DNA of 64,000 nt. It comes from Isoetes taiwanensis (taxonomy: Eukaryota > Streptophyta > Lycopodiopsida > Isoetales > Isoetaceae). Shown here in pieces: positions 1 through 64,000 of this stretch. The notes below the pieces were generated by a model, which saw only the letters and a program-made list of their open reading frames with translations, was not told where the DNA came from and searched no databases. Location: contig JAJEKV010000058.1 in the NCBI GenBank assembly GCA_021234155.1, forward strand, positions 5,464,600 through 5,528,599, read 5' to 3'. A program made the position numbers and the translations under genes. Every line of letters starts with the position of its first letter. The stretch's first letter is position 1.

Positions 1-1031
1 ATAAAATGTTCTTGAGCTAATCATATTGCAAACACAAATATAATTAATGCTCACACAGAATTGAAGCTCAACATGCTCACATATACAAAATGTATAGCTA
101 CTCACATCACACACAATAAATACTTAATATAAACATGTGAAAATATCATTGCATTAATGCATCACCATCTTGCCGCCTCGTGCCAGTCATTTCATTATTA
201 GCTCGAGCTAATCATGTGATTACCTCGAGCAAATCACAACGATTTGCTAGAGGCAATCATACCACGCGCGCTACGGTTAAAACGAGGGATCCAATATTAG
301 CACCGGTGTGATTACCACCTACTGCGAATATAGCGATTTGAGTTAACCATACCGCACAACAATTAAAACAAGAAATCCAATATTAGCACTGCACCAACGT
401 GGTTATTTACTTTCATGGTTATTTTCTTTTATCTTAGGCTAGAGGGATATTGACCACAAAAACAACGAATATTAAAAACCAAGATGGTCATTGCCTTTCA
501 TCTTAGGCTTGAGGGTAAGCCCAGAAATGAAGGTAGCACTTGATGATGGGCAATGATAGGATCATCTTAAATTGCCCTTAAGCTCAAATCCTTATGGGGC
601 CATGATCGAGTGCAAGGTAGTAGGATAATCTTGAGCTAGTAGTTCGGCTCAAGGAGGTAGTTATGGGGGTGGTCCCCTAAAACTACAAACTTATTAACCA
701 AACTAACGTAATGTGCTATTTGTGCAGGCCAGTAAAATTGGAGCATAGATGAGAAGCGCATTACATGAAGATGGGAGTCATGATTTAGACCTAAATTATG
801 AACCCTAATAACTATTGTGATAATGTTTTGAGTTACTATAATGAGTAACCTTGTGAAGGCTATATAATTTTGTATAGGTACAAATATAGCCTATGATACG
901 TATCGATTGCTTAATAGAAAGTTGATCATTTCATTAAAAAAATCAAAGTTGTATGTTCATGTGCGTTTTGCAGGGTTAGCTTAGAGTCGTCACCTTAGCG
1001 TAATGATGAGGACAGCATTATCACGGGGGGA
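1..1031 (+). other. 3' internal tail of an LTR retrotransposon with polypurine tract
   Basis: No coding region is recognisable here. The end of the stretch reads gatgaggacagcattatcac followed by ggggggA directly before the TG of the LTR at 1032. A G-rich polypurine tract abutting an LTR is the normal 3' end of the internal region of a gypsy-type element. The rest is AT-rich with many stops and looks like decayed 3' untranslated internal sequence. It implies that a copy of the same family lies to the left of the window. Confidence 0.55.
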
Positions 1032-2641
1032 TGTGGCGTTCCAAGGAAATATATGCCATAAATACGTATATTTCCAGGTCCGTCACTATACAAGTCTACC
1101 TTCATAGCCTTGTATACCCTTGTATACCTTAGATTAGTGGCATAAGGTGCATGACTAAGTTATTCATATAACTTAGCCAACCTTAAGTTAAGACTATTTT
1201 CCACATGGCCTTAACCTATTGGGCACCTGCCACATGGGACTACCCTATTGGAAGCCACGTGGCATAACATGTGAACCCTAACCTATAAAGGCCTAAACCC
1301 TAACCCTAGACCTCTTTCCTGGCTCCAACAATCTGTGAACCTTCTTCGCACTCGAAACTCTGTTCCGAGAACCATTTGCTGTGGCACAATCTAGCACAGC
1401 ATCCCCCAGAACGTGTGCATGTCCTTGGAGTGAGAGCTACTTCGACCACCTCGAAGACCATGGAGACGCCGGGAATAGGAGGGAATTCCTCAGGAGCAGG
1501 TATTTGGATTAGAGTTCTTTGTAGATCATCTGGAAGTTAGAATTCCAGATGAGTTAGCATTTCCTGTCTCTAGTAGAGCCTTTCTAGACACCTCAGTGTA
1601 GATCTTAAACCTTAATCAATGAACCCTAACTGTAAGTTAGATGTAAATGATTAGGTTTAGATGTCCTTCTTATTATGATCATGTTATGGATATGTGATAA
1701 TCATGTTTTCTCCTCTTGTATTGGGAAGGGGGGTAGAGACCTAGTAGCCATTACTTAGTAATGCTCCTAGTTTAGACCCTTTAGTTCCTATTAGTATGCG
1801 GCCTGTGCATTGGAACACACCGGGCTCTGGGAGCTATGATATGACTCAGCACTACATAACGGGGCTAGAGGCGAGTCGGAGGGAGGGTCCCTGCTAAGCG
1901 TGGCTATTGGGGACCCCATAGCGGGCTAGGCTTATGGCCGGCCACTTCGGGTGGGCCGGGCATGGGTCCGACACCTCCTGGAGCAATGGTGTCGCCCTGC
2001 CTCTCAAGAGCTGCAGGTGACGGCCTAGCTCTTGTTTTGGGGGGTTAAGTTGGGGAAGAATCGTGTGTCACCACGATTCTCTAGCCGCCCGTGGAACCTC
2101 TAGACCCCGGGAAGGGGAGATAGAACCCTTCCTGCCTCGACGGACCGGGGAGATGCAACCCAGAGCAGTCTCGATGGGTGATACCGTGAGATTGCGTATC
2201 CGGAAGGCTAGAGTCATATCAGAGCCCGATCTAGCCCATCTGCCTAGCCATTGTCTCGAGCCAGCCCCGCCATTGTTATGACTCAGTCTGCTCTATCTTG
2301 AGGCCTAGCCGTCAGCCTACCTCCCCATGAGTCTAAGCCTTAAGTAGGAGCTCTCATGTTTTACGGCACGTATTTGTATCTATTGTATCTATGGATGTAT
2401 GGATGTGCTACCCTTCGAGGTAGTCCGATGTATTGTTATTGCTAGTTCTGACGATGTTTATGCTTCCGCTATTATAGGAACCCATAGGGGATGGGCGTGC
2501 AAGACACCTTCGTGTCCCCTTCCCACACTAGGGATACCCTGGAGCAGGATAGATGGAGGGCCCGTGCGGTTGAAGGACCGGATGGGGGATTTCCTACGGA
2601 GTGTATGGCCGGGCGCCGTATATTTTGTAGGGCGCATCACA
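1032..2641 (+). repeat. LTR of the outer Ty3/gypsy-type element
   Basis: The 1610-bp LTR begins TGTGGCG and ends GCATCACA (TG...CA). It is bordered on the left by a polypurine tract and on the right by a tRNA primer site. A TATA box (cctataaagg, about 1282-1291) is followed by a telobox-like stretch (aaaccctaaccctag), a promoter context common in plants and probably the start of R. The short ORFs inside at 2063-2706 look like chance reading frames. No second copy of this LTR is present in the window, so the boundaries rest on the PPT, PBS and TG/CA signals. Confidence 0.7.
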
Positions 2642-2642
2642 A

Positions 2643-2660
2643 TGGTATCAGAGCCAGGTT
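2643..2660 (+). promoter_or_regulatory. Primer binding site, initiator tRNA-Met type
   Basis: The sequence tggtatcagagccaggtt starts one base after the LTR. TGGTATCAGAGCC is the standard plant LTR-retrotransposon primer site complementary to the 3' end of tRNA-iMet. It differs from the full complement by a missing T after position 14. This fixes the sense of the element as plus strand. Confidence 0.85.
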
Positions 2661-3213
2661 CTTAATTGACCAAGAACTAGCACTGACCATATCCCTAGCT
2701 AAGTAGTCTAACCGGCCTAATAGGGTGTGGGATGAAAATTCCACCGTTGAACCTCGAAAATAGGGGGAATGTTTTTTTTCTCCTAGGTAGTGGGGTCGTA
2801 AAGTTAGAGCAAGTTGTTAGATGCAAGAAAAAGAATGAGTCAAATTAACATTCTAGTAAAATTGTAGTGAAAATGATAAAGGAGCATCAAATTCCACCCA
2901 AAATGGGTCGAAGAATCATCCCAATCCGAGATCCGGGTGAAAGATGGTGCAAATCCATAATTGACACATCAACCCATTAGGAAAATTCGAATTTTAAAGT
3001 ATAATACAGTGTTAGCCATACATTAATAAGTATGTATATTGGGGTAATTAATAAGGAGAGGCTAATTAATAAGGCTATTAATAGCAACATAATATTCCTT
3101 AAAGCATCTTTCCTTTTTAAATACCATTTTACCACCCATTTCTCCTTATCTTTCCCTAAACCTCTCCTTCTTGATCTTCAACTTAACTTAATCCATTTTC
3201 TTAACCGTAAAAC

Positions 3214-4196
3214 ATGGCATGCACCAAATGCACAGCAAGGAAGTATAGCCCCAGGTTCACCCCTTCCATGGCGGCAGCAGCAGGAGGCACCGGAAAGAAG
3301 ATCCCAGCCCGGGAGGGAGGAGGAGTCATCTAGCTCAACAGACGACACCTTCCACGCCTCCCAGGAGCGGGAACAGAGCAGCTCCTCGGGGGAGACACAA
3401 AGGACGGATGAAACCGTCAACCTGAGCTGGCCATAGGAGGAAGAGCAGCAGTAGGGCAGCGACCAGGAGCAGCAGGAACAGGAGCAGTAGCAGCTGGTCC
3501 AAGAGGGACCAGGACCAGCCAAGGGGCACCGTGCATATTGAAGAACCTCGTCGAGAGTCTACCGACGAGGAGGAGAGTGAAGAAGCCGGGCAGAACGAGG
3601 AAGAGCCTGAGCAGGACGCTAGGGAATCATCTAACCCCGACGCTCGCCCACCTTACTCTAAGTGGCCCAAGCCGCCTAAGGTAATCAAGAAGCAGAAGTA
3701 GGGTGAACGGGAATTCATGCTCAAGCAGGATCGTGAATTCCAGCGGCGTAAGAAGGCATACCAGGAGTACCTCCATAGATGGAAGAGGTACAACGAATGG
3801 TACTGCAACCAGAATGTACAAAAGTACGTTAAAGGTGAGAGGCCCAAGAATCGGCCAAAGTTGCCGCCGCCATGGCCGGAGCCACCCAAGAAAGTCCACC
3901 ACGGGCCAAACTCAAAACACGCCCTTGTGTTCAGGGAGATTAGGCACTTTCAACAGTGTACTAATCTCCTCATCCGGAAGGCGCCATTCTAACGGCTCCT
4001 CTGAGAAATAATGCAAAAGTTTCGGACCAACTACAGGGTCACAACCCTAACGATCTGATCTCTGCAAGAGGCAGCAGAGGCGAAGCTTGTCCAACTCTTC
4101 GAGGAGGGCAACCTATGTGCAATCCATGCGAAGAGGGTGACGGTGATGCCTAAGGACCTCCACCTGGCGAGGAGGATCCGCAAGGAGAAGCCCTAA
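3214..4196 (+). pseudogene. Histone H3/CENH3-like gene with long acidic tail, inside an LTR retrotransposon
   Basis: The ATG at 3214 starts MACTKCTARKYSPRF, close to the invariant H3 tail ARTKQTARKS. A frameshift near 3325 leads into a Ser/Glu-rich stretch. A second frameshift near 3520 leads to a Glu-rich then Lys/Arg/Pro-rich linker (3543-3929). The histone fold follows at 3930-4193: FREIRHFQQCTNLLIRKAPF (alpha-N and alpha-1), then [16 protein letters not shown], then [20 protein letters not shown] and a final [20 protein letters not shown] resembles plant CENH3 more than canonical H3. The loop-1 spacing is that of H3, two residues shorter than in Arabidopsis CENH3. The tail is about 240 residues, far longer than in H3. 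Stops at 3990, 4002 and 4056 and the frameshifts make this copy non-functional. It could be cargo of the retroelement or a nested retrocopy. Confidence 0.85.
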
Positions 4197-5098
4197 AAAG
4201 CTTCAAAATTTTATACATAAGTTAAATTCATATATATATAAGCTATCCTTTGTATAAACCAATTTTATATCTATAAAAGTATCTTTTTCTGTAAATTAAT
4301 TTCCTGTATAAAAGTGTTCTTGTATAAATTAAACTGCTATGAAATCTTTTTCTATTGTACTTAGAATGTTCTTAATTGCTAAAACTGTGTAAAACCTTGC
4401 CTTAAAAATCAAAATTCGGCTCGAAGTCAACCTGAGTCACTTGTTTTAGGGCATAATTGATCCAATTTTTGTACTAAAAGATGTTAGAATGCTTAAAATT
4501 TGTCTAGAAATGCAGTGTAGTACTTAATTTTTGTTAAAAATGCCCCGCGCCAATGGCCTCTACGTCACGAACGCAGGCCCCTTTCGCGCGAAGTGGCCCG
4601 AGTCACCCATAATTGCACCTTTAGATGTCCTTTTAGCATGAAATAAGTTGCTAATTAATTTAGGATTGACCCAAATAGGCCTTTCAGTGTCTTATAGCTC
4701 TTAGAAATGTTGACTTTTGGTAGAAATCAGGCCACTCCAGTCACCCCGCGCCAAAGGCCTTTGCGTCGCGAACGCAGGCCCCTTTCGCGCGAAGTGACCC
4801 GAGTCGACATGTTCAACCAAGACTTGCCCAAATTTGATCCAACAAACTGCCATGTAGTGTTTCTTGACTTGTTTTGCTTAGATTTGCACTTCATATTACC
4901 TAGTTTGGAGATCTATAGCCTTAGAACATAGGTCTACCTGATCAAGAAGTCTTGTGCATGGGAACCTAGGCAGCCTTAGTCTATAAAAGGGGCCTCATTT
5001 GCCATTTTCTCTCAACCAAACTTGCTCCCATCCTCTTAGGCGATTTTCCAGTCCTTTGCCAATCCTTCCGAACCATTTTCTGCACTCATATCTGTTCA
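4197..5098 (+). promoter_or_regulatory. AT-rich spacer, duplicated GC-rich motif and TATA box
   Basis: After the H3-like stop the sequence is AT-rich (4197-4400), like a 3' untranslated region. A GC-rich block beginning ccccgcgccaatggcc occurs at 4543-4605 and again at 4744-4808, about 200 bp apart and about 85-90% identical. Both copies contain cccctttcgcgcgaagtg. A TATA box ctataaaagg lies at 4981-4990, about 110 bp before the next ATG (5099). The arrangement suggests an internal promoter for the second ORF, with the duplicated block as an upstream element. No function has been shown. Confidence 0.4.
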
Positions 5099-5119
5099 AT
5101 GGCCCACAAGCTTTGTTCA

Positions 5120-5423
5120 ATGATATAATAGTGCCAACCACATCCATGATTTCCCTGTAGAAGAGGCCTTCCATGTGTTTGATCATCAGTTCGACCTCCA
5201 TGTAACCCTGACTAAAACCCCTTATTACACTGACATAGTATACCAATATGACCAGCAAGTCTTACCCTGGGAAGTCAGCCTTCCCCCAAGGGGAGGGAAG
5301 TGGGCATCCTTGGAGTCGCTAAGCCAAGTCGTAGGTGGGGGATCTAGAGTCAAGGTGCAGCTGTGGGATAGGACGATGAATATGCCTGATTACATGAGTT
5401 GTAAGGCTCACAGGCATAGATAT
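5120..5423 (+). pseudogene. Unknown ORF of the outer retroelement, 5' part
   Basis: One open frame reads VEEAFHVFDHQFDLHVTL ... TDIVYQYDQQVLPWEVSLPP and ends at the transposon insertion site. I do not recognise the domain. The frame resumes without a shift at 14990 after removal of the inserted element and one copy of its ATAT duplication. The ORF lies between the H3-like gene and gag, in the position of the extra ORF1 of some Ogre/Tat elements. A TAA-type stop interrupts it near 5125. Confidence 0.45.
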
Positions 5424-5445
5424 GGGTAAAAGCATGAAAGGGTGT
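5424..5445 (+). repeat. Left terminal inverted repeat of the DNA transposon
   Basis: It begins GGGTAAAAGCATGAAAGG and ends GTGT. It is identical over 22 bp to the reverse complement of 14964-14985 and is preceded by ATAT. Confidence 0.9.
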
Positions 5446-5620
5446 CCTATAATCATGAACCGCTAGTAACTGCCATGATTAATGCTATCCACCACTCTGC
5501 AATCGCACCATTTTCGGATTTTAAATTTCTTTACCAAATTCTTGCCTGCTTTGCCTCGCGTTCGCTATCCCGCCCGCGCATACTCTGCCTCCATTCCGAT
5601 CACCAATTCTTGGTCTAGCT

Positions 5621-6633
5621 ATGGCCCCAAAATCCATTCCCCAACTCAGTGCTTGCTCTTCACCACAGCTGAACCAAGAAACCAGCAATTCCGGCAGTGG
5701 AAAATTACCAGCAAAGAGAAAAAATTTGGCGAGACCTCCGTGAAAAAACCAAAGACCTCCGTGAAAAACATGCTGAGATCCACATACCCGGACTCGAGGA
5801 AATTATGAATGAAGTATGGGGTGCAGCTCCAAAGAATAGAAGAGGATTCAAGGCAGACAGAGTTTAGAATGCATGGAAAGAAGAATTTTTTAAATATTAT
5901 GAATTGGTTTATGGCAAGAAGCAGGTAACAAACTACTATATTTCCACATATTTGCTCGGGCATTTGCTCTTCATTTGAAGGGAGGTCTTATTGATTGGGT
6001 GGATGTTGCTAAGACCGCCAAGAATCTCGCCAAAACTTCAGAGATTACAGAGGAACCTATAACAGGAAAATCGTCGAACATCAAGCAGGAGGTAGTATTA
6101 CATCAGAATGCTAGGGTTTTAGGCTATTCTAAATATGATGTTGACATAATAAACCAGTTACTCAAGCATGGTTCAGAGGATAAAATTAACCTATTGAATG
6201 AAGTGGAAGCACTGGAAGCCAAAGGGAGGGATGCATTTAAAGTGATCAGTCGGATTGAGGGTAGAAAGAATATGCTAGAAGAAGATTTGCAGCAGATTTC
6301 CCTAAAAATAAAGGACACAAAGTTGAAATTTGACAAATTGGCCAATGATCCTGCTGGAAATCAAGTTAGCTATGGAGTGTTGAAATACAAATTGTAAGAC
6401 TTGGTTATGAGTAGAACAGAGAAGCAGCGGCACTGTTCTAGCTGGGGATTAGTTTGCAGGAAGCAACTAGAGACATTGAAAAACATGAAATTTCAATTCA
6501 ACAAGCAAAGGAGAAACTTAGCTACATGGAACTTGTTCAACAAATGCATTCCCAGATTTTGAATATCGTGGGGAGAGCAGGACCTATTGCTCTGCACCCT
6601 AGGTCAAATCCTCTAGGAGCTACTTATGTATAA
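5621..6633 (+). pseudogene. Coiled-coil protein gene of the DNA transposon, function unknown
   Basis: A candidate ATG at 5621 starts MAPKSIPQLSACSS. A frame change near 5735 leads to REKTKDLREKHAEIHIPGL and NAWKEEFFKYYELVYGKKQ. A possible short intron (5925-5980, gt...ag) joins to GGLIDWVDVAKTAKNLAK. The main exon (5981-6397) is rich in heptad-like Leu/Glu/Lys runs (NLLNEVEALEAKGRDAFKVI, MLEEDLQQISLKIKDTKLKF), so a coiled coil is likely. After a stop at 6395 another frame continues DIEKHEISIQQAKEKLSYME and ends ALHPRSNPLGATYV with TAA at 6631-6633. The copy is damaged by stops and frameshifts. I recognise no family. It might be a DNA-binding helper ORF, but nothing in the sequence proves that. 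Confidence 0.45.
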
Positions 6634-6894
6634 GAGCTCATCTCATTCAATTCGTGTACCTGCTGTGGCCAATGCTTTGGCAAATCTGGTTTAGTGCTGC
6701 TGGCTCCTTGCAGAGATCCTTATTGCCTTTTTTGCTTGTCTTATCTCGTATATGAAAAACAGAATTGCATAAAAGGCTGCATTTGGGATGAGGGCATTCA
6801 AAATTAGCTTGGTTTCCCTGCCAGACAAGGTATGCATTACTCTAATTGATTAATCTTAGATTGCTCTTGATTCATATTTGTTGCTGTAATCTTC

Positions 6895-8840
6895 TTTTTT
6901 TTTTTGAAGAACGACAATTTATTATCAAGGAAAATCAAGATACATACAAGAGACCTGTGACATGGGACTCAAAACCTAGAGGATGAAATAGTCCACTAAG
7001 CAAAACCACCCATACACAGAGTATAATCATAATCCTTGTGCCACCTTGAGGCGTTTAATGGCCTCATCACAGTCATCATGTTCTACCTCATCGAGATGAT
7101 CATCAATAGATATCAAATTCTCATGCCATTGAATAGTGCGAGGCAGGATAGCCTCATGAGATGGTATCACAGACTTCTTCCTCGATGCCTTCTTCCAATT
7201 GACCTGTTGCCATGACTCTTTCGCGCACTGAAGATTAGGACCATCAGCCATAACAACCTCAGAAGCATGAGAGGCAGAAGCAGCAACGTGGAGAGTAGTA
7301 GGAACTATAGCTGCAGCTGATGGTGCTAAGGATGACACCACCGGAACTGTATCTAGAGCATCTTCCATAGCCGAGGAATGCAAAACATCCGGCAAAGGTT
7401 GATCATGTATAGATGAAGAAATAATAATGGGAGCTTGAACTTGGGAAGAATGTTGAACAGATGCCTGAGACGCACAAGTATCTCGACGAAAGCTAACAAA
7501 AGCCTCTTTATCAGGAAACAAACGGACTAATTCTAGACCATTCAGAAGCTTAAGATCCAGCTTTTTATATCAAGCCCCGCTCTTCACAACTATACAATCT
7601 GGTAAAGGCGAGTCCACTGGCATAGAAACACAAATTCTTGGACCATTCATGATGGAGTGTGAGATATGAACCCCAAGTCCCGTTGCAATTGCAACTAGAA
7701 ATTCATGAGCCATTAGATCAGGAGGAAGATTAGGTATCGAGAACCATCAAGGCATCTTTAATGCAGGAACCATATCTGGTGTGAAGCCAGGAGAATAATA
7801 CTGGTACATCATATATTCTCCACCAAGTGGATCAATCCCTCTTGATACCAAAGAGTCCACTGCATCACTGCTTTCAAACATAATAAGAACAAAGTTTTTT
7901 GCCAACAACTTGATGGACTGAAAAGGGGGAAGTTGAAGGCGTCTCAAAAGCCGAGATAACCAAACACGAAATCGAGAAAAATCTAAATAACCACCAGTAA
8001 AATACCCAAGAACTGCACAGGAAGATAAGTTCTCAGCACACTTAATATGAGCTTGATGGTCCACTTCAACCACAGGAATACCAGAAGCTTGAACCACACT
8101 CTGACAATCAGACTGGTAAAATATATCATCTGGAGGCAACTGCTATTGAAGCTGAAACTGTCGGGCTTTCAATGTGTCCAAGATTGCCGACAACTCCTCC
8201 TTACTCCTTTCAGACAATACCTGTAATGCCGCTGCTACCCTTGCCTTTCTAGATGCATTAAATATATCCTTACAAAGCCAATCACTAAATCTTTGATATG
8301 AAACTTTTGTAACAGAATCAGATGACTTCCAGGCACTATCATTTGTCCGAGGCTGAGAATCTACATTAGGACTTGAATCTGTATCTGTTTGATGCAAATT
8401 CCCAATAACTTCCGCTCCCTTATTCGCTGCGCCTTGCAAGGGAGGAAAATCCTTTTCTTCAAGAACCACTGGAGTAGCGACCACCGAAGGCAAAGAGCTT
8501 CCAACTGAATTATTTACCTCTTTTTGCGCAGCAACTGGGGAATCACGTATCACCAAACTGGTGGTAGACTCACGCCGTTTTGCTGCCGCCTTGGATGCTG
8601 GAGCAATATCTGTCTTCCCCATCCCTATTATTCTTGGCCGAAATGGAACAGACCCAAATCCGGCCCCTAACCTGACAGCAAACTATAACAAAATTGATTT
8701 TGACGGAGAGCTCTCGGGACAAGCTTTCCAACGAACCAAAGATTATCAAAAAGGAGTCCAGATGCTCAAGTTACAAGGAAAACCGCCGGTAGCCCTAAGC
8801 GCCATCGTCACGAGCGACCATCCTCATCCCTTCTTCTTTC
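6895..8840 (-). mobile_element. LINE retrocopy (ORF1 only) with poly(A) tail, fused to U6
   Basis: Read on the minus strand, the unit runs from U6 (8930-8841) through LINE 5' sequence and ORF1 to a poly(A) tail, visible as 11 T at 6895-6905. ORF2 is absent, so the copy is internally deleted or derives from a non-autonomous form. The 3' end just before the tail reads ataaattgtcgttcttc on the minus strand. I found no convincing target duplication around 6894 and 8931. Confidence 0.7.
7027..8622 (-). pseudogene. Plant L1-type LINE ORF1 (DUF4283-like RNA-binding protein)
   Basis: From the ATG at 8622 the first segment (8622-8143) is MGKTDIAPASKAAAKRRE and a Ser-rich linker with EEKDFPPLQG, a motif common before the DUF4283 domain. 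After a stop at about 8140 the second segment (8139-7747) gives CAVLGYFTGGYLDFSRFRVW, FVLIMFESSDAVDSLVSRG and YYSPGFTPDM. This is the DUF4283 pattern of plant L1 ORF1 proteins, which bind the element RNA. The third part continues to 7027 with frame changes near 7740 and 7560 and a Ser/Ala-rich C-terminal region. No CCHC zinc knuckle is seen. The copy is not functional. Confidence 0.65.
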
Positions 8841-8892
8841 AAAAAATTTGGACCATTTCTCGATTTATGTGTGTCATCCTTGCGCAGGGGCC

Positions 8893-8924
<32 letters not shown>

Positions 8925-8930
8925 TCGGAT
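8841..8930 (-). pseudogene. U6 snRNA, 5'-truncated, fused to a LINE
   Basis: On the minus strand 8930-8841 reads atccgataaaattggaacga, then the ACAGAGA region, gattagcatggcccctgcgc and ggtccaaattttttt. It matches plant U6 from about nt 15 to the terminal T run, with one visible change (cgcataaa to cacataaa, a CpG decay). The 5' stem-loop (about 14 nt) is missing, and no USE/TATA promoter at plant pol III spacing lies on its 5' side. It is therefore a retro-pseudogene, not a working U6 gene. The LINE ORF1 leader starts directly after the T run on the same strand, as in template-switch chimeras. Confidence 0.9.
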
Positions 8931-9557
8931 CTACATAGTTCTACATGTATGTCTTATAGTGCATTGTTGTTCCTTGTATGTATTCTTTTTATTGTACATA
9001 TGTTTGCAGGGGTACATAGGCGTATATTTGCTTGTTTATTGATGCTTCTATTTTTGAGCTTGGATTGCAGATGTATGATTTGTTTTATGTATTAGTTATA
9101 CATGGATTTAATTGAGTCTACATTTGCAAGTAGATGTACATGTTCTTTTATTGGATGCAGGTGTTCCTGTGGTTGGAGTGCATCTGTAGATGATTCATAT
9201 CTATGTACCTTTGTTACATATATGTGCATTTTTTGGGCATAGGTCTATATTCTCTCTCTGCAATCTGCATGCTTGGGTCCATCTATGTACATTATGTACA
9301 TTAAATGTACAATAGATGTAGGTTGAATGGCCGCTTTTAAAGTTACGTACATTTGATATATTCTATTACATGAAATGTACATGTTACAGCTGAATGTACC
9401 AGAATGTACCTGATATTGCTCATACTTAAGTTCTGTTTTCATGCTTATTAACATTGGGTTTTGCTTTTATGTGTATTAACATTTATATCATTTGTTTGTT
9501 TCCAGAGATCTCACATTGCAATCTTGCAGGTTTCATAAGCTTGTTGTGATCAATAAC
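8931..9557. repeat. GTACAT-rich spacer of the DNA transposon
   Basis: AT-rich noncoding sequence with many gtacat/atgtac words, for example around 9000, 9140, 9287-9310, 9342, 9375 and 9396-9412. The same words recur in the other gene-free parts of this transposon (11590-11650, 13570-13795, 14895-14965). They may be transposase binding sites. No gene is seen here. Confidence 0.5.
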
Positions 9558-10852
9558 ATGATGTTGGGATCCAACAGTCTAAGCCATGGCAAAAAGAAAT
9601 TTAATGCCCCTCTCCATCATCCCAAAGTGCCTGAAACCAGTAACAGCACTCCTTGCACATATATTGTAGCTTACATGCACGCATTCATCGATGCCATCGT
9701 TGCTGCACAGCCAAGCTCCATTTTTGTAAGTAGAACATAGTATTTCTTGTGCATTCTTTGCTGATACAGTTTTCTGATACTTGTGAACCATGCAGATGAC
9801 ATCCAACTGGTTCACTGATGCCTATGTCAAGTCACGGAGAAATCATCTAATAGAGGCTCTAATTCTCGAAGGCGAGATGAACATACAAAGTGTTGTTCCT
9901 ACCATGGGTAGATAGTCTCTTGGCTATATGAATTACAGTTTATTATGAGCCATGCTCATTTTTCTTTGTATTCAACAATTAATGGAAATATGACTTTCTT
10001 ATGTCACTTGTACATGTGCAAACATTAACTGTGTAATAACATGTATTTCACTGTAATATGTTCACTGTAATTATATTTCTTTCACTGTACTCTCAAGTGT
10101 TTTGTTGCCGACACAGGTGAATCATCTGAGTCAGTCAGGAAGCTCATTGTATTTGACTTGAATTCTGTGTTGGGAAAGAGCGTGCACAAGAGTGAAGTTG
10201 CTAACTCAAGATACCAGAAGATTCAAAAAGATGAGATGAAATTTGATTTAGGAAACATGATATTTTATTGTAGGCCAAAGCTAGCATCACTGTTTGCATT
10301 TGTTAGAGAGCATTTTGATATTGCCATTTGGTCATCACTCACATCAAAGAATCTGCAGCCAGTTGTGGACCATATCTGCAATGTCTTTGTCAGGAGCATT
10401 GTTGCTCTCTTCCACACAAACATCCCACTGAACCAGATAAAGGGTTGTTTGTGAAACCATTAGCTGTAGTATGGAAAGAGTATCCTGAATACTATGGCAA
10501 TACAGTCTTAATCGATGACAAAAGATACAAGGCAACTCTGAATCCTGCAGGAAGCTTCATATGTCCTTTCTCTTGGACATCAGTTCTACAGGGCGATAGG
10601 TTGCTTGTCATGGAACTCATTCCCTGGCTTAGTGGTTTCAAAGTTGTTGCAGATGCTATAAATTACGTGAAAGAGCACCCAATGAGTAATGCAGCAGATG
10701 GAATATCAGAGCAGGTTGAAGGCATTTTGCTAGCTAACTATGGCAATAACTTGGCTGCTCCGCTTTCTAAGTTTAGTCAGTATGTGGAGCAGGGATTGCC
10801 AAACTGTTATTGGCCTCTCGAATGGCCTATTGTTGGTACAGACTTTAACTGA
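9558..10852 (+). pseudogene. FCP1/NLI-like HAD phosphatase-domain gene (cargo of the DNA transposon)
   Basis: Three exons fit consensus splice sites: 9558-9725 (donor gtaagt), 9796-9907 and 10117-10852 (acceptor acacag). The third exon holds the FCP1/NLI-interacting HAD domain: KLIVFDLNSVLG (motif I), FYCRPKLASLFAFVREHFDI then AIWSSLTSKN (motif II), and NTVLIDDKRYKATLNPAGSF (motif III). Active family members dephosphorylate phospho-Ser/Thr, for example on the RNA polymerase II C-terminal domain, through a DxD motif. Here it is D-L-N, so the second catalytic Asp is lost and activity is doubtful. A one-base shift near 10440 (aaaggg) breaks the frame, which may be decay or a sequencing error. 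The protein would be about 338 aa. The neighbours are the coiled-coil gene, an unknown ORF and the transposase, all within one TIR-bounded unit. Confidence 0.7.
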
Positions 10853-11005
10853 TGTACATATTTTCCAGATGTAAATATATGACAGTTTTTTTGTTATTCA
10901 AAGTGCACATGAGTACTTGTTTTGGTACAAGGTTTTCTCTTCTTTCATATTTGGTATAAGTTTCAGTGTCTACACATATTTAAGTGATCTTAATTTGCTT
11001 TGTAG

Positions 11006-11427
11006 ATGAAGGGACTAATGTGCAAAAGTCTATTAAATTGTTAAGGGAAAGAATTCTGTTGCGCCCGGATGCTCAAATTAACACGGAAAGCTGCAAGTAC
11101 GTTGGGTTGGGTACTAGTCCTCGCTGCCATACCGCTCTTCCTAGAATTTGAGAAAAGGTTGACAATGTAGTAGTTAAGGGAGAACGAGATGAATTGAACA
11201 TTCTGTTGGCAGCAAATCATTTGGTGCATAACCCCTGGGGACAAGCAATTGTAATGGATGAGGAACGAATAGGATGGGGTAGGTTGCCAGTGGCACGTGC
11301 AGTTGAAACAACATGGACTACCGCTTTGGAGAGCACTTCTACAGCCAACTGGAAGAAAGGAAGGCATGATGCAATAGTCATTAGATATAAGCCTCCTGAG
11401 GATATTTTGAAAGTACATGAACCATGA
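11006..11427 (+). pseudogene. Unknown ORF of the DNA transposon
   Basis: A likely acceptor (ctttgtag, ending 11005) opens a frame reading EGTNVQKSIKLLRERILLRP, then CKYVGLGTSPRCHTALPRI, one TGA stop, and after it GERDELNILLAANHLVHNPW and GRLPVARAVETTWTTALEST, ending ILKVHEP with TGA at 11425-11427. It lies on the same strand as and 150 bp after the FCP1-like gene. It could be a further exon of that gene or a separate protein. I do not recognise the family. The single stop would be removed by a CGA to TGA change. Confidence 0.45.
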
Positions 11428-11589
11428 ACCCGTGGTATAAATATGTTGTATTTATTTGTACAATATGAATATATAGACTGTTTTTCCATGAAAATCTGTT
11501 CATGTCTTATCTTCATATTGATAAAATAATATTAAATGCTTATGCAATAAACTTTATTCAATTCTGATCAAATTGGGATATACAAGTTA

Positions 11590-11650
11590 TTTAAAAAATG
11601 TACGCTGATGTACAACAGATGTACATTGATGTATATAAATGTATGTTCAT
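11590..11650. repeat. GTACAT motif cluster
   Basis: Several atgtac words occur within 60 bp (tgtacgctgatgtacaacag, gatgtacattgatgta). The cluster sits between the convergent ends of the plus-strand unknown ORF and the minus-strand transposase gene. Confidence 0.45.
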
Positions 11651-11665
11651 ATCTCCAGATCTGAG

Positions 11666-14663
11666 TTAGTCCATGACATCTACAATTGTTGGAAGTTGTG
11701 ATAGCAATGACTCATGAACTTCATCGGGCAAATGAAATGCTGTGGTTGCCTCCTTTAGCCGGTGTGTTACTTTGTTGAATGGAATTCTAAACCCAATCAC
11801 TGATTCAGCAGGTACCAAAACATTCTTACTAGAAAGCAATTTATACTTGTTGTGGCAGCCTGGAATTAGTTTAGAATACTGCCCTTCAATGACACTAGTA
11901 CCAGTAGCATACTCATTTCCATAGTCATCAACTGAATCTTCTTCCAATGCATGTTTTTCCCTTGTACATACTAGAACATAGTCTGGAACACCTTCTACAT
12001 TGTCTGGTGCTGCAAATGATACAAAAACATCAAAAACTCCTACAGTGTCATCTAAACCAGGCTTGTCTTCTGCATACAACACATCTACATCATTTTCAAC
12101 TTCCCCACGAGAAACAACATTATCTTTGGGCTCCAAACTTTTCAGGGACCATTTACCACAATGTTGTATGTTCTCACAATTCAGTCAATCGAAGATAATG
12201 CAAGCATTACAGAAACACGAGAGTGGTCTGCAAAGCAACTTCGTTGAGTCATTTAGGTTTATGGTTGAGACAGAATGTATCTGCTGAGTACCATGTAAAG
12301 TCCTGCAATTAAATGCTTGCTACCTGTCGACATCAGTTTTTCCAACCTCCCAAAATATCCTTTCACACTCCGATTCCTTGGTCCTTAAAACTGCACAAAT
12401 TGTTGCTGCACCTGTCACTAGCATGCCATTTCATTTTCTTTGCTCTCTCTCAAGCCATAACTTGGCTATACCAGCCTCTCCTTCATGTGTGCCTTTCCCA
12501 TGGCCAGATCCAAAGAAATTCCATATCACTCGAATTTTGTTTTCAACATGGTATCTGCATATTCCATACCATGCCCTTGAAGACTTGAATTGAGATGCAC
12601 AACTATCCGACCACACATAACGAAGGTTTATGTCACTGCCTCCATTATTCTTAAGCCACACCAAATGCAATTTAAAATCATGCTGTACAAAATGAGTGTC
12701 ATGCTTCCTGTCATCTGAAACAAAGAAATGCACTATTTTTTTAAGCTTGCCTTCGTTTTTCATCATTGAAATATGGACCAAAATCGTAATCTGATCAGGA
12801 TTCCAGTGCTCTGATTGCACTTCTGTCCCTGGCTTCAATGTGTAGTTCTCTACAAAGTCAACAACAGACAACACACTCTTATTATGGAGTTTCTCAATAT
12901 ATCTTTTGAACTGTTTGCTCTGCCAGTATGCAGTAAAGTTATGATCTGTAAACTTAGCAAGCTGATTTTTCATGTTCTTTAACAAGACAGATGCCTTGTC
13001 ATGCTGAGCAACTAATCTAAGCCTTCTGGATGTACCTTTCTTGGAAGTCTCATTGACATAAGCATATACTTGCCAATCGACATCCTGCACGAATGTTCCA
13101 TCTTCCTCTTTTGGACAAATGTCTATCTTCTTCACTCCACATTCCTCACATTCACCCTTGATACATTTTAATTTATGCCATTCATCTGTCACATATTTCT
13201 CACAAACTGTTGACCTCCACAAGATGCTGACATTATCAAAAGTCTTCTTATTTGCTTGACACACTCCATTATTTTCCTGGGATGCACAAACACTGCAGCA
13301 GCAAGTGCAATTAACATGCAGAGCCCTTCTCATATCATTGAAGGCTTTTCTGTACAGATCTGCTTGTTCATGTTTGATACAACAACATGTGTTCCTCTCT
13401 TTCAATTTCCTTATGCACTCAGGTTTCAGATACTCAAATCGTCGAAGGCGAATCTTGGTGTCAAGATTCTGATATACAAACTGTTGATAAAGCTCAAACT
13501 GCAACAGCACGAGTATTAGACCATGTTAGCAATTTGTTATAAGCAAGCAGATGCATCCAAAGTACTAATCAATACATTTGTAGTACATTTGTACATCTGA
13601 TGTACATTTAACAGATTTTGGAGATGTACATATAGTGTGCATGTACATAACTGTACATAGAATGTACAAAAATGTACATGAAATGTACATATCTTAAAGC
13701 TTGTTGGCTTCATTACCTGAAAGTACATATAAGTATAAAGGGATGTAAATCTAATAGGCAGGTACATGTTAAATGCAGGTGCATGTACATGTAACTGTAA
13801 ATGGATTCACAAAGTAGCTAATGGCACATCATTGCAATATTTCTGCTGCCATGTAAACAATGTAACAAACATTGTGATGCAATACATGTCATGACAACCA
13901 TGTGCATTCATTAAGAGATCACTGGAAACTGTACTGCAATGTACACAAGAAGATCATGAAAGAATTGAGAAGAAAATATAAGATTCCAATGAGAATCGAT
14001 TCAATTGCAGATTCCATTGAGAATTGATTCAATTGCAAGGACAAACCTGTGAGATGTCAAGGTATTGTATGGCTTGTGTTCTCCTCTTCATGACATCTCT
14101 AACCTTTGGTGAAACTTTGGTATTATCAAACCAAAATTCATGAACCTGACGCTTGATTGAGTAATTGATCTATTCGATCTTGGCCTCCTCCCTGCCAAAG
14201 CCCACATGTTTGCTCCACTTAATGACATTATCTTCCTTCTTGCTGCAGCTTTGGATAAATTTCTTGGTTGTATCTTTAGTAATTTTGAAAAAACAGTCTT
14301 GTTTATATCATCTTTTTCTCCAACAATCATTGATAACAGCGAATGTTTTGCAGCCAACTTGTCTTTGCTATTAGCAGACTTTACGTCTTGAAGCCCATCT
14401 TTCAAGTTCCCGATCATTGATTTCATAACAATAACTTCAGAAGGATTTCCAATCACATGTTCGAAAAAAGAAAAAAGCATGTCATCCTGCAACAAACGAG
14501 CACCAAATACTCTTTTATCTAGATGAAGCGATTGCAAACAGCTGAGAATGCAATTCACCGACCTATCAACACGCTGCTTTATTTGTTTTGTGGCGTAACA
14601 CAGCCCAATGTCAGAATACCTGCGTTTAGAACTAGCAATTGCAATGGAGTTCTCGCTGTCCAT
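11666..14663 (-). pseudogene. DDE-type transposase-like gene (Sola-like, tentative)
   Basis: Exon 1 from the ATG at 14663 (MDSENSIAIASSKRRYSD; an upstream ATG at 14861 is possible) runs to 14048. It ends HEFWFDNTKVSPKVRDVMKR ... QYLDISQ after a frame change near 14140. The intron is 14047-13499 (gt...cag). Exon 2 starts at 13498 (FELYQQFVYQNLDTK). It holds a Cys/His region (ERNTCCCIKHEQADLYRKAF, CTCCCSVC), HFFVSDDRKHDTHFVQHDFK, the core WSDSCASQFKSS, and NFFGSGHGKGTHEGEAG. The DG/DS..SQFK and HGKG..(D/E)G signatures belong to a widespread family of eukaryotic DDE transposases. The C-terminal part has CRPLSCFCNACI and LNCENIQHCGKWSL, then an acidic region and the stop at 11666. A shift near 12440 and stops near 12320 and 12195 break the frame. 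The encoded protein would be about 800 aa. It is the only transposase between the TIRs. Confidence 0.65.
13570..13795. repeat. Dense GTACAT motif cluster inside the transposase intron
   Basis: More than ten gtacat or atgtac words lie within 225 bp, for example gatgtacatatagtgtgcat and gaatgtacaaaaatgtacat. The cluster lies in the intron between exons 1 and 2 of the minus-strand transposase gene. GTAC is palindromic, so the motif reads alike on both strands. Confidence 0.55.
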
Positions 14664-14963
14664 CTGCAAAAATGAAATTGATTGGAATTCCTTGTAGAAT
14701 TCTTGTGAAATTCTCCATCTTTCTTGCGGGATTTTTGTTTGGTTAACGTTCTGGGAAGGGGAAAATTTTGAAAAGGGAGGGATGGATTCATTCAAACTGG
14801 GTTCGATTCGGTGCGCCAACAATTCCGACAGTGGGTTGTCAGGGGATGTTCTCGCAATCATTGCGGACCTGCCACAAAAAGACAAATTGGAGTATCACGC
14901 TGTACACCCAAAATGTAGCCCGAAAAAGCACGAATTCGTCCTTCAATTCAGTACGATGTACGT

Positions 14964-14985
14964 ACACCCTTTCATGCTTTTACCC
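14964..14985 (-). repeat. Right terminal inverted repeat of the DNA transposon
   Basis: It begins acaccctttcatgc and ends ttttaccc, a perfect reverse complement of 5424-5445. It is followed by ATAT at 14986-14989. Confidence 0.9.
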
Positions 14986-14989
14986 ATAT

Positions 14990-15640
14990 ATCTCGGGGCA
15001 TGCGGCTCCCTCTTTATTTATGCATTACAGAGCAGTCAACAGGGTGGGGGAGCCTTCGATCCAGCCCTTGGACCTGGCACCATTCAACATAAGGATAGAT
15101 CAGGGCCAGATCCACGAGATTCAATCCTCAGAGTATGTTTACCATGGCACGACATCAAGGGCACTACAGATCGAGCAAGATTACGAGCAGGAAGAGGAAG
15201 AAGACTCAGATTGGGAGAGCAGGGGGGCAGCAAGAATGGAGAGGTAGATAGCAAGGCACAACGACGACATCAGGCGGGCCAATGAACCATCAATTGGCAT
15301 TACAGCTTTATTGCCGATAGTAATCGAAGGGGAGAAGTACATCTTGGCGAATGACATCCTCCACCTCCCATACTAACTAGAAGAAGGGCTCAGGGTCGAC
15401 GAGCGAGTAGCAGAGCGACTTCTCGACTACTCATATCAGGAAGTCCCAAGGGAAGTAGCGGAGCGACACTCTTACGCCTGCGAGATGATGTCCGACGTCG
15501 CCGCCTACGAGTACATAAGGGAAATGTATCATCGGTAGCTGCCAATCATGCCAGAAGTGGAATTCCAAGTGATCCAAAGCAAGTTATACAAACCAAGGAG
15601 GGGCCCGAGATCTAGTCGCCCCGTTCGATCGTGAAGTATG
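14990..15640 (+). pseudogene. Unknown ORF of the outer retroelement, 3' part
   Basis: This continues the frame of 5120-5423 after the transposon: ISGHAAPSLFMHYRAVNRVG, then an acidic stretch (DYEQEEEEDSDWESRG), then EGEKYILANDILHLPY, AERLLDYSYQEVPREVAERH and DVAAYEYIREMYHR. In-frame stops are TAG at 15246 and in the codon after EMYHR (about 15537), TAA near 15375 and TGA near 15632. Most fit CAG or CAA codons changed by C to T. I do not recognise a domain. It precedes gag in the same orientation. Confidence 0.45.
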
Positions 15641-16124
15641 CGGGAGGCGTCAGCAGCATCACATGAAGACCTCCTAGCACTCGATGTTTACGGCAGGGCC
15701 GCTCAAAGGAAGGGCACAGGTATGCAGGCGGTGGGAATGAGAAAGGCGCTTCGATACCCCAGTTCTTAGTCAGGGACAGATGATAGTTTTCTACAAGGAC
15801 TTTAGCCCACGAGAGGAGGACGTCGTGGCGCTCCTGATAGCACTCTCAGGCTTTGGGCAGCACGCCAAGCTGAGCAGCACCACGGATCATATGATTCTCT
15901 TCAAGAGATCCGTAGTACTCTATATCCTCGACTTCGCCAGGGGTCACTTGAGAGATGCACCAATGATGGTCGTCGCGGCGACAGCACCTCCACTTCCTCC
16001 ACCTCAAATGATTCGAGCTCTCGAAGATGGATCATTCAGAAACATCCTACGCAACTTCGGCGAGGGCCTCCGACTCAAAGACGTGAAGAATTTCTTCAAG
16101 TCCATGAAGGGCTCTCGTCGATGA
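15640..16124 (+). pseudogene. Unknown ORF upstream of gag
   Basis: The first frame reads EASAASHEDLLALDVYGRAA and GMQAVGMRKALRYPS with a stop near 15769. The second frame from 15780 is open for 114 codons: MIVFYKDFSPREEDVVALLI, then FKRSVVLYILDFARGHLRDA, a proline-rich linker (PPLPPPQMI) and NILRNFGEGLRLKDVKNFFK, ending SMKGSRR. It may be the C-terminal half of the split ORF above. An AT-rich gap (16125-16350) separates it from gag. No family is recognised. Confidence 0.4.
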
Positions 16125-16350
16125 ACACTCCTTGTCCCCATGTACTAGTAGATGTATAAAAATGTTTTAAAACTTCTACGTACTATTACGTATTTCTCTA
16201 TAATGTACAAGTTTGATATATATCATAACGCATTGTCAACTTATAAGTTGAATTTCAACTTGATTTCTTTTATGCCTAATAACAAGTGACCTGTAAATGA
16301 TGTTATATGATGGATAACCTAAATAATAATATTGGTGACCAATACTTGCA

Positions 16351-17305
16351 GCCAGGAACACCGACTCAGGGTCTCAAGGCCAGGGTCAGCAACACCAGTG
16401 GCAGCCCAGGAACTTGTTCAGCCGGGAGCACGATGACGAATAAGAAATGACAGTTGAAGCAGTCAACACAAGATTAACACAGATGAGAAATCAAATGCAG
16501 CAATTACTACAGTGGGCAACACTGCTAATGCACGCACAAGAATATGAGCCAGCACCACCTCCACCACCGAGAGGTCTTGATGAAGCTCCTCAACTGTTGA
16601 GAGAAGAAGCCCAGGCTACCGAGAAGAACAGGAAGAGGAAAAGAAGAAGCAGGAGGAACCCATCTCCTTCCAGCTCTAGCAGATCAGAGATCTCATACAG
16701 TAGATCTCGAAGTAGCTCGGAGAGTGAGTCAGACACTTCCTAGGGCAGAGATAGGAACAGAAGAACAGACGACTATCAAAAGAAGGTAGACAGCGCGATG
16801 AGCAATGTGTGGAAGACAAGAAAATTGGGTCAGTTCTCGGGCAAGGATAGGTCAGGGATGGAGACAGAGGCGTGGCTAGATGAAATGGAAGAATTTGGAA
16901 ATCCCTATGGGCTGAAGGACAAAGACATAGGCAAGGTAGCAACAGCGAACCTAATTGGGCCAGCCAGAATTCCAATAAGTTGAGGAGAAATAATTGCAGG
17001 TTCAGAACCTTAGCAAGGCATTCCGTAAGCATTATGTCCCGAGATTTCACACAAGTAAACAAATACAGCAGTTCTATAGGTTGGATCATGGCAACTTATC
17101 CGTGGCCAAGTACATTGAAGAGTTCATGAGGCTGAGATTCAATGTTCCAAGGATCACGGAAAGACAAGCGGTGGATGGTTACATCGAAGGGCTGAATAGC
17201 AACATTAAGAGGTTGGTTCGAGCAATTAACCCAAAGATAGCCGGGGAGGTTGAGGATAAGGCTTTGAGCTTGGAGGAAGTGCCAGTAACTCCAGGGCAGA
17301 AATAA
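16351..17305 (+). pseudogene. Gag of the outer Ty3/gypsy element
   Basis: A Gln-rich lead-in and MTVEAVNTRLTQMRNQMQQL (from 16447) are followed by a proline run and an Arg/Ser-rich segment. After a TAG at 16741 comes FSGKDRSGMETEAWLDEMEE, then in a second frame SKAFRKHYVPRFHTSKQIQQ, then LDHGNLSVAKYIEEFMRLRF and ITERQAVDGYIEGLNSNIKR. This is the retrotransposon gag core (capsid) pattern, in which the F..HY.P....K...F..L.....SV..Y...F..L motif is typical. Frameshift near 16983 and stop at 17303. The gag packages the element RNA in cytoplasmic particles. This copy is dead. Confidence 0.75.
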
Positions 17306-17429
17306 CTACCATACAAAGGGAAGGCAGCGGGACAGTATCAACCCAGGCAAGCACCCTCCACTCCAGCAGGGAATCAATACCAAGGGAAATCAGATAGGAA
17401 AGGATCTTATGGGGAGCGCAAACAACATG

Positions 17430-18060
17430 AAGCCTCAGGGGGCAAGTTAGTAAAATTCTTCTTAGACAACATACCCAAAGAGAAAAGACAGAAGTTGTGC
17501 TTCGGGTGCTTCCAGCCAGGGCACCGCACGTACAACCGCCCCTTCGTTATGCAAGCGGCACTAGCAGAGCTGACCGACTGGGAGTCGCCAATCGAAGGGG
17601 ATGGCGAGGAAGGCGACCAACAGGAACCACAGGACTACATAGAAGGTGAGTGTAAAATTTGCGCTGCCATTGAGTCAGGGAAGGTTAAGAATCAGTCTAC
17701 AGTCATCTCGGCAGAGGGAACCATAGATAGCAAGCCATATGTAGTCTTGATAGACACTGCCTCTCCAAGCCTAGGCCAGTCAGGATGGCAAGGGCGCGAT
17801 CCGCCACACTAAGGAGAGGAGAATTAGTTTTGAAATAGACCTTAGTGGAAGCAAATGGCCTATGGGTGCAGAAGTCATGGATATTGGGAAGTACGACTTG
17901 ATAGTAGGAATGGAGTTCCTGAGGCCAACGAAAGCTATAATTGACTGTGACAGGAGTGAGATCGTTATGACGGTGCCAGGCGGGACTCGATACATAGTCA
18001 AAGGTAAGAAGGTAACTTCAACTATGCAGTGTATCTCCATGAAGAAGCTGCAGAATACAA
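17430..18060 (+). pseudogene. Zinc knuckle and protease start of the outer Ty3/gypsy element
   Basis: The knuckle CFGCFQPGHRTYNRPF has the CX2CX4H spacing but lacks the last Cys. An acidic linker leads to YVVLIDTASPS, the aspartic protease active-site strand (D-T-A instead of D-T/S-G). After a frame change near 17810 the protease continues DIGKYDLIVGMEFLRPTKAI and IDCDRSEIVMTVPG. Coding similarity fades at about 18060, before the insertion of the next element at 18124. No RT of this element is found after 29050, so the 3' part is deleted or lies elsewhere. Confidence 0.7.
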
Positions 18061-18118
18061 GTTCTGAAATTACTAAAATTCCCCTCAAACGAATGGCATT
18101 TGGCTATTGCTTAATATA

Positions 18119-18123
18119 AGTAT
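18119..18123 (+). repeat. Target site duplication AGTAT (left)
   Basis: AGTAT directly before the 5' LTR equals AGTAT at 29045-29049 directly after the 3' LTR. A 5-bp duplication is standard for gypsy elements and proves both borders. Confidence 0.95.
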
Positions 18124-20551
18124 TGTTGCCTGGCTATAGCAGGCAACATGTACAAGGCTCCTGAGCAATATCACAGGCAAACAACTTGAAGACCAAGAAT
18201 ACTGAGACCAGAAGACTTGAAGACAAAGATGCTGATGAAGAACCCAAAGGATGACTTTAAGTCAAGACACAAGTTCACAACTCAAGCTCCAAGGATTGAA
18301 TGCATTTTCTAGCTCTGAAGGCACTTATGAGGTTTGGAAGACCCCTGTGAAGATGGCAAGCTATGATATGGTACTTATCCTTCTCATATTCTAAAGATTC
18401 TCTATTTGCTTTTTGTGCCATCACACCATCATCCTTATCCTATTTTTTCACCCTCATTGCCTTTTCACATCCTATACCATCATGTATTTCATGTATAACC
18501 ATTTGTTTCATAGTTGACCTACCATGACCTAGGGCACATTTCCCAAGGAGGTTGTCAAATCTAAAAGTTGCCTAGCATCGAACTCTATACCACCATTCTC
18601 ATCTCATGCCTTGCCATTCCATTGTCACACACTCCATGCCAAGTAGCTAAAGCAAAACATATGTGCTAAGCACAAAAAATACAAAAAACACAAGGATGCC
18701 TAGTCACATCTCCAAGTGACATGGCGTGATGACTAGATGTACATGTCATCACCTCTAAAGCTACTTTGGTCCACTCATCATTTGCTACCTTCATGTCTCA
18801 TTCATCATGTTGCCACCTAAGCACCAAATTTCCACATCATCACACCACTCCACATCATCAAATGATGACTAGGCGAGTTTTAACCAAACTCAAAAATTGG
18901 TCAACCAAATGATCAAACTACCTTGGGAAGTGAACCTACTAGCCTTGTTTACCCTAGTTGACCTATTTTCTATCCTTCCACTACATTTTCACCTATTGTC
19001 ACATCATCATCCATTAGGGCAAAAGACCTTGTTTGACCAACACATATCACATTGACCTTGCCCAGTCATTCATCTTTTTAACAAAAAAATCAAAATATTA
19101 TTTTCCAAAATTTGGCCTTGCCATTTTGAAGCTCCCTTGAAAGTATGCCACCTGGCACAAAAAATCTCAAAAAAAGACCCTATATAGACCTTCAAATTTC
19201 ATTTCTTGGGAACCGTGCCCATGCCAAAAAATGCAAAAATTGTCCTATTCTACCCCCCATCTATCTACCCTCTTATCCTCTGCCAAGTGGCGTCCCCCCT
19301 GGCATGCCAAGTCGAAACACGAGCCGAGCTTGGCGTGGGAGGAGACCACGCAATCAAGAGAAAGGAAAATAGCTCCCTATTTATACCTTGTCCCACTTTT
19401 TGATCTGTGCCTGTGGGATATATCATGCCGAACCCTAAAATTTGAATTTTCCAAGAAACCACCTTTCTGTTGAGCCTAACGGGGTGATCATGGCATCTGT
19501 TGGCCGGTTTTATCCTACTCCACTGAAAGAACAACCCAATTAAACCAAAACCGTGGCATTGATTACGAATTTGCCAAGAACTGACCGTAGACAGGGGACT
19601 TTAAAAAAGGGGTTTGTTCGACTGAATTTTTTCGAGGGCGAGAAGCGGATTTGAAGACCAGGAACGTGGAGTCGTGACGTCTACAGAGCTTGCATAAAAT
19701 CCTCCTGCTTCGGAAATCAAAATCTGAGGCAATTGTGATGAAATATCCTTGAAATTCTTGAAACTTGAAATTTATTTTGTGATTGAGTTATTCTCGGGTG
19801 ATCCAGTCGGGCATTCTTGAATACCTCGTGTTGTGAATTTACTGTTTTGACTTAATGAAAATCGGAATTTGGGAAAAGATTGTGTGAGATTGTGATTAAA
19901 CTCATTTTACTTTGCATTGTTATTAAGCACAAAAGAAATTAGCAAAATACTAGTGGTGTTTGAGCAATTAGGAGCATCAGTAGTGAGTGTTCAGAGTAGA
20001 AAAAACGTGAAAAAATATTAATGACAATCAGAGTGCAAAAACTGTTACAGACATTGTCATTGTAACTCTGACAGCATATGTTACAGCAAGAATCTAAGCT
20101 CTGTTTGGATTAAATGAGCATATGCACGTGACCTACAGGAGCATACCTAGGTGAGAGAATTGGTTTCTGCCACAAAAGATCATTGTCTGGCATTTGGCAG
20201 AATCGAGCTCACTGTTCAGGCCATTGACCAAAAATTGACCCAGTCAGGAATTTGATTTGTGAGAAATTTGTGAGCATTTATACTGTAGACCTTTCACGAC
20301 AGTTTTCTAGAGTTGGCTAGCACACTCTGGTAAAGATTTTAAGTGCTTTTGAAGTAAATGCATGGTGTGGTGAATGTCTGAGTGCTGCTAATTTATTTTG
20401 CTTTAGGGACTCTAGCTGATTTGAGATTTCCTTGCAAATTCAGAGTTTCTTTTGCAGTGCAGATTGATCACCTCAAGTGATCTGGAGGTCCTGACCATCA
20501 AAACACACTTGTAAGGCCCCAGTTGGATATCACCCAGGATAATCTCCAACA
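18124..20551 (+). repeat. 5' LTR
   Basis: Starts TGTTGCC and ends CCAACA, 2428 bp. The first 25 bases can fold as a hairpin (TGTTGCC pairs with GGCAACA around tggctatagca). It aligns end to end with 26616-29044. A TATA-like tatttatacc lies at about 19379. The small ORFs at 19145-19534 look non-coding. Confidence 0.95.
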
Positions 20552-20554
20552 TTT

Positions 20555-20572
20555 TGGAGGTCCTACCGAGAT
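20555..20572 (+). promoter_or_regulatory. Primer binding site, tRNA-Gln type
   Basis: The sequence tggaggtcctaccgagat lies three bases after the LTR. It matches the complement of the 3' end of plant tRNA-Gln (TGGAGGTCCTACCGGGA) with one mismatch. Confidence 0.8.
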
Positions 20573-20615
20573 ATCCCTCCTGGAAATCAAGAACTCACCT
20601 GGAAGTAGAAAAAAC

Positions 20616-21662
20616 ATGCCTCCAAGTAGGAGAAGTGAGCAGACTGAAGCTCCAGAACCTACTGATCCCATTGGAATGCCCAGTTCAAGCAATGTACCTC
20701 CTAATTTGACTCTGCCTCCTATTTTTGAACTGAACCTACCAATTACTCCTCCTATTTTTGAGCCCAGCATGAATGCCAATCAATTCTTGAAGACGAAGAC
20801 TACTACAAAGATTATGGTAATAAAAAAGGTTGTAAGTTCTCTGAATTTGTGAAGTGTATGAAATCTAGTGAACCTGAAGCGTGGTGTGAACATGTTACTA
20901 CTGTTATGGGTACTAATACTTATGAGAGTCTTGTAGAACAGTTCTTGAGCAGGTTTGGAAAGCTGTCAGCACCACAAGAGCTGGCCAATGAGCTTCAAAC
21001 TTTCTGCATTCGAAGTGGAGAGAGCATCAACCAATATGTTGAAAGATTCAGTGCCTACCTTAGAAAATGCCAAAAGAGTCATATCCCCACTCCATCCCTC
21101 TTCTTTGTAGCTGCTTTTATCAAAGGTCTAGCTCCTAGGCCAAGAATTCACAAGAAAATGCTTAGGATCCAAAACCAAGAAGGTTTTGATTCCATACATA
21201 AAGCCTTTGCCAAAGCTACCTCTATATCTGCAGAATTATCTTTCCTACCTGACACTTGCCATCCACATGTTTCAGATCCTTTCTATCCTGATTATGAACA
21301 AGAGCCTGTGTATGTTGTGAAGGAAAAGAGGAAAGCCAAGGTTGAGGAAGAAGCTCAATCCAATGAATCAAAAGCTGAGATGGCCAAGATGACTGAAACT
21401 ATAGCAGAGTTGACTAAGCAACTCATGGAGATGAAAAATAACATAAAAACTTATCCACCATGCATTCATTGCACCAAGAATACTCACCCTAGTGACATTT
21501 GTTATTACAGGGCTTGCTTGAAGTGTGGGAAAAAAGGTCATTATGGAAAAGTTTGCCCAGTGTGCAAGTTTTCGCAAGGAGATTGGCCATTATGAGGATA
21601 GGTGCTTGGTGAAGGAGTATTTGGAGAAACAAGAACAAGGCAAAAGGAAGAGACTAGTGCAT
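20616..21662 (+). CDS. Gag polyprotein (frameshifted)
   Basis: It starts MPPSRRSEQTEAPEPTDPIG at 20616. A one-base shift near 20795 moves into DYYKDYGNKKGCKFSEFVKC. The capsid core follows: YESLVEQFLSRFGKLSAPQE, RSGESINQYVERFSAYLRKC, FVAAFIKGLAPRPRIHKKML. A coiled-coil-like stretch (EMAKMTETIAELTKQLMEMK) precedes a CCHC zinc knuckle, CLKCGKKGHYGKVC. A second knuckle-like motif, ...IGHYEDRC, is reached only after another frame change near 21575. The frame ends KRKRLVHL with TGA at about 21667. Because pol is intact, the two shifts may be recent decay or base-calling errors. Confidence 0.8.
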
Positions 21663-21725
21663 CTGTGAGATTCTTGGAAGAAGAAGCATTCCAGGAAGCG
21701 ATCATGGCAAGTACAAACTAGAGCT

Positions 21726-24700
21726 ATGGTGAGAACAAGAAGGATGCAAACTCAGGTCAATTACCAAGAGAAGGAAATTCAAAAAGAAGATCAAGCTTAT
21801 CAGGTAATAGCTCCTGCTCCTGCTGAAAGATTTCAGAGAAAAGATAAGGATTTGGATGACTTTGAACATATTCTTAAGAATTCTAAGGTAACTTTGGATT
21901 TATTGACTCTGCTGAGGATTGCTCCTAGCTATAGGCAGAAAGTGATCAACTCTAGCAATGTAGAAACAGTGTCTTTTGCTTCTGAAATTGTGCTGACTCA
22001 GGAAGAGGAAGACCCTGGTGCCTTTACATGTTCAGCAAAAATTGGTACTCATCAACTTCCTAGAGTTTTGTTAGATGGTGGTTCTTCTTTGAATGTGATG
22101 CCTCAGCATATAATGCAAAAATGTGGATTGAAGATCACAAAACCTTCACCAATGGTGTTGAGATCATTTTCTAATGCTAAAATCATGCCTTTAGGTGTTG
22201 TTACAGGTGTACTAGTGGAAACTGAAGGGATTGTGGTTCAAGCTAGTTTTTTTGTAGTTGCTTTCGAGTTTGGCAACAACACTACTGACATCTATGACTT
22301 GTTACTTGGCAGGAGATGGATGTCTACAGTTGATGCCAGACCTGTATGGTCAAAAGGAGAGTGTACCATATCTGATGGAGTTAAAAGGACAACTCTCTAC
22401 AACAAGTCAGGGAGTACCAATATCTGTAGTTTTTTGGAAGAAGAAATGCTTGAACAAAGCACCATGGGGTTCTACAAACTACCTCTAGCCCTAGATCTCC
22501 TGGATGAATTGGTACCCTCTTACTCTTCTAACTCAGTAGATCACAAGAATTTGGGTGTCATCTGGTTTGATGGTGGAATATCTGTTAAGCTAGGGGTGGC
22601 ATCTTCTTCTGCTATAATCAAAGATTGTGCTAACAGATTGCTTTCAAAGGTTGGCAGGATACATGTTGGCATAACCTCCAACATGGCTGAGTACAGAGCC
22701 CTTTTGGCTGGCTTGCAGGAAGCTATTTCATTAGGACTGACTGAAGTAACCATTTATGGTGACTCTCAACTAATATGCAGGCAGGTCAATGGTGAGTATC
22801 AAGCCAAGAACCAAGAAATGCTATTGCTGAAAGAGGAAGCCTTGAGCTGGTTGAGCAAATTTAACAAATGGAGTTTGAATTACATACCAAGGGATGAAAA
22901 TTGTGAAGCAGATGCCCTATGCAGAAGTGTGCTGCTAGATTACCTTGCTGAAGGAGCTATCAAGGAAGAAGAGTTGGAACATGAAGAGATTGCACAACTG
23001 CATCCCATTCTGGTAATAGATGCTCAGCAAGAAAAAGAGGTAAAAGAACTGACTATTACCAAGAATGATGAGATTAGAACTCTGTTTCTAGGAGATATGT
23101 TTAAAACTCAGAAAGAAGCATCATTACAAGAATTCTTTGAAGAATGGAAAGATGTATTTGCATGGGATTACACAGAGTTGGTAGGTGTAAAAACTGAGAT
23201 ATGTGAATTTGAAATAAAGATGAAAGAGGGAACCAAACCTGTCATGCAAAAACTGAGAAGGATAAATAGATCCTTGCTAACTTTGATCAGAGAAGAATTA
23301 TTAAAGATGAAAGAAGCTAAAGTTATCACTGAGATAACCAACCCTGAATGGCTGTCATGCATAGTACCTGTTGAAAAAAAGAACAAAACTATACGCATAT
23401 GCATAGATTATAGAGACCTTAATAAGGCTACTATAAAAGACTGTTATCCACTTCCCTTTCTAGAAGAGGTGCTTCATGCAACTGCTGGTAAAGAGATTTA
23501 TTCATTTCTAGATGGATTTTCAGGTTTTAATCAGATTAAAATCAAGGAAGCAGACCAAGCTAAAACCTCCTTCATAACCCCTTGGGGAACCTTTGCCATG
23601 CAAAAAATGCCCTTTGGATTGATGAATGCATCTGCTACATTCCAGAGGGCTATGGATAAAATCTTTCAAAGGATGCCTCTTGATAAATTTAGGGTGTTTC
23701 TTGATGACCTTTGCCTGGGAACACTGATAGAGCAACACATGAAACTTCTGACTATGATTATGAGTCTGTGCAGGGAAAGTGGTGTATGCTTAAACCCAAA
23801 GAAGTGTATCTTTCTATGTTCAAAAGGTGAACTGTTAGGACATGAAGTATCTGCTCAAGGAATCAAAGTCTCAGAGGGTAAGATGGAAGCACTCAAGAAA
23901 GTAGTGCCACCTAAAACTCTGAGGCAAGTAAAGAGCTTTATGGGACTTACTAGTTTTTTAAGAATCTATGTACCTAATTTCTCACATATTATGGGTCCTA
24001 TAGCAAATCTGACAAGAGTAGGCAAGTACAGCAAACATGAGAGCAAACATATGGAAGTAAATTGGACACCAGAGTGCCAGGCTGCTTTTGAGTTACTCAT
24101 CACTCGAATTTCTCAATCAGAAGCTTTAAAACCACCTGATCATAGTCTTCCTTTTAAAGCTTATATAAGTATCACTAACAAAGCTGTTGGCATTTCTCTA
24201 CTACAGGATCATGGCATAATAGCCTTTACAAGCAAGATATGGTCAGACACAGAAATGAGATATGCTAGATTGGAAAAAAGTGCTGCAGGAATAATGTGGT
24301 TCCTACAAAGACTTGGACATATTGTCCAACACAATGAGGTAAAGGTGCTCATGCACCAAAATCCCCTTCCATTATTATTTCAGAAAAGTCAAAGCAAAGC
24401 CAAATTATGCAGGTGGGCCTGCAAAATTCAAGATTATAATCTTAGTGTCAAAACAGTCAAAACCATTAAGAGCCCTAGTGATTATCTTACAGAGAGAGCT
24501 TTTGAATTTGAGGATTTTGAAGGATTGCAGGACATGGAAACACCTCAGGAGACTGGAGATTCTACCAACCTTGTTTTGTCTAGCAAGATGAATGAGGATT
24601 GGCAGTTTGACCTTATTGAATTTCTGCAGAATGGAGAGCTGCCTAAAAACATGGATACTAAGCAAACCAGAAGATTTAGAGCTAAAGCTAAAACATTCAA

Positions 24701-25808
24701 GATGGTAGGAGATGTGTTGTGCAAGATTGATTATAATGGAGTGCTGTTGAGATGTGTCAACAGATCTGAAGCTGAGCTGATTGTGGAAGCATGTCATGAA
24801 GGCATTTGTGGTGGGCATTTTGCAGCTGAAACCACTGCAAAGAAGATCATCAGGTCAGGCTACTTCTGGCCAAGTTTGTTCAAAGATTGTTATGAGACAA
24901 TCAAAAGATGCCATAAGTGTCAAATTCATGGTAGGAGAATCCTTCAACCTGCTGCTCTTACTGGTATTGTATCTCCTGGTCCTTTTCAAATTTGGGGATT
25001 GGATTTTATAGGGCCTATATTTCCTGAATCTCAAGGTAGGCATGAATACATCCTAGTTGCTACAGATTATTTTACTAAATGGGTGGAAGCAACCCCACTT
25101 AGACAGGCAAATGCTCTGACAACTGCAAGATTTTTACATGAGCACATATGCACCAGGTTTGGCATTCCTTTCAAAATTGTATCTGATAGGGGAACACAGT
25201 TCATAAATGATGTCATTAGTAATCTACTCAAAGCATTAAAGGTCAAACATGTGAAAAGCTCTGCCTATTATCCTCAAGGCAATGGGCAAGCTGAATCAAC
25301 AAACAAAGTGTTGAAGAGCATCCTAAAAAAAACAGTTGAAGTTCATAAAAAAGATTGGCATATTAAACTGCATGATGCATTGTGGGCATATAGGACCACT
25401 GTAAAAAATGCTACTAACCATACACCTTTTAGCCTTGTCTATGGTGTTGAAGCTGTGGTCCCAGTTGAACTAGAATTGCCATCACTCAGGTTGGCAATGA
25501 AGATCCAGATGCAGCTAGAGGATGCTTACAAAGACAGGTATGAGAAGTTGCTGATGCTTGAAGAAGAGAGGCTGGAAGCTGAGAATGTCAACCTGAGGAA
25601 AAAAGCTAAGGATATAGCAGCTTTCAAAGCTGCACACAAGTTACAAGGAAGTTTCAAAGTAAATGAATTGGTGCTCAAGTGGAATAAAGCAAAGGAAGAT
25701 TCAGCAGGTAAATTTGATGGCCTATGGGAAGGCCCTTTCAAGATCCATGCAATTGTCACGAAGTTCTTATCTTTTGCAAGAAATTGGTATGGGGAGATTG
25801 CTAGCTAA
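21726..25808 (+). CDS. Pol polyprotein: PR - extra RNase H - RT - decayed RNase H - INT
   Basis: 1360 aa. Protease about residues 105-200 with LLDGGSSLNVM (D-G-G at 117-119). An archaeal/plant-type RNase H at about 277-398 keeps all four acidic residues: D282 (WFDGG), E322 (NMAEYRAL), D346 (YGDSQL), D396 (CEADAL). Reverse transcriptase about 500-760: ICIDYRDLNKATIKDCYPLP, PFGLMNASATFQRAM and catalytic FLDD at 658-661. The ordinary gypsy RNase H (about 808-925) keeps the Glu (RLEKSAAG, E850) but has YISITN and LMHQNPL where Asp is expected. Integrase: zinc H1024, H1031, C1062, C1065; catalytic D1093, D1154, E1190. The natural C-terminus (NPINTLHLKRYWEQ) is reached after a shift near 25755. Tat elements as I know them have the extra RNase H after the RT part, so the upstream placement is odd. 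Confidence 0.92.
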   Translation: MVRTRRMQTQVNYQEKEIQKEDQAYQVIAPAPAERFQRKDKDLDDFEHILKNSKVTLDLLTLLRIAPSYRQKVINSSNVETVSFASEIVLTQEEEDPGAFTCSAKIGTHQLPRVLLDGGSSLNVMPQHIMQKCGLKITKPSPMVLRSFSNAKIMPLGVVTGVLVETEGIVVQASFFVVAFEFGNNTTDIYDLLLGRRWMSTVDARPVWSKGECTISDGVKRTTLYNKSGSTNICSFLEEEMLEQSTMGFYKLPLALDLLDELVPSYSSNSVDHKNLGVIWFDGGISVKLGVASSSAIIKDCANRLLSKVGRIHVGITSNMAEYRALLAGLQEAISLGLTEVTIYGDSQLICRQVNGEYQAKNQEMLLLKEEALSWLSKFNKWSLNYIPRDENCEADALCRSVLLDYLAEGAIKEEELEHEEIAQLHPILVIDAQQEKEVKELTITKNDEIRTLFLGDMFKTQKEASLQEFFEEWKDVFAWDYTELVGVKTEICEFEIKMKEGTKPVMQKLRRINRSLLTLIREELLKMKEAKVITEITNPEWLSCIVPVEKKNKTIRICIDYRDLNKATIKDCYPLPFLEEVLHATAGKEIYSFLDGFSGFNQIKIKEADQAKTSFITPWGTFAMQKMPFGLMNASATFQRAMDKIFQRMPLDKFRVFLDDLCLGTLIEQHMKLLTMIMSLCRESGVCLNPKKCIFLCSKGELLGHEVSAQGIKVSEGKMEALKKVVPPKTLRQVKSFMGLTSFLRIYVPNFSHIMGPIANLTRVGKYSKHESKHMEVNWTPECQAAFELLITRISQSEALKPPDHSLPFKAYISITNKAVGISLLQDHGIIAFTSKIWSDTEMRYARLEKSAAGIMWFLQRLGHIVQHNEVKVLMHQNPLPLLFQKSQSKAKLCRWACKIQDYNLSVKTVKTIKSPSDYLTERAFEFEDFEGLQDMETPQETGDSTNLVLSSKMNEDWQFDLIEFLQNGELPKNMDTKQTRRFRAKAKTFKMVGDVLCKIDYNGVLLRCVNRSEAELIVEACHEGICGGHFAAETTAKKIIRSGYFWPSLFKDCYETIKRCHKCQIHGRRILQPAALTGIVSPGPFQIWGLDFIGPIFPESQGRHEYILVATDYFTKWVEATPLRQANALTTARFLHEHICTRFGIPFKIVSDRGTQFINDVISNLLKALKVKHVKSSAYYPQGNGQAESTNKVLKSILKKTVEVHKKDWHIKLHDALWAYRTTVKNATNHTPFSLVYGVEAVVPVELELPSLRLAMKIQMQLEDAYKDRYEKLLMLEEERLEAENVNLRKKAKDIAAFKAAHKLQGSFKVNELVLKWNKAKEDSAGKFDGLWEGPFKIHAIVTKFLSFARNWYGEIAS

Positions 25809-25875
25809 TCCTATAAACACATTGCACTTGAAAAGGTATTGGGAGCAGCATGTCTGCCTGATCTTATTTGAGTAA

Positions 25876-26615
25876 ACATGTTGTAATGCTTTTAGTTAGG
25901 AACTATGTGATAATTCTCAGAAATAGTTGTCAGAGTCTTTGTTAGTATTTCAAGTTTAAAATGATAAAAGACATAAAAAGGAGAAAAGAAAAAAAAAAAT
26001 CAAACAAAACATAGAGTTCTAAGTAAAGTAGGTTTTGTTATTTAACAGTTTGCACTTTCAGAGAGAAGATGGTTGCTGACTGAAGGCCAGATTTCAAACA
26101 AGTCTTTGCTCAGCCGAGCAAGAATTCATCTTGTTGATGCTAACATTTTGCACCACTTGCCAGATCCATCAGACTGATCAAACTCATCAGGATGTAACTT
26201 AGCCTGCATATACATGAGACTTGTATTCTTTTCAAATGCAGATTCCTATCAAGCAGCTATGCATCCATGGAGAAAAAGTCATTGCGTAAGATACTAACGG
26301 TTTTTTAAGTGTCATTCCAGGCTCATTTGTTTTCCTTCCATGTCCATCTGATCACTATAGCCTGGAACATATGACCATTGCTTCCAAATCTTCTCAAGCT
26401 GCTACCAAAAGTTGCCTCCCATAGTCACTCACCTAAAGGCAACTCAGAGAGACAAGTTCAAACAAAACAAGAAGAACACTGCTGCTGATCATGCCAATCA
26501 TTCCAACAGTTTAGAAGACCACTGTCGATCAGATATTCATATCCATAGTCAAATTTTCTAACCCGAATGTCACAGTCGAGGGGACCAGCCACATCCTCTC
26601 CTTTGTTTAGCATCA
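25876..26615 (+). other. 3' untranslated internal region of the gypsy element
   Basis: No ORF of note. The sequence is A-rich near 25960-26000 and otherwise has no clear structure. I do not see a convincing polypurine tract directly before the 3' LTR; gaggggacc at 26578-26586 is the nearest candidate. Confidence 0.6.
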
Positions 26616-29044
26616 TGTTTGCGGCTATAGCAGCAGCAACATGTACAAAACTCTGAAAGCAATATCACAGGGCAAACAACTTGAAGACCAAGAATCACGA
26701 GACCAGAAGACTTGAAGACAAAGATGTTGATGAAGAACCCAAAGGATGACTTTAAGTCAAGACACAAGTTCACAACTCAAGCTCCAAGGATTGAATGCAT
26801 TTTCTAGCTCTGAAGGCACTTATGAGGTTTGGAAGACCCCTGTGAAGATGGCAAGCTATGATATGGTACTTATCCTTCTCATATTCTAAAGATTCTCTAT
26901 TTGCTTTTTTGTGCCATCACACCATCATCCTTATCCTATTTTTTCACCCTCATTGCCTTTTCACATCCTATACCATCATGTATTTCATGTATAACCATTT
27001 GTTTCATAGTTGACCTACCATGACCTAGGGCACATTTCCCAAGGAGGTTGTCAAATCTAAAAGTTGCCTAGCATCGAACTCTATACCACCATTCTCATCT
27101 CATGCCTTGCCATTCCATTGTCACACACTCCATGCCAAGTAGCTAAAGCAAAACATATGTGCTAAGCACAAAAAATACAAAAACACAAGGATGCCTAGTC
27201 ACATCTCCAAGTGACATGGCGTGATGACTAGATGTACATGTCATCACCTCTAAAGCTACTTTGGTCCACTCATCATTTGCTACCTTCATGTCTCATTCAT
27301 CATGTTGCCACCTAAGCACCAAATTTCCACATCATCACACCACTCCACATCATCAAATGATGACTAGGCGAGTTTTAACCAAACTCAAAAATTGGTCAAC
27401 CAAATGATCAAACTACCTTGGGAAGTGAACCTACTAGCCTTGTTTACCCTAGTTGACCTATTTTCTATCCTTCCACTACATTTTCACCTATTGTCACATC
27501 ATCATCCATTAGGGCAAAAGACCTTGTTTGACCAACACATATCACATTGACCTTGCCCAGTCATTCATCTTTTTAACAAAAAAATCAAAATATTATTTTC
27601 CAAAATTTGGCCTTGCCATTTTGAAGCTCCCTTGAAAGTATGCCACCTGGCACAAAAAATCTCAAAAAAAGACCCTATATAGACCTTCAAATTTCATTTC
27701 TTGGGAACCGTGCCCATGCCAAAAAATGCAAAAATTGTCCTATTCTACCCCCCCATCTATCTACCCTCTTATCCTCGCCAAGTGGCGTCCCCCGGCATGC
27801 CAAGTCGAAACACGAAGCGAAGCTTGGCGTGGAGGAGACCATTTAATCAAGAGAAAGGAAAATAGCTCCCTATTTATACCTTGTCCCACTTTTTGATCTC
27901 GTCTGTGTGGGATATATCATGCGAACCCTAAAATTTGAATTTTCCAAGAAACCACCTTTTCGTTGAGCCTAGCGGGGTGATCATGGCATCTGTTGGCCGG
28001 TTTTATCCTACTCCACTGAAAGAACAACCCAATTAAACCAAAACCGTGGCATTGATTACGAATTTGCCAAGAACTGACCGTAGACAGGGGACTTTAAAAA
28101 AGGGGTTTGTTCGACTGAATTTTTTCGAGGGCGAGAAGCGGATTTGAAGACCAGGAACGTGGAGTCGTGACGTCTACAGAGCTTGCATAAAATCCTCCTG
28201 CTTCGGAAATCAAAATCTGAGGCAATTGTGATGAAATATCCTTGAAATTCTTGAAACTTGAAATTTATTTTGTGATTGAGTTATTCTCGGGTGATCCAGT
28301 CGGGCATTCTTGAATACCTCGTGTTGTGAATTTACTGTTTTGACTTAATGAAAATCGGAATTTGGGAAAAGATTGTGTGAGATTGTGATTAAACTCATTT
28401 TACTTTGCATTGTTATTAAGCACAAAAGAAATTAGCAAAATACTAGTGGTGTTTGAGCAATTAGGAGCATCAGATAGTGAGTGTTTGAGTAGAAAAAAAA
28501 CGTGAAAAATATTAATGACAATCGAGTGCAAAAGCATTCTGGACATTGTCATTGTAACTCGGCGACATACATATTCTGAAGAATCTAAGCTCTGTTTGGA
28601 TTAAATGAGCATATGCACGTGACCCTCTGAGGAGCATACCTAGGTGAGAGAATTGGTTTCTGCCACAAAAGATCATTGTCTGGCATTTGGCAGAATCGAG
28701 CTCACTGTTCAGGCCATTGACCAAAAATTGACCCAGTCAGGAATTTGATTTGTGAGAAATTTGTGAGCATTTATACTGTAGACCTTTCACGACAGTTTTC
28801 TAGAGTTGGCTAGCACACTCTGGTAAAGATTTTAAGTGCTTTTGAAGTAAATGCATGGTGTGGTGAATGTCTGAGTGCTGCTAATTTATTTTGCTTTAGG
28901 GACTCTAGCTGATTTGAGATTTCCTTGCAAATTCAGAGTTTCTTTTGCAGTGCAGATTGATCACCTCAAGTGATCTGGAGGTCCTGACCATCAAAACACA
29001 CTTGTAAGGCCCCAGTTGGAGATCACCCAGGATAATCTCCAACA
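26616..29044 (+). repeat. 3' LTR
   Basis: 2429 bp, starts TGTTTGCGG and ends CCAACA, followed by the AGTAT duplication. It matches the 5' LTR along its whole length. Differences are concentrated in a few short patches, mostly at CTG/CAG words, rather than spread evenly. Confidence 0.95.
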
Positions 29045-29049
29045 AGTAT
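29045..29049 (+). repeat. Target site duplication AGTAT (right)
   Basis: Identical to 18119-18123. Confidence 0.95.
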
Positions 29050-29057
29050 TACGGTTT

Positions 29058-29301
29058 ATCCCCGGGGGATGCACTTAGTAATAAGGGGTATGGACATCTG
29101 CATTCGTAGGGTATCCAAAACCATCCCTAGTATACTGATCTTTGAAAGTTAATTTATCCCCTAAAGTATATATTTTGCCTAGATAATGGTGAAAAAAACC
29201 CCTAATGGTAAGTATACAAATACGAAATGGTGAAAAAATTCCCTCTTTATTGCATGCACATGTCCCATACTGCAAACAATACTGAATCCCCCGGGGCTTA
29301 T
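29058..29301. mobile_element. MITE-like element with imperfect inverted ends
   Basis: Both ends carry ccccgggggat in inverted orientation (29060-29070 and about 29284-29294). The inverted similarity extends about 45 bp inward to ggacatctgcat on the left and the complement of atgcacatgtccc on the right. The unit is about 240 bp, AT-rich, without coding capacity. No clear target duplication was found. Confidence 0.4.
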
Positions 29302-29693
29302 CATTTCAAAAGTTGTCTTCAAAAACATTGTAGATTAGAACATAATCTATCCAATGAAATTAAATTCATCGAAATCAGAGTTTAAATCGGGGTTTGAATT
29401 CACAAGTTATGCTCTTTTGTGGAGCATTAATTTTTAAATTCAAAAGACTATAACTTGCAGATTCCAACTCCACTTTAAATGATTTTATCATCATTGGAAA
29501 TATTTTACTCTTATCTATAAATTAAAGCAACATTAAACCATGCGTATTTTGTGTAATCTTCACCATTTTGCAATTGCATTTTGAGCACAGTTCCAAGTAT
29601 GAACATAGAACAAATCATGTTCAAGTATAATCGTAAAGAACATATCCTATTCAAGAGAATTTAACACAATGCATGTGTAGTGTGGTGCTTAAT
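29302..29693. other. No gene seen
   Basis: AT-rich sequence with frequent stops on both strands and no recognisable motif. Confidence 0.6.
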
Positions 29694-30068
29694 GTATTCA
29701 TTTAAAAGTAGCATTGAACCATGCGTATTCCTTGAAATCTTCAACTGCAATTGCCTCCAGGGCTAAAAAATGACGATGTCCTTAACCAGTAAAAATGCTG
29801 CCTTGTATTTCAGTGTACTGAAAAAAAATATTTGAAAGTGCAGTTTTTGGTGTATTTTAACGAAATTTTTTGTTTTTAAAGCCGAGAAATCACCGAAAAT
29901 ATTTTTAGATGGTCGGATATTTTTAAGAATGGGCGGATTTTTCGAGGAGAAACCCCCTATTTTCGATCCATGATGCCTCCCCTTGGTGCATCTAAAGCTA
30001 GATTACCCTATACAAACCTTGTATATGCAGTAGGGTTATATATGCGTTAGGAGATCCAGCCACGTAAT
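29694..30068 (+). repeat. Direct repeat, copy A (about 375 bp)
   Basis: It starts gtattcatttaaaagtagca and ends gatccagccacgtaatgacc. Copy B at 30679-31053 is about 90% identical in the same orientation. Shared landmarks are gaaatcttcaactgcaattg, gaatgggcggatttttcg and ccctatacaaaccttgtata. The 610-bp spacer (30069-30678) holds a smaller internal duplication around gaaatttcatctgg. Confidence 0.85.
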
Positions 30069-30678
30069 GACCAGTACCTTTAAATTATGCCATTATTATG
30101 TTGAAATTATATGATGTAATTTTGTCCGGGTTCTGCAGAGCAGCGCTGCTTGTCTCTCCTACAAAGCCTTTTTTGCAGAGGAGATTGCCGGAGATTGCTC
30201 GCAGAGCTTTTCTGTGGCAGAGAAGCTTGTAGAGTTTTTTTCTTCTTTGCAGATGAGCTTGCTTACCGGAGCAGAGGCACAGAGACGCAGACGGACATGC
30301 TACTTGGCGTCATGGTTTTTTATTTGAGTAGGTTTAAAACAGGCAAGAATAGGTTTGAATAGGTTTAAATAGGGTAGATCAAGCACAACTATTGAAGGTT
30401 TCAGTTATAACCAGTTTGCATCTCTGGTCGGTTCTTCACTGCGGCCGCTTCTTGAGCTTGGAAGATTTAACAAAGAAATTTCATCTGGGCAGTTGGGCGG
30501 TTCTTCAAAAACGATTCTTCAAAAATTCTCGTTCTTCTCTATAGCTGCTTCTTGCTCTTGGAAGATCACATAAACCAGCTATTTTTTTGAAGATTCAACA
30601 ACGAAATTTCATCTGGCCATGCAAAGGATTTGTCGGATCAAAGCAGAGGAGTGAAAATTTAAAGGTACTGGTCATTGC

Positions 30679-31053
30679 GTATTCATTTAAAAGTAGCATT
30701 AAACCATGCGTATTCCTTGAAATCTTCAACTGCAATTGCCTCCAGAGCTCGAAAATAATGATGTCCTTAACCAGTAAAAATGCTGCCTTGTATTTCAGGG
30801 TAATGAAAAAAATATTTGAAAGTGCAGTTTTTGGTGTATTTTAACGGAATTTTTTGTTTTTAAAGCCGGGAAATCGCCGAAAATATTTTTAGATAATCAG
30901 ATGTTTTTAAGAATGGGCGGATTTTTCGGGGAGAAATCCCCCTATTTTAGATCCATGAAAATGCCTCCTTGTGCATCTAAAGCTAGGATACCCTATACAA
31001 ACCTTGTATATGCAGTAGGGTTATATATGCGCTAGGAGATCCGGCCACGTAAT
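30679..31053 (+). repeat. Direct repeat, copy B, directly upstream of the small host gene
   Basis: Same sequence as copy A with scattered substitutions. It ends about 60 bp before the ATG at 31112, so it probably supplies the promoter and 5' leader of that gene. ccctatacaaaccttgtata and the following tagggttatatat form a partial inverted repeat. Confidence 0.8.
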
Positions 31054-31111
31054 CCACAATTAACGGTGTGTAGTCTCATTATAAGTGGCGCCCAGAAAGG
31101 AAGCTTTGGCG

Positions 31112-31804
31112 ATGGCTGTATCCAGGACTACTGCAGTGGTTGGCTCCGTTGCCGGATCTTTTGTCCTGTCATATATCTTTTGGGATCTTACACGAAATCG
31201 CAAGATATTTGGAGGTACTTATGTTTTGATTAGTTAGGGTTGCTCCTATTCTCCAGATTTTCCTTTAGGGTTTGTACACAATGCTTTCTTGTTTCTAGAT
31301 TTGAGACAACAGATAAGAATGAAAGTTAAACCGGTAGATACCTTCGTAGTATTAAGCTTGAATTATCAAAAATTTCAAGTGCTTTGGTGAATGTTTACTT
31401 TGTTTTTTGCTTATGTATATAGATAGGATGCATTACATTTGACAATGTAGATGATAAGCAGCGTTAAATGTAACTGTAATGTCTTTGAAAGCCCGAATTA
31501 TATGAGAAACTGTACCTGCATCAATAAGTATTTAGTCTGTGTTAGTCAGTGCTTATATTTGATTCTACATCAGACTTTGGTAGATGAATTCTCAAGCAGC
31601 CTGAATGAGGATCGATATCACATATTATAAGCAGTTTGCTTACTTTCGAATGTTTCTACAGGTGAAGTGCCAAAAACCCTATCTAAGGAATGGAGGCAGG
31701 AGACTGAGAGGATGTTTGATGAGGGTTGGCCAAGAGAAGCATCTGATATTCCTGTTGTAATGAATCCAATCAGGAGACAAAATTATCGCAAGGTTGAATC
31801 TTGA
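31112..31804 (+). CDS. Small single-membrane-span protein, two exons (81 aa)
   Basis: Exon 1 (31112-31214) starts MAVSRTTAVVGSVAGSFVLS and continues YIFWDLTRNRKIFGG. The intron is 31215-31661 (gtactt...ctacag, phase 1). Exon 2 (31662-31804) encodes EVPKTLSKEWRQETERMFDE, GWPREASDIPVVMNPIRRQN and YRKVES with TGA at 31802-31804. The first 25 residues are a hydrophobic segment fit to span a membrane, followed by a basic patch (TRNRK). The design resembles small plant mitochondrial or organelle membrane proteins with a VVMNPI(S/R)RQN-type end, but I cannot name it. The frame and both splice sites are intact. It is the best candidate for a true host gene in the window. Confidence 0.7.
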
Positions 31805-33866
31805 GTCTGGAGTCCTAGAGATAGATGCAGGTTCAATATGTTCAAACTCTTGCCCAGCAAAAATACCTTTCTGCATATGATTCTTCTTGTTGTGTGAATA
31901 ATGGCTTTGAAAGTGGTACTTCAAATGTTGGAAGACCAGACTAATTGTCATACTTGTTTCTTTAAAAGATAAAGACTTTGGGTTCAGTTTATTTTTGAGG
32001 GTGAGTTTGTATCTTGTGAAATTATTTGCGTCAATATTATGACTGATCACGTTATCTTGGTAATTGTTCTCTTGATGGATCCAAAGCTTGTAATCTTGAA
32101 GCTGGATGTCATTGGTGGAATTTCTTTGACTTGTAAAAAAAACATTATCTGAAAAATCGAAGAACTTATTTCCTGAAAAATTGGAAGTCAATGGCGAAAA
32201 GATGTCTGAATGCTCATGATTTAAATTATCTAGTGGATCGCCTTGAGCAGCAGTTTGAAGAAGCCCAAAGTCTTAGGGCTTTTTCGTCTTCGAGCAGATG
32301 GAGTTATTTGCTAGTCAGCATTCAGATATAAGTTTTGGAAAGCTTCTTGACGGCTTCTCCAAAACTTGGATGGAGCATATTTGTTATATCCACATGACAA
32401 TCTCAAAAGGTTGCCGGTACTCCTGATAATCGCTCCAAGACAAGTTTTATTTTTGTTTTGCACCTGTTAATACTCGTGATGTGCAATTCATGGGGACATT
32501 ACAGGCATTTGCATCTGCATACAGCAGAAATATACCTGTGCATCTATGGGGTGCCCTCTCAAATTCCCTACAAAAGCTTAATAAGGTGTCCCTAAATAGT
32601 TGTTTGTGTTTACAAAAGCTCTCAATAAAGTGTCCCTAAACAGTTGTTTGTGTTTACAAAAGCGCAATAAAGATACTAAACGGAAGAAGATTCTATAAGC
32701 TTGAGGATATTAAGATTTTTATCACGTATTATGTTTTTGATTCACCTAGATTTGGACAATACTTCTACATAACAATGTTTATTTCTTATCATTGATTATT
32801 ATTTCTTCTTTATGGATTTTTGTTTCTACGTTGCATGCGAGCTATTGATTGTTGGAATATTCCTCCTAATGTGTGACATCCATGGCTCTCAACATTTTCC
32901 CAAAAAAGAACATGTCATTTCCTAAGGTCTCGATTGAACATATAGTCCGAAAACAATATTTTCCAAATAAACATATAGTTTTCACAAAACCATGGTCTCA
33001 GCACTATCCAAGTTCAAACTTTTATCTGTGCGAACCTGCATTCTTTCTTCTCCTTGTGAGCCAAAATTCATGCACTGCTTATTCCCATCCTCCCTCTCCA
33101 TATGAAACCTCCCCTCCCCGCTGGTTAAAACCTCATCAATTTTTGTGCTTTTACCCCCCATGTTAGAGTAGCAGTCCCAACCCCAGAGCCACATCTCATG
33201 CATTCTCCCTGCTTGTTGCTCCCAGGTGTACGCCCCTGGGCATCTAAACTATGACACAACTGCTTCCCATATCTTTCTCTACAAACCCTACAGCAGGAAT
33301 TCTCAAGCAGGACCCTTGGCAATGGCATTTCATAGATTTAGAACTTCAAGTGAGTTGCCCCTCGCAGATGCATTCTTCTGACTCAACTCTCAAAACCAAC
33401 ATTAAACCACGTCATGCAGACAGAAGCAATAAAAAATTACATCACAAAAAGGCACTTACCAGACTGCACCATCCCCCCAGGCACTCCCAATCTGCTAGGC
33501 TTCTAGACCGACAGAACCGGCTTGCATGCATTGACCACAAAACCAGAAACCTCAAGCCAAAAAAAGCATGTTGACCACTAACTGCCAATAAGCTCCTCAA
33601 ACTTGCAAAAACATACGAATTTCTATGCAATACACCACAAAAATCTTGGCCAAACCATGTCAGAAAACCCCTCCACAAATACAAAATGAAATATTGCAGG
33701 TTTATAGATCGTAAACTTACAACTTGAAAGTGACCGTTAACATGCCACGATAGTCTCAATATAAATAATCAACCTGAATAAACTATGAATAAACTAAACG
33801 GGAAATTATCAAAATGCCCTAAAGCATGATTTCATTATTTAAAAAAAAATATCACATTTCTAAGAA
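31805..33866. other. Downstream of the small gene: no further gene seen
   Basis: AT-rich sequence. The first few hundred bases are probably the 3' untranslated region. A short tandem duplication containing ggtgtccctaaatagttgtt lies at about 32590-32660 (two copies, some 60 bp apart). ORFs here are short and unlike known proteins. Confidence 0.5.
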
Positions 33867-33870
33867 GTTA

Positions 33871-35135
33871 GAATAGAATAGAATAGAATAGAATAGATTT
33901 TTTAGCGTCCACGGAGACCGATTGGCCTATGGGACCCAAACAAAAAGAGAGCAGCAAGCGTATTACTGACAGGATTAAAAAACCCCCGCCCCGAAGGGTT
34001 TTCGAGGGAAAAACCTTAACAGTAATAAGTATGCTGGCACGCTTTACAATTGTATAGGACAGTTCAATACCGTCCTGGAGGACACAACTGAGTCCGCATC
34101 CCTAACCTCCTGGAGGTATGACCCCAACAAACCCACTGACGCCGTATTCAATAACTCATGCAACGGTTGGCCAGGCACTAGTAATCGAATATACCGCTCT
34201 CGAATATGGGCAAACGCTAGGCAGATCTGGAGGGCATGATGGCGCCCGGCAAAGCCTTTGCTCCCGTGCTTCCCGAGCCCAACGTCCTGTCTCAATGCGG
34301 AGGCGATGTGCACCCGTGCGAATGGAAGCTATAAGTTTGCGCTTCTTCATGGGCAACTGAGTGTACAAGTACTGGTGTGGGCCTGTCATGAGCCGAGGAC
34401 TGACTTGCTGCTGATAGTGTGCCAGCTTAACGTGCGTCAGAGCATCTGCATCCCAGAGCTTGCAAAGGAAAGTAGCATCTAGGTACAGCTTAAGTGCCTT
34501 GTGATCTTTCTTTGTCCTTACATGTACGCATCTGTTTGCCTGTACACCCCATCGTGAGAACCATTGAGCTTGCCTGTCCTTCCAGCAAGCTTTCAGGCGT
34601 TAGGGACCCATTGCCATGGCCAAAGCAAGGTTGGGCAAACGTGTATCACCCAGCGACCACCTTCTGAAAGTAAATGATATGGCATTCCAATGCAGCCCGT
34701 TGAAGGGGTAGAAAACCTGTCTCCTGGAGTAGGATCTGGTATGAAACTATGGACTTTACCCCAAGGGCTCGTATCAAGAAGGCTTTCTGCACCTGCTCGA
34801 GGTCATTCCAGTGTTGAGGGATATCATGGGATCCCACATTTCTGCCCCATACAAGAGGACCGGCTCGACCAAGGCCCGAAACAAGTGTGACTGGTGGCCC
34901 CAGGCATACAACTCTGCCTTGTGGCTGTTGTTCTGCATGGCGTATAGTGCTTTCCAACCCGCCGTGACCCGCAACCTGATGGCAGCATCCCAATGGGTGG
35001 TAGTAGAGAACTCGATCCCCAAGTACTTGTAGGTCGGAGCCACCTTCAAATCTTGTCCCTGGAGCATAGCTAAAACACTCGAGCTCGGGAAGTTTCATCG
35101 CAATCAGTTGCTTCCTTGGCAGGTATAGATCCCCA
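33871..35135 (-). mobile_element. 5'-truncated LINE with (GAATA)n tail
   Basis: On the minus strand the fragment encodes the end of reverse transcriptase and the C-terminal part of ORF2: PTYKYLGIEFSTTTHWDAAI, GWKALYAMQNNSHKAELYAW and HLFRALVEPVLLYGAEMW (35040-34780), then RKLIASIRTGAHRLRIETGR (about 34350-34260). Frames are broken many times. Its 3' UTR reads cccataggccaatcggtctc and its tail is the pentamer repeat at 33871-33896 (tattc on the minus strand). The same family recurs at 42031, 43330, 58144 and 63535. Confidence 0.8.
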
Positions 35136-38131
35136 CAGTAATGGTAAATCATATCTTGTTGGTTTTCTCTGAATCAACCAACTCTAATCTATTGTCTTCA
35201 CATATTGGTATCCACTCCACTTCTTATCCCAAAAATTGATATATCGTTGTGCATAAGGGAGTACCCTCTTTTTGCAACAAAGTCCCATCAAGAGACTAGC
35301 ACCTCCTCGTAGTGAGGCTAGTTTAGATCTTATTTGGGATCCTCTTTGGCATAGGCCATCCATGAAGGATAAGAGTCGGCTGGTCTCACCAGCAAGAACA
35401 TACCTTTCTTGACACCTAATAAGGATGAAATATTTCAACTCTGTTTTGTGGTTGGCCAGAGGGAGGGTATTTTCTGCCCGCAAGAACTTTATCATCCACA
35501 CAAAATAAAGCAAACCAGTAGTCAATAACCTCATTCATGTACATATTGAACATTCTAGCTAGCCCTTAAAATAATTGCACAATGCATCATGTATTTGGCA
35601 ATAGACAATCTCAAAGCGGCTCGTTTCGTGGTTGAATAACTTTTTTGGGATCATAGGGAAGCCTCTATCATTTTTTTCTAACATTTCGATTTTATTTTCT
35701 GGCAACCATTATCAATGTCCTGACCTCATCTTGTAATACATGAGTTGCAATCCATCCTTCATGCAAAAATTGAACAAGAAAGGCTCTAAATAACAAATTA
35801 AATGTGACTTATCTGGAATGTATGTATCCTTTTACAAAGGATGTTCAGTAACAAGATATAAAGTAGGTGCCTTGGAGCTGCACTTCAGAACAACTGCATT
35901 AGCTCGGGGCTGATTAATGCATCTATAGGGTGGAGTAATTTCCAAATCGAGCATCATCGATATCATCATGTGTATGTCTAACCATCAAGAACAAGTTGTA
36001 CTTTCTCGAATATGCCTAGCCAAACAAATACAAAAGATATGAAAACAAGTATCTATTCTTATTCTGACCAGAGAGATTGTCTAACTGCAAATAAAGCCTC
36101 CTTAGTAGTTAGGTCGAATCGGTTGCTTTGGTGGTGCTCCGAAATAATTATGCATATATGCCATTGACCAATTTAATTCTTAAAACCCTGAATTCTGCAA
36201 GAGTTGATCCCCACGAACATTTGGGGCAAACTTCTCTCAAGTGGCCCCAGCTGCCTTCAGATGCATGTTTCATATTCTTTCGTACATGGTTTAGAGAGCC
36301 AACATGAAAGTGCGAGACATCAAGCTAAAGATCGATGGAAAATGACCCAAAGCTCCAATGCCATGGCCATGCATGACCAATGCACCAACATGTACATTCA
36401 AGCATTCTTCTCTCCACACAAATTTTGCCAATTTCTCTAGTCAAGGCACCATGGTTTTGTTCTGGTCCATCTTATCATGAAGGATGGTAAGAGCTTCCTC
36501 TAGAGCATGATGGAACAGTGCCTTCCAAAATCAGTAAAGGCTTCTCTATAAAGTCTGAGCACTCACATGTGCTTTTCTTTCGACTTGCAAAACTCTTCCC
36601 TCCCTTGGATCTCTAGTCTTCACTAACTTTTCCTTTATAATAATGCAAGTATTGCTCCTTGAAAATGCTATTCTTTTAGCAAAAAGATGATGTTCTTTTC
36701 ATCCATTGAGGAATGAAAATAGAGATATGTGCTTCTCGATCATCTCTGATACCATATTGTCTATCTCTTGATGTATATCCTTCTTAGTTTAAATGGAAGG
36801 CAGTACTTTCTCTAACACCATTAGATTTTATTCATGTGGCATGGTCTCTGAATTCTCATTTATATACATAGATGGCCAATGTATGGGATTTTGTTTTCTC
36901 ACTATTATCAAGTTCAACTACTTTATGACCAAACAAAAAAAGCTTACTCCTTTTGTAAAATATAGACATTGGCATGTCATATGCCATGTGCTATGCTATT
37001 ATGCTCACCTGCTTGTTGTTTAGCATTAGTTATTATTTCTAGCATGTTATAGGTAAACGTGATCCTTTGTGAAGATTTCAGTAGAAAGTTTTCTGCTTTG
37101 TAATCTCACTAACAGAAAGGCTTGCAAACATCTCCTTAACCAACATAATGAAGACCTAAAGTCTATAGTAGTCTTTGTTTGTGGTTTTTAATGAGCATTT
37201 GTGTTGCCTCTTAGTTTCTTTTGTTTTGCATCTCAGGTTCTTTTCTATGGTCTTTTTATTAACTTTCCCACCTCTAAATTCATAAAATAAAGTTCAACCT
37301 CCAAGTCCTTCTCTTTAAATGTCTTTATATGCTTTAGGATTGGAACATCATCAACTAGCACTAGACTTATTTGCCTTGTGGCATTTTGGCACAAGCAATA
37401 CATCTTATGGCTTGGCGCACACACTGACCCCAAGTTTTGGTCCACTGTGCAAAACTCTAGTTTTTATAGGTCCACATGTACTTTATTTAGAGATCACAAA
37501 AAAACCTATATGTAGATCTGTGGGGTTGTGGTTGTACTGATTGATGATGTTATTTTTTAAGTGGACAAGGAATGTCTATAGTTGTTTTTGTAAGGAGCTG
37601 TATTTTTTGTTTTTTAGGAGATGGGGCTTTTTAATGAGGTATGTTTTTTGTTGAGAGAACTGTGGTTTTTGCTTTTTGAAGTGGTGGTGTTTTTAAGGTG
37701 GTGTAGTTTTCGGAGGTGTGGTTTATCTAAACATATATAAAGATTATAGGAAGATTCTATTCTTTTATTCTTGCTTCATTAAAAGACACTTGGCAATCGC
37801 TTGAGAATGCGATTCCGTTTCTAACCTTGCGTGGCTAAATCTGGTGATACATACCTTGGGATTTGAATTTTGCTTGCCTTCCAAGGCAAGTAGGGTTTTA
37901 CATTTCTCCTCGTTTAAATTCCAGCTTGCTGCCGCTGTTGCCATGCCGTGAAAGTCTTGACATTGCTGCCGCTGTTGCCATGCCGCTGTTGCTATCAAAG
38001 ATAGTTTTTTGAAATGGATAGAAAAATATCCGATTCTAATTTGCTGGGGCTCTTGCTGCATTCTCGTGCTTGAGCATCTGCAGAACTTCTAACATCTGTC
38101 ATAACTTCTAACGTCTGAGGCGAAAACGCCA
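35136..38131. other. No gene recognised
   Basis: AT-rich DNA with short ORFs only. The ORF at 35184-35534 (minus) has no recognisable domain. Around 37545-37730 the sequence is G/T-rich with ggtgtggtttt-like words. A 22-bp word, gctgccgctgttgccatgcc plus two bases, occurs twice (about 37925 and 37968). Confidence 0.5.
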
Positions 38132-38330
38132 CAGTGCTTGCAGGCCAAAATGGCGATCTGACGACAGTGCAATTCGGGACGGTTTCGGTGGGCGATCTGA
38201 TCCTCACGGAAGAACAGGCTGAAAACTCTACGCAGATCCGATGCCTCAAGATCATGGTCCTCAACGCCGACACCAGATTTGATCTGTATCAACATGGCAA
38301 GTACGGCATGCCCTTTCTCTGTGCAAAACC
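38132..38330 (+). CDS. Possible orphan exon, function unknown
   Basis: A frame with protein-like composition reads LAGQNGDLTTVQFGTVSVGD, LILTEEQAENSTQIRCLKIM, VLNADTRFDLYQHGKYGMPF and LCAKP. It is followed at 38331 by gtaagc, a good splice donor. GC content is higher than in the surroundings. No start codon, acceptor or partner exon could be fixed, and I do not recognise the family. It may be a remnant of a host gene or an exon of a gene with distant exons. Confidence 0.3.
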
Positions 38331-39697
<1,367 letters not shown>

Positions 39698-39748
39698 GAA
39701 ATGAAATGAAATGAAATATATAGATAATACGTCTGCAGACCACCAGGT

Positions 39749-40437
39749 CTATGAGACGTTCAAAACCGTACATTCAACATTATAAAAAATATCCTCTAAT
39801 GCATCTTCAGAAAGAAACGCATCAGAGCTCTCCCCCTCATCTCCCCCATTTCCATCTCCATCAATAACCTTTAGCACATTATTCCTGTGTTCCATCAATT
39901 CAATTATAAAATGACCTATGATGCTTCCCGAGAGACTAAAAAATGCAACCAAATCATTACAATTAATTTGGTATCTATGACGAAGATCTGCATACTGTGG
40001 GTAGCGCAAGAGAACATGCGCTTCATCTTCAACTTCTCCCATAACACACAGCCTACATATCCTAAGCTCATGAGGTGTGTTGCTCCATCTGCCCACTTCT
40101 ACTCCCAGTCTGTGTGAGCTGAGCCTTAGTCTACTAATTGCATGCCTACACTTCACTGATACCCCTTCACTTAAATATCCTGGATGTTGAAGAGAAGGAT
40201 TAATGAACTGTTTATAATATGTTTTCTTCACTTCTGGGACACACCACGATCTCATAATCACATGCTCCTGTACCCAAGCCCTAATATCACCACACTGGTT
40301 ATGTAAATCATTACATTCCAATCCCCATTTTTTCATCCAAACCTGAACACCCAAGTACCATCCTTTGAACCTCGTTGCATCCATGGCAATTCTAGGCAAG
40401 CTTTCTTCGTGCATATCCATTTGCACTTTGCAAACAT
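39749..40437 (-). pseudogene. LINE ORF2 C-terminal region with Cys/His motif
   Basis: Starts MQMDMHEESLPRIAMDATRF and contains RHAISRLRLSSHRLGVEVGR, then ELRICRLCVMGEVEDEAHVL with the CX2C...H arrangement usual at the end of many LINE ORF2 proteins. It ends VLNVS at 39749. It is separated from the RT part by a stop at about 40440 only, so it is the same protein broken once. Confidence 0.8.
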
Positions 40438-40439
40438 AT

Positions 40440-41598
40440 TCAAGTGTTCTGCATCATACCACATTCTACTAGCATCATATCATAAGGAGTTTGTGCCTTA
40501 ACCCCTAACTCTGTTCTAAAAAATTTCTTCTGAACCTTTTCAACTTTTTTCCAGGTGTCCTCTGCTAACCCAGGTGCCCACATCTCACAACCATAAAGTA
40601 AAACAGTTTGAACAAGCACTTTATATAGCATTTTCTTTAACTCAAAATTCCAAATATCAGCGTTTGCACTTCTGCGTTGCATACTGTATAAAGCCTTCAG
40701 CCCACCACTTACCCTTTGGTCTACAGCCTGATTCCAACTTGGAGTTTTATCCACTTGAATCCCCAAATATTTATATGAATCCACAATATCCACCTGTTCT
40801 CCTTTGTATAAAAATTTAAGATGCCCAACCTTAAGTGCCCCAAAGACAATCAATTTAGTTTTAGTCAAATTCACCTTCATGCCCTTATTGTCACAAAAAA
40901 AAGACAAGGCATCTAAATGCTTCTGCATGCCTGCCACCGACCTGGATAGAATAACTATATCATCTGCATACAACAACATGCGCAACGTATAACATCCCAT
41001 GACCATACCGTCTCCTCCAAACTGTTCCACCCAATCTTCAAGCTGGTCTATAAATAGTCCAAACAAAGTAGGGGACATAGGGCAGCCCTGTTTAACCCCC
41101 ATATTACTGCTTACCTCATCTGAACCTACACCACAAAAAGGAAATGAAAGATGTACCAATACCTTTTCATATAACATCTTGACAGCATTTCTCAGCTCTT
41201 CAGGTATCCCAAGCATCTCCATCCGCTCCCAAAGATTCCCCCTGTGTACAGTATCAAATGCTTTTGTAAAATCCACAAAAAGTGCATATAATGGTTTTCT
41301 AGTTCCTATGACTGAGTCTATCAAGGCACGCAAAGTGATTAAATGATCTGTCGTTGATCTTTTAGGCCTGAAACCTGCTTGCCCCATTGCTCTAACATTG
41401 TTCTCTTCAGCCCATCCACTAATCTTTCTATTTACCATGGTGGCATATAATTTGGCATATAGATTGCTAATCATTATCATTCTGTAATTGTTTGGATCTT
41501 TCTCATCCCCTAATTTATGCAAAGGAATAACTTTGTTCACTTGCCAACTGTGCGGAAAGCCCTCTCTCAAGACTGCATTCATTAATTTCCACATAATC
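40440..41598 (-). pseudogene. LINE reverse transcriptase (ORF2 fragment)
   Basis: The open frame of about 385 codons reads HEIMWKLMNAVLREGFPHSW, VIPLHKLGDEKDPNNYRMIM, GQAGFRPKRSTTDHLITLRA, LFVDFTKAFDTVHRGNLWER, MGVKQGCPMSPTLFGLFIDQ and catalytic LLYADDIVIL, then NLTKTKLIVFGALKV, YKYLGIQVDKTPSW and TVLLYGCEMWAPGL. All RT core motifs including the YADD box are intact. The N-terminal endonuclease is lost by 5' truncation. The reading frame happens to continue into the GA/GT repeat, which gives a false Ser-Leu repeat at the N-terminus. Confidence 0.9.
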
Positions 41599-41609
41599 TC
41601 ATGAGTTTT

Positions 41610-41769
<160 letters not shown>

Positions 41770-42030
41770 TTGGCATTTTGCCTCAAATCTACTTTTTGAG
41801 CATATGTACATGATCTAAGGTCCTATCTAGACATATAAGAGTTGAAACCGCATAAAAAAACTTTATAGAAATCAAGATATAAAGCATTGTTTGCTGGTTT
41901 TCTCTTACAGTTTGACAAAAAGATTTAAAAAGATTTATCTACTTTGAACACGTATTTCTCCATCGTCCAAGCCAAGTGTTGCTATTAATTTCTAGTTAGT
42001 CTCTTTTAGATGTTGCATAATCGGCCGTGT

Positions 42031-43010
42031 AATAAGATAAGATAAGATAGGTCTTTTAATGTTTACGGGAACCCGATAGGGTTATGGGATCAGAACGGAA
42101 AAAGAGGGCATGAGCCCCAAAACTCGGGGGATGTGCCCCATAACAAATAAGAGCAAACAGAGAGGGTACATGGCTATACAACAGCTGCCCCCATGGGTCG
42201 GATGGTTACTGCTCCCAAATGATGGCCTGACCTCCCCTATAAATGGCCCACTTCAGCTGTAAGCGAACCTCGCACATGTGACATAATTCTTCTTTCCGTC
42301 TGCAGAGCTGTGCTGGGGTCAGGTCTTCCTGGACGGAGAAGGAGGTTCCTTTCAAATGGTTGCCATGCCGCAGGATGTGCAACCGGAAAGAGCATCCTGA
42401 AAACAGACCAAGAGGTGATGAGGAGGGTCGAGCCACACTGCTCCGACTCGCTGGGCTGAGATAATACCCTGTGCCTGGATATGCATCATCTGGGTAAAAA
42501 AAAAATGTACTGCCTCATCTGTAGCAAGAGAGTCACCTGCCTCTGCAATACCTACGATACGTAGGTTCAGGGCCAGTGTGTGCTCTGTGGCCCTTGTTGG
42601 CTCATAGGCCGGGACCTCAATTTGTGCAGTGTGTAATGAATCCTTAGGGGAAGTATACGTGGATCCTTGTACTCTGGCAACATCCTCGGGCATAGCATCC
42701 ACATGCTCAGGCGCAGGCACTGTGCTAGATACCGACAGGGCACTACTATGATCTACAGCTGTGGCCCGCAGACTATAGCAATAACTCTAGAAGCTGCACC
42801 CAGCTTTGTAAAGGCAACTGAGCAGATGTCGCTGTGATAGTGATAGTGGAGCAAACTGTCTATGTCCTGGCCAAGATATCTAGAGGCAGACAATGCATCT
42901 GAGCAGCAAGTCTATCTAGGGCGGCATCCTGAGCCACATCAGGAGCTAACTGCCGATTCGACCGGGTCAGGATAGGGCGCTAGGGCCCAAAGAAAGGGGC
43001 AGCCATAAGA
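42031..43010 (-). mobile_element. LINE fragment with ORF1 joined directly to 3' UTR, (GATAA)n tail
   Basis: Tail aataagataagataagatag at 42031-42050, then on the minus strand a 3' UTR with cataaccctatcgggttccc. The ORF1 remnants are LALNLRIVGIAEAGDSLATD (RRM-like) and HLKGTSFSVQEDLTPAQLCR, KKEELCHMCEVRLQLKWAIY-like sequence (C-terminal domain). These match the ORF1 of the plus-strand LINE at 43340. ORF2 is absent between ORF1 and the tail, so the copy is an internally deleted, non-autonomous form. Confidence 0.65.
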
Positions 43011-43119
43011 TATGGTTTAGTTGAAGGATCATAAGGTTCGTTTAAGAAAAAGCTAAAATGCTTGGTTACTTGCTTAGTCTACAACCCTAGTGTTTTAATT
43101 TAATATGGAAAACGTGAGA

Positions 43120-43195
43120 ACCATATGGCCATGGCCAAAATGGTAAGGGGTGTGCATGCAGTGCTTCCAAACCATTTTGGCCATGGCCATATGGC
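43120..43195. repeat. Perfect inverted repeat, about 24-bp arms
   Basis: The arm at 43120-43144 is repeated as its reverse complement at 43171-43195 with a loop of about 26 nt. Each arm itself contains the palindrome ggccatggcc. It lies between two LINE fragments whose 5' ends face each other. Confidence 0.9.
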
Positions 43196-43339
43196 CCAAA
43201 TATAGCAGGACCCATAGGGAATGATACCCCCGCAAACAATAATGGAATATGTTATCACATGTCAAAAATTAAAGTTAAAAATTGATAGATGTAATGTCAT
43301 GATGAATGGCTTAGATTTTGGCTAAGATGGACAATCGAG

Positions 43340-44428
43340 ATTGAGGGGAATCTGCATGCGCTAAAGAAGCGGGCACGTAATGCCGAGGGCTCCTCCCCCT
43401 CGGAATACATCACACAGACAGAGGCAATACATGTCCTGGAGGAAAAGTTGAACGCCATTCAGGACAAGCTGGCAGGTGTGGAGATGCAAAGGGATACTAG
43501 CCGGCAGCTATTCTCAAGAAACAGTTGGCGAAAGAGAAAGAACGTATCTCGACGCTGGAAGAGCGCATCAGGCCACTGGAAGACCGCTTTGGCCTCGCTG
43601 ACTTTGAGCGCAGACAAGCACGTGACACTGTTGCCCAGCTAAGAAGTGAAGTGACAGCGATGTCCCGCACTCTCAGCGATGCAACCCGACGTCTAGAGCA
43701 GCTCCAACGGCAAATGTCAGAGGATGTGGTACAACTGCAAAATGAGCTCAGACAGGCAGTGGCGCAGGTTGCACAGTTGGTTGCCCTAGACGGCCGGTTG
43801 GCAGATCGGGAGGCTACAATGTCTCGGATGAAGGGGAGGTTGGACACCTTGGAAAAGAGACAGCCTGAAAGTCAGGAGGCAGTGCCCAGGCTTTCGGCCC
43901 TTGAGAAGAGGATGGCCGAGTTCCAGCGGGAGATGTATGATCTGCGCATGCAAATGAAGCAGACAAGTACCATTACAGGGGCAAAACCATCACCATGTCC
44001 AATACCTGAGGCAGAGGTTGCACAGGGAATTAGACGGGTCCTTCGCGAGGAGAAGGACCGCCAGTCTCGTCGACTGAACATTGTCGTTCGCGGCTTGCCT
44101 GAAGAATAGGGGGAAGATCTCCCAGCTAAGCTCCATGCACTTGACAGTAAGAAACCCGACCAGAGTCGGAGGGCCAAGCATGAGACCCCGACTAGTTAAA
44201 CTCACAGTGCTCGACCAAGCGTCGAAGACGTTGATGCTGCAGAGCGCTCATCGCTTGAAGGGGACATCGATGTACTTAGACACGGATCTGACCCCGGCTC
44301 AGCAGAAGGAGAGGCAGGATGAGTTCGCAAAGATTAAACAGGTCAGGCAGGCAGGGGGATCGGCAGGCCTGGTGAAGGGCAAGATGAAGGTATTTGTGCC
44401 TCCACGGCCAACAGTGGCAGAAGGGTGA
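43340..44428 (+). pseudogene. LINE ORF1: coiled-coil, RRM and C-terminal domain
   Basis: EGNLHALKKRARNAEGSS and HVLEEKLNAIQDKLAGVE lead (after a shift near 43510) into a long coiled coil: AKEKERISTLEERIRPLEDR, DATRRLEQLQRQMSEDVVQL, DTLEKRQPESQEAVPRLSAL. RRLNIVVRGLPEE (44069-44107) is the first strand of an RRM. After a shift, RPRLVKLTVLDQASKTLMLQ and AHRLKGTSMYLDTDLTPAQQ form the C-terminal domain. This is the ORF1p plan best known from animal L1 elements, a trimeric RNA-binding chaperone. The DUF4283/zinc-knuckle form seen at 7027-8622 is the usual one in plant L1. Confidence 0.75.
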
Positions 44429-44616
44429 CCAGGGGACCAAGCCTTTCTGGACCCCCACTTCCAGAATGACGGATCACACACAGCAGCCAGGTCCAAGTAC
44501 CCAGGCACCACCCACAGCAGCAGAGCCGGACATGAGAGCCCCAGCACCTGCCAATGGCCCAACTCCTGCAGCCTCCATGGGGACTGGGACAGGGCAGTCA
44601 CCACAGACAGCATAGG

Positions 44617-47600
44617 AAGAGTGCCTTCGAATTGTGTCGTGGAACTGTAGGGGATTTCCCTGGAAGCGCGGCGATGGCATTGCTGAAATTGCTGCAGGCA
44701 TGGACATCATCTTCTTGCAAGAGACATGGGAATATAGTGGTCATCTATTGCCGGACATCCCAGGGTACCATCATTTCTCACTGGCCAATGAGCACCATGG
44801 CAAGCGAAGGGTATGGAGGGGTCGCGTGCTACTTCAAAAATGCTATAGCATCCACAGTCTCGCTCACAAGGCTGATAGACTCAACCGCTACCTGTGGATA
44901 CGAGTGCTGCAGCCTCACCATCGCCCACTGTTTATCGTAGGATGTTATATACCCCATGAAACTTCTAAGTTCTACAGGGTGCATCAGGCAGATACAGATG
45001 TGCATATGCCCTATAGGGAATTGTATGATGACATAGAGCAGTATCGCCAGGAGGGTCATGTGTTTTTATTGGGAGATTTCAATGCACGTACGGCACAGTG
45101 CCAGTCGGTCACCTTTCAGGGAAATGCTGACTCCAACCCACTTTGGTTAGAAACGGAGGCATCCCAGCATGCAAGACGCTCCCAGGATACAGTCTCCGGA
45201 GCCTTTGGAAGAGAGTTGGTCCAGCTATGTCAGATCTTTGACATGGTGATCTGCAATGGTATGCTCAGGTGGCCGCGATCAGGGGGCTTCACTTGCAGAA
45301 GCGACGGGGGCGATGGTGGAGCCAGTGTGGTGGACTATCTCCTAGCTCCAGTGCCAGAACTTGATATCATTCGTGATTTCGCGACAGGCACAGGAACAAG
45401 AGATGAAGAGACTTTGTCAGACCACTATCCACTTTATGTCACTTTGGATTGGAGGCACTCAGTGGCGTGGCCACAGGACAGGCACCCCCGGGGTTTGGGA
45501 TACCCCGAACTATAGGAAGCAAGCAGGATATGAGGTGGAGCTTGAACATGAGCTATAGGGGATTGATGCCCTCTATACATTGCATGATAAGTGTGAATGG
45601 TTGGTGAAGGCTTTACTTGCAGCAGCCAGTAAATGCTTTGCAGCAAGAAAGTTCCCGCGCAGGGACACTGTGCAATTCCCTCAAAACCCCTGGTTTAACG
45701 CAAAATGTAAGGCTCTAAAGAGTCAGCTACGCACCATCTTAGATCCACAACTCCAGCCACAGGCCATTAGGGACTATAAGGCATTCTTGAAATCCAAAAA
45801 GCATCGTTACATTGCAGAAAATCAGCAACGCATGTTTGATCTACTGATGACTGAGCCAAATACCTTTTGGCGTAGAGTGCTGTATAAGAGGCATCAACCA
45901 CCTGGAAATGTTACCGCAGACCAGTGGAGACATCGGTTGGAGGAGTTGTATTACCCCCCAGGAGCAATTGCTGACGTGCCAGATCAACTAGGAGAAACAC
46001 TACAGCTCTCAGAGGCGGACATCCACCAGGGCCTTAGGCATCTTGCTAATGGTAAAGCAAAGGACTTGCAAGGACTTCAGGCCGAGCTGTTGAAATGGGG
46101 TGGGCCAGCTTTGCTCGGGCCTTTGACAGGGATAATCAATCACACCATCAGAGAGGGCCTCCCGCAGGAATGGATGGTTAGCAAGGTCACCCCTATTCAT
46201 AAGACGGGAAGCAGGGATGACTCCACCAACTACCGTATGATCATGGTGAGCCCGTTACTCGCAAAACTTCTAGCAGGGGTGTTGGAGAAGAAGTTAACGC
46301 AATGGGCGGAGGAAACTGGAGTGCGTTCAGTTGGCCAGGCAGGTTTCCGCCCTGCCCACTCCACAAGTGATCATATTTTACTCTCAGAATTCTTATGGAA
46401 GCTAGCCGCAATGCACGACGTGACCTGTATTGCTGTTTCGTGGATTTTAAGACGCATATGATACGGTCCCTCGGGACCTGTTGTGGCAACGCGTGCAGGA
46501 GCTACATGTCCCACAGGATTTGCAGAATGCCATCTGCCGGCTGTATGACGGAATATATGCCACTTTGCCTGCGTTAGACCACCGGGTGAACAACACCATA
46601 GGTGTTAAACAGGGATGCCCGTTATCTCCAACGCTTTTTGGACTCTATATTGACAAGTTGGAGACCTAGATGCAAGAACATGGAGGTGGTGGCCCGCAGT
46701 TGCCAGAGGCATATACAGTAAAACAGTTGCTCTATGCAGACGATCTGGGCTTATTATCCCATACAGCCAGGAATATGCAAGAACTTTTGGATGCTCTCTG
46801 TCAATTCGGTGACATAGCAGGAATGATGATCAACCCGCCAGAAAACCAAAGTCTGTTGCCAATCCTGTCTCAAGCAAAGATGATATCCCGAGACTTCTAT
46901 TACAGAGGACAAAGGATGGAAGTTGTAAGGACCTTTAAGTATCCGGGAATCGATTTCTCGCTAACATGCTATGGGATGGTCATGGTAGAAAGAAGGCCGG
47001 GTAGCGGGATGGAAAGCCACCGCAATGCAATGCGAGAATAGCATCCACGTGAATAGATCCGCGATTGGGCACACAAAACACACTTGTTCGAGCACTTGTG
47101 GAACCAAGATCTTTGTATGGGGTAGAGGTGCGGGGGCGGCCCGATTAGCAAGGGTACTTGGGATAAGCTAGAGAGGGTGCGAAGGCTTTCCGACATACGA
47201 CCTATCGCGTCAAGGACACGGTGCCTTATCCAATTTTGTTTGTATGAGATCTGGCTTTTGGCCCCGGCAAGATACTGCTATGCGCAGGCACCTTGCATAT
47301 TTCCATATGGTTGACGAAATGGATGCACAACGTCTTCCTCCCCGGGCTCTGTTATTGGCACAAGGGCCGCAACGTCTGAAGAGAGTATGGCAAGAGCATT
47401 GTAGGGGATGGTTCGCAAGATAGTCCATAGACTATCAACACATTGTGAATATGTCGGATATCGCAGAGCAGGAGCTGCATTTGAATGCGTGCTTTGCTGC
47501 CTCTCTGTGGGATGCGCCCACTCTTGCAAAGCCCAAAACAGAGCACTACCACACACAGGTCAATCCGTCGCTTGAACATGGCCCCCACCAGTATCTGAAG

Positions 47601-47700
47601 GCACACATTTCCACCAAGAAACGAAGAGCTATAGCTGCAATAAGGACAGGGTTCCACCATCTCAGAATTGAGACAGGCCGTTGGGGTCTTTTGCAAAAGT
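44617..47700 (+). pseudogene. LINE ORF2: AP endonuclease and reverse transcriptase
   Basis: Endonuclease motifs appear in order: RIVSWNCRGFPW, IIFLQETWEYSG, FLLGDFNART, ASVVDYLLAP and LSDHYPL, so the catalytic set (N, E, D/N, D, H) is intact. The linker (45580-46000) is Lys/Arg-rich. RT motifs are SKVTPIHKTGSRDDSTNYRM, GQAGFRPAHSTSDHILLSEF, GVKQGCPLSPTLFGLYIDKL and catalytic QLLYADDLGLLS. After RT come RTFKYPGIDFSLTC and, much later, KRRAIAAIRTGFHHLRIETG (about 47620-47680). Breaks are a frame excursion at 44815-44880, stops at 45514 and 46668, a shift near 46440 and decay after 47040. ORF2 nicks the target DNA and copies the RNA there. Confidence 0.88.
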
Positions 47701-47865
47701 TACCATGTTGAAGCATGTAGCAATTTATGGATAAGAAACTGAAAGTTTCTTGGCACGTGCAATCCATATTTCATATGCATTAATAGCTTTGCGACGGAAA
47801 CGCATATTGCAGTTTAATTATGGCTACTAATTTGGTAAAATAAGATAAAATGGTTTTTACATCCA

Positions 47866-47996
47866 TGGGAATAATAAATGTGTGTACATCATAAAAATAT
47901 ACAATGTCGAAAGGTGCATCTTAAGAACATAAATTTAATATTTTTTCAAAGTCCCGGGAATAATAAATGTGTACATCATAAAAATATACAATGCCA
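47866..47996 (+). repeat. Short tandem duplication
   Basis: A block of about 42 bp starting gggaataataaatgtg and ending aaaatatacaatg occurs at about 47868-47909 and 47955-47992. Upstream aaaataagataaaatgg at 47838 may be a remnant of another minus-strand LINE tail. Confidence 0.7.
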
Positions 47997-48024
47997 CGGT
48001 TCTATTGCGACAGCAATAGAACCG
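47997..48024. repeat. Perfect 12-bp hairpin
   Basis: cggttctattgc and gcaatagaaccg are perfect complements around a gaca loop. Confidence 0.85.
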
Positions 48025-51000
48025 ACATTCCTTGGATGGGGACGTCCCTTTGTCATTCATCCTATTTATTCAGCCTCTCTTCATTGTTCTATCATCGGCG
48101 TTCTCTTGAGCTAGATTTCTCCTTCTTCTCTATCCTATCAGTTTTTTTTGAGCTGAATTCTCTGTTCTATTCATACTAGCTCTGCGCTAAGAGTTTTTTG
48201 GAGCTCGATTCTCTATTCTATTCCTTTAGCTCTACAAGGTCTGATCTGCTTGTCATGAGAATCGTGGGTTATTAGCTTTCATCTTTGAATCCGGGGATCC
48301 CCTTTTCCCTTGTCCCCTTATCGCCTCTCTTCCTGCTGGTTTTTTCCCTTGTGCTGATCGGGCTTTGGGCTCTGCCCTCGGTGACTTCAAGCTCCAGCAT
48401 GGCGTAGATTCGATGGGATGCTGGAGCCTTCTCAACTTGATCCCGGAGTCTTGTGTTCTTGGATGCTGGTGTTTTCCAAACGAACTGAGTTGTATCTTGC
48501 CAGATAAGTTGTTTATACAGATTATTTTCATCTAGGGTTTCTCTGACTCTACCTTGTTCAACGATCTGGAGCTTTTTTGGCTTTGGGATGCCATTTTTTC
48601 TTCTGTTCTATATTCACCTCTGGATGTGCTTGTGGTGCTTCTTCATTTGGATGTCATACAGGATGGGTAGTTATGAGCGGAAACTATTCACCTAGCGGTT
48701 CATGGAAGTCTCACAGTCATATTAAGAGCGGCTATGCTACTGTTTGCTGCTTTGGCCTCTTTCCTTTCTGGGCGGATAAGGATCCCGCATGATCTAGAGT
48801 CTTGTTTCTATATCGCCACCGATTTATTTTCCAATCAGTTAAGCTTATCTTGTTTCAGAAATTTGTTGTCTTATGGATTTGGACGTTTTGCTCAGCTCAG
48901 TATTTAACCTCAGATTAGCTTTTGTGTAGTTCTGGACAATTGTTTCTTGTTTTCTCCTTCGGTCTTGCCAACTGATTTGCCAGATCTCTTGTCCCCTCTG
49001 CAAACTTGGCACTCCGATGCTAGTTGGGCAGGGGTTTTTTCCCATATCTCACCAGGATTCGATCTGACTGTATTGTTCGGGCTCCTCTGTGACGGTTGCT
49101 TTTGGAGTTGAGTGTCTGGTTGTTTCTGATTTTGAAGGTTGGATTCGTGTCTACTGTGTTGCCGTGACTGCATGGATACTCTGTTCTATGTCAAATTGTG
49201 CTAGTTTTGTTGAATGCCAGGCATTCTTAGGAATAGCTATATCAAGAGTATCCGGTTAGCTAATTAAGCTTATATATCTTCATGGGCTTATCTCTACTGA
49301 TCAGTTCGGATTTCTCTTGAGTTCGCTTGCAAGATCGCACATGGCAAGGGTCTATTTGCTTCCGGCTGGGTTTCGATGGCAGTTCCAGTACAATGATCCA
49401 GTTATCACAGTTTATAAAATAATAATACAATATTATTGCCTTGGCTTGCTGGTTAGTTTGTTTGTTTATTCTTGTGGGGACCTGAGTTCGAGCCGGGTCT
49501 GGGTATATTTCTAATTTTGTCTTCTTTAGGGTGGCTATTTTTTGGTTTGTGGAATTTTTTCAAGAGTAATCTGGGTATAGGTCTTATTTTGGTTTTTCTA
49601 ATGTTGGCCCTTCAATGGTTTCATGGATTTTTTTGAGCATATTGGCCCTTCAATGTTTTGGTGGATTCTTTCGAGCAAAACGTGGGACAAATTTGTTTTT
49701 CTCGTTCACCTGCCACGTGAGTTCTGACTAGGTATGGTTTTATTTTCGTTTTCCTAATGTTGGCCATGTTTTTTGTGGAATTTTTTAGAGCCACTTAGGT
49801 ATAGGTCGTATTTTGGTTTCCTGATGTTGGCCCTTTAATGTTTTTCGTGGATTCGTTTGAGCACAACTGAGATGAATTGGTTTTTATCGTTCACCTGCCA
49901 TGCGAGTTCTGGCTAGGCTGGCCAACCGATTTTGTGGATTTTTAGCCCAACCGAGGTATATTTTTTGTTATCTCATTTCATTCGTCACCACTGTCAGTGC
50001 CAAAATTTGCATTGGGCGTGTACCAGACTCACAGTTTTTGTTTGTCGAACATTGTTTATTGTTATTAGTTTAGCTCACTATGTTGTATAATGCTCCATAG
50101 CTAGGTGGAGCATTGCCCTTCCTGAAGCTTAATTGCATCTCAGTTGTGGCGTGATTATGGTACATTTCGCATCAATGTTTTTATTTGTTCTAACTCCTTG
50201 TTGGGATGAGCTTCTCAGGCGTATTTGCATCGGTAACATGCCTGGACAAGACTAAGTGACCATTTGGGGTCGCTTGGGAGCCCAAGAATCTCCTTGAACA
50301 TAAGTTTGATGAGTGCCTTATGGCGAAATGTTTTTACGCATTTGGAGGCTATGATACATAGGATCACCGTAGAGTTTTGTGTCTCCTAAGCACAAGTTTC
50401 CATGTACTAGACTGCAAGTTCTCGATGGCATTGGAGGTATTCGCGCAATTATTTTGGTTCGACATTTCATTGTTCATCTTGTTAGGCTTAGGGGATACCT
50501 CTTCCTACTTAGCTTGGTAATTTCTTCATAGGATGTGACCTTCACTTCTTTAAAGTTATTCGTCTAACTATGGTGCATCTTCCATCTCTTGCTTTTTCAC
50601 AAAATTAGTCCTTACATATGTACCATAAATCTCAATCTTGTGGATCTGAGCTTTGACCATTTTACATTGAACCATTATGTTCCACACTCTTTTATGCATG
50701 ACATGATGCATTTATAAGTTTAATCTCTTATGATATTTCCTAACGAGCTTTAATTTCATTTGTTATTTCCTGTCGGCGCCATGTTTCAAGACTTAAGGGT
50801 GCACATGGTTTGGTTCTTTTTCCTTTACATGGCTTCATGCCATTTGGTTCATGGTTTCAACGGTCTGTGCTTGTGATATAGTTGGATCTCATTTAGCCCA
50901 TGAAATTCCTTTATTTCATTGTCTCATTTGGTCCACTGGCTTCATTTTTCTATTAATTTTTTCTTGTAGTTCCATTTGCTCTATTGCTCCATATGTTCCA

Positions 51001-53750
51001 CTTTTCATAATTTTTGCGCGTGATTCACCGTTACTTCAGATTTTTTTTTGATCACCTCAGTCGTATCCTTTCTCTATCGCTTGCGTTGCTCCATTTAGTC
51101 CCTTTGTTTCGTTCCTTGTTTTTGTTTACACAAGTTCCATTGCTATAAGTTTCTTCATTATTCTTTTAAGCTCAATTATCAGTTTAGTCTTTTGCTTCAC
51201 ATTGACTTTTACTTCACATTGTTCAGTTTTTTAGTGCCCTTGGGCCATCTGCCCGTTTGCTCTAGTTGGACCCCTTTTTTAGCTCATTTGGTGCCATTTC
51301 TCTAGTTATTCCACTCGGCTTTGTCTTTTGCATCACATTGCTAGGTTAATGCCTTTGTGCCTGTTGTTCCTTTTTGCTTTACCTCGTTTTATTTATTCTC
51401 GTGATTACTGTTGCATGGTATTCTTATGAAGTTTTTTGGTTATGTGGATCCATTTCATTGGTATTCCTTCATTAGTCTAAGTTTTTGATTCTTGTTGCAT
51501 CCTTTGTTTTCTTTAGTCCTCGTGATTATTCTCATGATTCATTTCGTTTTTCTCCCATTTTGTTCTTGATATTCCACCCGTTCATTCGGTGATGGTTGTC
51601 CATTCTTTACTCCATTTGGTCCATTAGTCTCGTTAGCCTCCATCTTCTGACTTTTGCATTTTGTCCCTTTGTCATGGTTTGCCTCAGTTGCGCTTAGTTT
51701 TATTGCCATATTTCTGGTTTCATGTACACTACTATGGTTCTATTCCTTTTTACTCCTATTTGTGTTGTTGGCCCCTTTGCTGCCCTATGTGCTCCAAACG
51801 TCCTAGTGGATTCATGATCGTATATTTGGTGGGTGATATTGGCATTACATATTTTCTCTTCGTCAATTCTTTTGTAGTTTCGTTCATTTAGGTCCTTTTG
51901 GCCTTCAACATTCAACACAGTTAGTTTAATGCATATTTTGGTCATATGCATCAGGTGGATAATCCTTGTACTACATGGCTTTTTGTTGTACTTTACGCTT
52001 TGTACATGTGCGTATCTGGTTTTAGCTAATGCATTATGCTTCTCTAATCCTTTTTAGCATTATAACTCATTTGTTTCATTTGATCTTTGATCCATGCATA
52101 GCATATCATGTATATTGTTCATGGTTTTGTTGTTCCAATCATCGTACCTTTGTATGCACATCTGATGTTACCTCTAGCATTTCGCCAGTAGCTTTCTCGT
52201 CTCGGTGCCAGTTGTGCAACTATTCCAATTGGCCATATGGGTTCTAGTTTTGTCCTTTTGATTGGTAAGTTCTTGTTTATGACATTGTTTCATTAACCCA
52301 TTGTCCCTATGGCATTTTTTCCTTATACTTCCATAGGTTCTTTTGATCGTCCTTTTTTATTGGTAAGTTCTTGTTCATGACATTGTTTCATTAACCCATT
52401 GTCCCTATGGCATTTTTTTCCATAGGTTCTTTTGATCCTTTTGCATGCCACATTTAGTCCTTTGCTTCAGTTTAACTTTTGCTTCGCATAGATATTGATC
52501 CCTTTGTGCCGTTTACTCGTGGTTGGTACATCTAGCTCCTTTTTATGTCGTTGTTTTAGTTGTTTCACTCGGGTCTTTTGCATAACTTTTCTATGCTTCT
52601 AACTGCAAGTTGTGCACATTTGCGCAAAAATTTTTATGCTTAGTCCGGTTTATCACAGTTGTCCTTTTTGCTCTAGGTTCTGTTTCTTTTCTCGATATCA
52701 TCATTCCAGTTATTCTGTATTCCATGGACATGTTTTTTGCTATTCTAATCCATCCATTTGCCATTGCTTCATTATCCAACTGTGCTTTTTTCCCTCCTTT
52801 GCTCATCTTTTTTCCATATTTTCCCATTTTCCAAGTACTTGGTGCCTTTATCTCCATTTGTTCTAGTCTATCAGTCGATTTGTTTGTTTCTAGGTGTTTT
52901 ATATTGGGTCATTTGGGTCACTTAGGTGTTTGTTTCTATGTCTTTCGCATTGATCCTTTGTTGTCTCTATTTGTGAATTCACTCCACGTGTTCCATGTGT
53001 CCCATCAGCTTCATTTGTGCATTCTATTTGTTGCAGTGACCTTTGTAGACTCGTTCCTCCCTTTCTGATTCTACATGCTTCATTATGGGTTTGGTGCGCT
53101 CCATTTTCTACACACTCCTCTTTATCTCGGTAGCTCCATTTAATATCAGTTCTCTATTTGGTTGTGTTTGCATTGTTTCCTTAATTTATTGTCTTTAGCT
53201 TATTGTTCCGTTTAACTCTAGTGACATTATTACTATATTAGTCACATTGGTTCCTTCTTTGGTTTCTTTGTCTTCTTGCTCCTTTTCTATTGCTAGTTAG
53301 GATAGTTTGCTTTTGTAGTTTTTCTTTGTTAGTGTAGTATTTATTGGACATTAGTCATTTGAGATCGTTACTTTGATGATGACATCATGTTCGTGGCTCT
53401 ATCTACTGTTGTCCCATAAGTTCCTTCCCTCATCTCTTACTGCACTATTCCATTGTATTCTTCATTCTTATGTTCCCGTTTCCATCCCTCATAGCGTTTC
53501 CTCCATCGTGTTCTCCTTCATTTTTTATTCATTCCATTGTTTGCATTCCGGCATTACTTGCTCTTATTTGCTTCTTCATTGTTCCTTTGTCTCTGTCTTC
53601 TCTTTATCCCCATTTTCCACTTTATCTTGTTTTCTTCATTTCCATCGTGCTCTCGATGATTGTCTAGGTTTGGAGCATGTTTATCAATATTTTCGAACAT
53701 TTCTACCCCTAGTAGGGGAATCAATTTGTATTCAGTGATTTTCAAAAGCT
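48025..53750. other. T-rich low-complexity region without recognisable genes
   Basis: The plus strand is strongly T-rich and A-poor over more than 5 kb, especially 49,500-53,700. Words such as catttggtcc, ttgcttcacattg and gttccattt recur in degenerate form. A block containing gtaagttcttgtttatgaca and cccattgtccctatggcatt occurs twice (52265-52323 and 52361-52420). ORFs are short, hydrophobic by composition and not credible. The first part (48025-49300) could hold noncoding leader or intron sequence, but I cannot support a gene. Confidence 0.55.
49435..49520 (+). mobile_element. Possible tRNA-derived SINE head
   Basis: An A-box-like tggcttgctggttag (49442-49456) is followed about 35 nt later by a B-box-like gagttcgagccgg (49487-49499). 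This is the spacing of a pol III promoter in tRNA-related SINEs. No poly(A) or target duplication was identified, and it does not fold as an intact tRNA by eye. Confidence 0.3.
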
Positions 53751-55633
53751 CAATGAGAACACCACTTCACTCGGCCAGTATATGCCTATCATAGGACCCA
53801 TCCTAGGAATGTCAAAAGGTGCCTCTTACGGATGATGGAAAGATGCAATTATCAATGGTTTTTTATTCAGTTCAACTGGTGTAATGAAAGTGGACTGAAC
53901 AGTAATAAATCATTTGTGTATATATGTGTTAATGTCTCCATGTGTTAATGTTTTTTTTATGCATTGGATGAAGGCATAATCGTGAGAATATGCTAAATCA
54001 AGGGCAAGGGATTTTACACCTCACACCCCCGTATAGCACAACGCTCCCTATACCTATATAAAAATACGTTTGGAAATGGGAAATACAGTGCCATGAACCA
54101 TTGCAACGCAAGAAATTGTTTTTGCAATCAGACCAGAAGCTGGCAGAAGCTGCACAATCTGTTAGAGCACAATCTACCTGAAGCTGCACAATCTACCAGA
54201 CCTAAACCAAGGTAGGATATCTGGTAACAAACACCAGGGATGAAAAGTGTTCTCCCCATGAAACCTCTCGGCTACCTAAAACCATTCCTCATTCTCTGCT
54301 TGCTGAAACAAAAATATTCATGGCAAAAGCGCCAAGCAAAAGGGGCTTCTACATGACGCAAATTTAGAGAAGAGTTTCTATCAATAATTTGTGCATCCAA
54401 CTGATGCATTTGCAATGGGGAAGACAAGGGAAGAACTGAAATGGGTGAAGGTGGACTTGTCCTCCAAAATCGGAAGCAAGAAGCCGTTGAAGATGCCATC
54501 GCAGGTTGATTTAGGAAGAGGCACCATTTGTACGCGGCTCCAGCCGTCCGGGCGCCTCCATCGGGCTGTTCTTAGCAGCCCCCGTGAAGCCAAGACCTGC
54601 TATTTCCGACCATGCATAGCAAACACAAAAGATTGAACGCTCGTCAGACCATGGGGAAAAAAAATTCGAACTCCCCCTCTTTCCGGCCCACCTACTCCCA
54701 AATCTTAGGAAAGAGATATTTTGCGGGCGTAATAATAATAGTGTCCATGTGCAAGAACTTAAATGACCCTAGTTTTCATTTATCATTCAACCCGTAAGCC
54801 TACATCTTGCAATTTACAATTTATGTCAGCGTTTAATGCAGTTGTTGAAAAGTAATATAAGCGACTATTATGTTGTTGAAATATATGCAAAATCCAAGTA
54901 ACATAGGTACCTTTAAAGAGTAACCATGCCAGCGTGAGGGCTGTTGGCCTGTGTTGTGAGCCATCATGTGATTTCGTTGGCTGCAAGACAATATGGTTTT
55001 CTAAATGAGATCATAAGAATGTTACAACTAGCACACAAGTGTCGTAGCGGTCTTGAGCATACAAATAGAAAAAATACATAAGTCTACCAATGGTTATAGT
55101 GCAATAGAAAATAGAGAGCAGATGCATGAAGGATTTGCAATTTCAGGGAGAAAGATGTAATGGGTTCTTCAGTAAGCAAATGGATCAAGGACTTGCAATT
55201 TGAGGGCGCACCAAAACGTAGTTCTTCGTAGAACAAATGCAATGGCTCCTGGATGCAAGGCACATCGCCAAGAATATCTTACTCACTGAAAACCCCAAAA
55301 CCGAACCAAAGATAGATGGAGCAACTAAATCTCAAGTAGATTGATAAAGATAGCCTGCAGCAAGTAAATGGCAGCAAACATTGATGACAAAGCCAAGTCA
55401 ATCTATCAATTTAATCCAACTTACCAATTTTATGCCGCAACTTAGAAAACATATCTTGTCCAAAATAGCCTCAAAGTCCTCTTTTCCTCTTCTGCTACAC
55501 TGTCAATATGTCTTTCCAATGATAGGTATCACTGCCTTATCAATATTGCATCCCAGGCCATCATGCAAAACCCTAAGTTCAGTGTTTCAAAGATGTGAAT
55601 CAACAAAGAGAATAATTCATAGAAAGGCAATGA
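53751..55633. other. No gene recognised
   Basis: Mixed AT-rich DNA. ORFs at 54391-54636 (plus) and 54381-54593 (minus) overlap each other and show no domain. Confidence 0.5.
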
Positions 55634-55746
55634 AAAGCATTTTCAAAATGAGGAAATCTGAGTAGCCTAGAACAGCATTTTCAAAATGAGGAAATCTGAG
55701 TAGCCTAGAAAAGCATTTTCGAAATGAGGAAATCTGAGTAGCCTAA
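55634..55746 (+). repeat. 38-bp tandem repeat, three units
   Basis: agcattttcaaaatgagg followed by aaatctgagtagcctag starts at 55636, 55674 and 55712. The third unit has cgaaatg instead of caaaatg. Confidence 0.92.
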
Positions 55747-55889
55747 AAATATGATAGACTCAAAAGCAAGTATACTTATTTTGAATCAACCAGATTTGTA
55801 AAACAGAGAACTTTCCAGTGAATATTAGATGTGGATTTGCTCAAATGATATCTCATACTTTGAGGAAGCCGTACCTCACTACAAGAGGA

Positions 55890-56400
55890 AGGGGGTATTA
55901 GAGTCAGTTTTAGATTCAGACCTCAGTTATAAACTTAAAATGAAAAAAAATGAGAAAAACCTTTAAACTGACATTACGGCTGACGCTATAACCGACTCTA
56001 CGTTCTGTCGTTTAAACGTCAGAATTTAGCATCAAAATTATAGTCAAAGTTTGCGTCAAAATTAGAGTCAGAATGTGCGTCCAAATTAGAGTCATAATAT
56101 GCGTCAGAATTACACTTAGATTATAGTCAGAATGTGCGTCAAAATTAGAGTCAGAATGTGCGTCAGAATTAGAGTCAGAATGTGCGTCAGAATTAAAGTC
56201 AGAATTAGAGTCAGGATATGCGTCAGAATTAGAGTCAAAATATGCGTCGGAATTAGACATAGATTATAGTCAAAATATGCATCAGAATTAGAGTTAGAAT
56301 TAGAGTCAATTGTGTCAAAATTAGAGTCAGCTCTAGCACTAGAATTTAGCCATAAAGACAGTGCTAACGTCAAAATTAGAGTCAACCCTAACGTCATGTA
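55890..56400. repeat. Left subterminal repeat array of the CACTA element
   Basis: Imperfect repeats of agagtcagaattagagtcag with variants gtcagaatgtgcgtc, spaced 10-24 bp. Such arrays near CACTA ends are where the element's TnpA-type protein binds in known family members. ORFs called across the array (Asp/Ser repeats) are artefacts. Confidence 0.8.
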
Positions 56401-56407
56401 TATCAGA

Positions 56408-56455
56408 TAGCTGATAAGGCCCAGGGATTCGAACCCTGATATTACCATCTAGCCT
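56408..56455 (-). other. Pol III B-box-like tRNA/SINE remnant
   Basis: On the minus strand gggttcgaatccctgggcc carries a perfect B-box core (GGTTCGAATCC) and a T-arm-like stem. The only A-box-like word (taggctagatgg) lies about 12 nt upstream, much too close for a tRNA. It is probably a truncated tRNA or SINE fragment. Confidence 0.35.
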
Positions 56456-56459
56456 ATCC

Positions 56460-58143
56460 ATATTTAAATACTACATTACTATCATTTTCATCAATGTCTG
56501 TACTATCTTCTCTCAAACAATCTAAGATAGCATATAAATGAGATAGGATGACGATTAAAACTTGGCTAAAAGTTTATGGGTTATTCTTACTCGATGTTTC
56601 AATGTTCCAAGGCTCTTGATATGCCTAAGCGATTGAAGTCAGACCCTGTTTGAAGGTGGCAATCGAAAAATCTGCAAAACATGGCATGGATATATGATTG
56701 GGTGAGAAAAATGGACAAGAATTTACAAAGTTAATGCTACGAAGTATCAAATATAATATATTCTAGCAAAGTATCGTACAAAGAGAGTGGATTTTAGTAG
56801 CTGCCAGCACATTTAACATGTCAATATTATGTAATATAAAGTTGTGAAGGACTGAAGGTAAAGTTGTATTGCCTGTGAACTACAGGAACGCACATACCAA
56901 GAAACAAGCAGATCGTAATGGTAAGAAGATGGTTTACGTAAATTGAACTCCTATTGAGCAAGCTGAGAAGCTACCCTCTTATCAAAATAATACGAGACTG
57001 CAATTGTAGCAAGGATGAAGGCCATGTATATATAAAATTATCTATCATAAATCAAACAAGTGCTAACAGATGAAAGAATGGACTTTTGTTAACCACAACT
57101 CTAGCATGTGGATTACTTTAGTCCCTAATGGCTAGGGGTAATTACCAGAAATTGCTTGCCTTGGATTTGCTGACCTGGATTAGAAATATACGATGGTGTT
57201 GTGAAGAGCCCCATGTAGCATTTAGGTCAACTAACAAGACCACATGTGTCCAAATTTTACAACCCCCGCGGAAGTTTTCGTTTTTTTGTTTCTCTAACGG
57301 ATCCGGACTCTTCATTAGCCTCCTTAAACACCTAATACATAACGCAAAAAAGAAAAGATGATGTGCATAAAACTAGGAAAGACATTGCAAGAAAAATAGA
57401 CATTGCGAGAACAATAGCAAGATACATCACCGCCATGCCCATCGCAGAACCGGGAAAATTGGCATGATCTTTTTCGTTTTACCTCAATCATGCTTCAAAG
57501 CTTCTTCATTTGTGTTATTTGTCGCAAGCCCTATTATGATCACATCAATGATTGGCGTTAAAATTGCTTAGCACTAACGAGCATTAAAAGATCTTGAAAG
57601 GGTATAAAATTTTGGATAAGATAATTGATACAATAATTATTTATACATAAGTAATATCTGCCCATACAGTAGCTAACCAGCTCATGGCACAACATGATTT
57701 AGTGTTCATAAAATGGAAGAGGATTATTGTGTATTCTTTTAACGTGTTGATAATGAAGATAGAGAAACTCACTTTCTGAAGGTCATAAGAAACAGCAATT
57801 AAAAAGGTCAAACTCACTTTCAGAGAGCGTGGGTCTTTCAGAAAAAGATTCGCGGGAAATTTTCTCTTAGTCTCTGTTGTATCTGCAAAGCAAGTTATCT
57901 TTAGTATATCTTATAAAACAGGTACCAACATATCAACTCCTGCAGAATATTTCCTTGCCCCCAAGCAGTATTTCAACTGTCTTATGTTCAACTAGATATT
58001 AGATACAAAAGCCACGTAGAGAGCTGAAGCCACTTCTTACCTGTACCAAAGTGTAAAAACAGCTCTACTGTTGTGTCTTAAGTGGACATAATTTTGATGA
58101 GCCAATCCAAAATCACGAATCTTTAGTTCTCCTATATTGTTTA
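56460..58143. other. CACTA interior, no gene recognised
   Basis: AT-rich sequence with scattered short ORFs (for example 57128-57361). If transposase exons lie here they are too decayed to recognise by eye. Confidence 0.45.
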
Positions 58144-58930
58144 AAGGAAGGAAGGAAGGAAGGAAGGTACTTTTATCGTCCACGGAGACCAATCGGTCTA
58201 TGGGACCCAATACAAAAACGCAGCAAGCGGATTACTGTCCGGATTAAAAACCCCCAATTGAAGGGTTTTCGAGGGAAAACCGCGGGCATCAATCACGGCC
58301 GACAAGGCATTTGACTTAATCATATAAAATGCGTAAACATCCCATATATACTGATCATGCACCACCCCCCAGTGCCTAGTCTAACTCAAAACAGGGGGGG
58401 CAAAGGTGAAATGAAAGTCCGATTTACCATTACCTCCGGATGTATGAACCCGTGGCATAAGATCGAAAATGTGGTTCATCGCTAAAAATGCAAGGGCACG
58501 TCCCGCCGCATTTAAGGGAGCCGATTCGCCCGGACCGATCAACGGGCAGGGCTTTCGAAAGTGTGAGACTCATCCTCAATGGCACCCCTTTGACAAAGAC
58601 CGACAGAGGCCGCTCCATTGGGCTCCCAATCCACCCGCCTGCCTCGAGCGCGAAGATGGTGGGCACCTGCGGTAATGGGAGGCAATGAGTCCGCTTGCCA
58701 TTTAATCGGGAACGCAGTAGAGCCAGGCCCCGCTAACACGGGTTGATGTGCTCCCTTGTAATGGGCCATTTTGACCTGCTTCTAGAGCAATGGGGTCCCG
58801 CAAAGCTTGCCAAGGAAACAAGCATCTAGGTACTCTTTACTAGTCGCCACGATCGTCACGTGGTTCAGTGTTTTCAGGGTTCTATCGGGCTCACGCTCCA
58901 TCCGGGCGTATTTATCTAAGGTGATCTATT
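58144..58930 (-). mobile_element. LINE 3' fragment with (GGAA)n tail, nested in the CACTA element
   Basis: Tail of six ggaa units at 58144-58167, then on the minus strand the same 3' UTR as at 33.9 kb (tgggtcccatagaccgattg). The ORF2 C-terminus is also present: LPPITAGAHHLRARGRRVDW and GLCQRGAIEDESHTFESPA. Homology fades near 58930. Confidence 0.75.
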
Positions 58931-60074
58931 AATCCCTCCAAGTTGTTTTAAGCCGGGTGCCTATGGGGACTCATGGGATGATTTGTTATATATTTTTTAA
59001 TTGGAGCCGAAAGCATCACCCATAGTAACCACTTTTAAAATAGACTAATGTGTTTATCAATTGGCCCCTTGCCGACAAGAATCAAGGGGTTCATCTTTAA
59101 AATGTCCGATAGGGGACTGTTGTTTCACCCCATGGTGGTGGTACAAAAATGCCCCGCGACATGCCCAAGTCATTCCTTGTCGGTGGTAGATAAGGGGCCC
59201 CAAACCTCACCGCGTTATGCTCATTTGTTCCTCTTGTAACTTTTCCATGGCCCCAATCATATAGTCTCACCATGTGAGTGATGTTTTCATATGATTTCTA
59301 TTATTATTTATATCATGGCGCTTACCCTTTTGGTTGAGGTGCGGATAGGGTTTGCCAGAAAGGGAGGGGAATCCCATTCAAACCTTTTGTATCGTGGTTG
59401 TTTTTTTTTTTAAATGGTCAAACCCCCCAAATTGTGTGTTTTGAAAAAGGTTCAAAATTGCACCATTGTCATTAGTGCGCTTGTAACCGTCACCTTGTTA
59501 AATGTGTACACATGGGTAATTGTGCATATGAATAATTGTGTACATGAATAAATGTGCACATGAATAAATGTACACACCTTGCAAGTTGCCCCCCTAGGGT
59601 GCTATTTGCTTGGCTAATGAGGGATTTTGCTCTAATGGTGTACATCAATCGGGATGGCGTGGTTGCCCTCGATTTAGGAGGTGAGCAGTCCCACGCCCCG
59701 GGACCGTGATAGGTATTTTGGAACGTCACAAATTCCTTGATGATATGGGGATATCTAATTCCCTTTACCTTGGTTGGCTGCCTAGTTTCTTGGCTTCCTC
59801 CTTTGTCCTTGGGGCGGGGGTGTAACCCTCTCTAGATTGCAGCGAGTTGCTATACCTTCTTTTTCATTGTATAAATTTTTATTGTATGTGCCCTATATAG
59901 AGCTTTTTATTATTTATTATATAATTATTTATAGAGCTTTCATTCTTATTTATAATTTAGAGATATCAATCTAATATATATGTTGTTGGAAACTACGAGC
60001 AATGTTATATTTTAACTCGAAACTAAGAGTAATGTTTCTTCTTCTCACTTGCAAATAAGATACCATTCTTCAAT
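58931..60074. other. CACTA interior, no gene recognised
   Basis: No coding similarity seen. Repeated gtgtacac/atgaataa words occur at 59500-59580. Confidence 0.4.
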
Positions 60075-60690
60075 GTGGGCATATGGACAACACTTTCGTA
60101 TCGAGGAAGTTGACATAGGTCATGTTACTTTTGACTTCGGAATAATCACTTTTTATCTTCAAAGGAGTCAATGAAGTGCGAGGGACATAAATTCTATTGA
60201 TGACAATGTGGATTACGTTGGAGTTATCACCAAAATCATGGATTTGAACTTTCGTTCATTCCATGTGAGCGTACTAAAGGCCAAATGGTTCAAAACACAA
60301 ACCCAAGGAAGAAGTCAAATCATTCAAGCACACCCTTCTGGATTCTATGTGGTAGACACTTCACATGTCTTAAAGGATTTGGACGAGCCTTGTATATTTC
60401 CTAGTCAGGTGAAGTAGGTTTCTTTCCATGATAATCCTAGAGATAAGAAATGGCAGATAGTGGTTAATTCACAACCAACTTCTCAGAGAGTTATTGCCTT
60501 GCCTGTCCTAAATGATTCTAATTGGGACACTTAAGGATCATCATCTGATAGCCCGCTTCCTCTTGAATTGGAGTTGATTGACCCAGTTGAAGAAACCATT
60601 GATCACGAGCATGATTCACAATTAGAGGGGCACCAAGACCTTCAGTTGAGATCTCCAATGCATAGCCCAGAACATCATATATATGTTTGA
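60075..60690 (+). pseudogene. CACTA TnpD-type transposase, C-terminal part (DUF4216-like)
   Basis: One frame reads MWAYGQHFRIEEVDIGHVTF, DFGIITFYLQRSQ, stop (60171-60173), SARDINSIDDNVDYVGVITK, IMDLNFRSFHVSVLKAKWFK, HPSGFYVVDTSHVLKDLDEP, CIFPSQVK, stop (60415-60417), VSFHDNPRDKKWQIVVNSQP. This is the order of motifs at the end of plant CACTA TnpD proteins (the GHHFRI... segment and DUF4216). The upstream catalytic part is not found. Both stops fit C to T changes (CGA to TGA, CAG to TAG). Confidence 0.75.
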
Positions 60691-61179
60691 TGACTACTTC
60701 GATGAGAAGAACAACAGAGAAATTCAAACAGACTGACATGTATTGCGGCTCCTTTTGCAATTGGATGATGATGAAAGAGAAGAGGTTGAACATGATTTGC
60801 TATATGACAGTACCAAACACTAGCTGAATTTTTAAAGCATATTTCATTGTTGTTGAAGAATATTGTGTTGAGATACTCTTGATACAATTGCTTGTATTAT
60901 ACATTTATGAACATTTGAATCATATGAGACAAATACGATAATGCACACTTTATAGTATATTCGTAGCCTTGCCAATCTTGTTCTAGCAATATAGGATGGT
61001 ACGAAATCAAGACTTTGAGAAAGAAGAAAATATAGAGAAAGAGAGATTAAATACGAGTGTAGCGGCAAATGAGTCTTCGAATAGATGGCAAGTGTCTCTT
61101 TTGGTATCTTTGCATATAGGATTATTTAAAATGCTTAAAGAGAATAACAAAGTGCATGACTAGTTAGAGTGCATACTAT

Positions 61180-62045
61180 ATGAGTTGATGGTATAGAGTT
61201 GGACATAGAATCAATGATAGCATCAACTCTAGAGATAGCGTACAAGTAAGAGTTAAATCATATGTCAGCATAAGTAGTAGAGTTCATACTACTATAAGAG
61301 TCAATGGTAGCGTCAGACATAGGATTAGATATAGAGTCAATAATATCATCAAACATAGAGTCATTGGTAGAGTCAGAATTAGAACTGATGATAGTGTCAG
61401 ACATAAAGTCAGAATTAGAGGTTAGCTTAAAGTCAGACATAGCATCAATGGTAGGGTCAGGACTAGAGTCAATGGTAGCGTCAGATATAGGGTTGGATAT
61501 AGAGTCAATAATAGCATCAAATATAGAGTCATTGGTAGAGTCAGAATTAAAACTGACAATAGTGTCAGACATAGAGTCAGAATTAGGGGTCAATATAAAG
61601 TCATATGTAGCATCAATGGTAAGGACAGGACTAGAGTCAGATGGCATGCATGCTTGAACCTAATGCTAGCACCTTTGACTCATAATGCATCAGCTCATGC
61701 ATCAGCTATAGCGTCAGTTATAGCACTAGATTTGTTAAAATGATATAGCGTCGTCTCTAGAGTTAGACATAGCGTCAAAATTAGAGTCAGAGTACATGTA
61801 TGCTTGAACATAATGCTAACACCTATTACTCATAGTGCATCAGCTCATGCGTCAGTTGTAACGTCAGTTATAGCATTAGATTGGTTAAAATGATATAGCG
61901 TCATACATAGAATCAGATATAGCATCAGAATTAGCAGCAGAGAAATATCTAACCATAAGTGTTGCTATTAACTACAGAACACTGTTTTCACCTCAAAAAA
62001 TACCAAAAATATCCTTCTGACGCTATAACTGACTCTAGTACCCCT
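61180..62045. repeat. Right subterminal repeat array of the CACTA element
   Basis: Imperfect repeats such as gagtcagacatagcatcaat and agagtcagaattag run from about 61190 to 61960. A longer block of about 110 bp containing gcatcagctcatgc is duplicated at about 61640-61760 and 61790-61900. The repeats share the agagtcag core with the left array. Confidence 0.8.
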
Positions 62046-62059
62046 TTTCTCTTGTAGTG

Positions 62060-63534
62060 CCTGTTTGACCCTCCATTATGTTAGCATGAACGTGGGTTTG
62101 GTCCTTCCAAAAGAGTACACATATTTTGGATGTGAATGTGGGTTAATGGATGTGAAATGCCATACCTTGTTACACCGGTCAATTTCTCTTAATGCAATCA
62201 ATTTAACTACGTGGCAATGCAAAAGCCTAATGCCCTATATAGCAAGAAATCAAAGCTTTGTGTATGTGCAATGCATGAAGATGTCAATGAGATTGATGAG
62301 CAAACAAAGATGCTGGTGGACAAGAAAACGCTGTGCCTTGTATACAAATTTCAATCTATAAATCAAGATGGTTTTGTGTACAGGGTCTGCTTCATTGGAC
62401 AGATTTCAATTCTGGACAAATTTCAATCCATAAGTCAAGATGCCAACTTGGTTCTTTTATGAAGATCTCCAATTGAGCTTGCACCGTTAAATAGAGTTTT
62501 TTTAATCCAACTTAATTCTTTTATAAAGATCTGCAATTGAGCTTGCATGGTTAAATAGAGATTTTTGGAAAAACTGCAGTGGAGCTTGCAGAGGCAAAGG
62601 TCAATAATAGCAATTGCAGCTGCAATTTGAGTAGCTTGCAGTAACCATGCTTTGCAAATCTTCCTAATAAAATTACATATAAACTTGCATCTCTATCCTG
62701 AAGGAGCAAAGGAAACGAACAGTGGAAAGAAACGTGGACTTCAAACTAAGATCCAGCAGAATCTTAGATACTAAAGGCAATGCAAAAATCACATTACCTA
62801 GTCTTGCAGATGCCATTCTTGTGATGAAGATGACATATTGTTGTTAGGAGCATGCACTTGCACACATTGATTGTGCCGTAGTTATATTGTGAATATAGCC
62901 TTTCACCAATACCTCCTGAAAAAGCCCGTGTAAAAAATGTGATAGGTTGCAATGACGGTTGGAAAATGTCAGTAAATAGAGAATCTTCCTTATGAGATAC
63001 CTTAAGACATATATAGAGTAAGCATATCTGATTGTGCAGAGTTGTACATATTAGGCACTCAGAAACAAATGTCTTTCCTGAACATATGTCACTGTAACAC
63101 AGATCAGAACAGAGTTTAGGTGCATGTTAGCTCTAGGCAAACTAAGCAGCTGATTTAACATCTTTCTAAAAAGGTAGAGTATGCAGTCAAATAGCATTAA
63201 TCTTGAAGCAGCCCATGAAAAGCATCACTTTGTCTAATACTGTGTTTTCCAGATGTACATATTTTTGGCAGTTCCACTGTAGAATATGCCCATCCTGAAA
63301 TCTCAGTGAGCATTTGCTATGAGAAGTGCATGCACATGATAGCTTGGGTGCTAACAAAAAACAAATTGAAGAAGGTCTCATGTCTATATTTCCGAACCCA
63401 AATGAAATATATTAATGGGCCTCCTCAAAGATTGTCAAATATTAAACGATCGCATTCCGTAAAAAGAAATGCAGAGGTTCTGCTAACCAATGAATTGAAA
63501 AAGCTCCCATATCCACACTTTGTTCTCCCATATC
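62060..63534. other. Right flank of the CACTA element, no gene supported
   Basis: One plus-strand frame (62211-62462) reads KPNALYSKKSKLCVCAMHED and VNEIDEQTKMLVDKKTLCLV and might be an exon remnant, but no family is recognised. An internal near-repeat of caatttcaatccataa/cttgcatggttaaatagag words is present at 62350-62560. Confidence 0.4.
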
Positions 63535-64000
63535 CAAGCGGGTGGCTGCTGGATGGAGAGCACTCTATACAATGCAAAACAATTGTTTTCGCGCAGAAAT
63601 TCATGATTGGCCACGGAAAGCCCACTTGTTTCGGGCTTTGGTAGAGCCTGTTTTACTGTATGGTTCTGAAGTGTGGGGGCCTGCCATTAGTGCTAGTGCT
63701 TGGGAGAGCCAGCGGGTGCAAAAGTCCTTTCTCACTTACAGCCTCGGAGTTAAAACAACGGTGCCCTATGCTATTCTTTTACAAGAGACAGGTTTTTTGC
63801 CTCTTCAACATTCTGCCATGAAGCGCCATCTCCACTATATCTGCAAGATGCACCACATGGATGATGTTAGGTATCCTGTTCTTGCACTTGCCATGGCTGA
63901 ATCTCCTCAGCGTTTGAAACAATGTTGGAAAGAGCATTGCACTACATGGTTTGCCCGTTAAATTTCGTGGCAACCAGAAAATCGCACGCGATGCTTGCCG
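63535..64000 (+). mobile_element. LINE ORF2 C-terminal fragment, runs off the window
   Basis: An open frame from 63542 gives GWRALYTMQNNCFRAEIHDW, HLFRALVEPVLLYGSEVWGP, VQKSFLTYSLGVKTTVPYAI, LLQETGFLPLQHSAMKRHLH and CWKEHCTTWFAR, stop at 63959. It is closely related to the LINE on the minus strand at 34780-35040. The 5' end is truncated at about 63535, after the RT core. It probably continues to the right. Confidence 0.85.

Follow-up and report, generated by a model that had tools for sequence, protein, structure and literature searches.

How did a block resembling histone H3 come to lie shortly after the primer-binding site of an LTR retrotransposon, and what could it do there? The question is raised by a stretch of 64,000 nt from Isoetes taiwanensis (assembly GCA_021234155.1, contig JAJEKV010000058.1, positions 5,464,600-5,528,599 of the forward strand), referred to below as the window. 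Silencing of retrotransposons acts partly via marks on histone H3. The following parts of the H3-carrying element were recognised in the window.

1032..2641, plus strand: 5' LTR of the H3-carrying element; the borders are those of an earlier sequence-only reading, of which the 3' one is consistent with the position of the primer site
2643..2654, plus strand: primer-binding site TGGTATCAGAGC, seen in the sequence; a similar pattern occurs in sister copies
2655..3213, plus strand: untranslated leader of 559 bp, between the primer site and the ATG
3214..3330, plus strand: H3-like N-terminal tail, beginning MACTKCTARKYSPR; ATG at 3214, the frame being closed (broken) by a stop at 3331
3334..3923, plus strand: acidic/basic linker, in a frame different from that of the tail; stop at 3699
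3924..4196, plus strand: histone H3 fold; coding part 3924-4193, own stop 4194-4196, in the frame of the linker and not of the tail
16744..18098, plus strand: degraded gag/protease remnant, 40-57% identical to the gag-pol of a sister copy

The tail start MACTKCTARK (window 3214) is identical to the H3 start MARTKQTARK in eight of ten positions. Among 8813 ATG-started stop-free 10-mers drawn from the window and from the fetched loci other than those of host H3, it is the only one to reach this identity, which confirms the H3-like start proposed by the sequence-only reading. The fold at 3924-4193 is matched by sister ORFs in tblastn with E-values down to 2.6e-31. The same reading had joined tail, linker and a full H3 fold into one gene. 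All the parts are present, but not as one intact gene: the frame changes after the tail, stops stand at 3331 and 3699 and, in frame inside the fold, at 3993, 4005 and 4059, and a deletion near 3493 has cost the linker about 140 bp relative to three other copies. Thus the H3 block of the window is a dead copy; the block is real, yet the copy is broken.

The LTR end, the primer site at 2643-2654 and the shared orientation of the parts all hold. The primer site TGGTATCAGAGC is presumably of the initiator-Met tRNA type, and the LTR matches, piecewise and with 68-82% identity, the LTR region in 11 of 17 sister copies. The placement of the H3 block ahead of gag, also claimed from the sequence, stands in part. 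Gag-like sequence does lie downstream, but it is confined to 16744-18098, past other insertions, and this remnant is likely part of the same insertion as the H3 block. Neither a 3' LTR of the H3-carrying element nor the pol of the window's own copy was found within the 64-kb window.

Related copies were sought in the whole assembly (1,658,258,908 bases in 1110 contigs). With the Pfam histone model PF00125, a search of all six frames gave 8705 first-look candidates, of which 150 were scored, and all 150 passed the cut-off; copy numbers are lower bounds. For fifteen of the scored candidates the match begins at profile position 2; the eight that were read proved to be full-length host H3, and the other seven are assumed to be host H3 as well. 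The other 135 folds match from profile position 4 to 25, and 37 of them were read. Open frames of at least 400 aa occur in 36 of the 150 scored rows (hand count). The 37 sister folds comprise 17 in 10-kb stretches, 15 of which were chosen for their long frames (L027 and L028 were chosen otherwise), and 20 further copies in stretches of about 3.4 kb, taken by rank, though not every row was used.

In a second search, the leader-to-linker DNA of the window (3180-3935), which leaves the fold outside the query, gave 861 first-look candidates, of which 40, including the window, were scored. The linker part was matched at all 40 places (window included), and the tail start was also matched at 30 of the 39 other places, with 70-90% identity (hand count). 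In the three copies of the window's type that were read, the H3 fold follows the linker, the last 30-60 bp or so of the leader can be aligned, and the flanks are shared with the window copy. All four copies of this type that were read, including the window, are broken. As the flanks are common to these three copies, the H3 block of the window is not a lone retrocopy. The presence of the linker at every one of the 40 scored places, and the common flanks of the three copies, argue against the alternative left by the sequence-only reading, a processed H3 pseudogene that landed in the element in a single insertion.

By their folds, the 37 sister copies fall into type P (26 copies, starting with MPRFKLT or similar), type E (9 copies, starting with METVKQV or similar) and two others, one of which, L021, starts with MANTK. 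A tree of the N-terminal domains of 15 ORFs has the same P and E clades, with support of 99/97 or better. The type of the window, named A, has an H3-like tail at its start, an acidic/basic linker and a diverged fold, and the N-terminal domain is not recognisable in it. The MAxTKxTAR start occurs only in this type. When four sister starts are compared with MARTKQTARK, their scores are matched by 1.6-6% of background peptides, and the start of L012 scores lower; the comparison is suggestive, at most, of a derivation of the sister starts from that of H3.

The sister copies have the layout PBS - H3 ORF - ORF2 - ORF3 - gag-pol on one strand, and the order is constant wherever the parts are present. 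Among the 17 copies in 10-kb stretches, the H3 ORF is present in 17, ORF2 in 16, ORF3 in 14 and gag-pol in 16; the PBS pattern is seen in 10, about 600-760 bp upstream of the H3 ORF. In L028 the H3 ORF and ORF2 are separated by additional sequence. This supports the earlier idea of a gypsy family that carries H3 at a fixed position downstream of the primer site. The proposed check for an H3-like ORF in other copies likewise came out positively (the linker at 40 of 40 places, the ORF in 17 of 17 sister copies), with the reservation that the copies were recruited by H3 or linker sequence, so that copies lacking the ORF would be missed. The additional frames are located as follows.

L022 3983-5443, minus strand; L027 4474-5994, plus strand; and equivalents in other copies: ORF2 (open frames up to about 500 aa) and ORF3 (about 150 aa), lying downstream of the H3 ORF and upstream of gag

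No Pfam domains were observed in the ORF2 and ORF3 frames scanned, and no database relative of the L027 ORF2 was found at E 0.001. The gag-pol frames of L017, L010 and L024 contain the Ty3 capsid, aspartyl protease, reverse transcriptase (RT), RNase H and integrase domains in this order. In L024 the integrase core is followed by a chromodomain (PF00385, 32.9 bits against a cut-off of 25.1), and the chromodomain motif is present in all four stretches that extend that far. The better-kept sister types are Ty3/Gypsy chromoviruses. In the chromodomain at L024 7278-9416 (plus strand), compared by eye with HP1, the cage tryptophan is kept and the two HP1 tyrosines are seemingly absent; with two of the three cage aromatics missing, this chromodomain may read something other than H3K9me.

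From its N-terminus, the product of the H3 ORF has a domain of about 200 aa (the N-domain), then a linker that is Q/E-rich or coiled, a stretch of basic sequence and, last, the H3 fold. The ORF is open, with 411-464 aa, in 15 of the 17 copies, 15 having been chosen for long frames, and is broken in L027 and L028; L012 and L015 have an apparent local frame-shift within the N-domain. Among the 20 further copies, the whole ORF is open in L043 only. The LTR pairs of three sister copies diverge by 9.3, 10.4 and 6.3%, and thus these three insertions are not very young.

The test for purifying selection between copies that the sequence-only reading had called for gave a clear result in the sister types. 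Over the 105 pairs formed by the 15 open ORFs, of which 34-41 were usable per region, the median dN/dS is 0.033 for the fold, 0.118 for the N-domain, 0.131 for the tail-like stretch and 0.188 for the linker; the highest single-pair values are 0.16, 0.24, 0.54 and 1.65, respectively. In a set of 28 copy pairs (11 usable) in which both were compared, dN/dS is 0.016 for the fold versus 0.045 for the RT of the element. The H3 ORF is under purifying selection in the sister types and, more weakly, in the A type, where the four broken copies have dN/dS of 0.06-0.48 in the fold and 0.10-0.32 in the linker (3702-3923). The low values in the A type are as expected if selection acted on the gene before the copies died.

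The retrotransposon folds and eight host H3 loci are separated by dS of at least 3, mostly beyond the range of the formula, with a median dN of 0.10-0.12. As dS is saturated, the capture is likely old, and recent recapture from those eight loci is excluded. The host H3 loci differ among themselves by a median dS of 1.69, and only eight were compared; thus dS dates the capture loosely.

That the fold belongs to H3 is clear from the profile score of the L024 product (148 bits against a cut-off of 26.4) and from the match of the chimera to H3.3 in PDB (E 1.5e-51). In all 37 folds read, 57 of the 100 positions considered (H3 36-135) are identical to host H3. The invariant residues include C110, H113, R116, D123, L126, I130, R63, R69, R72, R83 and T118, which we take to act in the H3-H3 bundle, on the H4 face and in DNA contact. 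K56 and L90 are kept in 37 of 37 folds and K79 in 36; K36 is replaced by R in 34, and position 87 is F in 28 and H in 9. A canonical N-terminal tail with K4, K9 and K27 was not found, and the ARKS motif (K9/K27) is present in one of the 15 open ORFs (L021) and absent from 14. Loss of the markable lysines is not universal: besides L021 with its ARKS, the A type keeps K4 at its start, and ARK, with a K9-like residue, in three of four copies. The conservation pattern is that of a protein which would still need to be a core H3, without the standard tail on offer.

For the N-domain of the P type (residues 1-200), a database of 5.77 billion proteins gave no relative at E 0.001, and none was found in viral contigs. 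AlphaFold gives it a moderately confident fold (pLDDT 79, pTM 0.70), which has no match at E 0.001 in PDB or BFVD. The lack of relatives of the N-domain and ORF2 may be due to databases short of Isoetes-like plants. The AlphaFold model of the whole ORF is poor over the H3 fold, and thus the case for fitness in a nucleosome rests on sequence conservation.

These data are best accommodated, with a probability of roughly 0.45, by the following reading. The block in the window is a broken copy of an H3 chimera gene of a multi-copy LTR retrotransposon family, sited after the primer site, whose product is predicted to take the place of host H3 in nucleosomes and would likely shield element chromatin from silencing marks. 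The H3 reading frame would have been captured long ago together with its own start, as the A type still begins with MAxTKxTARx. Most of the tail would then have been swapped for an element-specific domain or linker, and the fold surfaces holding H4, the second H3 and DNA would have stayed fixed. Paired with host H4, the chimera would be placed at element loci or new insertions, where the ARKS motifs of K9 and K27, as well as K36, would no longer be offered to host methyltransferases. The N-domain would form the exposed part, and the gain would be element chromatin that the host cannot tag via H3. A broader version, which we consider possible and rather doubtful, is that the element lineage builds its own nucleosomes, in which the chimera replaces host H3 on element chromatin and carries a new tail domain instead of the modifiable tail; together with the integrase chromodomain it might constitute a chromatin code private to the element, by which the element protects and targets itself.

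The conservation would fit integration tethering equally well. Under this second-ranked explanation, which we think somewhat unlikely, the chimera deposited in chromatin would serve as a landing pad: the N-domain or the chimeric nucleosome would be recognised by the integrase or chromodomain of the element, directing new copies to chosen chromatin. The element does encode a chromodomain integrase, its N-domain is conserved, and its chromodomain, seemingly without two of the three HP1 cage aromatics (tryptophan kept; compared by eye), may need a partner other than H3K9me. A modelled contact between the CR motif of a wheat integrase and CENH3, and an association of Copia insertion with H2A.Z, are described in the available text of PMC12786077. 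However, both N-domain and fold could serve anti-silencing equally.

A chimera that builds no nucleosomes, and instead titrates H3-H4 chaperones or H4 or coats element DNA or RNA in particles, seems improbable. Such a role would agree with the position of the H3 ORF upstream of ORF2 and gag on the same strand and with the long Q/E-rich or basic linkers, but the residues of DNA contact and H3-H3 pairing are fixed alongside the H4 face, which is more than an H4 decoy needs.

It is far less probable still that the product is a CENH3-like protein drawing the element to centromeres. The CENH3-like signature pointed out by the sequence-only reading, REIRHFQ..TNLLI, is indeed present as a string in the A type (REIRHFQxxTNLLI, close to Arabidopsis CENH3), and the chimera and CENH3/CENP-A both have a long, divergent N-terminal part ahead of an H3 fold. 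However, the loop-1 insertion of CENH3 is absent from every retrotransposon row of the alignment, in which CENH3 is represented, as in the trees, by two sequences. To these two the sister folds are 54-69% identical, versus 83-89% to host H3, and the window fold 48-54%, versus 61%. In the trees, CENH3 is split from H3 and the sister types at 97/96 and 99/97. The sister folds are canonical H3 and not CENH3. The placement of the A type is less clear, as in the best tree its fold (L051) stands beside the two CENH3 rows with weak support (70/21) and long branches. A single capture of all types is neither demonstrated nor excluded (p-AU 0.41).

Finally, it can hardly be credited that the H3 is a functionless passenger, carried along since a retrocopy inserted into one element: capture of gene sequences by plant LTR elements is known (PMC7264820, available text) and many copies are broken, but the ORF is kept across types between which dS is saturated, fold dN/dS within types is 0.013-0.036, and in a neutral simulation none of 400 ORFs was stop-free at each level of at least 0.2 substitutions per site.

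The elements resemble Ty3/Gypsy chromoviruses in the LTRs, the PBS and the order gag - protease - RT - RNase H - integrase - chromodomain, and differ from them in that three ORFs, the H3 chimera and two others, lie between PBS and gag. No ORF of the H3-chimera kind was found for chromoviruses in the available text of the reviews PMC12786077, PMC9033089 and PMC7264820; the last of these deals with the additional ORFs of plant LTR elements, and "histone" is absent from its available text. An orchid Ty3/Gypsy lineage carries an AlkB RNA demethylase in additional ORFs (PMC12786077, available text). There, too, a host-type gene acting on epigenetic or epitranscriptomic control is kept in additional ORFs, but it is an RNA demethylase, whereas here it is a structural core histone.

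The bracovirus histone H4, CpBV-H4, is likewise a core histone with its gene in a parasitic element, and is reported to join host nucleosomes and to alter host expression via its N-terminal tail (PMC5423620; PMC9145170, in the text available). CpBV-H4 is an H4 of a polydnavirus, and the chimera a retrotransposon H3 with an added domain of about 200 aa. Histones of DNA viruses in general (PMC9145170, available text) share with the chimera their encoding outside ordinary cellular genes, and differ in the carrier, DNA viruses there and a retrotransposon here. The main text of that review, as available, contains no word starting with retrotranspos- or retrovir- and no "RNA virus". "Histone" is also absent from the available main text of the genome papers of I. 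taiwanensis (PMC8566536) and I. sinensis (PMC10541799). No published retroelement-encoded histone was found in titles and abstract starts of the open full-text literature, which leaves subscription journals and preprints mostly uncovered; within this searched open literature, histones of parasitic elements were found described only for DNA viruses.

If the shielding reading is true, the family would counter silencing directly in the nucleosome, by a self-encoded H3 whose fold is largely fixed by selection and whose marked tail has been exchanged, and it would be a natural experiment in what can replace an H3 tail. It also raises the question of whether an element can write its own chromatin address.

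The window contains several other repeats. An LTR element at 18176-28929 directly follows the degraded gag; its LTRs of about 2.26 kb are 98-100% identical in most matched blocks and 87% in one, and an open frame of 1379 aa at 21669-25805 within it is similar to pol. Minus-strand ORFs at 6896-8682, LINE-like by eye and ending near a poly(T) run at about 6896, form an apparent insertion downstream of the H3 block. Plus-strand ORFs similar to LINE endonuclease and RT, also assigned by eye, lie at 44616-46458. Short-period tandem repeats were observed at 39516-41784, 56013-56286 and 61297-61892 (arrays with 8-bp and 12-bp periods).
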